Assembly (NCBI GenBank): GCA_029582155.1
Contig: CM055905.1
Location: 64,819,952-64,883,951, forward strand
Source: Panopea generosa
Taxonomy: Eukaryota > Mollusca > Bivalvia > Adapedonta > Hiatellidae
Direction of reading: 5' to 3'
Length of the DNA stretch: 64,000 nucleotides
This document shows positions 1 to 64,000 of the stretch, one piece after another (the first letter of the stretch is position 1; each line of letters begins with the position of its first letter). Below the pieces are notes generated by a model, which did no database searches, was not told the origin of the DNA, and saw only the letters and a program-made list of their open reading frames with translations. The translations under genes were made by a program, and so were the position numbers.

Positions 1-79
1 AAAAACAATAGAAGAAAAAAATGACGTTAAAGAGGTGCTCAGTGTGTACGTAACCTTCTAGGAGAGGAATTTACGTAGG

Positions 80-180
80 CGGTTCGGTTAGCTCAGACGG
101 TAGAGCATTCGCCCTGTAAGCCGGACTGGCTACATATTTTTCTCGTCCTGTAACATTGGCGCCCAACGAGGGATTGTGAC
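80..180 (+). repeat. tRNA-derived SINE fragment (family 1)
   Basis: GGTTAGCTCAGACGGTAGAG is an A-box-like tRNA head. It is followed by a shortened body and a CTCGTCCTGTAAC end also seen at 1405-1485. The B box is missing. It sits in a unit repeated at 255-338. Confidence 0.6.
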
Positions 181-254
181 TGATATATATTCCGAGCTCT
201 GGTCTCTATGAAAATTCGGGACAAATTTCGAATTTGTGAGGGAATATGTCACAC

Positions 255-340
255 AGTGTGTACGTAACCTATTAGGAGAGGAATTTATGTAAGCGGTTCG
301 GTTAGCTCAGACGGTAGAGCATTCGCCCTGTGTAACGCCT
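255..340 (+). repeat. tRNA-derived SINE 5' part (family 1)
   Basis: Direct repeat of about 35-115 including the flank (gtgtacgtaacc...) and the same tRNA head, ending abruptly at ATTCGCCCTGT. Confidence 0.55.
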
Positions 341-1404
341 GTCAGGGCCGATATGTATAAACTAGGATTTTATAAGTAGATTATTGTAAGTTGATTAAAG
401 AATAAAAGTTTTAGTAGACACATTTTTAATGTATTTTAACAGTTAGTCATCAGGCATACGGTACAGTAGAGTTATAAATTAATACAACGTATATTTCCAA
501 CTGAGTCCGGGTATTTTATATGGGAACCGTATGCTAAACGGTGACTGAATATTACCTTGCTTGTAAAAGAATCGTTGGAAATACCCGTTATGACTCATTT
601 ATAGAGGCAGAAAATCTATCAGGATGGCGGAAACAACCAATAGAAACACGAGTTATAAATACTTGAACCAATGAAAACACGGATAGACTTCGATCCGTTC
701 TACCAAGTCGATCAGTTTTCCGCCATCTTGATAGATATTTCAACGAAAAACATGTGTGTAACATGAAAACTATGGCAAATCTAAGAAATATATTGTCTGT
801 CGTGGTTCTAACCAATATCTTGCAATACAAAGATGTGATTGATATAGGATGAGGTAAGGAAATATATATGAGTTAGTACATAAATCAACCGATAGAAAAC
901 TCTATCGTGACTGAGGCGAGCGATAGACATTTGAAATCTAGCGCTTTCTTAACTTTTACAATTATTCACGAACCAGCTTATAAATAGTAGTTGAACTGGA
1001 AATAATATGACAGGATCATACCGAAATGATTATATGTTAAAGAAATGAGTGGTGATTACTTCAGATTTCTTCAGGATATCCAGTTTCTCACAAACGAATG
1101 AGGAACGCTGAGATAACCGGAAGTGATAGAAATATTATCAAACAAATGAAACAAGTGGAAATCAGAAGTAATCGTACACTACCTTTGATAATAATTCATA
1201 TACAATGTGTGATACATAATTGCAAATGCAGTTTGAAGTTGTGATTTAAATCTTATCTACGTAAATGATCTATCATGTCTATCGTGTCTAACAGAGTTCT
1301 ACCAAGTCTTATAATATATCCTAACCTAGTAATTTAGTGTTCATGAGGTTGAGATGAAAAGTCTTATTCATATTTATTTATATTTAATGGAATCATGGTT
1401 AATA
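341..1404. other. Gene-free stretch with inverted repeats, possible insertion into a SINE
   Basis: No gene is supported. Imperfect inverted repeats are seen: about 617-638 with 714-736 (TATCAGGATGGCGGAAA type) and about 1051-1069 with 1157-1175 (ATTACTTCAGATTT type). The short ORF at 588-830 lies on the first and is not a gene. Confidence 0.4.
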
Positions 1405-1485
1405 TATTTATTACACCTGTAAGCGAAGGGTCCCCGGTTTGAGTCACGGACTGGCTGAATATTTTTTTCTCGTCCTGTTACAGAG
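1405..1485 (+). repeat. tRNA-derived SINE 3' part (family 1)
   Basis: Starts CCTGTAAGCGAAGGGTCC, then a B-box-like GGTTTGAGTC and the ACGGACTGGCTGAATATTTT tail. It complements the truncated copy ending near 338. Confidence 0.5.
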
Positions 1486-1489
1486 GTCT

Positions 1490-2840
1490 GACCTATATCG
1501 CTGAGATTTTTTCAATCTTAGCAGTAAAAGTGCACATTTATATCTAACATCATATATTATGGATATTCTGTTGTATTTTGTACGGTGTCCCGTTGGGGGC
1601 CATCGCGGCATATTTCTTAAATTATGTCAAGTCGAAACAACAAAACAATAAAACTACGACGATGAAAAGTAGATAGAATAGATTGATTGACTATTTAGCG
1701 ACATTTTTATCATTTTTATGCCATAAGAACTTGTGAAAACCGGAATTAAATAAATAAGTTTATGTTTGGGGAGCCTGTGTCAGTGCATTAATTTTTTTTT
1801 TTTTTTTGAACACAACTTTTGGAGCAGGACCATAAGTTATGCACCGATTGTAGTGTCTTTCTAGTGGAAAATAAAAATAATTCATTTGTCAAAATCAGTT
1901 GAATTTGTCTCGCAAAAAGGTGATCATTCGTGGAAATTTCAATGTAATATTTTGATGGAGGAAAATGTAAGAAATATTGTTTCTTCTTCAGAAACGGATG
2001 CTAAAATTTTATTTAATATGTGCCAAAATGCCTATATCAAGAAATAGTAAAAGTTTTATCTAGTATTTTACTCAAATCGGGATTTATCATTGCAAACTAT
2101 CTAAATGTTTGCTGTTTTACCAACAGTATATTAGCAGTGGTTTTTCCACAATTACACTTTTTTTGCTTGATAGACTCTCAAATATAATACATTTTGTTTA
2201 CCACTGAAAGGATCCATCTCCCGAAATCGTATTTAAAAAGCAAAAAGTCTTGGAATGAAACACGACCCCAAAACAATCTGTCATAGTCTTGAAAAATATT
2301 TATTGTCGTGCTCCGTCTAAACATTCAAAATACCAAAAACTTAGAATTTCGACTATGAAAAATCAAAATCTTTAAAGGAATGCTACATTCCTACCTGCAT
2401 AAAAATCTAATTCAATGCACAACCATCAAAGCAGAGTGTTAAAGCAGTGGATAAATTGTCGACAGCTCAGGTCATAAGTCAAGAGTTCGATCCCAGATTT
2501 GACCCAGTGGCCTAGGAAACATATCAGTTACTAGATATATCCAGGAAAACGAGTCGAGAGCGATTCATATTAAGCTCTCAGCTTACTTCGCAATCGAGCT
2601 AAAAAATCAGTTTAAACTAAACAGTTATTAAAAACAATAAGGAAGGTCTGAAGTCGTTATCATTTTGTCACAACTGTGTTTTATTTATAGATATTAAAGA
2701 AAACAAACACACATTCATTCACAGCAGGTGTATATAATGTTTCAAAATTACATTAATTGTTTTCAGAGAAATGTACAAATTAAGTCATTTTTCGTAATTA
2801 AATAAAAAATAAAAACGTGATTTTATATATAATATACATT
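1490..2840. other. No recognised feature
   Basis: AT-rich DNA with many stops in all frames; no gene or clear repeat was recognised. Confidence 0.5.
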
Positions 2841-2841
2841 A

Positions 2842-3838
2842 CTGAACGGAACAGCTAACCCGCCTGGTCCCACCTGACATCTATGCACGTGACATTTTAT
2901 ATATTTTTTTTTATAAAAACGTATCAAAGCAATTTCCTTGAAATCAATGCAACATTTTCTGTTAATTTCGTATATACACATTTTAATAACGCTATTCAAA
3001 ATTTCAATGAAGATATTGGAAATACAAAAGTGGCGGGTTAGCTGTTCTGTTCAGTATGTGGGGTTAGCTGTTCCGTTTAGTATATGCGGTTAGCTGTTCC
3101 GTTCAATATAAGGGGTTAGCTGTTCCGTTCAGTATACTGGGTTAGCTTTTCCGTTTAGTATATGCGGTTAGCTGTTCCGTTCAGTATATGGGGTTATCTG
3201 TTCCGTTCAGTATATTGGGTTAGCTTTCCGTTTAGTATATGCGATTAGCTGTTCCGTTCAGTATATGGGGTTAGTTGATCCGTTCAGTATATGGGGTTAG
3301 CTTTTCCGTTTAGTATATGGGATTAGCTGTTCCGTTCAGTATATGGGGTTAGTTGATCCGTTCAGTATATGGGGTTAGCTGTTCCGTTCAGTATATTGGG
3401 TTAGCTTTTCCGTTAAGTATATGCGGTAAGCTGTTCCGTTCAGTATATGGGGTTAGCTGTTCCGTTCAGTATATGGGGTTATCTGTTCCGTTCAATACAA
3501 GGGGTTAGCTGTTCCGTTCAGTATATTGGGTTAGCTTTTCTGATCAGTATATGGGGTTAGCTGTTCCGTTCAGTATATAGGGTTAGCAGTTCCGTTCAGT
3601 ATATTGGGTTAGCTTTTCCGTTTAGTATATGCAGTTAGCTGTTCCGTTCAGTATATGGGGTTAGCTGTATCGTTCAGTATATGGGGTTATCTGTTCCGTT
3701 CAATACAAGGGGTTAGCTGTTCGATTCAGTATATTGGGTTAGCTTTTCTGTTTAGTATATGCGGTTAGCTGTTCCGTTCAGCATATTGGGTTAGCTTTTC
3801 CGTTTAGTATATGCGGCTAGCTGTTCCGTTCAGTATGG
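2842..3838 (+). repeat. 26-bp minisatellite with an inverted monomer on its left
   Basis: About 30 copies of GGGGTTAGCTGTTCCGTTCAG plus TATAT from 3034 to 3838. One monomer in inverse orientation lies at 2842-2866, separated from the array by a roughly 170-bp AT-rich spacer. Confidence 0.85.
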
Positions 3839-4084
3839 CAGGGCTTTTTCATGATTAAAGTGTATTTTTAATCCAAAAAAAGAAAAAAAACACAAAAAAG
3901 AAAGAAAAAAATAGTAATACAATGTACATTATAATTGCAAGAAGCAATACAATCAGGAACACCAAAACTATTTTAAAACTATATCTAAGTAAGTAAATTA
4001 ATATTACATCATATAGTGATGTGTGCATGCTATACATGACAAAGCCACAGTATAAACAGCATCCGACCAAATGGGCCTATACTT

Positions 4085-4700
4085 AACATTAGGGCTGTGC
4101 ATTGGCATTTGTTTCATCTGCGATGCTTATCGTGATACTTCCTTTTCAGAACGATACGTATCACGATACATATTGCCTGTGAAAATATTTAAGTCGCGAT
4201 GCAATGCGCATCACGATACTGATTTTGAAACTGTAGCTTATGCAATCACCATGATTGTTTAAAAAGGTGTATGTAATAACCATGCTCGTATGCAACTTAG
4301 ACGTATCTTTTTTAATAGAGAACAACATAACTTTTTACAATGCATAACTGCGAGTGGTGAAATAAACATAGTGGGATAGTACCTGCTGTCCGTAATATTC
4401 GTCAAGTGTTTAGTCAGTTTATATCTGAAAATTCGTCTTGCTTTTAAAAAAAACAAAACAGTTCTTTTTTATTTGTTAGCTTTAATCAGCTTGTTTTTAT
4501 GTTTCATCTAGAATGGGATTGAGATGCACGATATTTGATAATCGTATCGATGCAAGTCTAAAGAATGTATTGCATCGCGATCTATTGGAAGTCTCATTTA
4601 ACATCCGATACATACATCGGCGGAAAGGTGAATCGCAATCCCTCAATGAATCGTTACACCTCTACTTCACATACAAATATATATATTTATATATGATACC
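4085..4700. repeat. Possible degenerate mobile element rich in CGATAC/ATCGTATCG words
   Basis: Recurring words (TATCGTGATAC, CACGATAC, ATCGTATCGATGCA, GCATCGCGAT) occur in both orientations, starting after AGGGCTGTGCATTGG. This resembles old DNA-transposon copies. Ends are not resolved. Confidence 0.3.
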
Positions 4701-4759
4701 CCACCCAGTCACATTATAATAACACCGGCACGACCATACCTAGAACTATCTTCTAAATG

Positions 4760-5420
4760 ATGGACGCCAAGCAAGGGCGATTTTAGTACAATAGTTTGAG
4801 GGCTTTAGTATGACCCGACCAGGGATCGAGCCAACGACCAGCTGGACACTCTACACATACAGCACCGCTGTGGTTTGCAATTTTTGTATATGTTTCATAT
4901 TGACTTGTAGATGTGCCTGTTTGTCTTTCTACCATTTTTCAAGTATTTGGTATGACGCGGCAGGGGATTGAACACACGACCAGCTGGACAATCTACACAT
5001 AGAGCAACGCTGTGGTTTGCAATGTTTGTATATGTTTCATATTTACTTGTAGATGTACCTGTTTGTCTGTCTACCATTTTTCAAGTCTGTGGTATGACCC
5101 GACCAGGGATCGAGCCAACGACCAGCTGGACAATCTACACATAGAGCAACGCTGTGGTTTGCAATGTTTGTATATGTTTCATATTTACTTGTAGATGTAC
5201 CTGTTTGTCTGTTTACCATTTTTCAAGTCTGTGGTATGACCCGACCAGGGATCGAACTCACGACCAGCTGGACACTCTACACATAGAGCACCGCTGTGGG
5301 TCGCAATGTTTGTACATGTTTCATATTTACTTGTAGATGTACCTGTTTGTCTGTTTACCATTTTTCAAGTCTGTGGTATGACCCGACCAGGGATCGAACT
5401 CATGACTTCCGCAAGAGATG
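4760..5420 (+). repeat. 142-bp tandem repeat, about 4.5 copies
   Basis: The unit includes TATGACCCGACCAGGGATCG and ends TACCATTTTTCAAGTCTG; positions such as 5012 and 5154 are 142 bp apart with near identity. Parallel 60-residue ORFs here are products of the repeat. Confidence 0.85.
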
Positions 5421-5599
5421 ACGACGCTCTGTCCATTGTCCACCGATGTGATGTATAACCAAAACAAGAACACACATACTCATGTGTATTGAGTATGGAT
5501 AATCAAACATGCAACATCCCTAACGTCCACCTATACCGACTTCTAAGGTATTCTATTCTTAAGCAATATCGAATAAGTTCCATGATACCAAGTATAAAT

Positions 5600-5862
5600 T
5601 GTTTGAATATTTAGCATCACTTTATGCCATCGAAATAACAGACGATGAGATCAAATAACAACTAATTCCTGAGATCCTGGATCCATTACTCAAGCACACC
5701 CATATCTCCGCGAGTAACTAATATTTTCCCACTTGAATCAGGCGAGAGACGAATGATAATGATACGCAATGTCGTATAAAGAGACTTTAGCCGGGGGGAT
5801 TCGAACTCGCGATCCTTGGATTGATAACCAAACACACTACCAACTGAGCTAACCGTTCCTGG
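5600..5862 (-). repeat. tRNA-derived SINE (family 2)
   Basis: The minus strand begins with a tRNA-like head: GGTTAGCTCAGTTGGTAG (A box) and GAGTTCGAATCC (B box). The body includes the ATGCCATCGA...TAACAGACGAT segment shared with copies at 30.4, 39.6 and 48.6 kb. Confidence 0.75.
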
Positions 5863-5915
5863 CCTAATACTAAGGAATGAAAAATAATAACAAAATATAA
5901 AACAGGATCACTTTA

Positions 5916-5985
5916 GTCTATCTCAGAACTTGAAATCGCCAGAATCAGGTCTATTAACCACCAATGAAAAAGCAGGCTCTGAAGC
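5916..5985 (-). repeat. MITE-A fragment
   Basis: AGTCTATCTCAGAACTTG then CCACCAATGAAAAAGCAGG. The element is cut off where the 47-bp array begins. Confidence 0.65.
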
Positions 5986-6007
5986 GGTCTTTAATTCTCC
6001 AGCAACA

Positions 6008-7520
6008 CTACACAGTTGAATTTTGTTCTTTGTTTTATATAAAATATGGTCTCACTACACAGTTGAATTGTGTTCTTTGTTCTATATAAAATAAGGTCTC
6101 ACTACACAGTTGAATTTTGTTCTTTGTTCTATATAAAATAAGGTCTCACTACACAGTTGAATTTTGTTCTTTGTTCTATATAAAATAAAGTCTCACTACA
6201 CAGTTGAATTTTATACTTTGTTCTATATAAAATAAAGTCTCACTACACAGTTAAATTTTTGTTCTTTATTCTATATAAAATAAGGTCTCCCTACACAGTT
6301 AAATTTTTGTTTTTTGTTTTATATAAAATAAAGTCTCACTACACAGTTAAATTTTTGTTCTTTGTTCTACATAAAATAAGGTCTCACTACACAGTTGAAT
6401 TTTATACTTTGTTCTATATAAAATAAGGTCTCACTACACAGTTGAATTTTATACTTTGTTCTATATAAAATAAAGTCTCACTACACAGTTAAAATTTTGT
6501 TCTTTGTTCTATATAAAATAAGGTCTCACAAACAGTTGAATTTTATCCTCTGTTCCATATAAAATAAAGTCTCACTAAACAGTTAAATTTTTGTGCTTTG
6601 TTTTATATAAAATAAGGTCTCACTACACAGTTAAATTTTTGTTCTTTGTTTTATATAAAATAAGGTCTCACTACACAGTTAAATTTTTGTTCTTTGTTCT
6701 ATATAAAATAAGGTCTCACTACACAGTTGAATTTTATACTTTGTTCTATATAAAATAAGGTCTCACTACACAGTTGAATTTTGTTCTTTGTTCTATATAA
6801 AATAAGGTCTCACTACACAGTTGAATTTTATACTTTGTTCTTTATAAAATAAAGTCTCACTACACAGTTAAATTTTTGTTCTTTGTTCTATATAAAATAA
6901 GGTCTCATAAACAGTTGAATTATATCCTCTGTTCCATATAAAATAAAGTCTCACTAAACAGTTAAATTTTTGTGCTTTGTTTTATATAAAATAAAGTCTC
7001 ACTACACAGCTAAATTTTTGTTCTTTGTTTTATATAAAATAAGGTCTCACTACACAGTTAAATTTTTGTTCTTTGTTCTATATAAAATAAGGTCTCACTA
7101 CACAGTTGAATTTTGTTCTTTATTCTATATAAAATAAAGTCTCACTACACAGTTGAATTTTTGTCTTTGTTCTATATACAATAAGGTCTCACTTCAGAGT
7201 TTAATTTTGATCGTTACTCTACATAAAATAAGGTCTCACTACACAGTTGAATTTTTGTCTTTGTTCTATATAAAATAAGGTCTCACTTCAGAGTTTAATT
7301 TTGATAGTTACTCTACATAAAATAAGGTCTCACTACACAGTTGAATTTTTGTTTTTGTTCTATATAAAATAAGGTCTCACTTCAGAGTTTAATTTTGATC
7401 GTTACTCTACATAAAATAAGGTCTCACTACACAGTTGAATTTTTGTCTTTGTTCTATATAAAATAAGGTCTCACTACATAGCTGAATTTTGTTCATTGTT
7501 CTATATAAAATAAGGTCTAG
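6008..7520 (+). repeat. 47-bp minisatellite, about 32 copies
   Basis: The unit contains CTCACTACACAGTTGAATTT and TCTATATAAAATAAGGT. Variants alternate (TTGTTCTTTGTT / TTATACTTTGTT), suggesting higher-order amplification. Its right flank matches single-copy elements at 40.0 and 54.5 kb. Confidence 0.9.
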
Positions 7521-7690
7521 GATTTCTACGATAAAAAAGTGTTGTTTTTTTATTTTTTTTAAATTGATGCAATGCTAGTCTTTGCTCTACTAATCAGCAG
7601 CAAGAACTCACAACCACTATGAACGACTTAAAAATATTTCAAACCTAATTATATAGGACTTTTTTCATGTTACTGCGGGGAATACGGAGC
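7500..7690 (-). repeat. Element Z flank joined to the 47-bp array
   Basis: GGTCTAGGATTTCTACG and CAGCAGCAAGAACTCACAACC reappear in inverse orientation at 40075-40345; see the entry there. Confidence 0.6.
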
Positions 7691-7779
7691 GCAACGGTGT
7701 AGTGAGACGTATAACAGCACATAATCAAAATACAGGGCGACTACACGGAAACATGCACCAATGTGATAATTATCAATCG

Positions 7780-9229
7780 TCAATCATTTCTCTTCAGAAA
7801 TCCTTTAAATATACTGATTTTCCTGAAAACAAACACGAAAAACACGATTGCTAAACAGCCTACAAAACATCCTACAATAATTAAAGGAACTGTCAATAAT
7901 ACATGTTTTGTTGTCTTTGATTCACAGAAGTCACGTTGAAGTGATTCTATCCTTTTCCCGGCATACTTCTGAGGTGCGGAACACGTTATATTGTTCAAAT
8001 ATTTGTATATATGAAATACCCCATGTGACTGCTTCTTCACCCCTACCACAAAATCTGCCATCTTGCAATCACAGACAAATGGATTATCGCGGATATCTAC
8101 AAAGACCGATTGACTTTGTAACCGCAACGTATCCAGGGTTTCTAAGGTTAATGCCGTTATGTTGTTATGGCGGAGGTCAAGTATACCTTTAAAATCATTC
8201 GATAGACCTCCATCGGTGAAGTGAGAGAAATGTTTAATTTTGTTATGGGATAGGTCCAAATATTTCAATTTCGGGAAAAGTCTTCTCCAGTTTAAAAATT
8301 CACCAGGTAATTCTGATAATCTACACTTTGACATGTTCATGTATTCCAGTTGTGGCAACGACGACTCGCCGAGAGTGGAATGTTTGCAGACGGTTGAATT
8401 ACTGATGTCCATATATCGGAGAAACATGTAAACACATCTGTCCTTTGGCTTGGTTTGTTTAGAGAATGCCAGTCTATCACTAATGTATGATTCATTCATT
8501 GCCCCATGTTGCTCGGGGCTTGGTGACTGTGGAGCAAATTTTATTGTTGTTGTAACGTTTCTGTAAATGTAACGCTCCGTTGCTTGTCCATTACATTCAA
8601 ATTCTCTACTTTTGGGATTAAGAATGGAATTAAACATGACATGCTCCATTAGTTGCGTTTCACAGTCTGTTATCTCAATCACTTTAAGATAGTCGGTGGT
8701 ATTATGTGCAACATCAAATTCAAGTAAATGATCAATTAATGTGCAGTTGTTAACCGAAACATACCATAAATATTTAGCACGTATAGGTATAGGAAGAGAT
8801 AATGTTCCTTTTCTATGATAGCATCTAAATTCAAAAGCAAACAACATGTTTGATTCATTTGCAATATAACTATTTAACGTTTTTTCATTGGTTGTTATCC
8901 ATTTCCTGTATTCCGAAAGTGACCAATGGTCGTCCTTTCCTAGATCACATGACACATGAACCGCCATCTGACTTGTGAAGTTCAATTCTACTACCAGAGA
9001 CGAGCCTATAATCAGCTGAACAAAATGTTTGCCATTCTCTGGGAAGTAAAGCATTAACGGAATCACCAATTGAGTAGGTAATCATCGATCTATTATCTCC
9101 ATTCATATTTGTATGAAATGATGTTTTATGGGAATTAGAATAATTCCGAGATAACGGGTCCATGCAAATATGTTTTACGTGCCCTAACAGTTGAATAGAA
9201 AACAATAATAATTTTGTCATCGAAGCCAT
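7780..9229 (-). pseudogene. Frameshifted paralogue of the LRR membrane protein
   Basis: Same architecture as the gene at 12479-13924. The N-terminal part is in one frame (start 9229, MASMTKLLLFSIQLLGHV signal peptide, through FCSADYRLVSGS) and the rest in another (ELNFTSQMAVHVSCDLGKDD onward to the stop at 7780). The intact copy reads YKLVSGTGLNFTSQ across the junction; here the stretch holds one extra base within about 8981-8998, so the frame breaks. Past that point no stop interrupts the LRRs (LKYLDLSHNKI, ILDLRHNNIT), LRRCT (NPFVCDCKM) or the membrane segment. A single indel with everything else open fits either a young pseudogene or an assembly error. A protein beginning at 9069 would lack a signal peptide. 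Confidence 0.8.
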
Positions 9230-9454
9230 TTTGGTAAGAGTTTGTCTCCCGTATTAGAAGAAGTTACCACTTTGCACTTTAAATAATATTTCTTCTTTCT
9301 TAATAAAATCTCCCCTCCAGGTTTGAAGAAAAACTAATTTCTATACGTTACCTGAAATAAAAAGTCTGCCTGTCCGTTAGCTTATTTCTAATATACATTT
9401 AAAACAATATAGCTGCAATAATTGCACACACGTTGAATTAGAAATTAAAACAAT
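9230..9454. other. 5' flank of the frameshifted LRR gene, no feature
   Basis: AT-rich; no convincing promoter element was identified. Confidence 0.4.
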
Positions 9455-9880
9455 CCGACATTCAAAGTGATAATTATATTACGCATCCAATAATAGCAGA
9501 ATTTTTCAAAGAACAGTTTATAAATACGTTTGAGTTATGAAGTAGATTGTAGCGGTTTGTTTTCATCCTATCCGATATTCACAGTGATAATTATATCATG
9601 TATCCAAGTAAATGTAGAACTTTTCAAACATCAGTTGATAACTACTGGCAAATTATGAAGTAGATTGTAGCAGTTGTTTTATCCTATCCGATATTCACAG
9701 TGATGAATTATATCATGTATCCAAGTAAATGAAGAACTTTTCAAACATCAGTTGATAAATACTGGCAAATTATGAAGTAGATTGTAGCAGTTGTTTTATC
9801 CTATCCGATATTCACAGTGATAATTATATCATGTATCCAAGTAAATGTAGAACTTTTCAAACATCATTTGATAAACAACT
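9455..9880 (+). repeat. About 120-bp tandem repeat, 3.5 copies
   Basis: Units share ATCCTATCCGATATTCACAG and AACTTTTCAAACATCAGTTG. The first copy is the most diverged. Confidence 0.8.
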
Positions 9881-10327
9881 AATCAGCCACCAGATAAATG
9901 CATTTTTTATGTGGTTCTGTGTATATATGTATCATTAATACTTGATTGATAGATAGGGCTACTTTTTTCATGGATGATGTATTTTAAATTGACGATTATT
10001 ACATATATTTGATCATTTATCGTTTCAACTTAAATTTTGTTGAATTCGTTATTAACTGATGTCGTTATATACGCTTAATAAAACACTCACATACAAATAA
10101 TGCATTCTGTACCATTACGTATCGCCCTGCAGCCAGTATTGTCGCGTTTTTTATGAAACAAATATAATGTACGTTCCGTTCCGTGTCATGCCACTTTATT
10201 CAACAGGATATTTAAATCCATCCATCAGCATGCTGAACTTTTTGTGTTTTGATTTCCTTGTTGATATGTTTAAAACAAGGTAGATATTGGCAATACATCC
10301 ATGATTGACATAACGTTTACAACCTGA

Positions 10328-10331
10328 ATTA

Positions 10332-10388
<57 letters not shown>

Positions 10389-10389
10389 T
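10328..10389 (+). repeat. CAA/CAG microsatellite
   Basis: Runs of acaacaaca mixed with gcagcagca. The minus-strand ORF 10270-10593 is carried mainly by this repeat. Confidence 0.85.
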
Positions 10390-11195
10390 TACATTTATTC
10401 TCTCATTACATTTACATGAGGAAAACGTACAAATATTATAACAGGTAGTGTTAACTGTGTTGGCTAGTCCTCTCCTATCACATCCAGTGTATACCCAGTG
10501 CGGACTCCGGCGTATAGCCAGGTATAAATACCGACGTTGTCTCCGGCTCAAACAATGCACACGCCGATCTGGACACACACTGTCAGAAGACACAATAATC
10601 TTGAATTTAAGGTCTTAAATCTGTGAGAAGTGTGAAATACATGTTAGTACGTTATCGGGTTGCATAATCAATGAAATAGTGAATAACTATTGGTCGGTTT
10701 GCCGTGAACGAAATAACATTATTTGGCTACGTTTGGGAAATCGTGTCATGTGCACTTGCGGCAAGAATATTATGCTGTAATAATTTTATTTTAAGCAACT
10801 GTTAACTAACTGGTAATTTTTGAATGGACATCTAAAACATCAATTGGAAAGTACAATATTTCTTTGGAATTATTTACAATATTTCGATGTGCCACGAACA
10901 AAATGATTTTTTTCATTTTGAATGTTTTTAGATCGAGTTAAGGATACATTTACTGGAGATGGAGTAGGAACAGGCCAGGATCAGAAAATGGCCAGTGTCA
11001 TCTCGAGCAAATACATATGTATGCCTGTCTGTTTACAAAACTAAGTGTTACTGTTGAAACTGATTAAGTATTACTGCTTGTTTTGAACTGACTTTGAATC
11101 GACACACAATAAAGCTCTATTTCTGAATATTGCCTAGTATGTGTGCGGACCCCAACTTTCGTTTTTATTTTGTAAAAAGCCAGCATATTTCGCAT
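10390..11195. other. No recognised feature
   Basis: Intergenic AT-rich sequence; no gene or repeat family was recognised. Confidence 0.4.
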
Positions 11196-11199
11196 ATTC

Positions 11200-11408
11200 T
11201 CCTGATTGGGTCAGTTAAATAGGAATGTTTGGAAAGCCACATTTGAGCAAATTGATTGGTCAATTACTACAACTGAATGTTTGAATGACGTCACAATTTA
11301 GTAAGCGTTCAATTGCTATGAATTGTGGGACAGGCATAGAATTCCCTGCTTTTTCATTGGTGGTTAATAGACCTGATTCGGGATATATCAGGTTTCGGTA
11401 TAGACCAG
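11200..11408 (+). repeat. MITE-A copy
   Basis: Contains GATTGGTCAATTACTACAAC, ATGACGTCAC and CATTGGTGGTTAATAGACC, ending GGTATAGACC. Confidence 0.75.
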
Positions 11409-11449
11409 AACAGATATACATGTAAGTTCGTGAGATATAAACTGGATAT

Positions 11450-11673
11450 TGGGTCCGTTAAAAAGCAATGTTGGGAGAGCCACATTTGAGCACGTTGATT
11501 GGTCAATTACGTCAACTGAACGTTTGATGACGACAGTTTAATAATCGTTCAATTGCTATGAATTGTGGGACAGGCATCGAATTGCCTGCTTCTTCATTGG
11601 TGGTTAATAGACCTGATTCGGGAGATGTTAATAGACCTGATTCGGGAAATAACAGGTTCTGGGATAGACTACG
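11450..11673 (+). repeat. MITE-A copy, tandem to the previous one
   Basis: Starts near ATTGGGTCCGTTAAAAAGCA and ends GGGATAGACTA. The segment GTTAATAGACCTGATTCGGG is duplicated inside it, and the CRE palindrome is interrupted (GATGACGACAG). Confidence 0.75.
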
Positions 11674-11767
11674 TCAGTATGGGCATTAACACTGGTTAAC
11701 TGGTGCATTATTTATCCCACATTCAGTAATACATATATTTACTATACAAGATTCATTAAATGTTCAG

Positions 11768-11935
11768 TACAGTCAAACATGTGTAAGTGGTTACCTCTTT
11801 TAAGCAGCTACTTGTCCTAACCCCAACCCACATTTTCTATTTCCCATTGTTATGTTTTCAGAGCAAATTAACCTGTCTTAAAAGGCCACTTTTGCTCCTT
11901 CCGTCAACTGATTGCTTAAGACAGGTTTGACTGTA
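11768..11935 (+). repeat. MITE-B copy (TACAGTCAAAC ends)
   Basis: Terminal inverted repeats TACAGTCAAACATGTGTAAG and ACAGGTTTGACTGTA, with internal GTGGTTACCTCTTTTAAGCA. The family is also at about 20.97, 47.83, 56.11 and 57.83 kb. Confidence 0.8.
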
Positions 11936-11939
11936 TACA

Positions 11940-12478
11940 ATACCGAGGTTTGCGTATAACACAATAGTTTATAATCCTGCTACAGCACTCATACAGAGAT
12001 ATACAAACAGGGGAATTTCGGGTGGCACATTTGGCGATTTCCAAATCTTGAAAACACAACTCCTCCTAAACGAATGGAATTTTGTGATTTTGTTATCAAA
12101 ATAAAGGATTTGAATGTAATTTTGGGTGGTAAACATTCCTTCTGAAACTTAATACAAAATGAAAGAGTTTTTACGCTTACAATTATATTTTTGTGATCAT
12201 TTTCATTTTTTTGCCCCTTTTTAAAGTAAGAAATAAAAAAAAATAAATACTAGTATGGATTTGAAATGTTTGCCACGCATGGATAACTTACTTCTTTATG
12301 TTCCTATATAAAAATTCATTTCTTTGATGGGTCGTTAAAATATTGTTGTTGTTTTTTTGTTAAAAAATAAATATTTTTCTTAAACATTACAACAGTTTAA
12401 CCGCAAATTCCTTACTGGTTTAAACAAAAGGATCCTGTATAATTAAAAATGATATCCCGAATATTTAAATATGTTTAG
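11940..12478. other. No recognised feature; 3' side of the LRR gene
   Basis: AT-rich. It probably holds the 3' UTR of the minus-strand LRR gene, but I found no AATAAA on that strand here. Confidence 0.4.
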
Positions 12479-13924
12479 TTATATTATTATATTTTCCTCT
12501 CTCTCGAGTTTGTTTTTTAAACTTATGATTTTTTTCACCGCGATGATTAAGAAGACGATTGCCAAACCTGCAAAACAACTTACGACAACTAAAGGAGTTG
12601 TCAGCATTACGTGTTCTATTGTCGTGTTTTCACATAAGTTGTTTTGAAGTGATGCAATCCTCATCCCGTAAAAACGTTGTGGAGATGAACATGTTATGTT
12701 GTTCAGGTATTTGTATATATCAAATGCCCCATGTGACAGCTTCTTCGCCTCTGCGACAAAATCGGTCATCTTGCAGTCACAGACAAAAGGATTATAACGA
12801 ATATCCACAAAGACTGACCGACTGTGCAACCGCAGCACATCCAAATCTTCTAAGGTAAGTGTTGTTATGTTGTTATAACAGAGGTCAAATATTCCTTTGT
12901 GTTCTTTTGATCGACCAACATCGATGAAATTAGAGAAATACTTAATTCGATTATGCGATAGATCCATATATTTCAATTTCGGTAAATATCTTCTCCAATC
13001 AGATAATACGCCGGGTATTCTTGTTATTCCACGATTTGACATATTCATGTATTCCAATTGAGGCATATCGGCTTCTTCAAACAAGTTGTATTTGGCTGAA
13101 ATCTTATGATTACTGATGTCCATATAACGTAGATGCTTATAAACACACCTGTTTGTTTGCCTGTTTTGTATTAAACCGACCGCCATATCTATAAATTGTG
13201 ATTCGTTTGTTGACCTGTTATCCGGTGGATGAATATCTGATTTAATCGTTTTTGTAACATTTCTGTAAACGTAGCGTTCAAGTAGTTCACTGCCACATCG
13301 AAAATGTCTACTTCTTTTTTTGAAATTAAACAGCACTTTAAACAGCTCAGTTTCCTGTACTTCTGATTCACAGTCGACTATCTCCAAAACCTTTAGATAC
13401 TCTGTGCTATTATGCGTAACATCAAACTCATATAGCGTATCGATAAATGTGCAGTTAGTTACCGATACATACCATAAATATTTAGCACGTATAGGCGAAG
13501 GAATAGACAAAGTTCCTTTTTTATGATAGCATCTAAAATCAAACGCGAATAACATACTTGAATCTTTTGCAATATTTAACGTTTTTTCATTGGTTGTTAT
13601 CCATTTCCGGTATTCCGCAAGTGACCAATAATCATCCTTTCCTAGATCACATGACACATGAACGGCCATCTGACTGGTGAAATTTAATCCTGTTCCAGAG
13701 ACGAGTTTGTATTTAGCGGAACAAAACCGTCGCCATTCTGTGGGAAATATCGAATTAACAGTGTTATCCAATCTGACGTCACCTATGTCATCAACGTTAC
13801 GGCTTTTTATTTGAAGCGAAGTCTTTGAGTTAAAATTAGGCTGGGTTGACTGAGGAACCAGACAAACGAATTCTGCAGACATAACTAATTGTACAGATAC
13901 TAATATTAAACTATTCACAGCCAT
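12479..13924 (-). CDS. Single-pass membrane protein with leucine-rich repeats and LRRCT
   Basis: Intronless ORF. The open frame begins at 14017 but the better start is the internal Met at 13924, which opens a hydrophobic signal peptide (MAVNSLILVSVQLVMSAEF); that gives 481 residues. Numbering from the 14017 Met: a 250-residue ectodomain without clear repeats but with paired cysteines and NxS/T sites, about four LRRs (300-408; LEYMNMSN, LKYMDLSHNRI, IFDLCYNNIT), an LRRCT cap (409-468; NPFVCDCKM, then later Cys), a membrane segment (about 470-494) and a short basic tail. The layout is that of an extracellular LRR recognition or adhesion receptor, type I topology. No TIR or kinase domain follows, so it is not a complete Toll-like receptor. 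A frameshifted paralogue lies at 7780-9229. The ligand is unknown. Confidence 0.85.
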   Translation of the reverse strand: MAVNSLILVSVQLVMSAEFVCLVPQSTQPNFNSKTSLQIKSRNVDDIGDVRLDNTVNSIFPTEWRRFCSAKYKLVSGTGLNFTSQMAVHVSCDLGKDDYWSLAEYRKWITTNEKTLNIAKDSSMLFAFDFRCYHKKGTLSIPSPIRAKYLWYVSVTNCTFIDTLYEFDVTHNSTEYLKVLEIVDCESEVQETELFKVLFNFKKRSRHFRCGSELLERYVYRNVTKTIKSDIHPPDNRSTNESQFIDMAVGLIQNRQTNRCVYKHLRYMDISNHKISAKYNLFEEADMPQLEYMNMSNRGITRIPGVLSDWRRYLPKLKYMDLSHNRIKYFSNFIDVGRSKEHKGIFDLCYNNITTLTLEDLDVLRLHSRSVFVDIRYNPFVCDCKMTDFVAEAKKLSHGAFDIYKYLNNITCSSPQRFYGMRIASLQNNLCENTTIEHVMLTTPLVVVSCFAGLAIVFLIIAVKKIISLKNKLEREENIII

Positions 13925-14017
13925 TGTTCTAATGATCACAGTTGCGTTGATATTTAATAATGGCAAATTAACAAACAAGGGTTTATGTTCATTAAGATAA
14001 ACCGCCGCATCAACCAA

Positions 14018-14880
14018 TATACTTGTTACGAGTGTTCACACTACGGTTTTATGTTTCAACAAAACCGTGCTTGATTAAACAATATGACTATTTGTCCATA
14101 TGCTTATACATTAATCTGCAAAGTTTAGTCAGTTTCGCAAAAGGACTGGAGTGAAAAACAAGCTTAATATATAATTCCTCCCCTAAATATAACTATCTAA
14201 CACGTTAATGTAACCGTTTAGCAAAAACATCTTATTCATATGCTCATTCCTTTTTTATCATAATTAGTAAAAACATCCAATCCACTGGAGATTTATAACA
14301 AGTTTATAACTTATATATATGCTGAACACCAGCAATGAAAGGAATGGTTTTAAATGTTAAATGCTATTGTACAGCTGTTAATATTTTTTTTTTTTTTAAT
14401 TTTTTTTTGTGATTTAAGATGTAAGCAACATCATTACGTCGTAATCATCAAATTAAGTGACGGTACGTACCACCTCGTATATTACTATATCGCTTTGTCA
14501 TTTTTCGTTTTTGTCTTAATATAACGTTTATACTTCACGAATTCACTTCTGTACAAACTATTTACGCTTATTGCAGACAAGGTTTTGCTACCGCTTGTTT
14601 TTTGTTGTTGTTTTGTTTCATATGTAAATATCGTCTGCATGTGAAAATAAAACTGCCAACCTATTAACACTTATAATATTAAAAGTAACAGCGGTAGATC
14701 CTTAAAGTGAATCTTAACAAATATATGTCCAGTAGGAAACGTAGCATTAGGTACAAAATCACCATAACAACGCTAGCATAATCATATCCAATATACAGCA
14801 TAATCATATTTAATACAAAACTATACGAAACTATATGTCTAGCATGATACGTCGCATTCAGAAGACAATGTCAGCATTAC
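14018..14880. other. No recognised feature
   Basis: 5' side of the LRR gene. Holds long T runs near 14383 and no clear TATA box. Confidence 0.4.
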
Positions 14881-14889
14881 AACACTAGC

Positions 14890-15622
14890 ATAACCATAAC
14901 CAATGTTCACCATAATCATAATAATGACAAGATATATGTACTATATAACCAATGTACACCATAATCATAATAATGGCAGGATATATGTCCAATATAACCA
15001 ATGTACACCATAATCATAATAATGACAAGATATATGTCCAATTTACCCCCAATATACACCATAATCATAATAATGACAAGATATATGTCCAATATAACCA
15101 ATGTACACCATAATCATAATAATGAGAGGATATATGTCCAATATAACCAATGTACAACATAATCATAATAATGACAAGATATATGTCCAATATACCCCCA
15201 ATGTACACCATAGTCATGATAACGACAAGATATATGTCCTATATAACCAATGTACACCATAATCATAATAACGACGAGATGTATGTCCAATATAACCAAT
15301 GTACACCATAATCATAATAATGACGAGATGTTTGTCCAATATAACCAATGTACACCATAATCATAATAATGACGAGATGTATGTCCAAAATAACCAATGT
15401 ACACCATAATCATAATAATGACGAGATGTATGTCCAATATAACCAATGCACACCATCATCATAATAATGACGAGATGTATGTCCAATATAACCAATGCAC
15501 ACCATAATCATAATAATGACGAGATGTTTGTCCAATATAACCAATGTACACCATAATCATAATAATGACGAGATGTTTGTCCAATATAACCAATGTACAC
15601 CATAATCATAATAATGGCAAGG
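14890..15622 (+). repeat. 49-bp minisatellite, about 15 copies
   Basis: The unit holds AACCAATGTACACCATAATC and GACGAGATGTATGTCC; adjacent copies at 15541 and 15590 show the period. Confidence 0.88.
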
Positions 15623-15624
15623 AA

Positions 15625-16260
15625 GGACACAACAGTCACAATCAATATATAGAATACTCATCATATATAGAAGATGAGACAACAGGGGTCACCGATGTGG
15701 ACCGGTCAGTAGGAATCACAGCTCCAACCATGTCTAACGGACGTACCCGACATCGCTCTTTACCCGTCGGTATTAAACAAGACACGTTAATAAAAGTTTC
15801 ACACCAGAAGTGTTCAAATACATATATGTATAAAAAAATGACAGCACATTTTTATCCATTTGAATATATCAAATGCCAAATAGATCTAATATTATCTAAA
15901 AACATATTGTTCAATATATTAAATTCTTGCAAAAGGTAGTGGTAGTATGCTTTAAAAACATATAGGGATTTTTTAAAAAAAGTACTTATTGGTATTTGCT
16001 GTATATTTTGTGTGCTAGCAAGTCGATAACAGTTAAACTATTGAACACAATTATGTAATATTTAAGAAATAAGAAAATGTATGTCCAACCGGATAACATC
16101 ATAAACATAATCAGCACGCACGCACGCATGCATACACGCACAATGCTATAATATTCATGCATAAAATCCAGGGTACATGTCACTTTTAAATCAGCTTTCT
16201 TTCGTGACTTCTCAAAATTCATTCTAACATGATGTTGTGAAATATTTTTGCTAAACAGCA
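15625..16260. other. No recognised feature
   Basis: ORFs 15544-15939 (+) and 15986-16294 (-) have no recognisable domain; the first starts inside the 49-bp array. Confidence 0.4.
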
Positions 16261-16261
16261 T

Positions 16262-17010
16262 TGAGTTAAAGTAGTCAATCAAGTGTTCCTTCAAGATGAA
16301 CTGAAGTTTGTAAGCGAGATTTATGATAAATGTTTTAATTTTTTATATCAAGTGTTCCTTTAAGATGAACTTAAGTTTGTAAGAGAGATTTATGTTAAAT
16401 GTTTTAATTTTTTATGCTGCTTTGATTGTTTTGCCAATATTATCAAGTGTCCCTTTAAGATGAACTTAAGCTTGTAAGCGAGATTTATGTTAAATGTTTT
16501 AATTTTTTATGCTGCTTTAATTGTTTTGCCAATATTATCAAGTGTCCCTTTAAGATGAACTGAAGTTTGTAAGCGAGATTTATGTTAAATGTTTTAATTT
16601 TTTATGCTGCGTTGATTGATTCGCCAATATTATCAAGTGTCCCTTTAAGACGAACTGAAGTTTGTAAGCGAGATGCATGTTAAATGTTTCAATTTTTTAT
16701 GCCGCTTTGATTGTTTTGCCAATATTATCAATTGTCCCTTTAAGATGAACTGAAGTTTGTAAGCGAGATTTATGTTAAATGTTTTATTTTTTTATGCTTC
16801 TTTGATTGTTTTGCCAATATTATCAAGTGTCCCTTTAAGATGAACTGAAGTTTGTAAGCAAGATTAATGTTAAATGTTTTATTTTTTTATGCTGTGTTGA
16901 TTGTTTCGCCAATATTTTCAAGTGTCCCTTTAAGATGAACTTAAGTTTGTAAGCGAGATTTATGTTAAATGTTTGTTTTTTTTATGCTGCGTTGATTGTT
17001 TCGCCATTGC
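16262..17010 (+). repeat. 95-bp tandem repeat, about 8 copies
   Basis: The unit includes ATCAAGTGTCCCTTTAAGAT and GTTTGTAAGCGAGATTTATG. The first units are shorter. Confidence 0.88.
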
Positions 17011-17770
17011 TTTTTCACGGGATGAGGTAGAATGTTATTATTTCACTTTGAGATTATATATATTATGCATAATTAGACGTTTATATGATATATGATGTAT
17101 GGTATTATATGTTAATATGTACTTAAATGTGATAGTATAGCATTTGAAAAAAAAAGAGGAAAATGTTTTTTTACGAATTATTAATATAATTATTATGGTC
17201 TGTGGCTTTCCTTACTAAGTATACTGTGGTACAATCAATCTAAAAGCATAATAATTAAGAAAACAAACAAAAACAAACACACACACAGACAAACTCATAT
17301 TTCCGTTTTAAGCAAAACTTTTATATTGATATTTATCACAAAGTTATTTGATGTGGTGTATCAAACGTCATATTTGACATTTCCTGATCGTTAATATGGT
17401 ATTATGGTATGATAGAATGAGCCCACTGATGTGGTGTTCTTATGATTAACTTTACTTCATTATTTAATGAGAAACAAATCATTTACTTATTTTAATGATA
17501 TTTTGGAAAATAATTTGATTTACTTTACATTAATTTTGACGTTTTTTTTTTAAAATCCTTGTTAAGGTTGCATAATAATAATAATAACGCAGTGTATTTC
17601 ATTATTTATTATAACTAGAATCCATTAATTTAGAATAATGATTTTTTAATGCATTAGCAGACATAATGCAGTATTTTGGCATTTCATACTTTAATATTAT
17701 TTAAATTATTTATTAGACTAGACATAACGATTGTTTTGCATAAAAGTAATGTTTTCGATTACAGTTAAGA
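17011..17770. other. No recognised feature
   Basis: Very AT-rich; no gene was recognised. Confidence 0.4.
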
Positions 17771-17774
17771 ATTG

Positions 17775-17935
17775 TGTCTGTCCCACAAAGCACAGCAATT
17801 GCACGCTTACGTAACTGTGACGTCATTCAAACTTTCACTTGAGGTAACTGACCAATTAACGTGCTCAAAGGTGGCTCTTCCTACATTGCTTTTTAACTGA
17901 CCCGATCGAGAGAGTTGAGTCCGTTCTACTGACTA
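17775..17935 (-). repeat. MITE-A copy
   Basis: Minus orientation: CTGTCCCACAAAG, TGACGTCATTCAAAC and AACTGACCAATTAACGTGC, ending CGTTCTACTGACT. Confidence 0.75.
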
Positions 17936-18133
17936 ATTTACTAATTCATGAACTTAAATATGCATCACCTATAAATGTTGGAAAGTTTATTGAATCACAA
18001 ATAGGAATGTCCTATTTGAAGATAATGGTTGATTCCGTCCTTATATATGAGAAATTTATTTATACACAGTTCGGCATTTTCCGTTTTACACGTCAGAGTT
18101 TTAGCATAACCCACAAATGTCCAATGAGGGATT

Positions 18134-18480
18134 TTATCGCAGCCTGCGATTTAGTATTTGGTCAACAACATTGAAGAATGCTACAGTAATGAGACAAAAT
18201 ACAATAAAAGTTATTGAACAGAATATCCATAATAAATAATGTTTTATATAAATGTGCAGTTGAAGTCCTAAGATGGGATATAGGCAAGGCCTCTTTATCA
18301 AGCAGAGTCTGCTCATTTTCTTCTTGGATGCGTTTTGTGAATTTTTTATCAACTTTTGTTGCCAGTGTTCTTTCTTACGTTCTATATATTCCCTTCAAAG
18401 TTGGCAACATAGTTGGTTTGGTCGCAGTATTTCAGTTGACTTTGCAAGTGCTTAAGCCAGTGCAACTGCGAAATGACCAG
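18134..18480 (-). pseudogene. Possible broken coding fragment
   Basis: On the minus strand one frame reads HWLKHLQSQLKYCDQTNYVA. Near 18375 the protein-like signal appears to move to another frame (DKKFTKRIQEENEQTLLDKE), which carries an upstream stop. A third frame holds a hydrophobic run. No family was recognised and chance is not excluded. Confidence 0.2.
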
Positions 18481-18600
18481 CTATGATCAGCATTGAAAAT
18501 TTAAGATATATTTTAGATAAACTGTTTAGTCAGAACACGAGTAAACATATTTTTATCTACGTCTCAAAAATAAACGTTGCCTATAACTATATAATTATTT

Positions 18601-18662
18601 GCCGAGAGGACCTCCGTCACCAGACTCGTCTTAGGCGCTGTCAGATTCAAGTCTTTCTCCAA
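18601..18662 (+). repeat. tRNA-Leu-like fragment (SINE relic)
   Basis: GTCTTAGGCGCTGTCAGATT with TCAAGTCTT resembles the D-arm and anticodon part of a tRNA-Leu-derived SINE head. Degenerate. Confidence 0.35.
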
Positions 18663-18791
18663 CATTAATACTTGATATGCCTAAACATAAAGATAGTACT
18701 AATTGGATGACAATTCTGTCCTTTAAATGCTTTGTTTTCTGTTGGTTATCTATATTTTATAATTTTTGTTGATTCGATTTGGACAAGAACA

Positions 18792-19025
18792 GGGCTGCGT
18801 TTCACAAAAAAACTTACCACAAAAATCGTCGTTAACATAAACCAACAATTATTCATAATGTTTTAAATTTCCATCCAAATGAAGCCAAGTTGGCTGAAAT
18901 CATGCAGAAAGTTACATATTTTCTGAAAATACAATCATTTTAAATATTGATCAAAATTTGAACACACAACGGTCAAATTGACTTACGTCGATTTTTATCG
19001 TAAGTTATTTTGTGAAACGCAGTCC
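18792..19025. repeat. Palindromic MITE-E
   Basis: Ends GGGCTGCGTTTCACAAAA and TTTTGTGAAACGCAGTCC are inverted repeats, extended inward by CTTACCAC.../...ATCGTAAG. About 234 bp with no coding capacity. Confidence 0.8.
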
Positions 19026-19099
19026 AGCAATATAGTCAAAACACGTGGCTGCAGTATGGTCACTATGGAATATCATTAACACCGGTATTAGTTCATAGA

Positions 19100-19325
19100 G
19101 ATACGGTTCTCCGCGGTCGAGTGGTCGTAGGTGTCGTCTCAAGATCACTTACCTCCCATCGCTAAGGTCGTATGATCGCGTTCTACTCGCTCCAAAAACT
19201 TTATGTGAGACAGTTTGCCAGTTACTTGCGGTGGTGTTACTCAGATTCAATAAAACTGGATATGCCATATATACCCTGAAACGTGTTGAAAATGGCGTTA
19301 AACCCCATTCAAAAATGTGTATAGC
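19100..19325 (+). repeat. tRNA-derived SINE (family 3)
   Basis: The head CGGTCGAGTGGTCGTAGG resembles tRNA-Leu/Ser; the body has GCCAGTTACTTGCGGTGGTG and the tail AAATGGCGTTAAACCCCATT. The tail recurs at about 21.54 and 22.33 kb and the body near 54.42 kb. Confidence 0.7.
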
Positions 19326-19329
19326 GACT

Positions 19330-20070
19330 AATAAATAGTTCCGGTGAAACAGCCTTTAAAGTTAATTGAGTAAGTATGATCACAGGTAAACATGTCCATT
19401 TCAGTGTACCGAATGACAATTAATGGATCTTTCACTGAAAGCAACAAATTCATTTCAATTGTTTGCACAAAAATAGTGAAATTACTGTTAATTTTAAAAC
19501 AGTTAAATGTCTAACAAATTCAGGCATTGTACCACCATTGGAAACAGGAAATGCTTCCATGGGGTGTTGCATAATGGCGTTATAAATAATCCTCGTTTCT
19601 TCTTCTTTAAAATTGCATTTTCCTTATTTTAATGCTCATTTTTTTATTTGAATGGCATTATTGATGTATTTTGAACACTTTGAAAGCATTGTCATGTTTG
19701 AATTGTGACTTTAGAAAAAAAATGATGCTTGAAAAATTGGGGTATGAATACATGGTTTCGGAAGTCTACTTTCACTTTGCCAACAATATACACACTAACA
19801 GAAAACAATCTCTTGTATGACATATGACACCTTCTTTTCTCATCATATTTCGGTAGTGCAGATGTTGACAAACAATAAAATGTAAGTTACACTTTTTTCA
19901 TTCGGGTCTGTCTATGAATGACAAGCCTTCAAACATTTTACTATATTTTACTAAATAATAAAGAACAAAAAGCAATGGTGGGCTTACACTTCAATCTAAA
20001 AAGTCAAAATGTATTGCTATAAATCAAAAGCTATTAAATGAATAATAGTTTGATGCTTTTCACTTTAGTT
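19330..20070. other. No recognised feature
   Basis: AT-rich sequence upstream of the metalloprotease gene. Confidence 0.4.
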
Positions 20071-20137
20071 TCAATATCTAAATATCATAAAGTTTTTTTT
20101 ATCTAAGAGGTAACACGTCATTTTTGTATTGGCATAG

Positions 20138-20312
20138 CCTTTTTCTGTGACTGTGGAAATATTATAAAAACTGATAAGTCTAAATACGGGAACCAATTTA
20201 AATGTAATATCCGCGACTGTGGAAATAGTATAAAAACTGATAAGTCTAAATACGGGAACCAATTTAAATGTAAACTCCGTGACTGCGGAAATAAAATAAA
20301 AACTGATAAAGG
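20138..20312 (+). repeat. 66-bp tandem repeat, 2.7 copies
   Basis: The unit contains GACTGTGGAAATA and AAACTGATAAGTCTAAATAC. It lies immediately upstream of the candidate TATA box and may form part of the promoter region. Confidence 0.8.
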
Positions 20313-20328
20313 GGACTCTCACTATATC

Positions 20329-20334
20329 TATAAA
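20329..20334 (+). promoter_or_regulatory. Candidate TATA box of the metalloprotease gene
   Basis: TATAAA followed by GG lies 85 bp before the chosen start codon. A start site about 30 bp downstream would give a short 5' leader. Inference from position only. Confidence 0.4.
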
Positions 20335-20418
20335 GGTCACATAAGTTCGTGACCATAACCCTAGATTAACCAGTAGGAATCACTTAATGACACCAGGACA
20401 CAACATCGCACATCTACC

Positions 20419-23400
20419 ATGGAGAATATATGGAAACTAGTGTGTATAACATTTGCATTCCTCCATCAAGTGATAGCAGGTAATTTAATTAAACCTCAGT
20501 CAAAATTTTGAATAAATAAATTACGAAGGGTACGGAAAGCGATCCTTCCGACCTGCAACTCAAAAAACCTTGGTCCGAATAGTTTAAAACTTTGATTTTT
20601 TCAGCTCCACACGTGTACGTTTAGATAATTTACAAGATAATTTATTAAATCTGTTACATCTGAAATAACGTTTATGCTTTATATTGAGTGTTGTTTGTAT
20701 GTTCACGTGGCAAATGGTTTATTCGACTGAGCTTCTTTGAGATATAGACTATTCAAAACGCACGGCATCTTTAGTCATGAACGAATTACAGTCACGAAAT
20801 GTGTAACATTTCAGCCATTCATTTCGCATTGTGAAGAACGCTATAAATGACAGCGTGCCTTTGAAAATGAATCAATATATTAGGGAGAATAATCCAAAAA
20901 TGGGAATATAAATTTTTTGGCCGTAACATGTTTATCTTACCGTTAGTCTTGACAGTTATATTGCTGCTGGTGCATATGGACACCTCTATTAAGCAACCAC
21001 TCGTCTTAAAGACATTTACATTTTCCATTTACCTTCTTCATAATTTTACTTTCAATAAACCTGTAATAAGCAGCCATTTGTCTTAAGAGGCCATCATTGC
21101 TCTTTCCCTTGAGCGGCTCCTTAACGCAAGTTTGACCGTTTTTATATTCTCCTTGTTACGCTATGTTTGTATTTCACTGCTGAGATCGAGGTTGGAGCCC
21201 AGCTCGGTCGAGGTTGGAACCCAGCTCGGTCGAGATTGGAGCTCAGCTCGGTCGAGGTTGGAGCCCAGCTCCGTCGAGGTTGGAGCCCAGCTCGGTAGAG
21301 GTTGGAACCCAGCTCGGTCGAGATTGGAGCTCAGCTCGGTCGAGGTTGGAGCCCAGCTCGGTCGAGGTTGGAGCCCAGCTCGGTCGTGGTTGGAGCCCAG
21401 CTCGGTAGTAAAACGTTTTATAAGAAAGTCACTTACTTATATAAGCCAGTTACTTTCGGAAACACGGTGGTTTTACTTAGATTCATTCTAAGATCCTTCA
21501 GAATTAAACTGAATATGCCATATTTAACTTGAAATGTGTAGAAAATGGCATTAAACCCCATTCCATTTTTTTATTGTTGTTGTAGTTGTTAAAAGAAAAC
21601 ACATTACACCCACAGGGGCGTAGCTTGACTGAAAATGATGTGTTGGCACAGTTGTTATTAGGGGTGAGGTGGAGTGGGGGGGGGGGGGGTCCTAGGACAT
21701 GGTCCTCCGACAAAGAAATCAACTAGACTGTCGCAGATGTGTTATGACGTATATTTCTTTTTAGGGGTCTGGTATCCTTAATATTAACATTGAATTCACT
21801 GTTTTATAAACAAATAAATGTAATGTTTTAAAGTTTACTCGCTTCAATAAAGGGAAAAATGAAGAAGCATAGGTGTCAGAATTTATTGCATTTTTTTATG
21901 GCATTTTTAATTTTTGATTTCTCAGAAAAAAAGTGTAGGCACGTGCCTATAGGAAGCTACGCCACTGACCCAGCGTCAAGTTTCACCAACTTTAACTAAA
22001 CTATGTAACTGTATATATATTTAAAAACTTGAAATGATAACATTTAGGTTTGCTTTTCTTCAGTCAAAACTAATCCCTGCATGTTATACCATTTTAAGTG
22101 TTTATTATCTTGATTCATACTAGTAAAACTATATCCTGTCGTGTAAAGACAGTCTGAAAAAGAAAAAGAGCAAAATATATATATATATACCACTTCTAAA
22201 TTGTGTATTTAGAAGAGTAAACTCAATTAAATTTAGGTTCAATTTCTTTCTTGTTTTCCGTATTTGTTATTTACATTTATGATGTAACCTTTACTGATTA
22301 TTAAAAATAATTGTATTGTAACATAGTATGTTGAAAATGGCATTAAACTCCATTTAAAATATCAGTTCGACGTTGGCGTCTATATTGAAAACAGCAGCAG
22401 CAACAACAACAGCATCATCATCAAGAACAATAAACATATGCGACTAGCTGTACAAATTGATGCTCTTCAATCAGGCATACGTGGAAATAAAACATACACA
22501 ATTAAAACACCTATACTATAATAAATTGTGTACTTTACCTTTTTCTTCTTGATCTGATTCAAGTAACTGCTTTAAATGAAGCTGATGGCGACAGGCCAAC
22601 TCGTGCGGCACAGCAGCACATCATTGAACTACTACTTGTAGCTGATTACAGTTTCTATAGCAAGTAAGTTAGATTAAATAGTAATATAACCAAGGTCATT
22701 TATTATATATAATACACACACTTGCTCTTAAAATAGTTTATAATTCAATATATATATATACACTGTAAACCGAATGTTTAGTCAGTTAAAATACATGGGA
22801 AACCCCATAGGGTACATTTAAACCGGGTGTGTGCCTAGATATGGAAATGAATTTGGGTTGGTAACAAACAGAATCGGTGATTAAATAAAATATACCAACT
22901 TTCATTCTGGTGATATCCGCCATTCTAAATCGTTCTTTTTTTCAATGTAAAGGGAGGTAATTTACTTCATAACTTTCAAGAGGGAATACATGTACAGTGA
23001 TGCCGTGTTATGCATTTATTTACAAGTGTTACATTCTATGGTGTTTTATCTCATCATTTACACAGTTTCAGTTTTTAAGCTAGACAAATAGTTCTTTTAT
23101 TTGACAAAATGCTGTTTTCCAAAAATGGTCAATAACTTTCAACCAGACTATAGAATAAATCTACCATTCTGTTGATGTTGCCATTTATAATTCGACAAAT
23201 AAAATTAAATTAAAAAAATATCGAAAGCTTTTTTTATGTTATAGTTAAACTTGCATGAAAATACCGACTAAACTTTTAGAACTTAGTATATCATATACAG
23301 TTATAATCAATTTAAATTTAGTTGATAATTTGGCAATTTTACAATACTGTTTACATGCAGTTTTGTAGGTATAATCGCTTCAAAATTAGTTGATAATTAA

Positions 23401-26400
23401 GAAAGTTCATCACTGCATGGAATAGATATAGGTAAAGCGGATAATTAGTTTGTTATGCAACCAATTCATACTTGAATATCTATCTTACCTGTATCGGTCA
23501 ACGTTATGCTTGCAACTGTTCTCAAGTAAACAAACACTGGGTCCTATAATTTGATTATGTTTACAGGTTTCTGAACACTTAGTTCCTTAATGATAAACGT
23601 ATAAGTGCTATTAACAATGATAATTTATAAACTAGGCTAAATAGTTATTGTTTGTTAGTTCGCCCAACATGTCATGTTGACGTGTACTGTATACTGCCGA
23701 TTTGAGTTTAGTATTCATTTCAGTTATCAGGTTAAACTCCAATGACGAAAAACTCATCAAGCCTTTAAGGATGGGGACTTGTACCTGGGAACAAACCCAA
23801 GCTCAATATATATTAGATTTAAAAAACCTATGTGCAAATGATATCAGTAATCTAGAAAAGATACTTGCCTAAACACAGTTGGAGCAAATGACCAATCAAC
23901 GTGTTCAAATGTGGTTTTCCAAACGTTGCTGTTGAACGGACCTCTTTATTCACTTAACGATTTGACAATAAAGATAAAATTATTTCTTTTTTTATTGTTA
24001 TATTTAGGAGGACAATCATATTACAGAGAGCAGTTTCAAGAGAATAGCTTTATTTTAGTAGAATCAGTAAGCGAATAAGAAATACATATCAATTTATTAG
24101 AAACATTAAACATTTAAGACATATATAAAATTATTCAGCTTTAGCTTCAGAAACTTTAATTAGAAAATGATATCAATATTTTGGCCAAGTCTTTAAATAA
24201 ATTCAATAATAGATACAAAATAAAAAAAAACTCTTTTTATGCTACCTTGGATGTTTCTTGGCCATTCACATATTTATCATAATTGCCATTTTGCAGGTTT
24301 TACAATCTAACAACGCCTTCTGATTCTGAGCAGAAACGTGACGCTGACGCCAAAGATAATCTGAAACGATATGTGTCTTCTATTATACATTCGGTAAGGC
24401 ATTTTTGTGGTAGATACTGTTTGGGAGAAACACAACACGGCATTTGGTTATTTATTACGGCGCTTCGAAAATTGATTTAAATTTCAGATATTCTCTATTA
24501 AAGAAAATATCCATTTTATTTTGTAAGACACAATCATGGTAACTTGTAGTCTATATGTTCTGTCTAAATTCATTAACTCGCTCTTGTTAATTTGATTTTT
24601 AAAAGAAATGTGTTTCATAGAAAATTGTATGGCCAAAATACGTTATTTAATATTGTTTCAATATTGAATTTTGGAATGACGTTTTTTCTTGAGCATTTAC
24701 ATTTAAATGCATGTCATTTACATTTATTATACAAATAAGCCGAAATACATTGTTCGGAGGCGCCAAACAGTTATCATTCAGTATACCTACTTGATTAGTC
24801 TATGCCAGAACTTGATATCTCCCGAATCAGGTATATAAACATCCAATGAAAAAGCAGAGAATTCTATGCCTGTCCCACAATTCATAGTAGTTGAACGCTT
24901 ACTAATCTGTGACGTCATCAAACTTTCACTTGAAGCAACTGACCAATCAACGTGCTCAAATGAGGCTCTCCAAACCCTGCTATTTAACAGACCAAGTCGG
25001 GAGAGCTGGGTCCGTACTACAGACTACTTGATTAATTTATTTCAAATCCAATGTAAGCGTGTCTTGCAGGGAGACATAATATTAATTACAACTTTGTGTT
25101 ACTCGAATTTCATCCATTATAATTGTTTTCAGACCAACAATGCATATAGAAGTCTGGAACCTCACAATATCTCCATCACCATTGAGCCTGTACAACTACT
25201 TATTATGACGGTAAGTAATAGTATCACCACCAGACTGTATTGTGCTAGCATTAAAACATAGTCTTTCACAGAACCCGATATATTCCGAATCAGGTCTATT
25301 AAACACCAATAAAAAAAAATTGTCCCACAATTCAAAGCAACTGAACGCTTACAAAACTATGACCTCATTCAAATGTTCCCTGAAGCAACTGACCAATTGG
25401 TGTGCTTGTTACAATTGCTTTTGAGCGGACCCAATCCGGAGAGCAGGGTTCGTCCAACAGACTTATTCAAACACACATATTATTTACTCCTGTAATTTGA
25501 TTTGTTAACTATTCATTAAATTAGTTCTTTATTGCTATTTATCATATAGTATCAGAGAACAACATGTGGTAAGTGTTATCATACGTCATCGCAATATCAA
25601 ACTGTTAAAACTTATTTATTTTACATTGGCTGTGAAACAATTTGTTACAACTTACTACGATAAATAACGCTCAAAGTCTTCCTAGGTAGAACCAGTACTT
25701 CATTTAAGCATATGCAGACGAAGTATCTTTATCCAGGAAAATACACAAAGTCATGAAGGAGGATCGAACCAACGACCCTCCGAGCCTGAATACGATGCTA
25801 TTCCGCTGACCTATGCACTTTAAGATATCAAATCAAACGTAGTTACGCTTTGGTTTCAAATGCTAAGGTTAAAATACTTTATTGCAAGCTGTGTTTAATT
25901 CAATGAATTTAACATCTTAAAGAAAAACTCATTTTACACGGTTCTGCATGTAACGTAATGCACACATAGAGCTCTGAAAACATAACCACTAGTGCCTTAA
26001 GCGTTTTGTTTTTGTTACCCTTGATAAAGTACTGGTGCGCCGTATATATGCAGGAAAACATAAGATTGGCTAAATTACTTTTTCACAATTTATGACACCT
26101 CATCATTTTAAGTAACTTTGTCCATTTATTCTAGTGTATCATCTTGCACCTCCAAACTGTCATATCATCATCCAACAGCACCAAAATTTGCATAACTCAT
26201 GACAATGATTTAATCTTCCAACTACCTGATGAAAGAAACATAGTATTTTCAAAAAACACTATGTCTAACTTGTTTTAATTGATCGAGTATAAGAATCAAA
26301 GGGAGGTAATTGTTAATACCTATAACTGTTTATTATAAATGAAAGGAAATATTCAAATACATAAAAAGGAACAGCTGTAATGTGATGTATTTAGCAGGCG

Positions 26401-29400
26401 AATTGTTCATATTGCTCATAGATATAAACCAAAGACATCTCCTCTGATTCATTGTAGTACTTTCTGTCTTGTGTAATAATGTTTTAAGGTCGGCGAAGAT
26501 CTTCTTACAGTTAAAGGGATTATATGGGCATAATATCGTCAAATACCTGTCCTAAATACACATGCCCAGCATGCAGATACACTTATAACTTAGAGATATA
26601 CGCGTCTAAAGTGTCTAATTGCATAACCTCTTTATTACAAACATCAGGTTTCTGAAGCCACGTTTTTGTTTTTGTTTACATTCGCCATTTTCATCGAACC
26701 GCTTTCGGGTTTCCGATCAATCATCAGATAACATCGTGAAAACTCGTTCCAAATCTCGTTTTCGAGGTTTTGTTCGGGAAGTTTACGGAATTCAATGTAA
26801 ACATTGCGCAATACTGTATTGCGGGAGGTATTAAAGTTTTGGCCAAATATTCAATTACTGTTAATTTGATAACTTTCAAGTAAATAATGGTTATACATCA
26901 ATACATAAGCATAAGTTACTTGCCATTATAATCCCTTTAAAAGTAAGAAGTAAAAATATCCTTATCTTATCTATAGAAATTGTGTGTACTAAAACACTTA
27001 TCATATGATGTCATACGAATTCCTATTTCGATGTGTGTACATGTATGGTATGATGTTGAATAATATAAGGCCCAAACAACCCTCATCTCTAAAAAAAAAT
27101 GTTCAGGTCCGTCGGGGTTTGAGTTATCAAAGTTTTACTGTAGTTTGACTTCAGTTAAATGGCTTAAAATTGCTTAGTAACGAATCGTAGACGACTATTT
27201 ACTCACATAAAAAGGTATAAAAGTAAAAGTGCTTGTTCGCCGCTATTGAAAGGGAGCCACAATGGGCTTATGATATATTATATGAAATAAATTATTATCA
27301 TTTCTAAATATTCTTATATATCGATATGTACATTCATTTATAGCAACCACAAGATTCGCCATGGACAGAAAGTATAAAAGTGCTGAACACTACGGTATCT
27401 AAATATGAACTGGATCATAGCCGTGTTTTGGATCTATTTGTGAAAGAGTCTAGAAGTGTTCATAGCACGATACCTCACGATTATGCGATGCTTCTCACAG
27501 TGTAAGTGTTTGTTAGTGGTGCGTGTTATATTGTATAAGAAGGTCAGCTTAATGCGTGTTATATTGTATTAGAAAGTTAGATAAGTGCGTGTTATATTAT
27601 ATAATAAAGTTAGTTAAGTGTATGTTATATTTTATAAGAAGGTCGGCTAAGTTCGTGTTATATTGTATAAGAAAGATTAGCTAAGTGTGTGTTATATTGT
27701 ATAAGAAGGTTAGCTAAGTGCGTTTTAATGTACAAGAACGTTATATAAATGTGTGTTATATTGTATAAGAAGGTTAGCTAAGTGTGATTTATATTGTATA
27801 AGAAGGTAAGCTAAGTTCGTATTATTTTGTATAAGGAGGTTACCTAAGTGCATGTTATATTGTATAAGAAGGTTAGCTAAGTGTTTGTTATATTATAAAA
27901 GAAGGTTAGCTAAGTCTGTGTTATATTGTATAAAAACGTGAGATACATGTGTGTTATATTGTATAATAAGGTCAGCTAAGTGTGTCTTATATTGTATAAA
28001 AATATTAGATAAGTGCGTGTTATATTGTATAAGAAGTTAGCTAAGTGTTTGTTATATTTTATAGGAAGGTAGTCAAGTGTGTTTTATAGTGTATAAAATG
28101 TTTAGCTTAGTGCGTGTTATACATCCGTTATCCGTTTAAAACGCAGAAGTTCGTAAAAGATACAGAAATACTTGTCTGAAGCAGCTCATACAATGTTGCA
28201 GTGTATCTGCTCATAAATATGCACAGTTACTGGTGGGTTGAGCAGCAAAGGTTTTGTAAAGACAGTGCAGTGACACCCCTATTTGTTTCTAAAAACAGTC
28301 CTCAAATGCTTTAAAATACACCAACCTGTTAAAATATAATACAATTCACATTTTAATTTAGTTTTTAACACCAGTGATGTCTTAATGCAGTATATACTAT
28401 GTCAGTATATGTCAGTATGCTCTACTCCTCTGCAGCAAGAAAGCACAGTCCCTATGAATACATTTTGGAAACAAATTACAAAGGACATATTTAGTAGAAA
28501 TTAAACCCAGAACCTGATATCTCCCGAATGAGTCCTTTTAACCACCAATAGAAAAAACAGGCAAGTTTATACCTGTCTCACAATTCATAGCAATTGAACA
28601 CTTACTAAACTATGACGTCATTCAAACGTTCCGTGGAGTAACTGACCAATCAGCGTGCTCGTAACAATTGCCAGTTAACGGACCCAGTCGGGAGAGCTGA
28701 GTTCGTTCTATAGACTATACAAGAATCGTGTTACCGTCACTGAAAATGTACACAACTGTGTAGCCAGACATGAAGCCGGTAATCATAGTCTACTTATTTC
28801 CTTTTCAGGGTTACGTTTTGTACTTTCAGGAAGTCCTATTATCATATATAATGTAGTAATGGTAATCAACCAATGATATCTTTTTATATTAACCTAGTGT
28901 TATATTACTTCCGATTCATATTTCGGCATTTTCCGTATAATCCGACTCTCGTAAGTAAAATGCGAAACTACTTTCACACTTGCCTGAATATACAAATAAC
29001 GTTGATTTGTCATGGTAAAATGACATTATTTTCAGACGTTACGTCATGCGACGATTCATGAAAATTAATTTCTTTCCTTATAGGTGTGATCTGTTAAATA
29101 AATGGTAAATGTACCGTTTTCCTGAGTTATATGATAAAACGAATCTTACATTCGTACTCATTTATTATCTATATTTAAAAAACCTCGGCAAAAATGATAT
29201 AATGCTCGGCAGGGCCTCGTATAAACTTTACCAATTCGTTTAATAAAAACGATCCTCTTTATATATGGAAATGCGATACATTTTATGTAGCAAATGTTGA
29301 CACCGACAAACAAAACTAAAAACAATTTCATAAGGTGATGTGTTCTTATCTTTCAGATATCAATTAAAAAATGCAAGTGGAACTTATTTTAATGGTAAGT

Positions 29401-30829
29401 TTCGACATATGTTCTATTTTAATATACTGACTGCTTGATAAATCATAAGCATAAATGATCATTTGATTTTGCGCTTTAAATTATTGGAAATGGTTCCCGT
29501 TGTACAAAAGTTAAATCACGTTTTATCCTTTATATTCAAACGATTGAATAAAATATTTTTAGTTTTCTCCTGTTTATTCCTCCATGAGAACTAATCGAAA
29601 TTCTCTGCTCCTGATCAATCTTCGTTGCACTGTTGCCTTTTATTGTTTAAGTAATTGCACGATTAATGTTTCTAGTGAAAATGAAATCTTTGAATGATCT
29701 GATGCTATCTAGTTAGTCTCAACCAATATGCCTGGTGGTGCAAGTCTATTTGTATTAACTTTACAAAAACACGTGCATCCCTGATCACCCAAGCCTTAGG
29801 AATCACCATCTTGTCACATATAGACAGATATATGATAAATATAAAACAATGTTAAAACAAACAAAGAAAAACAGAAAAACAAAGAAACGATTAAGAAAAC
29901 TCCACTTTTAATGTTACCAAGATAAAATAATTGTTCAGTCAAACCATCAGTGTGATTTGTATAAATGTTATAAAGTGGTGCTTTCATACAGAATACTATA
30001 TAATGCGTATAATAATTATGTTGCCAGGATACGCAAAACTGAGTGCAGAATGTTTAGACAGAGGCGTATCAGTGGTAAGAGACACGAACTTTGAGACGGC
30101 GCTCACTGTAGCTCACGAGATGGGACATAGGTGATTATTTGAAAATATGATTAAAAGGACACATGGTAAAGCCGACATCGATTTTACCCATGTTTACACC
30201 AATCTTTACAACCATTCACGCAAAACGATATGAAGATATTAATCGCCAAGTATCTTTTGATAAAACTTCATTTTCAAGAAATTATTAAGAGATCTTTATA
30301 TAACTGGTTGAGTCACATAAGTTTTTTTTAAGTATTTACATTTGTTTGAATATCCAGCTTCATTTATATGCCATCGAGGCCTAACAGACGATTAGTTTAC
30401 TAGTCACTCTTTCCTGGAATACTAGAACTTTATCCAGTTATTAAACAAACTAATTTCCGCAAGTTAGTGATAGACAGACGAGCGGCAATGAGATGCGTTT
30501 CCATATATTAATCATCACGGAGCCTTGGTCGTGCGGGGATTCGAACTCACGACCAGTGGATTGGTAGTCAGATGCACTACCGATTTAGCTAATTGGTCCC
30601 GGCTAGTCTTATTTGTTTGCAAAAATAGTAAAACTTTCTAAAATGTAATTTAATAAATGCTTGAATTTGTTCTTTGCGGGATTGGATTCACCAGAAAACC
30701 TGTCAAAGCCCCTCAATGGCACTATTACAGTATCTCCATGTATCACTTCGTGTGTATGGTTGTATTGTTCTTATAATTTATATTTATATTATATCTATAT
30801 TATATTTATATTATATTTATATTATATCC

Positions 30830-30883
<54 letters not shown>

Positions 30884-33800
30884 TTATATCATGTTTATAT
30901 TATATTTATATTATTATAAGTTTTCTGTGCAATGACTATACCATTGTGCTAGATACATTATTTGAATACCATGTCTATGTACACACATCTTCGTATTCTT
31001 GAATGTCTCTTAACAATTTCAGTTTAAGCTGTGGACACGATGGTTCCGACAATACGTGCCAAGAAGGAGAAGGCTATATCATGGAAGAAGGAACTATTTT
31101 AAACAGTACACACAAGTGGGAATTCTCACCATGTTCCATCAGCGACATCAGTAAATATCTTAATAAACTTTATCAGTAAGTAATGTATTACAATTGTAGT
31201 TTATCTATATATATTGAGTAGTTACATCTATGGACTTACCTATTGACGCACTTTCTGATATCAGTGTTATACACTACTGGTTGACAGAAGAGTGACAGCC
31301 TTGGATAACACTACCCCCGCCGTTAAGTGTCCTTAACATGTGTGTTAGCTGTGTATCCATCCAGTTTATATGTCCTTCAAAACGTAGTCTATAGAACAAA
31401 CCCTGCTCTTCCGATTGGGTCCGTTAAGCAATAGTTGAGCGCGTTGATTGGCCATTTGCTTCAACTGAGTGTTTGAATGACATCACAGTTTAGTTAGCGT
31501 TCAATTGCCATTAGTTGTGGGACAGGCATAGAATTCACTGCTTTTTCATTGTGTTGGTAATCAACTTTATAGACTTTACAAAATGTGAGATTGGGTAATA
31601 GACCTGAAAGACGATGAACCAAATACTATTGTTAAATATTCGAGAATGCAGCATTATGCCACGTGGAACGAATTACTCCTTAATACATACCCCGTTTTTG
31701 CTATCAGCTTTTCGTACCAATCTAGGGGGTAAAATATAATAACAATGCTTGATGTGTCTACTATTTATGGTAACATTTCAGCACGGTAGACTTCAGGGAG
31801 ACGTAGTCTGTGTCCTGAAATATGTTTTGAAAATGTCGAAATTTGGCAAGAATCACTAAAACTAAAATAATTGTTTCTTTTAATATGAGTTTTTTTTCGT
31901 TGCCTTTTTCAATTTGTAGATTGAAATATAGTATCAGTTTGAACGCTTGTTAGTTTTACAAGTAAATTTATATTTGTAAGTGCAACTTGTTTGTTTTCTT
32001 ATATTCTCCGACACAGCATTAATGATGACTGCATGTTGACCACCAACAATCATCACGTTCCATCAGAATTAGCAACCATGGGAACTAAATGGTTTGGTCA
32101 AATATATTCCCCCGATGGTCTATGCAGATTACGACGAGGTGACGGATCAAATGTCGATAGGGTAGGTATCGCTCTTCATGTGCAATGCCAAGTTATATTA
32201 TATTAATATATATCAATGTTAGAACACGCAGCTCTTTGCTCGTATTCACTTGTAGTTCTGTCAGCACGAGTTTGATATAGATGACTAACAATTCTCTAAA
32301 ACATAAAACGGAAAGGTTGTGTTTTTTTGTAAAAGCGTCGGTATAATCTTCCAAAAAGTAAAGAACGAGGTAGGACCGGATTTGTCATTGGCCGTTCCAA
32401 GACATGAACCCTTGTTGTTAGTTTTCCTGACATTATTATTGTTTTAATAATTCTTTTTATTTTTTGCTGATGTGCTGGTTGTGTCTTTTGTTGGGCACAG
32501 TCTTTCTGATTTATATCTGCTTGTTTCATGTTCAATATTACTATTACAACAATTATACTGCTATTTTAGTCTACCGTTGGGCAGTCTTTCTGATTTATAT
32601 CTGCTTGTTTAATGTTCAATATTACTATTACAACAACTATACTGCTATTTTAGTCTACCGTTGGGTAGTCTTTCTGATTTATATCTGCTTGTTTAATGTT
32701 CGATATTACTATTACAACAACTATACTGCTATTTTAGTCTACCGTTGGACAGTCTTTCTGATTTATATCTGTTTGTTTAATGTTCAGGATAACTATTACA
32801 ACACTTATACTGCTATTTTAGTCTACCGTTAAGCAGTCTTTCTGATTTATATCTGCTTGTTTAATGTTCAATATTACTATTACAACAATTATACTGCTAT
32901 TTTAGTCTACTGTTGGGCAGTCTTTCTGATTTATATCTGCTTGTTTAATGTTCAATATTACTATTACAACAATTATACTGCTATTTTAGTCTACCGTTGG
33001 GTAGTCTTTCTGATTTATATCTGCTTGTTTAATGTTCAATATTACTATTACAACAATTATACTGCTATTTTAGTCTACCGTTGGGCAGTCTTTCTGATTT
33101 ATATCTGCTTGTTTAATGTTCAATATTACTATTACAACAATTATACTGCTATTTTAGTCTACCGTTGGGCAGTCTTTCTGATTTATATCTGCTTGTTTAA
33201 TGTTCAATATTACTATTACAACTATTATACTGCTACTTTAGACTACCGTTGGGTAGTCTTTCTGATTTATATCTGTTTGTTGAATGTTCAATATTACTAT
33301 TACAACAACTATACTGCTATTTTAGTCTACCGTTGGGCAGTCTTTCTGATTTATATCTGTTTGTTTAATGTTCAGGATTACTATTACAACAATTATACTG
33401 CAATTTGTGAAGATTTCCGATGTACCGAGCCCGATGACGCCGACTGGTACACACATGGACTTGCCCCTGATGGATTACCTTGTGGTAACGGAAAGGTATA
33501 TTCTTAATACTATTTTTCTATCTGAACAGTGTCATTTGAAGATTATTAATTTTAACTTGGTATAAGATTTTTCCTCAGTGCGTTGGTTAAAGAAAACATT
33601 TTATACGACATGTAGTTACCTATGACTGTTACCCTGCATTTGTTAAATAAATAATTCAGCTACCATATTTATTATTTAAATGGATTTATATAACAATCGG
33701 AAACGAGTTACTAAAATATATTTGTTTATAGATTAAATTACATTTATTAAAACGGTACATTGAAGAAATTGCCCAACTGATAAAATGAAACGATATATAC

Positions 33801-36800
33801 AGCTATTATATGCAGACACTAGAAATTCACGAACAATGTGTAGTCTTTGAATTCATAAAATATTGGAAATCGTTCCTTAGGAATATTTGTTGGTTGAAGA
33901 CCGCTAGGTAAAAGGCTGTATTTGAATTGCTCCAAACGATAACTCTTGGTTTTGTTTGATATGATTTACACAATAAGATAAAAAGGTTTTGCTTTATTTT
34001 GATTTAACAGTGGTGTATGCAGAGCGCTTGTACTGCAGACAAGACTGCCCCAGATGTTCTAGGTATGAGCTATTGTTATGTTCTTCGTTCGTTAGACGGA
34101 CAGAAGTGTATATCTTTAATAGTAAAAATGTTTGATACTTGTATGAAATATATCCCCGTCATGTTAATATCATCAGTACTTTGAATCTAACATTAAAAAA
34201 AGGATACAAATAAAATAGTACCGAATGCTAACATTGTTGAATATGTTATCATATATAGTTGTCGGTGCTGTCAGTATAACTATAACAAATTAAACCGATT
34301 AGTCTGTAGAACGGATTCAGCACTCCCAATTGTCAATTGGTCAGTTATTCAGGGAAAGTTTAAATGACGTCACAGTTGCTATGAATTGTGGGACAGGCAT
34401 ATAATTCCCTGCTTTATCATTGGTGGTTAAAACATCTGCTTATGGTTCTGAGATAGACTAACAACCGATAGTACCATCATGCTCATAACGTTCATGACTT
34501 CAATATAAATTCCAATTGTATAGTGTTGTTTACAAATAACAATATTTCTCGTATCTTTCTGACCACATATTTTAACAGACAATTGTCCTGTCGGTGACCA
34601 ATATGGTGACGTCAAAGACGGCCGGACGTGTCAGGAAATAGTGAATGCAAACCCAAACGAATGTAACACAAAACTTGTTAAACGACTCTGCTGCCACACA
34701 TGTGCAAACGTGCATACCACGCCCACGCCCTTCAATGAGCAATGTACAAATCATCGTGGGACTGGTTCTATAGTTTGCAGGGTTTGTTGTCTAGGATATT
34801 TATAACCATTTGCCTAAACATTTCACAAAAAATATTTAAACATATTGTTTTTGAAAAAAACCTGTTCACAGTTAAAACTACACTTAGCTTTCTCGTGCAC
34901 CGATTAAGAAGCGTTGGTGTATCGATGTTAACGAAATTTAATACCGTTTACTTTAGTACTGTTCTACATATAAAGACATGCACTTCTGGAACACATAATA
35001 CATTACCAATCGTTCTAAAAGTGTTTTGTTTCCATAGAGTGGGCTCTGTTAGTCCAAATATGCAAGAAAATCATGGTGTTAACCAGGTTGCTTTTTCTCA
35101 ATTTTAATGTTTTGATGACAGCCCTTCATTGTTGACAATTCTGCCGATTTGTGGCAGTGTGTCACTATGCATTTTGAAACTGTTATATCTTCACCCAACA
35201 GTACCTAATATCATCCAAACTTGGCAGAACTCATGAAAGTGTTTTTTTTGTTCTCATATGTACAAAAATATGACCATTTTAAGCATTTTCAACAAAAATA
35301 ATGCCCAACCGATTTACACAGCTCTAATTTCTTGGGTGCAATAATCTTGCTACCGTCACTAAATTGAGGTAATTGGTAAGTGAGACCTATAGGCTGTAAA
35401 CAACAGTGATAATAAGTACGCGAACTTGTAAGTTATATCAACACAACTCTAAACAGCATGTCAGTATGTACCCGCTATGGAGCACTATCGATTGATAAAC
35501 AGTCTATACTTCTACTCTCATATACTATCGAATGTACACACATCATGGTGTATAAACGTTGCGATGTTTTGTAACAAACCATATGGTTAATAAATTTAGT
35601 CTATAATGATAACTAAACATATTAATTCACTAATTAAAAAGCAAAAAGATGTGTGAAATTTTAAGAAATTTCATAGATCTTACCTTAATCGGTGCTTTTC
35701 TTTCTCGATCGGAACCTCACGTTGAAATTGCACATCTTCTGTAGAGCGGTTAGGTTAGCATGTAATAACCTTTAGCTTGACAAAATAGTATATTATTTTT
35801 CTGCATTCTGTGTTTTCATGGAATCATTTTATCAGCAATTATTGTATGGGATTACATAATATAATCAACAGAGTAATCAAACGCCATCTATAGCCGTTAC
35901 TGGTAGTATGTACAGTTGATTTTAATAGCGCACCAAGAACTTACCAGAACCACTCATATAAAACCTACATATAACAGCCGGCATCTTCGGTAGAGCGGTT
36001 AACATGTAACTCTTCAGCTTGACAAGATTTTCACGAAACTTAAAGGAATTATATGGGCATATTACCGTCAATTCCCTGTCCTAAATACACACGCCCAGCA
36101 TGAAGATACACTTATAACTTAGAGATATACGCGTCTAAAGTGTCTAATTGCATAACCTCTTTATTACAAACATCGGGGTTTCTGAAGCCACGTTTTTGTT
36201 TTTGTTTACATTTGCCATTTTTTTTACGAACCGCTTTCGGGTTTCCGATCAATCATCGGATAACATCGTGAAGGCTCGTTCACTATCTCGTTTTCGAGGC
36301 TTTGTTCGGGAAGTTTACGGAGTTCAATGTAAATATTGCGCAATGCTTTATTGCGGGACGTATTAAAGTTTTGGCCAATATTCAATTACAGTTAATTTCA
36401 TAACTTTCAAGTAAAAAAAGGTTATACGTCAATATATAAGCATTATTTTGTTCACACTGCATATAGGAAAAGTCTGGATTAACAGAGTGTTTGTGTTACT
36501 TGCCAGTATAATCCCTTTAATATATTATTTATCTCTCTTCGCTGCGTTCTATGTTTCCGTTGAATTATTTTCTCAGCTTTTATTATATGGGATTACGTAA
36601 TATAAGCAACGGTGTATTCAAGATCAAACTCTATCTATAAACGTTTCTGGTAGTATGTATAGTTGATTATAAATAGCACAACAGAACCAGTCATATTAAA
36701 TCCACATATTACAGACGGCAGTAGCATACAATGATAAAATACTTCAAGATGTCATGTGTGCTGAACTTCATTGTGTTGATCCAACGAAGACAAATTCGTG

Positions 36801-37522
36801 CCCATTGCAATATGCAGACGACAAAACACCATGTGGATATAAGAAGGTTTAGTTTCTTCTAAAGAGGATTATGTATAATATGTATGTTTAACGTATTCTT
36901 GGAAGATATTGTGTTAAATCCATGCTATTGACAAATTTGGATAACATTTACAATGATATAGACGTATAAGTCAGTGTAAATGTTATTTAAGTGTTTCACC
37001 AGCCTAAATGCAACACAATTAATGAGAATTTGAATGAGAAAATTGTAAAAAAAAATGGATGCTGTGTTGCTGTAGTCCGGCTCTCTTCTGTGTGTTTTTA
37101 TTGTACCGATTATAATTATTCCATGTATATATTGTGTTTATGCTGTTTAGGTGACTGTTTCCTTACACTGCTACGTCTTATGTTCGATATTTTTGTCTGA
37201 AATGAGATAATGATGATATTACATTGAAATGCATATCATTTTAGGCATCATAGTGAGGAACTAACATATGAGATAAGATTTTGTTATCAGATTAGACTGA
37301 ACTAATTACCAGACAAACTGGTTTTCAGTTCATTCGTTTTACCAATACCGGTAATACCTGTGGTCAACACTAACATTGTCGCCTCTATATTTGTGACGCT
37401 TTTGATATTGTTAAAGCTACGTCTAAACTCAAGAAACATGAAAACACAACACAAGAAACACAAGAAGAGATATGAAAAAGCAACAAAAGAAGAGATATGA
37501 AAACGCAACATATTTAGCATGA

Positions 37523-37594
<72 letters not shown>

Positions 37595-40500
37595 TTTTCA
37601 TACAGTAATTATTATCTGTTGATGTTATTGTTGTTTTACTTCATATGTTACTCAATAATTTTGAACCTCCTGCATTGGTGTCATGTGTTTCATCTTTAAG
37701 CAAGTAACAGTCCTCTCTTAACTACGTTTTGCGTTTGTATATCTTTTTAGTGAACTATTGCAAATATACATTACTATATGTTTAAAATGATACTGTATTT
37801 ATATTTCTTTACTAGAGAAAACACCACTTTTGTAATATAAAAAAGAATAAAAATTGTATCAAGTCCAAAAAGCACATTGACACTGCGAACGAGTGTTGCA
37901 AGTTATTATCATACAATTTGTTTTATATCATTATCTTTACCCAATTTACGTGTTCAGTGCAATGTGTTGGGTTGTCATGAATATAAAATTTATATTAAAC
38001 ATTTTCACACAAAGTCATATGTCGCACGTGTACAATATTCAGTACTTTAGAAATAACATTTAAGTACTAATTGTAGTTACTTGTTTACATATACAGTATA
38101 TATTAATATATTATAATACGGCGTTTTTCAGTATATATTTTAAATTCATGTACAAATATTTGATATATTTTCGGCATTTAACATAAAAATGCGTAATATA
38201 CGCTGACGAAACGTTCAAATATTTTCATTCCAGTGGTGTATTGACCAAAAATGTGTACACAGTGACCAGGCCCCAAGTGTTTTAGGTTTGTTTGCCATTG
38301 TTTTATATCAGATCTGATTTCTCACATAGTGATACTTTGAAAATTTAAATATGGTATCGTTTCTTCAGTTATGTTTATTTGAAATATATCTTACTTTTAT
38401 TTATCTACTTGATTTATTGGTCAGAAAAATTGATACCATCAATTCACAATAACGATACAATGTGTTAGTGAAGAATATATTTTTGTTTGAAAGTAAGATC
38501 TGTCAATATGTTTACAATATTTAATGTATTGCAATCTGTTTATAAGTATGCATTGTATTGTGTATTGAATATATTTATTAATACACAATTTTGCCTAAAG
38601 TAAACACATGTAAGAGCATGTTAACACGTAAACGTTCCTTGTGCGATGAAAATAGATTTTTATGAGTAGAATGTACATTTATTTTTAACCATTTTGTTCG
38701 AATATGCGTGATAAATATTTTAATAACTGTAAGTTTATTAATTTTACTTAGATTCGTGTCCTTGGGGAGATAAACAGGGTATTGCGTCGACCAATTTGAA
38801 TTTGACATGTCACCAGTTGCTACAACCAGCCAATCAGCGTCGGTGTTACAATTCATACTTGAGGAAATCGTGCTGTAATTCATGTGCACAGATTGAAAGA
38901 AAGACACAAGGTATATTCATTTTCTTGAAACCAACTTAAAGTGAAGATGGATTTTACATATTTATTAAAACATTTATTTGGACTAGAATCTATGAACCCA
39001 AATGCAAACGTCATATTTTGCATATACATCATTGGTATATTAAATATTATTGTGTTTGTTAGAGAGTATGTCCGTTCCCTTGCATACGTAATTGGACGAG
39101 TCAAGGCGGATGTTATAACTGACTGCTGACACACCTTTCCCCTTACATATTACATTCACTCTAAGAAACATCGATTACGTTTTATATAAGACATATACAA
39201 ATATGTCGTCTTGTAATCAATGTTCTTTATATGCTTTATCACTGGATTCTTGTTTGACGAAATACATACACCGCATTATTTTGAAAATGTCATTGATCTA
39301 AGAATTTAATTGGTACGTTCCTCCATGATGCATGTAATCTTGTTAATATTTCTGTTTAGTTGTATTTAAAAAGTAAGCCTGACACGTTTACGAAATAAAT
39401 TTTAAGTAGGGTTAAATGCATTTTCACCATATGCCCGATTATATATGGCATATAAGTATGTCACATTTGTAATTTTGAAGAAATAAAGTGGCATTTTCTA
39501 TTGTCTCCAGTCGTCCCGGTTATCTCAGTCGGTTGCGCATCTGACTATCAATCTATGTGTCCTGAATTTGAATCCCCGACCTACCATATATTCCGTGTTT
39601 ATCGAAATTAACCTCTCATTGACATTTGTCTCTCATCGCTGATTCAAGAGAAAGTTATCAATTGGAATATTGATGATCTATTAGCCCTCGATGGCATAAA
39701 AGTGAGGCTCAATATTTAATCTATCAATCAATAAATCAATCAATTTGTTTTATTTTACAGGTTGTGAGTATGGAGATAAGCAGAAAGGATGTACGGTACA
39801 GAGCTGTCCATTTTATAATACCGAAGAAAGAAACGATTGTTGTGAGACATGCAAGGACGCTGCAATAGGCGTATGAAAAGTTACCTTACTAATATTTGTA
39901 AACATTAGACACACTGGCTACTAAATATTTTTTTACTGTAGATCATAACTTCCAAATACAACGGCACCTTCGTGATTTGTAAACTATGTTTATCATAACA
40001 TATATTAAGGTCTAACCCCTTTCTATTGACGGTAATATAAATTTTGCGCTGGAAAATGTCCGAGGTAATTTGGTTCGAAATATTTTAAAAGTTGTTGATA
40101 CAATCAGTGGTTTCTTGCTGAAGATGAGTAAAGTAAAGGCTGACAAGGGTGTATTGTAGATCATTTGAGGAGGATGTCACTGTTCTATCTTTAAAGAAAA
40201 CAAGGTGGTCAACCTACCGTTTACTGCACTATGCATTTTTATGAGCATAACATTTCTGCTGTGGAATATAAAAATTTCTATGTATTTTTCTACCGTGGAA
40301 ATCCTAGACCTTGTTTTATATAGGACATAAAGCAAAATCAACTGTGTGATGTAACCTGAATTTATTGTCCTTTGGATGGTTCACTAAACATGCAAGCTGA
40401 TATTTTTTTACTCAACTTAAAAATCTTTATTTCTCAACATGATAACTTAAAGTCGTTACATATTGAATTTCAACTCATATTTTAAGTAGGAACACATGTT

Positions 40501-43500
40501 TACTCAGTGGTAAAAGGTATTATGCAAATTGATACCTGTTCATGCAAATGAAACAATGTATGGGTATTGTTTTAGACAACTTATTTTTCCTATTATTAGC
40601 ACAGTTAGAAGTATTACTATACTTTCAATGTATTTATATGTAATACAAGTTAACATATCAACATTTTTATATCTTTACAGATTTTCAAATAGTTAACGCT
40701 TCGTGTTTTACGTTGTTGATTACGAAACAAGTGATTAATATTTCTTAAATTAATAATTCTTTAAGTATGTTATAATTTCTTCAGATTGTCAAGACGTTTA
40801 TACAATTCGATCTAATTTATTTTGTCCAGATCTTTATATAATTTAATTTTTATTGTTAAGCCCAGATGTTTACAGAATCGAATATTATTTATTGTTATTG
40901 ATCTTTTGTCTCGATGTTTACAAACATTTGATAATTATTTTTTTTTATTATTATTTTGTCAGATTATTAACACAATACGAGTATTATCTTATGTTTTTCC
41001 CAATATCTTTTCTTATTCGAGTAATATTAATGTATTTTAATTATTTTGTCCTGGTGTTTACAGAATTTGAGTATTGTTTTTGTTCTTTTGTCCACATATT
41101 CACGGCATTCGAGTACTATTTCTGTATTATTTTGTCACGTTGTTTACAGAATTCGAGTATTATAGGATTTGATGACCAGTGCGCCAACCAACACGGTACT
41201 GGTTCTGCAATGTGTAGGGTAAGTACATATAGGTTAACAACGGATATACTGTATCGCCCCTCCCCCCTCCCACAAAACAAAAACATGACCTTTTTGAAGA
41301 TGTTATCAAAATACTAATTACAATAGAATCGATCTTATTAGAATACCAGTTTTCCAATTAATGTACTGGTATATACTGTATGTTAAATATACTAACAAAT
41401 GCTTTATGCGTTGATAAAGTACAGACATATATTATATGTTTAATTTTTCAGACGGATTCGTTATAATCATGTAAAGTACTACCATAAAATATATGTTTTA
41501 TTACAGACGGATTCGTTATACCCATGTAAAGTGTTACCATATAGTGCATGTTTTATAACAGACGGATTCGTTATACTCTTGTAAAGTGCTAGCATATAGT
41601 GCATGTTTAATTATAGACGGATTCGCTATACTCTTGTAAAGTGCTAGCATATATTGCATGTTTAATTACAGACGGATCCGTTATACTCTTGTTAAGTGCT
41701 AGCATATAGTGCATGTTTAATTACGGACGGATTCGTTATACTCTTGTGAAGTGCTAGCATATAGTGCATGTTGAATTACAGACGGATTCGCTATACTCTT
41801 GTAAAGTGCTAGCATATATTGCATGTTTAATTACAGACGGATTCGTTATACTCTTGTTAAGTGCTAGCATATAGTGCATGTTTAATTATAGACGGATTCG
41901 TTATACTCTTGTAAAGTGCTAGCATATATTGCATGTTTAATTACAGACGGATTCGTTATACTCTTGTTAAGTGCCAGCATATAGTGCATGTTTAATCACA
42001 GACGGATTTGTTATACTCTTGTAAAGTGCTAGCATATAGTGCATGTTTAATTACAGACGGATTCGTTATACTCTTGTAAAGTGCTAGTATATAGTGCATG
42101 TTTAATTACAGACGGATTCGTTGTGCTCTTGTTAAGTGCTACCATATAGTGCATATTTAATTACAGACGGATTCGTTATACTTTTATAAAGTGCTAGCAT
42201 ATAGTGCTTGTTTAATCACAGACGGATTCGTTATACTCTTGTAAAGTGCTAGCATAAAGTGCATGTTTAATCACAGACGGATATCGTTATACTCTTGTAA
42301 AGTGCTAGCATATAGTGCATGTTTAATTACAGACGGATTCGTTATACTCTTGTAAAGTGCTAGTATATAGTGCATGTTTAATTACAGACGGATTCGTTGT
42401 ACTCTTGTTAAGTGCTACCATATAGTGCATATTTATTTACAGACGGATTCGTTATACTTTTGTAAAGTGCTAGCATATAGTGCATGTTTAATCACAGACG
42501 GATTCGTTATACTCTTGTAAAGTGCTAGCATATAGTGCATGTTTAATCACAGACGGATATCGTTATACTCTTGTAAAGTGCTAGCATATAGTACATGTTT
42601 AATCACAGACGGATTCGCTATACTCTTGTAAAGTGCTAGCATATAGTGCATGTTTAATTACAGACGGATTCGTTATACTCTTGTAAAGTGCTAGTATATA
42701 GTGCATGTTTATTTACAGACGGATTCGTTTTAACTTTGTTAAGTGCTACCATATAGTGCATATTTAATTACAGACGGATTCGTTATACTTTTGTAAAGTG
42801 CTAGCATATAGTGCATGTTTAATCGCAGACGGATTCGTTATACTCTTGTAAAGTGCTAGCATATAGTGCATGTTTAATTACAGACGGATTTGTTATACTC
42901 TTGTAAAGTGCTAGTATATAGTGCATGTTTAATCATAGACGGATTCGTTGTACTCTTGTTAAGTGCTACCATATAGTGCATATTTAATTACAGACGGATT
43001 CGTTATACTTTTGTATAGTGCTAGCATATAGTGCATATTTAATTACAGACGGATTCGTTATACTCTTGTAAAGTGCTAGCATATAGTGCATGTTTAATTA
43101 CAGACGGATTTGTTATACTCTTGTAAAGTGCTAGTATATAGTGCATGTTTAATCATAGACGGATTCGTTGTACTCTTGTTAAGTGCTACCATATAGTGCA
43201 TATTTAATTACAGACGGATTCGTTATACTTTTGTATAGTGCTAGCATATAGTGCATGTTTAATCACAGACGGATTCGTTATACACTTGTAAAGTGCTAGC
43301 ATATAGTGCATGTTTAATCACAGACGGATTCGTTATACTCTTGTAAAGTGCTAGCATATATTGCATATTTAATTACAGACGGCCTCAGCTTACTCTGGTA
43401 AAGTTCTGGCAGATGTTGTGTGTTCAAAATTTATGTGCTCCGATCCTAGTAGAGATACTTGGTGTCTTATAACCACCGCCTTCGACAAAACTCCATGTGG

Positions 43501-46500
43501 AAATAAAAAGGTATATTTAACTAATTATTTACACGAGCAGTCAGTAATTTTGTTACAGTCAAACCATTTAACAACAATAAATGATGGTTACAATGCTCAT
43601 ATAATCTCAAATTACGGATAGAATTATTATGCTTATTAAGCAGTGTGCCGACAGCACACTTTTTGGACTTACAGCACTCTAAGACTATTATCACCTTTGC
43701 TAATGGGATACAATAATGTGACGATTGAACAGTGTAACCACAATACAGTTTTTGAACTTAGAGAGCATACCGAGGGGTGAATGTGAAAAAGGCCTAAGTG
43801 CATATAAATAAAGACACTTAAACCTTTTTCGCTTTCACCCCTCGATACTGACTTCAAATGTACGCACTAAGACTTGACATTCTTTTCTAAACCGATGGGA
43901 CGACGATTGAACAGTGTAACCACAATACAGCTTTTGAACTTAGAGGGCGTGCTGACATCACTTTTCCCAATAGTATGTAACATTTGACTATTAAGAAGTG
44001 TAACAACAGTAAATAAACTTGGAGCTCGTGTGAAACGTCTTATAATTAATGTTGTTCCTCTGCACGATTTATCAATAAAAGAGACGTTATTCATTTGTTT
44101 ACTTGATTCATTTTCTTTAGAAAAGTAGTTTCAACTTTTCAATCTTTCTTGTCACGAAGATGTTCAATTAACAATTACTCGTCAGGCAGACTACTCTGGT
44201 GAATGGCGTCTCCTAAGCCAAGTAATTTATTGTGGCGAACTGTTACTTGCAATCCTTTATTGCAGTCTTAACGATGCATGTAAAACGATTGTATATAAGT
44301 CATAGTTAACACCAATTGTATTAGGTTGGTTGATGCTATTGTCTTATGTCATTGGTTGCATTGTAGCTAGGTACTCTCGTCGAGCAGATCTATACATTTA
44401 TGTCTAGTTGTTCACAAATGCTACATTTATATATGTGGATAACGTCATGATAAAAGCATGTATACATTTTCATCGGCGTTACAACACGTGCATATATTTT
44501 TCAGTGGTGTATAAAGGGGGTATGTGTCCACGATACGCACGCACAGCCTGTTTCAGGTAGGAAGAGTCGAATATGATCAGGGCTCATGAGGATCTTAAGT
44601 CAAAATATCAAAGTTACTCAAAATTTATTATTTATGTTTATCTTATTTTGACCACAGCAAGGACTGCTAAGCAAATGGTTAGTTAGTGGATAAACATATC
44701 GATAATCCGTTTCAATATTGTAACAGAAAAAGAAAAACAAAACCTAGACACTAATCTATGAAAAATATTGAATTTTAACACTTAGAAAAGAAAATAACAT
44801 AGACAAACTGTAAGCAAAATATAATATTAACATTCTATTCCATATTTTGTTTTGATTTTAGAGCAGCAGCATGAAATAACAATATAATTTGATGCACGCT
44901 AATCCTAATGAACACTCATAATTATAATAATTAAACACTCGTTTCCAATAAAAATATACATTTTGCAATGTATCAGAATGATTGTTTGTACAGCTGTTTA
45001 TGCACAAGAGAAGTACTGAAGTCCTATGATATCTGTGCTAGCAAGCATCTCTGTTATTGTTGATCAGTTTATAAAATTAAGTCAGATAACGCACCAAGTT
45101 AATAATGATCTATAATTATGACACTAAATCACCGATTCTAACTTTGATCAAATTCGTTTCACAAGATACATGTATTTGGGGAGACGCACAGGGTATTGCT
45201 TCACGTGGTCTGACATGTGCACAGATTGGTCTTCCCGAGAACCAGCACTACTGTTACAGTAACTATACTAAGTCCGTGTGTTGTGGCACGTGCGAATCTG
45301 TACAGCGAAACATTACAGGTAAATATAACAGTGATGCATGTAATATTTCAATATTTCACATACAAATTGCTTTTATCGTTTATTAACATTTTAGTTTACA
45401 CGAAAGTACATTTTTAACTCAAATGTTTAATGGCCTTATGACTTATGCGATGTTAATTTATCCGTCGTCCGCCGCCTTTCATGAACAATGGATCTCGTTT
45501 ATCCGATATTTATTTTTGATTGGATTCCGATCACACTTGGATGTAAATAATAAAATATCGAATTGTCGAATATATATATTTCAAACTTGGATACGTTGTA
45601 TAAAGCGATAAGGTATCGGTCGAGTCCGATAACGAGACAGTTTCATAATCTGCTGTAGACTGAATTATCTACCCTTGAATTGCTAAAATACTTTATTTTT
45701 ATTTTATCCAGTTTGAGTTTTGAATTTAAAAGATATTCATGGAATAAATGTGAATATTTTCTATATAACAATAAGATCTAGTAGGGTTATCTGTCTTTGA
45801 ATTGTTAAAATCGTTTTTAAATGAACTAATCAAATAAAGAATATTTCATAATATCAAATTTTAACTTCAGTATTTGCTGATTATCATTTATTTGATTTTT
45901 TAATTTTATATATTGATAACATACTTTTTATAAATTAATTATTACATATCTCTATAATTTTATTCGTATTCTGACAATACCTGCAATTATATACTATTTC
46001 ATAGAATATTTCTCTATTGAGAGATAATATTGAATACAATATGGTTAATTTCTAACAGTTTATCCCTGTTATAACATTTAATATGTTCAGCAGAGAGATA
46101 CATGCATTTATGGATATCTTGTTTATAATGTTAATCGGTTCGGTTATTCGCTGATATCATACTTTAATGATTATCACTATGACGTCATTTAATTTTCACT
46201 GAAGCAACTGACCAATCAACGTGCTCAAATATCATAACCATATGATTCACCAATCACCGTGCTCAAATCTCAATGCCATATGACGGACCAAAGCTGGAGA
46301 GCTACAGTCTAACTAAAACTACATGATCAAGAACATGGTTACACTAACCTTAAAATGGCAACGTGTGATCGAATTTGGGGCAAGGACCCTACCCTCTTTA
46401 CCCAGTAGTCGATTGATGCATTCAATTTCATATAAAGTATTCTGAAACATTACCTCGAGTTACAATGTATATCAATGGAGGCATACAAGAAACATGATAT

Positions 46501-49500
46501 CTATAAAACGTTATTGATACCTTCTTATTTGACAGATTGTGCTTATGGAGACAAGATGAGAGGGTGTGGTGTGAAAAGTTGCCCGTATTATAGCGCAGAT
46601 GAACGGACAAACTGTTGTGAAACCTGCCACGGTGCGTCGTCTGCTCCAGTATGTTTATTTTCTAAAACTGTGGTATTAGTTTGTTAAAACTGATTTGTTT
46701 TTCAAACTTAATTATTTTACCTCAATTGCGAAACAAGTTCTTACAACTTAGACAAACGTCTTCCTGGTAAAGCATATGCTGATAAGGGTTTTAGCTCAGG
46801 GATAACTTACATAGACATATTGGAGCATCGAACACATGACCTCCGATCCTATGTTCGATGCTCTAACACTGGACCATGCACCCCACAAAAGATTGATTTG
46901 ATTTGTGTATTCATTTAATGTCTGATTTAGTGGAACTCTTCAAACTCAAACTCGTTTCAATGTTATACACAATATTTAAAGTGATTTTCCATTTTGTGTT
47001 ATTTTAGAGCACATCACCTGTCAGCTTTGATCAACAATGTGTCAACAAACACGGAGATGGTTCCAAAATGTGCAGGGTAATGTCATCATAAAGATACCGT
47101 TACCTATATTCTGGTATATAACAGTATGGTATAGTGTACTCATGTGGTATCAACACACCATCGACAGTTTGAAGAAGGATTGACTATCCAATATTTTTAG
47201 GATAAAATGTTAAATATTTATTATTATTATTATAATGCAAACTGATATAGATACATTTTTTATGAACTTTTTGTTATGAAACATATCTTTTTTATTCTGT
47301 GATATATATTTATATATTTAGGATAAGAAAATGAAGAAGTTACTTTATCGAGTCCCGTTCTAAAAACCTAAAACAATAACCATACGAAATGACCGAGCGC
47401 TACTTAACAAAACTTCGATAAACTTTCGCATAACGAACTCCGTTTTTTTTCGAAAATTGTCACGAATATATCCATTTATAGACGACCTATTTGAGCACAA
47501 ATTTCTAGAAAGTGAGACACATATTGCTGCAGAAAATCGCACTGACTTCTGGAAATTGATTTGGTCTGTTGAATCAGATCGTGGACATTGATTTATAGGT
47601 GAGGCCTCTGTGAATTTATTTAACTGTTAACCTGTTAGCGATTTAACTCTTAAGTCATTTTGATTGCAGTCAGCGACATTTTACAATGGGAAAAACCTGT
47701 CATCAGTGATTTGTTCCCATTATTCCTGTGTCGATCCAAGCGATTCTAATTATTGTTTGACCACAAGTGCATATGACCGGACTTCGTGTGGATATAAAAA
47801 GGTAATATAAACATTTATTTAGATATACAGTTAAACCTATGTAAGCGGTCACCTCTATTGAGCATCCACTTGTCTTAAGCAGCCACGTTTGCTATTTCAC
47901 ATTTATTTGTTTTCTGAGCAGATTAACTCTATAAGCATCAACCTGTCTTAAAAGGCCACTTTTGACCTTTCCCTCGAGTGACTGCTTAAAACAGGTTTGA
48001 CTGTATGTAATACATTTTATGTCAATAACTGCATGCAAAATATTCTACAGTTCATGCCTTATATATTGTAATATATTTTTATATTCCAGCTTAATAACAT
48101 TTTTACGTTTTATTTGTTACGTCGACCAATTGAGTTTTATTCACAAATAGTATACAGTTACATTGAACATATCATATATTTGTTAACCCATGTGCATACA
48201 ATTATGAAAAGGATTCATAAGAAAGTGAATCTGTCTTTTTTAAAACCTCGTACTAAAATAAATTAATTTTAGAACTAAACAAACAAGATGTTTTTGTACT
48301 ACTATGGACAACAAAATAGTTTAAACAAAAATTGTTTATACCCAAATATTTAATGATACGTATTACTCAATTTGAACATATTATGAATGTATTGGCGTGT
48401 TTGTTGTCGCTGGTAAATTTGCAGTGACCCTTTGTTGCCGCTGGTAATACATCTGCAGTGACCCTTCCTCGTTTTACTGACAACCTTACCTTAATATTCG
48501 ATAAATGAAAATCTAAAATTTTGATACTGATTTTAAAATAACTGATTGACTGATTGATTGATTGATTGAATATTAAGCGTATTTTTCATGCCATCGATGG
48601 CTAACAGACGATCACATTACCACTGTTTCCTGAAAGGTTAACCAGTACTCGAGCACACCCCATCTCCGAAAGTAATTGATAACTTTCCCACTTAAATCAG
48701 CGGTGAGAGACGATTGATAATGAGGTACAATGTCGTATATCAATCATCACAGATACTGTTGCCGGGCGGGGATTCGAACTCACGACCCCTGGATTGATGG
48801 TCAGACGCGTTACCGACTGAGCTAATCGGGCCCGGCTTTTTTTTTAAAATTACAGCTATATTAGACAGTTATGCTGTCAATCAGGGGTGGGAGTTTAAAG
48901 AACTTAGGAGCCATCTCTATTTCATGTATAGTATTAAAACGTATGTTTAAACAAGTAGACTATCTTAGAAAGGTTTTGCAATGAAAGATTGCTATGCTAT
49001 ATTTAGGCGTTATTTTATTATTTTGGCATGCAATGTCCATTACTGTTCACATTTGAGACTTAAGCATGATAGCATAATGTATTATAATTCCGTTCCGCCA
49101 ATCACTGGGAAACTTTTTCACTTAAAATATTTTGATTTGGTTTGTCTCGAACCCACCACCTTAGCGATGAGAGGTATGTGGTAATAAGACGACAGTATCA
49201 AAGACCACTCGGCAGTGGAGGATCCTTGTTTTACTATCTGATCACCTCGGCCTTTATGCTACGCAATAGACCTCTAACATAATAAGACGCCATTTTGGAA
49301 CAACTTTCAGTCACATGATAAAATAAAATGGCGGACCCCTTATGCCACCTTTGTGGAAGTTGGTTAATCAAGACTGATATTTTAAATTTCACTATAAACA
49401 TGACCCATGTCGAGTGTATAAATAAAAAGATCGATATAATAACGCCATATATTCAACTTAATGACGGGTACATAATTTCTTACTTTCACGCGAATGAACA

Positions 49501-52500
49501 CAGACTTGTAACACAGGCGAATAGCGTTGATGTATTCAACAGCTATACACAAGGTGTATTATGCGGAGGATACGGAAATACCCGATGCTTCACGATTGCC
49601 TTGTTTTATTGAACAAATAACTAATGAGGAATTGTTGTTTACTGGGACCGTTGTTCTTTAACAAATATAATATTCTATAATTGTCATTTTGTCGTTGTCT
49701 CTACAGTGGTGTAGCGGTGGAACATGTATCCATGATGACAAAGCACTTGACGCTTCAGGTATTTATAAAAACATTTCCATGGTCATTTTTGCATTACCTT
49801 TTCAATTTAATAAATAAATGTACAGTGATGTTCGTACGTAATAGGTTTTATGCACTGTTTTCAATCAGGAACAGTAATTTATGTTTTATAAATTCGTATT
49901 TGACAGCTCTAATAAAAACGAACACTTTAGTCAGATGCTGAATACAATAATGATTCACATCGAAGTGATACCGGACGACCTTCACAATTTGTTTGTATAC
50001 TAGTCTATAGTACGGATTTTGCTCTCCCGATTGGGTCCGTTAAATAGTGATATTGGACAAGCCCCATTTGAGCTCATTGATTGGTCAGTTACTTCAACTG
50101 AAAGTTTGAATGACGTCGCAGTTTAGTAAGCGTTTCATTATTATGAATTGTGAGACAGGCATAGAATTCCCTGCTTTTTCTTTGGTGGTAAATAGACCTG
50201 ATTCGGGAGAAATCAGGTTCTGGGATAGACTAGTTTGTATACTAGCAATATAAATGCAGTACAATATGGGGTCTGACAACCAAAGGTCTTTCAGGGTTTT
50301 TAAGTGGTTGTTAAAGGTGATTGTGGCATTTGTGGAATCATACTTTTTTTGTGTTGTCAATGAATTTGGATTGTCTAAACTTACCAATATAAATATATAT
50401 TTTTTTATTTACATGCAAGGTTTGTTGTTTGTCTTTAAACCAATATTTGCTTTTGTGTATCATACATTTATTTATTCGTGTTTGACATCGGTATTGACCA
50501 TACGTATCGACATTGTTATCTATCATCAGGGCTACCATTATATTCTTATATTCTTATTGTTGTATTGAAACCAAGACGTAATTTTGTTCTTATATTCATA
50601 TATTATACAGTTAGTGTCAGCAACACTTTTTTACACACAATGTCTTTAATCCGTCAAGTAACAGCACAATCGTAATATACAGCATCATACACGGTTGTTA
50701 TAACACCCGGTCTCAGTTTCAATAAATATCTCAACTTCATATTTTCCACAACTGAAATTTATCATTTGCTATAGCCTTATTTGCAATGGCCATTTTGCAC
50801 GTTTTCCTTAGCCAATGAGTAAATATTTGATTAGGCTTCTAGGCTGAGTGGTCATTTAATGTGTGTTAGGTTCAGGCCCAAGTTTCATTAAACATCTCAA
50901 CTTGAGATTTTCCTCAAATCAAATATTCGAAATGCTATAACTCTATTCACATTGATCACTTTGCATGTTTTTTAACATCGAGTTATTTTAGTTAAGAACA
51001 ATCTCAGCTGTGCTGTTAAGTAAAACCGAACCAAGGTTATTATATAGCGAAATGATTTTATTAAACTGAGGAAAATCCCAGCTGTGATGTTTAGTAAAAC
51101 CGGGCCAAGGTTATTATATAGCGAAATGATTTTATTAAACTGAGGAAAATCTCAGCTGTGATGTTTAGTAAAACCGGACCAAGGTTATTATATAGCGAAA
51201 TGATTTTATTAAACTGAGGAAAATCTCAGCTGTAATGTTTAATAAAACCGGGCCAAGGTTATTATATAGCGAAATGATTTTATTAAACTGAGGAAAATAT
51301 CAGCTGTGATGTTTAGTAAAACCGGACCAAGGTTATTATATAGCGAAATGATTTTATTAAACTGAGGAAAATCTCAGCTGTGATGTTAAGTAAAACCGGA
51401 CCAAGGTTATTATATAGCGAAATGATTTTATTAAACTGAGGAAAATCTCAGCTGTGATGTTAAGTAAAACCGGGCCAAGGTTATTATATAGCGAAATGAT
51501 TTTATTAAACTGAGAAAAATCTCAGCTGTTATGTTAAGTAAAACCGGACCAAGGTTATTATATAGCGAAATGATTTTATTAAACTGAGGAAAATCTCAGC
51601 TGTGATGTTAAGTAAAACCTGACCAAGGTTATTATATAGCGAAATGATTTTATTAAACTGAGGAAAATCTCAGCTGTGATGTTAAGTAAAACCGGGCCAA
51701 GGTTAAACCGGACCAAGGTTATTATATAGCGAAATGATTTTATTAAACTGAGGAAAATCTCAACTGTGATATTTAGTAAAACCGGGCCAAGGTTATTATA
51801 TAGCGAAATGATTTTATTAAACTGAGGAAAATCTCAGCTGTTATGTTAAGTAAAACCGGGCCAAGGTTATTATATAGCGTAATAATTTTATTAAACTGAG
51901 GAAAATCTCAGCTGTGATGTTTAGTTAAACCGAACCAAGGTTATTATATAGCGAAATGATTTTATTAAACTGAGGAAAATCTCAGCTGTTATGTTAAGTA
52001 AAACCTGACCAAGGTTATTATATAGCGAAATGATTTTTATTAAACTGAGGAAAATCTTAGCTGTGATGTTTAGTAAAACCGGACCAAGGTTATTATATAG
52101 CGAAATGATTTTATTAAACTGAGGAAAATCTCAGCTTGAAATGTTTAATGAAACTCGTGGATTTATTGTCGGGTGACTCAGACCTAAAACCAACCAATGG
52201 AAGGCTGCGTATTTGGTTGATTGAGCTGAGCCGAACTCAGTTGAGTTTAATAAAGTTTTTCTCGTTGCTAGATTAATACAGATTAATACAGATAATAAAC
52301 ACAAAAATAGTATAATAAATTCATGAACATTGTTTATACAGATACCTGTTTCTGGGGTAATGTACCAGGTATTGTGACTTCCGGTTTGACATGTGAGCAG
52401 CTTAAAATACCCGACAACCAATATCACTGTTACTATAGTTACTCACGTACAAATTGCTGTGATGCATGCGGTTCTATCAAGAGAAGCATAGCAGGTAAAC

Positions 52501-55500
52501 AATTATCCATCATCATAGCATAAACGTGCTATGTGCTGTCATGTTTTATATGCATATAGCACTATAATGCTCTAAAGGGGTGTAATGCATATCATCGCGT
52601 ATTTGTAAACTTTAATTAATTACTATATCTGACATTAATTCTACCTAAAATAATCTGAAGGAAAATAAGACTATTTTAATATTGGCCATGGTGAAATATT
52701 TGCCGAACTTGTATTAATTACCATATAGACTAGTTTACAAAAAGTATCAATAAAGCCGTGGACGCCAAGTATTCCATTTGTAAATGAAGACTTAACAAGA
52801 GCCATGTGACATATGGCCAATCCCCCCGCTGAAGCAAATTCATGTACTGTCCACTTCTTGTCAATTCTCTCTATCATTGTATGCAGTTTTCAAAGTATTC
52901 ACTTCAAAAGGTATGCTCCAAACAAGGGAAAATAACAAAGGGGAATAATTATGCAAAGACAGAAGAAAGGGTTATGCTTCCTGCACAATATACTTTCTCT
53001 CAATGTCTTCCATCATTGTGTGAAATATCAACTAAATCCCTTGAAATCTTTTTAAATTATGTTCCCGACTAGCATACTAAAATATTATAACAAAGGGAAT
53101 AATTATGTAAAGACAGAATAAAGAGTTATGGTTCTTGCACACTGCACTTCTTCTCAATGTCCTCTATAATTGTGTGAAATATCAACTAAGTCCCTTAAAT
53201 ACGTTTTGAGTTATGTTCCGAACAAGCATAATAAAATATACCAAAGGAAGATAATTAAAAAAATGGCAATGTAGAGCTATAGTTCTTGGACAATGCACGT
53301 CCTCTCAATGTCCTCTATCATTGTGTGAAATATGAAACAAATCCATTGAATAATTCCTGAGTAATCTTTATGATATAAGTATACTAAAGTGATAAATAGT
53401 GATAATTGAAAAATGAGGCAAGGTAGAGATATGGTTCTTAGACACTGCACTTCCCCTTAATGTTCTCTGTCTAGTAAATTTAATAAAGGGAGATAATTAA
53501 AAAATTAAGCAATGTAAATTTATGGTTCTTCTACACTGTACTTCCTCTCAATGTCCTCAGTCATTGTGTGAAGATTCAACAAATCACTTGAACAAATTTG
53601 GAGTTATGCTCCTGACAAAAGTGTAAATTTTGATAAAAGGAGATAATTCAAAAAGTAGGCAATTTAGAGTTATGGTTCTTATATACTGCACTTCCTCTCA
53701 ATGTCCGCAGTCATTATGTGAAGATTCAACAAAATCCGTTGAATAGTTTTGGAGTTATGTTCCAAGATTGAACAAAACCCCTTGAATGCTCCGGAAAAAA
53801 TGTAAATTTAATAAAGGGAGATAATTCAAAATATAAGTAATGTAGAGTTATGGTTCTTATACACTGCACTTCCTCTTAATGTCTTCTGTCATTGTGTGAA
53901 GATTCAACAAAATCCATTAATTGTTTTGGAGTTGTGCTTCGGACAAGTAAATTTACTAAAGGGAGATAATTATAAAAAATAAGCAAGGTGGAGTTATGGT
54001 TCTTGCACACGCTGCACTTCCAATGTCCTCTGTCTTTGTGTGAAGGTTCAACAAAACTTGCTTGAATAGTTTTGGAGTTATGCTCTGGACAATGGTGTTA
54101 CAGATGGATGCGTGCATACACGCACGTCCGGACGGACGGACGGACGGACGGACTCAAAGCATAACCATTTGTCCGTTTGCCTTTGGCGGGTGGTATAAAA
54201 ACAGATCAGCCTTTCAGGAACTTGCAGTAAGACTTTGATCTTCCGTGACCGATTCACAGTTGACCATTTCTCAATGAAGCCCATTCACAAAGATACGGGT
54301 CATCCATGACAGAGTGGTCTAAGTAACTGTCATCTACCATTACCTTTCACCACTATGGTTGATGGTCCGAGCCAAGACCGGCAAAATAAAACTATATATA
54401 ATAGGAAAGTTTGCCAGTTTCTTGCGGTATTCCTATACCAATCAAACCGGACACACCATATATCACCTGTTATGTATTGAAAGGACGTGAAGCTTCAAAA
54501 AAAAAGATCACAAAGCTGATTATAATGGCACTATGCGTACTATAAGTCTCACTACACAGTTACACCCCTTTTTTCCCACGGTAGCATGATTCTTACGCTT
54601 AAAAACAAGGCCTATGTAATTTGGTTTTGGAATATTTTCAAAATGGTTCATAGTAGTTGTGATTTCTTGCTGCAGATAAGTAGAGCAATAGTTGGTATAG
54701 CATATACTGCAATTAGACATCACTGGTGTTAAAAAAGTGACTATTTTAGCATTTCAACATATGCATGCATTTATGAGCATGTGAAGACTTCATTTTCCAA
54801 AAAATCTAAGGGTGTCACTGCACCCTCTTTAACAAAAACCCAACGTGGTCAACCTACCAGTTTTTGTGCATTTTAGGCCACTTGAGACAAAAATAGTCGG
54901 TGGAAATGCAAGAACTTTGATGCATTATAAACATAATTAAAACTGAAGGGTATTCACCTCAAATCTTAAATTGTTACGTCCGTGAAGTTCCACCGGTGTG
55001 CATAATCATGTCTTTTTATTTATCTGTGATAGATTTGAGGTCCACCCAGGGGTGTGTGGCGAGAGGGTGGGGTGGTGGTCTGTTCCTTGGATATCTTGGT
55101 GACGGCCATCGTTTCCGATATACCAAAAAAGGTTTTGCAATAGTTTATCAAAAGTATTTTCCAAAAATCTCAAAAATTAGGACTTTGATCCCTGGATCCC
55201 TAAAAGTAATGGTCAATGTTCCCAAGATCTCTAAAAATAATTGACCATGTTCGCGACACCTTCGAAATCACTGGATGATTTACAGTCTGCTTCCACCTTG
55301 CTGAAAGGATAATTGGTATTTAAATCCCAATAATGTGTTTTAACCTTCTGTAATCCGAAACTTGGTATAGGTTTCTTAAGCTTAAGAACACGAAGGATAT
55401 ATTTCAGCGTTATTCATTGATCGGATCATTTAGTATGTTACCGAGAAACGTGACGGCAAAACCAGATCCCGTTTGTCTAGCAATCGCAGCAGACGGCGTC

Positions 55501-55844
55501 ATATAAATAACACTTACTGCATTTGTTGTAATGTCTGTAGGTTTGTTATCAATGTCAGAATGTATTACAACATGTTTGTTTATGTTGTTGTTCACTTCAG
55601 TCTCATTCTAAATATAGTTTTAGTCCGGAACAGTGTTGGACGGAACTGTAACGTTTGTGTCGGACATACTGTTGCTGTTACATCGTGTTTATTAAATTCA
55701 TTACATGCTCGATTGATTTTAGGTTGTGAATACGGCGACAAGTTACATGGCTGCAAGCATCAGAGTTGCCATTCCTACGACGCCGACACCAGAACCAAGT
55801 GTTGTGAAACATGTCGAGCAACAGGGCCTGACATTGTTGGTTAA
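20419..55844 (+). CDS. Secreted M12B zinc metalloprotease with four cysteine-rich/PLAC-like modules (26 exons, 935 aa)
   Basis: Predicted extracellular zinc endopeptidase of the ADAM/ADAMTS (M12B, metzincin) type. Exons joined by hand at GT-AG sites: 20419-20479, 22564-22663, 24297-24393, 25133-25210, 27344-27501, 29357-29394, 30028-30130, 31023-31175, 32017-32161, 33376-33495, 34011-34062, 34579-34781, 36715-36846, 38234-38285, 38752-38910, 39761-39870, 41150-41218, 43379-43510, 44505-44556, 45166-45318, 46536-46648, 47008-47076, 47670-47801, 49707-49758, 52342-52494, 55723-55844. The sum is 2808 nt (935 codons plus stop) and every junction keeps phase. The start ATG sits in a good context (ctaccATGG) and opens a 20-residue signal peptide. 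The catalytic domain (about 32-262) has HEMGHSLSCGHD at 207-218 and a Met-turn YIM at 230-232. No prodomain, thrombospondin repeat or membrane segment is seen. The substrate is unknown. The family call is firm; individual exon edges are predictions. Confidence 0.9.
20970..21143 (+). repeat. Degenerate MITE-B copy in intron 1
   Basis: Shows CACCTCTATTAAGCAACCAC, CTTTCCCTTGAGCGGCTCC and a final AGTTTGACCGTTTT. Confidence 0.6.
21186..21406 (+). repeat. 22-bp GC-richer minisatellite, 10 copies
   Basis: The unit holds GAGGTTGGAGCCCAGCTCGG. It is open in several frames (119-residue ORF) only because of the repeat. Confidence 0.88.
21412..21572 (+). repeat. SINE family 3, 3' part
   Basis: GCCAGTTACTTTCGGAAACA and AAATGGCATTAAACCCCATT match the copy at 19.1 kb. 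Confidence 0.6.
21613..21967. repeat. hAT-like non-autonomous element
   Basis: Inverted ends CAGGGGCGTAGCTT and AAGCTACGCCACTG (one mismatch) with ACCCA on both outer flanks. The CAG(G/T)G terminus suggests hAT. Contains a 14-base G run at about 21676-21689. Confidence 0.65.
23866..23946 (-). repeat. MITE-A fragment in intron 2
   Basis: ATGACCAATCAACGTGTTC and TTGCTGTTGAACGGACC; both ends are lost. Confidence 0.55.
24796..25026 (-). repeat. MITE-A, near-complete copy with 10-bp target duplication
   Basis: Ends GTCTATGCC and CAGAC are flanked on both sides by TACTTGATTA. Contains TGACGTCATC and AACTGACCAATCAACGTG. Lies in intron 3, about 107 bp before exon 4. Confidence 0.85.
25259..25464 (-). 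repeat. MITE-A copy in intron 4
   Basis: Starts AGTCTTTCACAGAACCCG and ends GTTCGTCCAACAGACT. The CRE is decayed (ATGACCTCAT). Confidence 0.75.
26511..26940. repeat. MITE-C copy in intron 4
   Basis: Inverted ends TTAAAGGGATTATATGGG and TTATAATCCCTTTAA; 430 bp. A second copy at 36040-36520 is highly similar, including a 71-codon ORF present in both by descent. Confidence 0.85.
27502..28115 (+). repeat. 33-bp minisatellite starting at the exon 5 donor, about 18 copies
   Basis: The unit contains AGTGTGTGTTATATTGTATA and AGAAGGTTAGCTA. The first bases after exon 5 (TAAGTGTTTGTTA) reappear exactly inside units near 27880 and 28042. Confidence 0.82.
28505..28718 (-). repeat. MITE-A copy in intron 5
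   Basis: CCCAGAACCTGATATCTCCC at one end and GTTCGTTCTATAGACTAT at the other; TGACGTCATTCAAACG inside. Confidence 0.8.
30335..30603 (-). repeat. tRNA-derived SINE (family 2) in intron 7
   Basis: The minus-strand head GCCGGGACCAATTAGCTAAA with GAGTTCGAATCCCCGC forms a tRNA-like 5' end; body as in the 5.6 kb copy. Confidence 0.75.
30775..30925. repeat. TA-rich microsatellite
   Basis: Interrupted tatttatattata units followed by a long TA run (about 30832-30878), in intron 7. Confidence 0.85.
31384..31576 (+). repeat. MITE-A copy in intron 8
   Basis: Starts AGTCTATAGAACAAACCC and has CGTTGATTGGCCATTTGC; ends near TATAGACTTTAC. The CRE is mutated (GACATCAC). Confidence 0.75.
32497..33405 (+). 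repeat. 84-bp minisatellite, 11 copies, overlapping the 5' end of exon 10
   Basis: The unit includes CTTTCTGATTTATATCTG and ATTACTATTACAACAATTAT. The last copy supplies the 3' splice site (TTCAG, 33371-33375) and the first 30 or so bases of exon 10. Because 84 is a multiple of three, long ORFs appear here. Confidence 0.92.
34300..34461 (+). repeat. MITE-A, internally deleted, in intron 11
   Basis: TAGTCTGTAGAACGG to GAGATAGACTA with near-matching flanks TAAACCGAT and ACAACCGAT; TGACGTCACAG retained. Confidence 0.78.
34995..35375 (-). repeat. Dispersed element Y in intron 12
   Basis: Matches 60289-60535 in inverse orientation: CATTACCAATCGTTCTAAAA, TTAGTCCAAATATGCA, and ATAATCTTGCTACCGTCA at the other end. 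A partial relative may lie near 26.1-26.2 kb. Confidence 0.6.
35815..36000 (+). repeat. Duplicated intron end of exon 13 (upstream copy)
   Basis: Parallels 36550-36730: ATGGGATTACATAATATAA, CTGGTAGTATGTACAGTTGA, and an ACATATAACAG|CCGGCA junction matching the true ACATATTACAG|ACGGCA site of exon 13. Confidence 0.7.
36040..36520. repeat. MITE-C copy in intron 12
   Basis: Ends TTAAAGGAATTATATGGG and CCAGTATAATCCCTTTAA. It lies between the two copies of the duplicated intron end. Confidence 0.85.
37528..37592. repeat. TA dinucleotide microsatellite
   Basis: About 30 TA units after a short TG run, intron 13. Confidence 0.9.
39508..39755 (+). repeat. tRNA-derived SINE (family 2) ending just before exon 16
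   Basis: Head TCCCGGTTATCTCAGTCGG and B-box-like AATTTGAATCCCCG, body in reverse of the 5.6 kb copy, and a TCAATCAATAAATCAATC tail that runs into the pyrimidine tract of the exon 16 acceptor (39760). Confidence 0.72.
40040..40345 (+). repeat. Element Z copy in intron 16
   Basis: Shares ATCAGTGGTTTCTTGCTG and GTGGTCAACCTACC with 54.5-54.9 kb. Its right end (AATCCTAGACCTTGTTTTAT) is the inverse of the junction where the 47-bp array at 7.5 kb ends. Confidence 0.65.
40780..41165 (+). repeat. About 45-bp degenerate tandem array overlapping the exon 17 acceptor, about 8 copies
   Basis: Units follow TTTTGTC...GTTTACAG then AATTCGAGTATTAT. The last one contains the true 3' splice site (41149) and first codons of exon 17; units near 40875 and 41064 also keep TTTACAG followed by AAT. 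Confidence 0.75.
41440..43378 (+). repeat. 55-bp minisatellite made of the exon 18 splice junction, about 35 copies
   Basis: The unit reads TTTAATTACAG then ACGGATTCGTTATACTCTTG and AAAGTGCTAGCATATAG. Exon 18 itself begins, after TTTAATTACAG, ACGGCCTCAGCTTACTCTGG and AAAGTTCTGGCAGATG. Each unit is thus a diverged copy of the intron end plus about 44 coding bases. Confidence 0.93.
43511..44504. other. Intron 18, no named repeat
   Basis: A short internal duplication (TTGAACAGTGTAACCACAAT at about 43726 and 43907) is the only structure noted. Confidence 0.4.
46178..46310 (-). repeat. MITE-A fragment in intron 20
   Basis: TATGACGTCATTTAA and AACTGACCAATCAACGTGC, with the CACCAATCACCGTGCTCAAA part duplicated. 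Confidence 0.65.
47826..48005 (+). repeat. MITE-B copy 25 bp past exon 23
   Basis: TACAGTTAAACCTATGTAAG to AACAGGTTTGACTGTA with AAAGGCCACTTTTGACC inside. Confidence 0.8.
48545..48838 (-). repeat. tRNA-derived SINE (family 2) in intron 23
   Basis: The minus head has CGATTAGCTCAGTCGGTAAC and GAGTTCGAATCCCCGC. The other end carries a TGATTGATTGATTGAT tail at about 48551-48569. Confidence 0.8.
48840..49680. other. Intron 23 remainder, no recognised feature
   Basis: Contains ORF 49328-49612 (94 codons), without domain or gene context. Confidence 0.4.
50001..50232 (+). repeat. MITE-A, complete copy with exact 10-bp target duplication
   Basis: Element TAGTCTATAGTACGG to GGGATAGACTA, flanked on both sides by GTTTGTATAC (49991-50000 and 50233-50242). 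Best reference copy for the family, although its CRE is changed to GACGTCGC. Confidence 0.88.
50700..52145 (+). repeat. 74-bp minisatellite (15 copies) with inverted half-monomers on its left
   Basis: Array 50990-52145: TGAGGAAAATCTCAGCTGTG and CAAGGTTATTATATAGCG. The left flank 50885-50920 (TTTCATTAAACATCTCAACT, GAGATTTTCCTCA) is the inverse of the array's right end; a more decayed one lies at about 50714. Confidence 0.88.
52860..54110 (+). repeat. About 150-bp degenerate tandem array, 8-9 copies
   Basis: Units share GCACTTCCTCTCAATGTCC, TCATTGTGTGAA and GGGAGATAATT at roughly 150-bp steps through intron 25. Confidence 0.75.
54126..54152 (+). repeat. GGAC microsatellite
   Basis: Six or so GGAC units next to the end of the 150-bp array. 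Confidence 0.85.
54300..54500 (+). repeat. SINE family 3, degenerate copy
   Basis: AGAGTGGTCTAAGTAACTG near the head, GCCAGTTTCTTGCGG and TATTGAAAGGACGTGAAGC in the body and tail. Confidence 0.5.
54535..54910 (+). repeat. Element Z copy in intron 25
   Basis: GTCTCACTACACAGTTA matches the 47-bp array unit at 6-7.5 kb; GTAGTTGTGATTTCTTGCTG and CGTGGTCAACCTACCAG match 40.08-40.22 kb. Confidence 0.6.
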
Positions 55845-55959
55845 GCCTTTATGACCATTCGGAACTCCTCTGTTATTGCTTACACTCTTATTTGTTTCGT
55901 AGAATTGAGCGAGGTGTTCCGACTGCCTTTATGAGAATACGCCATAATGTAGCATATGA

Positions 55960-55965
55960 AATAAA
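55960..55965 (+). terminator. Polyadenylation signal of the metalloprotease gene
   Basis: AATAAA about 115 bp past the stop codon, the first canonical signal downstream in the sense direction. Confidence 0.6.
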
Positions 55966-56026
55966 TAGACCTCTACATGATTGTTGTTATTTTTTAATAC
56001 TGCTTATTATTTCTGTTCATTATTCA

Positions 56027-56288
56027 CTTTTGCTCTTTCCCTTGAATGGTTGCTTAAGACAAGTTTGACTGTATATATACAAAGTGTATATATATTTATA
56101 TATATATACAGTCAAACCTGTCTTAAGCAACCATTCAAGGGAAGGAGCAAAAGTGACACTTTAAAACAGGTTGTTGCTTAATACAAGTTGTTTTGCTTTG
56201 AAAGCATAGAAATGGAAAATAGCAAATATGGCTGCTTAAGGGAAGTGGTCGCTTAATAGAGGTGACCGCTAACACAGGTTTGACTGTA
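56027..56288 (+). repeat. MITE-B copy with an inverted partial copy beside it
   Basis: Complete element 56107-56288 (TACAGTCAAACCTGTCTTAA to ACAGGTTTGACTGTA). Left of it 56027-56074 is an inverted end (GCTTAAGACAAGTTTGACTG), so the pair can form a long hairpin. Confidence 0.78.
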
Positions 56289-56460
56289 TTTCTGCTTAAA
56301 TCAATGTTACGCCATATGTCGCTGGTTCAATCACAGGTTCAGCTCCGGGTATTCATACATGCACCTCTATTGACCAAAACAATAAATGTTATATGAATAA
56401 AGTGCTTCTCATAACAATATGGCAACTCAACTGAATAAGTCTGAACTACATTTGTGTTTA

Positions 56461-56669
56461 TATACTGAAAGAATAGAGAAACGACAGCAGAATGCCACAT
56501 AAGCAAACTATTGTAAGTCGATATTTACAGTTTTAGAATATGTACGTCAAGGTATTTCATTAATGATTTTGTCATTGTTCCGTAATTATATTTTAAAACT
56601 GTACATATCGCATAGTTTGCGTAATGTGGCTCGGAAATTCATCTTGTGTTTCTTATTTCTTTCAGTATA
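56461..56669. repeat. Palindromic MITE-D, copy 1
   Basis: TATACTGAAAG...CTTTCAGTATA with inverted arms (GCAAACTATTGTAAGTCGAT, ATTTACAGTTTTAGAATATG). Directly downstream of the right-hand gene's poly(A) signal. Confidence 0.78.
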
Positions 56670-56674
56670 AGATG

Positions 56675-56680
56675 TTTATT
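56675..56680 (-). terminator. Polyadenylation signal of the right-hand gene
   Basis: AATAAA on the minus strand, 43 bp past the stop at 56723. A palindromic MITE starts at 56669, so cleavage would probably fall inside it. Confidence 0.55.
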
Positions 56681-56722
56681 TCACAAATACGTACAAAACT
56701 AAACCTTTATCACTGAAATGTC

Positions 56723-59700
56723 TCAGAAATGTAATGCATATAAGACAAACTTTATCAGTAATATTTTTATCAGAAGATCAGCATGTAGAAGACGAAACGT
56801 TGCCGCACTGTTGTTGTTGTTCGGTGCAGTGGAAGGACTAGGTGTCGTGGAAGAAGCTATTGTGTTACGTAACGGACAGTCTGTAGAGCTCTTGCCACCC
56901 GCTACAGTACAGTTCGCCATGTGTAACATATCATCAGCAATGTATAAGAAACTGACGGGTTCCATGTTGGCTCCAGTAACAGATAACGTCACGTCAGGTC
57001 CGGTTAGTTTGATATTGGTCAGGCGTTGGGTGGACATTGGAATCCACTTATGAAACTCTCCTAATATTGCTGTGACCGTAGTGCTATACATGTATATAAA
57101 GAAAATTTATTGTCATTGTTAAGCAGCAGATTTCATAAATATGTAGTTTTGTTATAAAAGTGTAATTTAAACATGTAAATTAACAAAAGGATATTAAAAT
57201 ACACATTGACATATCTGATAGCAGTCTTCAAGGGAAGACAAAATATTGAAGTGTCACCATGTCAAAAGAGTGGTATAAAATTATGACACGACATTAAAAA
57301 GTGTTTTTTTGTCACACTAGTTTTGGTATAGCACTTGCTGAGTTATAGCCATTATCGAAACATACTGAAAGGGTAAAGAGAGGCCGGCTGGATTTCAGAA
57401 GCACATTATCAAACTATTGTAAGCGATATTTACAGTTTAAGAATTTGTATGTAACGGTATTTCATTAATGATTTTGTCAAATTCACCAATGAATTTCCTT
57501 TATATACTTATTCTACAACTGCGAATATTGCTTACAATAGTTTGATAAAGTGGATATGTAATTCAAATGGCGTTTCTTTATCCTTCCAAATATAATTTAT
57601 CTTTCAATACAATAATGAAATTGTAAAACTGTATATATTTAAAGTTAATCTAACGTCCTGATAGAGTTGTCCTGATCGAGTTGTCGCTATTTTTTATTTA
57701 GATCATTAACAGAAGCTAAATATGTCCCGAACTATGAAGATGAACTGCAAGATACCCGTGTTACTTAACGTATTGGAAGCTTTTGTACAAAGTAACTCTA
57801 CTGAATACAATGAATTCAACAATCTTATCCTGTGAAACCTGTCTTAAGCAGCCAGTCAAGGAAATTAGCAAATATGGCATTTTATGCCAGGTTGTTGCTT
57901 AATACAGGTTAATTGCTCTTAAAGCATGGAAATGGGAAATAGGAAATATGGCAGCTTAAAACAAGTTGCTGCTTAATACAGGTAACCGCCTGCACAGGTT
58001 TAACTGTATTTCTACTGAAACTTGGAAATGTTACATTTATGCAGAACAATAGTTCACATTCAATTATAAACAGTAAAATAAGCTTGCTCAAAGATGTATA
58101 TTCCAATACAATATTTTTTATTGTAAAACTAGTATTATATAGTATTTTAAATAGTGTGTAAAACAATACAAAGACGAATGTTAAATGTTAATTCTCCTTT
58201 GGCGATCTTTGTTCGTATATAACTATAACTAATTTGTAAATTAAAATCATACCTGTTTAAAAATGGTGAAAAGTAATACAGACAAAAATCTTTCTTTGTA
58301 CACCCAGTGAGGTCAAAAGTTGTGCTGGCATTGAAGTATTTCCATTGTGATGCATTATTGTAAGGATAATAGACACCATTAGTCAACTGAAAATATAATT
58401 CAACATATGATTATTATTTATTATTACAGTATACTCATTATTTATTATTACAGTATACTAATTATTCATTTTTACAGTATACTAATTATTCATTATTACA
58501 GTATACTCATCATTTATTAATACAGTATGCACATTATTCATTATTGCAGTAAACTCATCATTTATTATTACAGTATACTCATCATTTATTATTACACTAT
58601 CATTTATTATTACAGTTTACACATTATTAATTATTACAGTATACTCATTATTGATTTATTATTAAAATATACTCATCATTTATTATTACAGTATACACAT
58701 TATTCATTATTACAGTATACTCATTATTATTACAGTTACCTCATCATTTATTATTACAGTATACACATTATTTATTATTATAGTATACTCATTATTCATT
58801 ATTACAGTAAACTCATCATTCATTAATATAGTAAACTCATAATTTATTATTACAGTATACACATTATTTATTATTACAGTATACTCATTTTTTATTATTA
58901 TTATATATATGCATTATTTATTATTACAGTAAACTCATTATTTATTATTACAGTATACTCATGATTTGCTGATTTGTTACTATAGGTTTGATAGTTTTTT
59001 TCATACTTACTAGTGTTAAATTTTCGAAATAACTATTTTGAGCAGAATTTACATCTCTGGTTATATTTTAACTAATGGAATTGCATTAAAACCGTTACTT
59101 GAATATAACATACTGATATATTAACGCTATTGTCCATTATAATACTCCACAAATATATACTATATACAACGCGTGTGCATATAAATCAACTCACAACATT
59201 GAAGTGTAAATCTGCAATCCCAACACTGAATCTTCCATTGACATCAGCAGCAAACAATATTCCGTATTCTTTATCTACACCGTTTGTTGCAATGAAAGAT
59301 TGACTCATCCAGATTTCTCTAACGTTATTGCCTGTTGTTGCATTGAAGGCGTCCTGATCAAATACGTGGTGATCACATTAAAATACAAAATATAAGAACG
59401 AACATAGTTCAAACAGTTACTGTAAAATATACAAAACATCTAACTGAGATATCTTTAAATAATGATATACGGAAAGATAAAGAAACGCCGGATAATCCAC
59501 GCTAATCCTTCTTATTGTGTTATGTACAATGCATTGCTATTTACTTGAATGTATATGTATAATGAGAAAAAAATATTTAAAGACAAAAAGAAAATGAAAC
59601 GCCGGAACGCCGGATGAATTTCAGAGCCACATTATCAATCTATTGAAATATATTTACAGTTTTAGAATATATATGTAAAGGTTTGTCAGTAATGAGTTCG

Positions 59701-62700
59701 TCAATAGTGTAAACGTAATGATCATATTTACAAAATCATTACAGATATATTCTAAAACTGTAAATATAGCCTACAATAGTTTGATAATGTGGCTCTGAAA
59801 TTCACTAGCAGTTTCTTTATCTTTTCAGTATATAATTACAATAGTAGATCTAGTATGATAATAGATCAATTACTTGGGGGGTCCTTCGTGGCCAAATGGT
59901 CTAAAGCGCCGTCTCAGGATCACTTGCCACTCACTGCTTATGTCATAGGCTCGAGTCTATGTGCAGAAATCGGAGGAGACATATTTCTTCATGAGTAAAC
60001 ATAGAGAGTCGGGCATTATATCATTTTGCCAAAGAGTTTTATTAATTGAATAATAAATGAGCACGAATGTAAGATTATCTTTATTACATAACTTAAATAT
60101 AGTATATTTACCATTTAACTCCATAAAGAACAAGAAAGGAAGTCGGATAGTAGTTCTGCATTTTACGTGCAAGAGCAGAGTTATACGGAAGAAAATGAGC
60201 AATGAATCGGATGTAATATAACCCTAAGTTAATATAAAAATATGTCATTCCTGCATCGTAAATTATGTGCTTCAATGTCTCACTTAAGAACTGTCTCCCT
60301 TATATGACGGTAGCAAGATTCTTGCGGCCAAGAAATTAGAGCTGTACAAATCAGTTGGGAATTATTTTTATTGAAAATGCATAAAATTGTCATATTTCTT
60401 TGTACGTATAGAAACATTGAAACATTTTCCCATCGATATTGTGAGAAAACTACCTAGTCAATACCTGTTTTTTCTGCATATTTGGACCAATAGAGGACTA
60501 TGTATGGCAACAAGGCACTTTTAGAACCATTGGTAATGTTTTCAGTGTTTCAGAAGTGTATTTTTCTATATGAAAAACAGTGCAACATTAATTGTTGTGT
60601 GAGACGTAAAGTGACTTACTGTTATGATCTGCTTATCGATAGCTTGAGCCAGACGTGTTGGCTTCAGAAGCATACCGTCTGCACGACAGCATCTGGAAAA
60701 TCGGACACAACGTATAGTTATATTCACTGACCTGACCCGGGCTGTCAATCAAACAAGTTGATTATCCAATCAGCGATCAATATTAGTTGCTACACTCCCA
60801 TTTTCTTAAGACAAGCAAAACGTCTATGACGGTCAATTGATGACACTTGACAGTTGTTGTATTAACATTGCTTCTGTTTCACCAAACACTTCCTAAGTTT
60901 TACTAAAGAACTGAAAAACTTAACCTGACGCGAGCTGTCAATCTAATCAGCGATCGATATTGTTTCAAATACTGCCATATTCATTCGAAAAACGAACGGT
61001 CGCTGAGTAAACACTACATTGTATTACATTATATTTACTTAGACAAACAATGCCACGTGGCCAGTGGCCACTCTCGCGTCAGGTCAATATTGATTGACAA
61101 CGTAATAGGGTTGCATTAACACGTTACAACAAAATGCAGTTGTACACTAGTCAGTCTAAACTCATTTCATCTGGACGCTTAATTTAATTTTTTAAGTATT
61201 TAAGTGTGTGTGAGTTAATAAAACTGGAACCTGTGTTAAAGTTATATTGATATACTGGTATAGTCTATAGAAAGAAAAACATAAAATTAAAAGATAAAAT
61301 ATATGTATTTTAATGGAAAAAGTATACTTAATACAAACATATCAAGATTTGCGGAAAAAGGCATTTATAAACATATTTTACAGGGCCGATATTGGGACTT
61401 CATGATCCTGGTCTTTTGACAGAATACAACCAATTCACAAATACTTTCTTCATAGCCAATCTAAGTCCCTGATATATTTCGAGTTAGGTTTAACCCCAAT
61501 GGAAGAGCAAGGAATTCAATGCCTAACCCATAATGCATAGCTATTTAATGCTAACAAATATGTGACGTCATTAAACTTTCCCTGAAGCAACTGACCAATC
61601 ATCGAGTTCAAATCTCACTTCTATATAGTGGACTTAAGCGGGAGAGTAGGGTCCGTTCCACAGTCTACTTACTTCATAAGGAGATCCCTGTCAGTGCCAC
61701 CTATCATGTCACTGGGCCCTACTGGACCTTTACTGAGCGATGCAACTACCGCTTCCAGGGCAGGGTACGGTTCTGTTTTGTCTATAAATATATACATGTA
61801 TATACATATATATACTTACACACAGAAACATTTTGTGAGAAAAAAACCAACTATTAAATAACTTACCTAACTTGAAAACACAGTAATTTGAAGAGTTTAA
61901 TGGAATGGAATTAAGCACCATTTATCAACAAGACATGCATGGCGTTCAGGTTTATGAGTGAAGGAAGACCTCATGTTATAAACAAGTATCTGAGAAGAGC
62001 CACCGTTCTTTCGTAAGTTACAAACAAACTTCCTCACATAAAATGTTTGAACAATGTGATGTCAAAATAGTCCAATACGGTCAAATACTGTCAATGTGAT
62101 GTCAGCACAGTTCAATACGGTCGAATACTGCCAGTGTGGTGTCAGAACAGTCCAATATGGTCAAATACTGTCAGTGTGATATCAGAACAGTCCAATACGG
62201 TCAAATACTTCAGTGTGGTGTCAGAACAGTCCAATATGGTCAAATACTGTCAGTGCGATGTCAGAACAGTTCAATACGGTCAAATATTGCCAGTGCGATG
62301 TCAGAACAGTCCAATACGGTCAAATACTGTCAGTGCGATGTCAGAACAGTCAAATACGGTCAAATACTTCACTGTGGTGTCAGAACAGTCCAATATGGTC
62401 AAATACTGTCAGTGCGATGTCAGAACAGTCCAATACGGTCAAATACTTCAGTGTGATGTCAGAACAGTCCAATACGGTCAAATACTTCAGTGTGGTGTCA
62501 GAACAGTCTAATATGGTCAAATACTGTCAGTGCGATGTGAGAAAAGTCCAATATGGTGAAATACTGCAAGTGCGATGTCAGAACAGTCCAATACGGTCAA
62601 ATACTTTAGTGTGATATCAGAACAGTCTAATACGGTCAAATACTTCAGTGTGGTGTCAGAACAGTCCAATACGGTCAAATACTATCAGTGCGACGTTAGA

Positions 62701-63934
62701 ACAGTCCAATATGGTGAAATACTTCAGTGTGATGTCAGAACAGTCAAATACGGTCAAATACTGCATGTACGATGTCAGAACAGTCCAATACGGTCAAATA
62801 CTTTAGTGTGATGTCAGAGCAGTCCAAATACGGTTAAATACTGTCAGTGCGATGTCAGAATATTCAAATACAGTCAATACTGTCAGTGCGATGTCAGAAT
62901 ATTCCAATACGGTCAAATACTGTCAGTGCGATGTCAGAACAGTCCAATACAGTTAAATACTGCCAGTGCGATGCCATAACAGTCAAATACGGTCAAATAC
63001 TGTCAGTGTGATGTCAATGCTTCGTGCTCAATTACAGGTAAATAAAATCTGAACTGTTATTTAGATTAGAATTTCTTGCGTTTAAGTTGTACAACACTGC
63101 TTACTGAATGGGTTTCCTGGTTGTTGAGGGGTCGTCCAGAATGTATCCTTGGAGGGATACAGCTTCATGGCATGTGCAAAAAGGGACGTGACCCCAATCT
63201 TCCATTGGTCAGGTCGTACATATTGATAATCGTCACTAACACGGGCCTGAAATAAGCAATTCAAAATTTGCTATATTATTCTCCTGTTGATTAACATTAC
63301 ACGAACATGTATTATTGTTTTGAATGTATTTTCAAACTTTTTACGATATTTCCTAATCGGTAATTATGCAGTTAATTTTTTTATAATTTTATACTACAAT
63401 TTTTTGCAGACAGATGATAGAAAGACAGTTGGGCTGGATCGAAATTTCGTAGAAGTAATTTTTTTAAACTTATTAATTTTACATCGATTATGAAACAAGT
63501 TCTTACAACTTAGACAGATCACCCTCAAGGTTTTCCTTGATAGAACCGGTACTAATGATATGCGAATAAAAGGTCTTGCTTAAGAACTCCACACATAGCC
63601 TTGGCAGAGAATCGGAACGATCTAGGTACGAAGGTAAGTGTGTTACACTACCTATGTAACAGTGAGTATTTTAAACTCTTTAGAGCATATCTGGGCAATG
63701 TCATGTAACACTTTATCGTGAAACTAACTAAAAAGACAATTATGTTGATTACACTACCTGTGTAACAGTTGGTATTTCTAAACTCTGTAGGGCGTGTCTT
63801 GGCATTGCCATGCAGTACTGTATGGTCAGACCTTTCTCTGCTGCTGCTTTCCCCATCTGTGTTAGCCAATCACGGCCTAGAGTAAGACTGGTCTGCAGGG
63901 CCGCCATATACCTGGTTTGTATATTTAACCAGTC
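56723..63934 (-). CDS. Secreted, probably GPI-anchored protein of unnamed animal family (seven 3' exons, 5' end outside window)
   Basis: Exons in transcript order: 63934-63758, 63246-63105, 61781-61673, 60692-60620, 59353-59195, 58386-58253, 57083-56723. They join with GT-AG sites and consistent phases (0, 1, 2, 0, 0, 2) to 384 residues and a stop; the N-terminus lies beyond the right edge. Conserved-looking runs: GLTIQYCMAMPRHALQSLEI, ARVSDDYQYVRPDQWKIGV, SKDTFWTTPQQPGNPF, SKGPVGPSDMIGGTD, ADGMLLKPTRLAQAID and AILGEFHKWIPMS. Strand-like segments alternating with acidic or aromatic runs recall a TIM-barrel hydrolase with C-terminal beta domains, but that is a guess. The C-terminus has a Ser/Thr/Pro/Asn linker and then the hydrophobic tail LLIKILLIKFVLYALHF, typical of a GPI signal. 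I do not name an enzyme activity. Confidence 0.82.
57361..57594. repeat. Palindromic MITE-D, copy 2
   Basis: Arms GCACATTATCAAACTATTGT and GCTTACAATAGTTTGATAAA; in the last intron of the right-hand gene. Confidence 0.75.
57826..58008 (+). repeat. MITE-B copy, diverged
   Basis: GAAACCTGTCTTAAGCAGCC to GCACAGGTTTAACTGTA, in the last intron of the right-hand gene. Confidence 0.7.
58405..58975. repeat. 24-bp minisatellite, about 23 copies, abutting an exon
   Basis: Unit ATTTATTATTACAGTATACTC plus ATT with 18-27 bp variants. Begins about 20 bp from the acceptor of the exon ending at 58386 (minus strand). Confidence 0.85.
59465..59831. repeat. Palindromic MITE-D, copy 3, enlarged
   Basis: Arms AGAGCCACATTATCAATCTA and CAATAGTTTGATAATGTGGC; left end duplicated (AAGAAACGCCGG at 59480 and again near 59600). 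Confidence 0.72.
59880..59975 (+). repeat. tRNA-Leu-like SINE fragment
   Basis: TTCGTGGCCAAATGGTCTAA and AGCGCCGTCTCAGGATCACT fit a tRNA-Leu-derived head; no tail follows. Confidence 0.45.
60289..60535 (+). repeat. Element Y copy
   Basis: GACGGTAGCAAGATTCTTGC, ATATTTGGACCAATAGAGG and TTTTAGAACCATTGGTAATG match 34995-35375 in inverse orientation. Confidence 0.6.
61455..61668 (-). repeat. MITE-A copy beside an exon of the right-hand gene
   Basis: TGTGACGTCATTAAAC and AACTGACCAATCATCGAG; the final GTCCGTTCCACAGTCTAC lies within 5 bp of the exon end at 61673, on the donor side. Confidence 0.72.
62047..63018 (+). repeat. 38-40-bp minisatellite, about 24 copies
   Basis: Units contain GATGTCAGAACAGTCCAATA and CGGTCAAATACTGTCAGTGC; 38- and 40-bp forms alternate, which leaves several overlapping ORFs open. 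It sits in an intron of the right-hand gene. Confidence 0.9.
63640..63718 (-). repeat. Decayed duplicate of an exon 3' end and donor
   Basis: TTACACTACCTATGTAACAG and AGAGCATATCTGGGCAATGTC parallel TTACACTACCTGTGTAACAG and AGGGCGTGTCTTGGCATTGCC at 63750-63812, the donor end of the exon 63758-63934. Confidence 0.75.
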
Positions 63935-64000
63935 CTGCAACGATATATTTTTATAATATTGCTTTATTAAGCATTTTGTCCGATATCATTTCAATATAAG

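Follow-up and report, generated by a model that had tools for sequence, protein, structure and literature searches.

Intron-exon boundaries that have been copied in tandem are best known from lancelets, where such repeats are called 'mirage' minisatellites. Cases have been described for Adh3, the globins BflGb6 and BflGb9 (PMC3087553), and for PGBD5 and troponin C (PMC3902484). In the available parts of these papers, the lancelet globin genes carry minisatellite-like duplications of intron-exon boundaries, and the BflGb6 units measure 150-160 bp and number 6 in one haplotype and 3 in another (PMC3087553). The Adh3 mirage has units of 10-72 bp and displays somatic length instability (cited in PMC3087553). 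Splicing seems to be undisturbed by these repeats, as suggested by the Adh3 data and by globin RT-PCR, and mirages have been proposed as a route to new introns (PMC3087553). A related event is described in the available text on the potato RdRp gene, where one boundary-crossing tandem duplication at an acceptor made an intron (PMC4974935).

Here we describe a 55-bp array that runs into an exon of an ADAMTS-like gene within a window of 64,000 nucleotides, the whole stretch of DNA analysed. We consider it probable that this array is a mirage minisatellite, a hidden and tolerated duplication in which the last acceptor is chosen by exon definition. The initial annotation of the DNA had presented the array as a single oddity, but the gene has three arrays of this sort, and they fall in a class that already has a name.

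The host gene and its window

The + strand gene encodes an ADAMTS-like metalloprotease. The zinc-binding HExxH motif is found as HEMGH at 30114, followed by a reprolysin-like exon at 31023-31175 (E 3e-4, below the Pfam cut-off), a fragment for which no solved-structure match was found at E 0.01. The exon at 32017-32161 is disintegrin-like by inspection, without a Pfam match on its own. A module of CR (120-132 nt), WC (52 nt), WGD (153-159 nt), YGD (110-113 nt) and FDD (69 nt) exons then recurs about four times between 33376 and 55832, an internal domain expansion within one gene. Module 1 differs in that a single 203-nt exon combines WGD and FDD, and a YGD exon was not found there; the fourth module was traced as far as YGD. 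All four modules match ADAMTS_CR_2 above its cut-off (27.3 bits). The joined CR and WC peptides score 39.8 bits (E 6e-10) for module 3, 37.4 bits for module 2 and 34.9 bits for module 4, and the joined disintegrin, CR and WC peptide of module 1 scores 41.6 bits. A total of 19 exons with predicted boundaries were placed, giving 19 acceptors and 18 donors; the set stops at 55723 and excludes exons further 5'. The GC content is 33.5% and GC3 is 34-36%. Lancelet DNA has a higher GC content, and these values would fit a bivalve better; the host is probably not a lancelet.

Several other features were seen in the window. On the - strand, a 433-codon open frame at 7783-9081 has leucine-rich repeats (LRR_4 E 8e-7) and a C-terminal hydrophobic stretch and is receptor-like; a 47-bp x 32 array (6006-7518) lies ~260 bp past its 3' end. 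A 40-bp array at 62055-63016 is followed at ~63037 by CAATTACAG|GTAAATAAAA, which is very like the WGD3 donor and could be a degraded exon end. Open frames with similar peptides recur at 11285-11422 and 50110-50250 on the + strand (MTSQFSKR...NRPDSG) and at 24790-25023 on the - strand (MTSQISKR...YIPDSG), probably as parts of a dispersed repeat. Finally, a 142-bp x 4.2 array at 4808-5406 contains GACCAGGGATCGAAC, which resembles the box of a tRNA-derived SINE. Across the whole window, Rfam gave no match at gathering scores and no tRNA was found.

A 55-bp array running into exon CR3

The initial annotation had counted about 35 tandem copies in front of what it called exon 18, here CR3, and had read each copy as the end of the intron joined to the start of that exon. 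When split at the junction, the array consists of 35 head-to-tail units on the + strand (41452-43378), 33 of them 55 bp and two 56 bp long, with 49 exon-like positions followed by an intron tail. The corresponding TRF row (41436-43411, period 55) has 35.9 copies with 91% matches and 0% indels, and the mean pairwise identity among the units is 91.4%. Every unit starts with ACGG, and the intron tail ends in AG, or in GG in one unit. At the left edge, two decayed units are found on the + strand from 41359 to 41445-41451, with a local score of 67, while none of 200 letter-shuffled flanks scored above 30. The array thereby takes up all but about 140 nt of the 2,160 nt between exons FDD2 and CR3.

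Exon CR3 (43379-43510, + strand, 132 nt) encodes the peptide TASAYSGKVLADVVC...CGNKK and matches ADAMTS_CR_2 when joined to the next exon, and GT is found directly after 43510. It continues the register of unit 35 and thereby makes a 36th member, so that the authentic junction lies inside the array, and the claim that the real exon is the last array member holds. In exact register, the unit consensus matches the start of CR3 at 30 of 44 and 34 of 49 positions, and the conceptual translations TDSLYSCKVLA (unit) and TASAYSGKVLA (exon) agree with those first given. For comparison, 20,000 dinucleotide-shuffled exons in the same register gave a mean of 14.7 and a maximum of 28. The likeness also extends beyond the shared junction letters: with ACGG left out, 30 of 45 positions match against a shuffle maximum of 26.

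When 125,871 ungapped placements of the unit consensus were compared across the window, on both strands and without the array's own + strand positions, the start of CR3 was again the top match. The third-best placement (28/49 at 41339) falls on the decayed array edge. The second-best (30/49 at 11153-11201) lacks the acceptor part and could be due to chance or be an old dispersed piece. A free profile search of the whole window was weaker, as CR3 obtained E = 0.15 and ranked below this apparently unrelated site (11158, E = 0.0092); the case for homology therefore leans on exact register and adjacency. Taken on these terms, the comparisons support the 55-bp unit as a copy of the 3' junction of CR3 itself.

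The direction of descent can be approached with the paralogous exons CR2 (36715-36846, + strand) and CR4 (47670-47801, + strand) as outgroups, which we take to be exons 13 and 23 of the initial annotation, where a comparison with both had been proposed. Each matches the unit at 22 of 49 positions and CR1 at 16 of 49, as opposed to 34 of 49 for CR3. At the 14 unit-CR3 differences within positions 1-44, CR2 shares the base of CR3 ten times and that of the unit once, and for CR4 the counts are 8 and 3. As both side mostly with CR3, the exon is taken as ancestral and the unit as derived. Because CR2 and CR4 match the unit so poorly, the array most likely arose from CR3 after the modules had duplicated; on the same counts, an origin from CR1, CR2 or CR4 was rejected.

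The array has also been turned over internally. A 211-bp run at 42826 is present again, without a single difference, at 43046, and this four-unit block duplication (42826-43256, + strand, 220-bp lag) is a recent one. Of the 595 unit pairs, 5 are identical, their members standing 3, 4 or 5 units apart, and 30 of the 35 units are distinct. Mismatches to the consensus number 9 in the left-most unit, 6 in unit 2, 7 in unit 24, 2 in the right-most unit and 0-5 in the others. The most divergent members are thus the left-most unit, the decayed units beyond it and CR3, as would be expected if the edges escape homogenisation. The gradient is not a clean one, as unit 24 exceeds unit 2 and the right-most unit is not excluded from homogenisation. 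A TGTTYAA microhomology, noted by eye at position 43 of both the unit and CR3, was considered as the birth seam of the array and kept only as consistent with one, since the decayed units left of 41452 hide the original left breakpoint.

Repeats at other acceptors of the gene

A second acceptor-spanning array of 84-bp units lies at 32498-33375 (+ strand) and combines an intron tail with the first ~28-31 nt of CR1. The last member of this array is exon CR1 itself (33376-33495, + strand, DYYYNNYTAICEDFRC...), and the joined disintegrin-CR1-WC1 peptide matches ADAMTS_CR_2 across the junction (E 1.7e-10). Of the first 28 bases of CR1, 25-26 are shared by the units. The CAG|GAT of CR1 has become CAATAT or CGATAT in nine of the ten units, and the AG is thereby lost. 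The only unit that keeps it (32750) is a multiple of 3 away from CR1 but has an in-frame stop. From 32833 to 33504 the array forms one long open frame (28 codons per unit, no stop) that continues in frame into CR1. This is probably a chance feature of AT-rich DNA, although an acceptor upstream of it could add in-frame sequence.

The third array (40851-41149, + strand) is decayed, with ~42-bp units of the form ...TTTACAG|AATTTGAGTATT that each hold ~12-14 nt of exon, and it ends in exon FDD2 (NSSIIGFDDQCANQHGTGSAMCR, 69 nt, 41150-41218, + strand) as its last member. Five units upstream of FDD2 were found with whole-window E values from 0.1 to 7e-9; the profile used had been made with three units, and the five include two of them. 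The AG is kept in two of the five and lost in three. In both the 84-bp and the ~42-bp arrays, the repeat may have come from the exon or the exon from the repeat. At the CR2 acceptor (36715) there are two copies only: the intron tail at 36542-36720 has a second copy at 35801-35983 (+ strand), about 732-747 bp away, and both reach ~6 nt past the junction.

Copies spanning the junction were searched for within 2.5 kb upstream of acceptors, and downstream of donors, with a cut of 44, the highest shuffle maximum. They were found at 4 of 19 acceptors (scores of 110 for CR1, 90 for CR3, 56 for FDD2 and 48 for CR2) and at none of 18 donors, a difference that is suggestive only. On the reverse sides, downstream of the 19 acceptors and upstream of the 18 donors, there were no copies. 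Among control points within introns, 112 of 517 (22%) had such a copy upstream and 121 of 517 downstream, while none of 103 points in exon interiors (16 exons then known) had one either way. Acceptors thus have repeats about as often as introns do, in contrast to donors and to the interiors of exons, and the idea of acceptors as repeat hot spots was dropped, as 4 of 19 is no excess over 22%. In post hoc binomial tests on the 16 exons then known, 3 of 12 TRF clusters at 30-58 kb end no more than 50 nt into an exon (p 0.004), as do 3 of 5 hand-counted true minisatellites in the same region (p 0.0002). A further 74-bp array with 148/222-bp higher-order forms lies at 51000-52154 in the intron before WGD4 (52342), where it stops short of the junction.

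Decoy acceptors, proposed origin and known systems

An AG stands directly before ACGG in 34 of the 35 units of the 55-bp array. The earlier statement that most units keep TACAG|ACGG is accordingly right for any AG, but not for strict TACAG, which is seen in 19 of 35. When scored by a weight matrix for which 15 further acceptors of this one gene were used, the true CR3 site ranks 15th of 36, and a simple score therefore sees no distinguishing signal in the last 20 intron bases. Used as an acceptor in the phase of the exon, each of the 35 units runs into a stop after 4-30 codons, much as had been anticipated. The donor-like GTAAAG of the units scores from -6.4 to 3.3 in a donor model from 14 donors of the same gene, which themselves score from 5.0 to 10.5 (8.8 for the CR3 donor). 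CR3 has its own internal copy of this motif, CTGGTAAAG, which at 4.8 comes near the weakest real donor. In these models no unit combines a good acceptor with a good donor, and pseudo-exons within the array were rejected as unlikely because the donor-like sites are too weak.

Masking of the decoys by RNA structure was likewise rejected, as the last six units with 45 nt of CR3 displayed no unusual fold (z -0.07, 100 shuffles). With no local signal and no special folding, the cue that is left is the body of CR3 and its donor 132 nt away, and the last acceptor is probably picked by exon definition. That this acceptor is the one in use is itself read from the protein domain. Splicing to the nearest decoy would give a 187-nt exon, a length that is no strong obstacle to exon definition by itself. 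The unit has 25 invariant columns out of 55, and the longest invariant run (7) lies across the junction with a permutation p of 0.08, which is unconvincing as a sign of selection keeping the AGs.

We propose that the array was founded by a tandem duplication that reached from the last intron bases through about base 49 of CR3. All copies but the last would then fall in the intron and be spliced out, leaving the protein unchanged. The duplication would be hidden from selection because the copies sit upstream of CR3 and are removed with the intron. Free from coding constraint, the intronic copies could diverge from CR3 and then spread by multi-unit or unequal exchange or by slippage, while CR3 would be held by selection and left out of homogenisation. 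Only the last acceptor would lie at a normal exon length (132 nt) from a good donor and be chosen by exon definition, whereas splicing into a unit would lead to an early stop and probably to mRNA decay. Under this scheme the array may be close to neutral.

A functional array of poison acceptors, in which regulated use of the decoys would lead to a stop and mRNA decay and the array length would tune the amount of protease, seems unlikely to us. Such a role would fit the AG in 34 of 35 units, the stop within 30 codons in all of them and the unremarkable rank of the true site (15th of 36). Selection on the AG is not clear from the invariant run, however, and the AG has been lost in nine of ten 84-bp units and three of five upstream ~42-bp units. 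The stops are in any case expected where the DNA is AT-rich and the unit length is no multiple of 3, and the lancelet mirages are reported, in the available text, to leave splicing undisturbed (PMC3087553). A regulatory role of the array, like the slowed or alternative splicing raised in the initial annotation, is hypothetical. Misassembly could have inflated a short real array, and the copy number of the lancelet PGBD5 repeat does vary between assemblies according to the accessible part of PMC3902484; with 30 of 35 units distinct and 5 of 595 pairs identical, the array is unlike a looped assembly, and we regard an artefact as very improbable.

As repeat and exon are homologous, one direction of descent must hold, and the start of CR3 might instead have been made from the repeat by extension of the exon into the array, as may have happened at the 84-bp and ~42-bp arrays. 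For the 55-bp array we give this very little credence, as the paralogues side with the exon by 10 to 1 and 8 to 3 of 14 sites and the ADAMTS_CR_2 domain is retained in each of the four CR exons. An unrelated intronic minisatellite that abuts CR3 and resembles it by chance would be in keeping with a window so rich in tandem repeats (46 TRF rows) and with the free profile search, where another site ranked above CR3. Yet a match of 34/49 in register, as compared to 28 at most for a shuffled exon and equalled by no other placement, is hardly to be reconciled with coincidence, and two further arrays run into exon starts, one of them at 25-26 of the first 28 bases. We consider chance abutment scarcely credible.

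The array is a natural test of spliceosome choice among dozens of near-identical 3' splice sites, set apart mostly by how far they lie from the body and the donor of the exon, and the gene shows, three times, how an intron can grow without touching the protein. Tentatively, acceptors might act as one-way ratchets, since any tandem duplication that spans the 3' boundary of an intron is hidden when the last copy restores the exon. Introns of minisatellite-rich genomes could then lengthen by repeated mirage formation, and the decoys might either be disarmed in bulk by homogenisation of an AG-less unit, as in nine of ten units of the 84-bp array, or stay armed and leak, as in the 55-bp array; the AG is kept in 1 of 10 units in the former and 34 of 35 in the latter. 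Were such arrays common outside lancelets, they would tie the turnover of minisatellites to the length of introns and to noise in splicing, and new introns could arise from them, as the accessible text of PMC3087553 proposes for the lancelet globins. The present array would itself carry mirages beyond lancelets if the host is a bivalve and not a lancelet.

Other systems share single features with this locus. In tandem alternative acceptors (NAGNAG, TASS), several acceptors a few bases apart compete for one exon; the acceptors of the 55-bp array would likewise compete for CR3, but they are 55 bp apart and came about by duplication. Turri and colleagues reportedly described in 1995 a minisatellite with multiple splice donor sites in IFI6 (6-16). 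This minisatellite is also mentioned in the available part of PMC3618361. Both repeats supply a transcript with a row of splice sites, but these are donors in IFI6 and acceptors here, where use of the extra sites is hypothetical, and no unit has a usable donor (at most 3.3 as compared to 5.0-10.5). As in the potato RdRp gene, the duplicated segment takes in the last part of an intron together with the first part of the exon that follows, and the copy has acceptor signals. The potato event, as far as the accessible text goes, gave a new intron and an added exon (PMC4974935), whereas many copies lie inside an old intron here and no new exon is evident; that no unit joins a good acceptor to a good donor and that all readings stop early speaks against intron gain by duplication at this locus.

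Literature and citation searches among open-access papers showed no many-copy acceptor array outside lancelets, which is weak evidence of absence; the available parts of two papers with minisatellite and splice terms (PMC3039753, PMC3862624) describe none. The closest likeness is to the lancelet mirages, as far as these are covered in the accessible text (PMC3087553, PMC3902484). Both are tandem, minisatellite-like copies of an intron-exon boundary, in BflGb6 likewise made from the 3' end of an intron and the 5' part of an exon, and in the 55-bp array the authentic junction is itself a member. Splice signals are present in many but not all copies in both, and both point to concerted evolution inside the array with the boundary copies excluded, apart from the right-most unit here. 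Lancelet mirages are known from both kinds of boundary, while none was found at the 18 donors tested here. The kind of repeat is thus already known, but the gene differs from the lancelet cases in its 35 copies at one acceptor, as compared to 6 and 3 in the BflGb6 haplotypes, and in its three arrays, and it is this copy number and this recurrence in one gene that are unusual.
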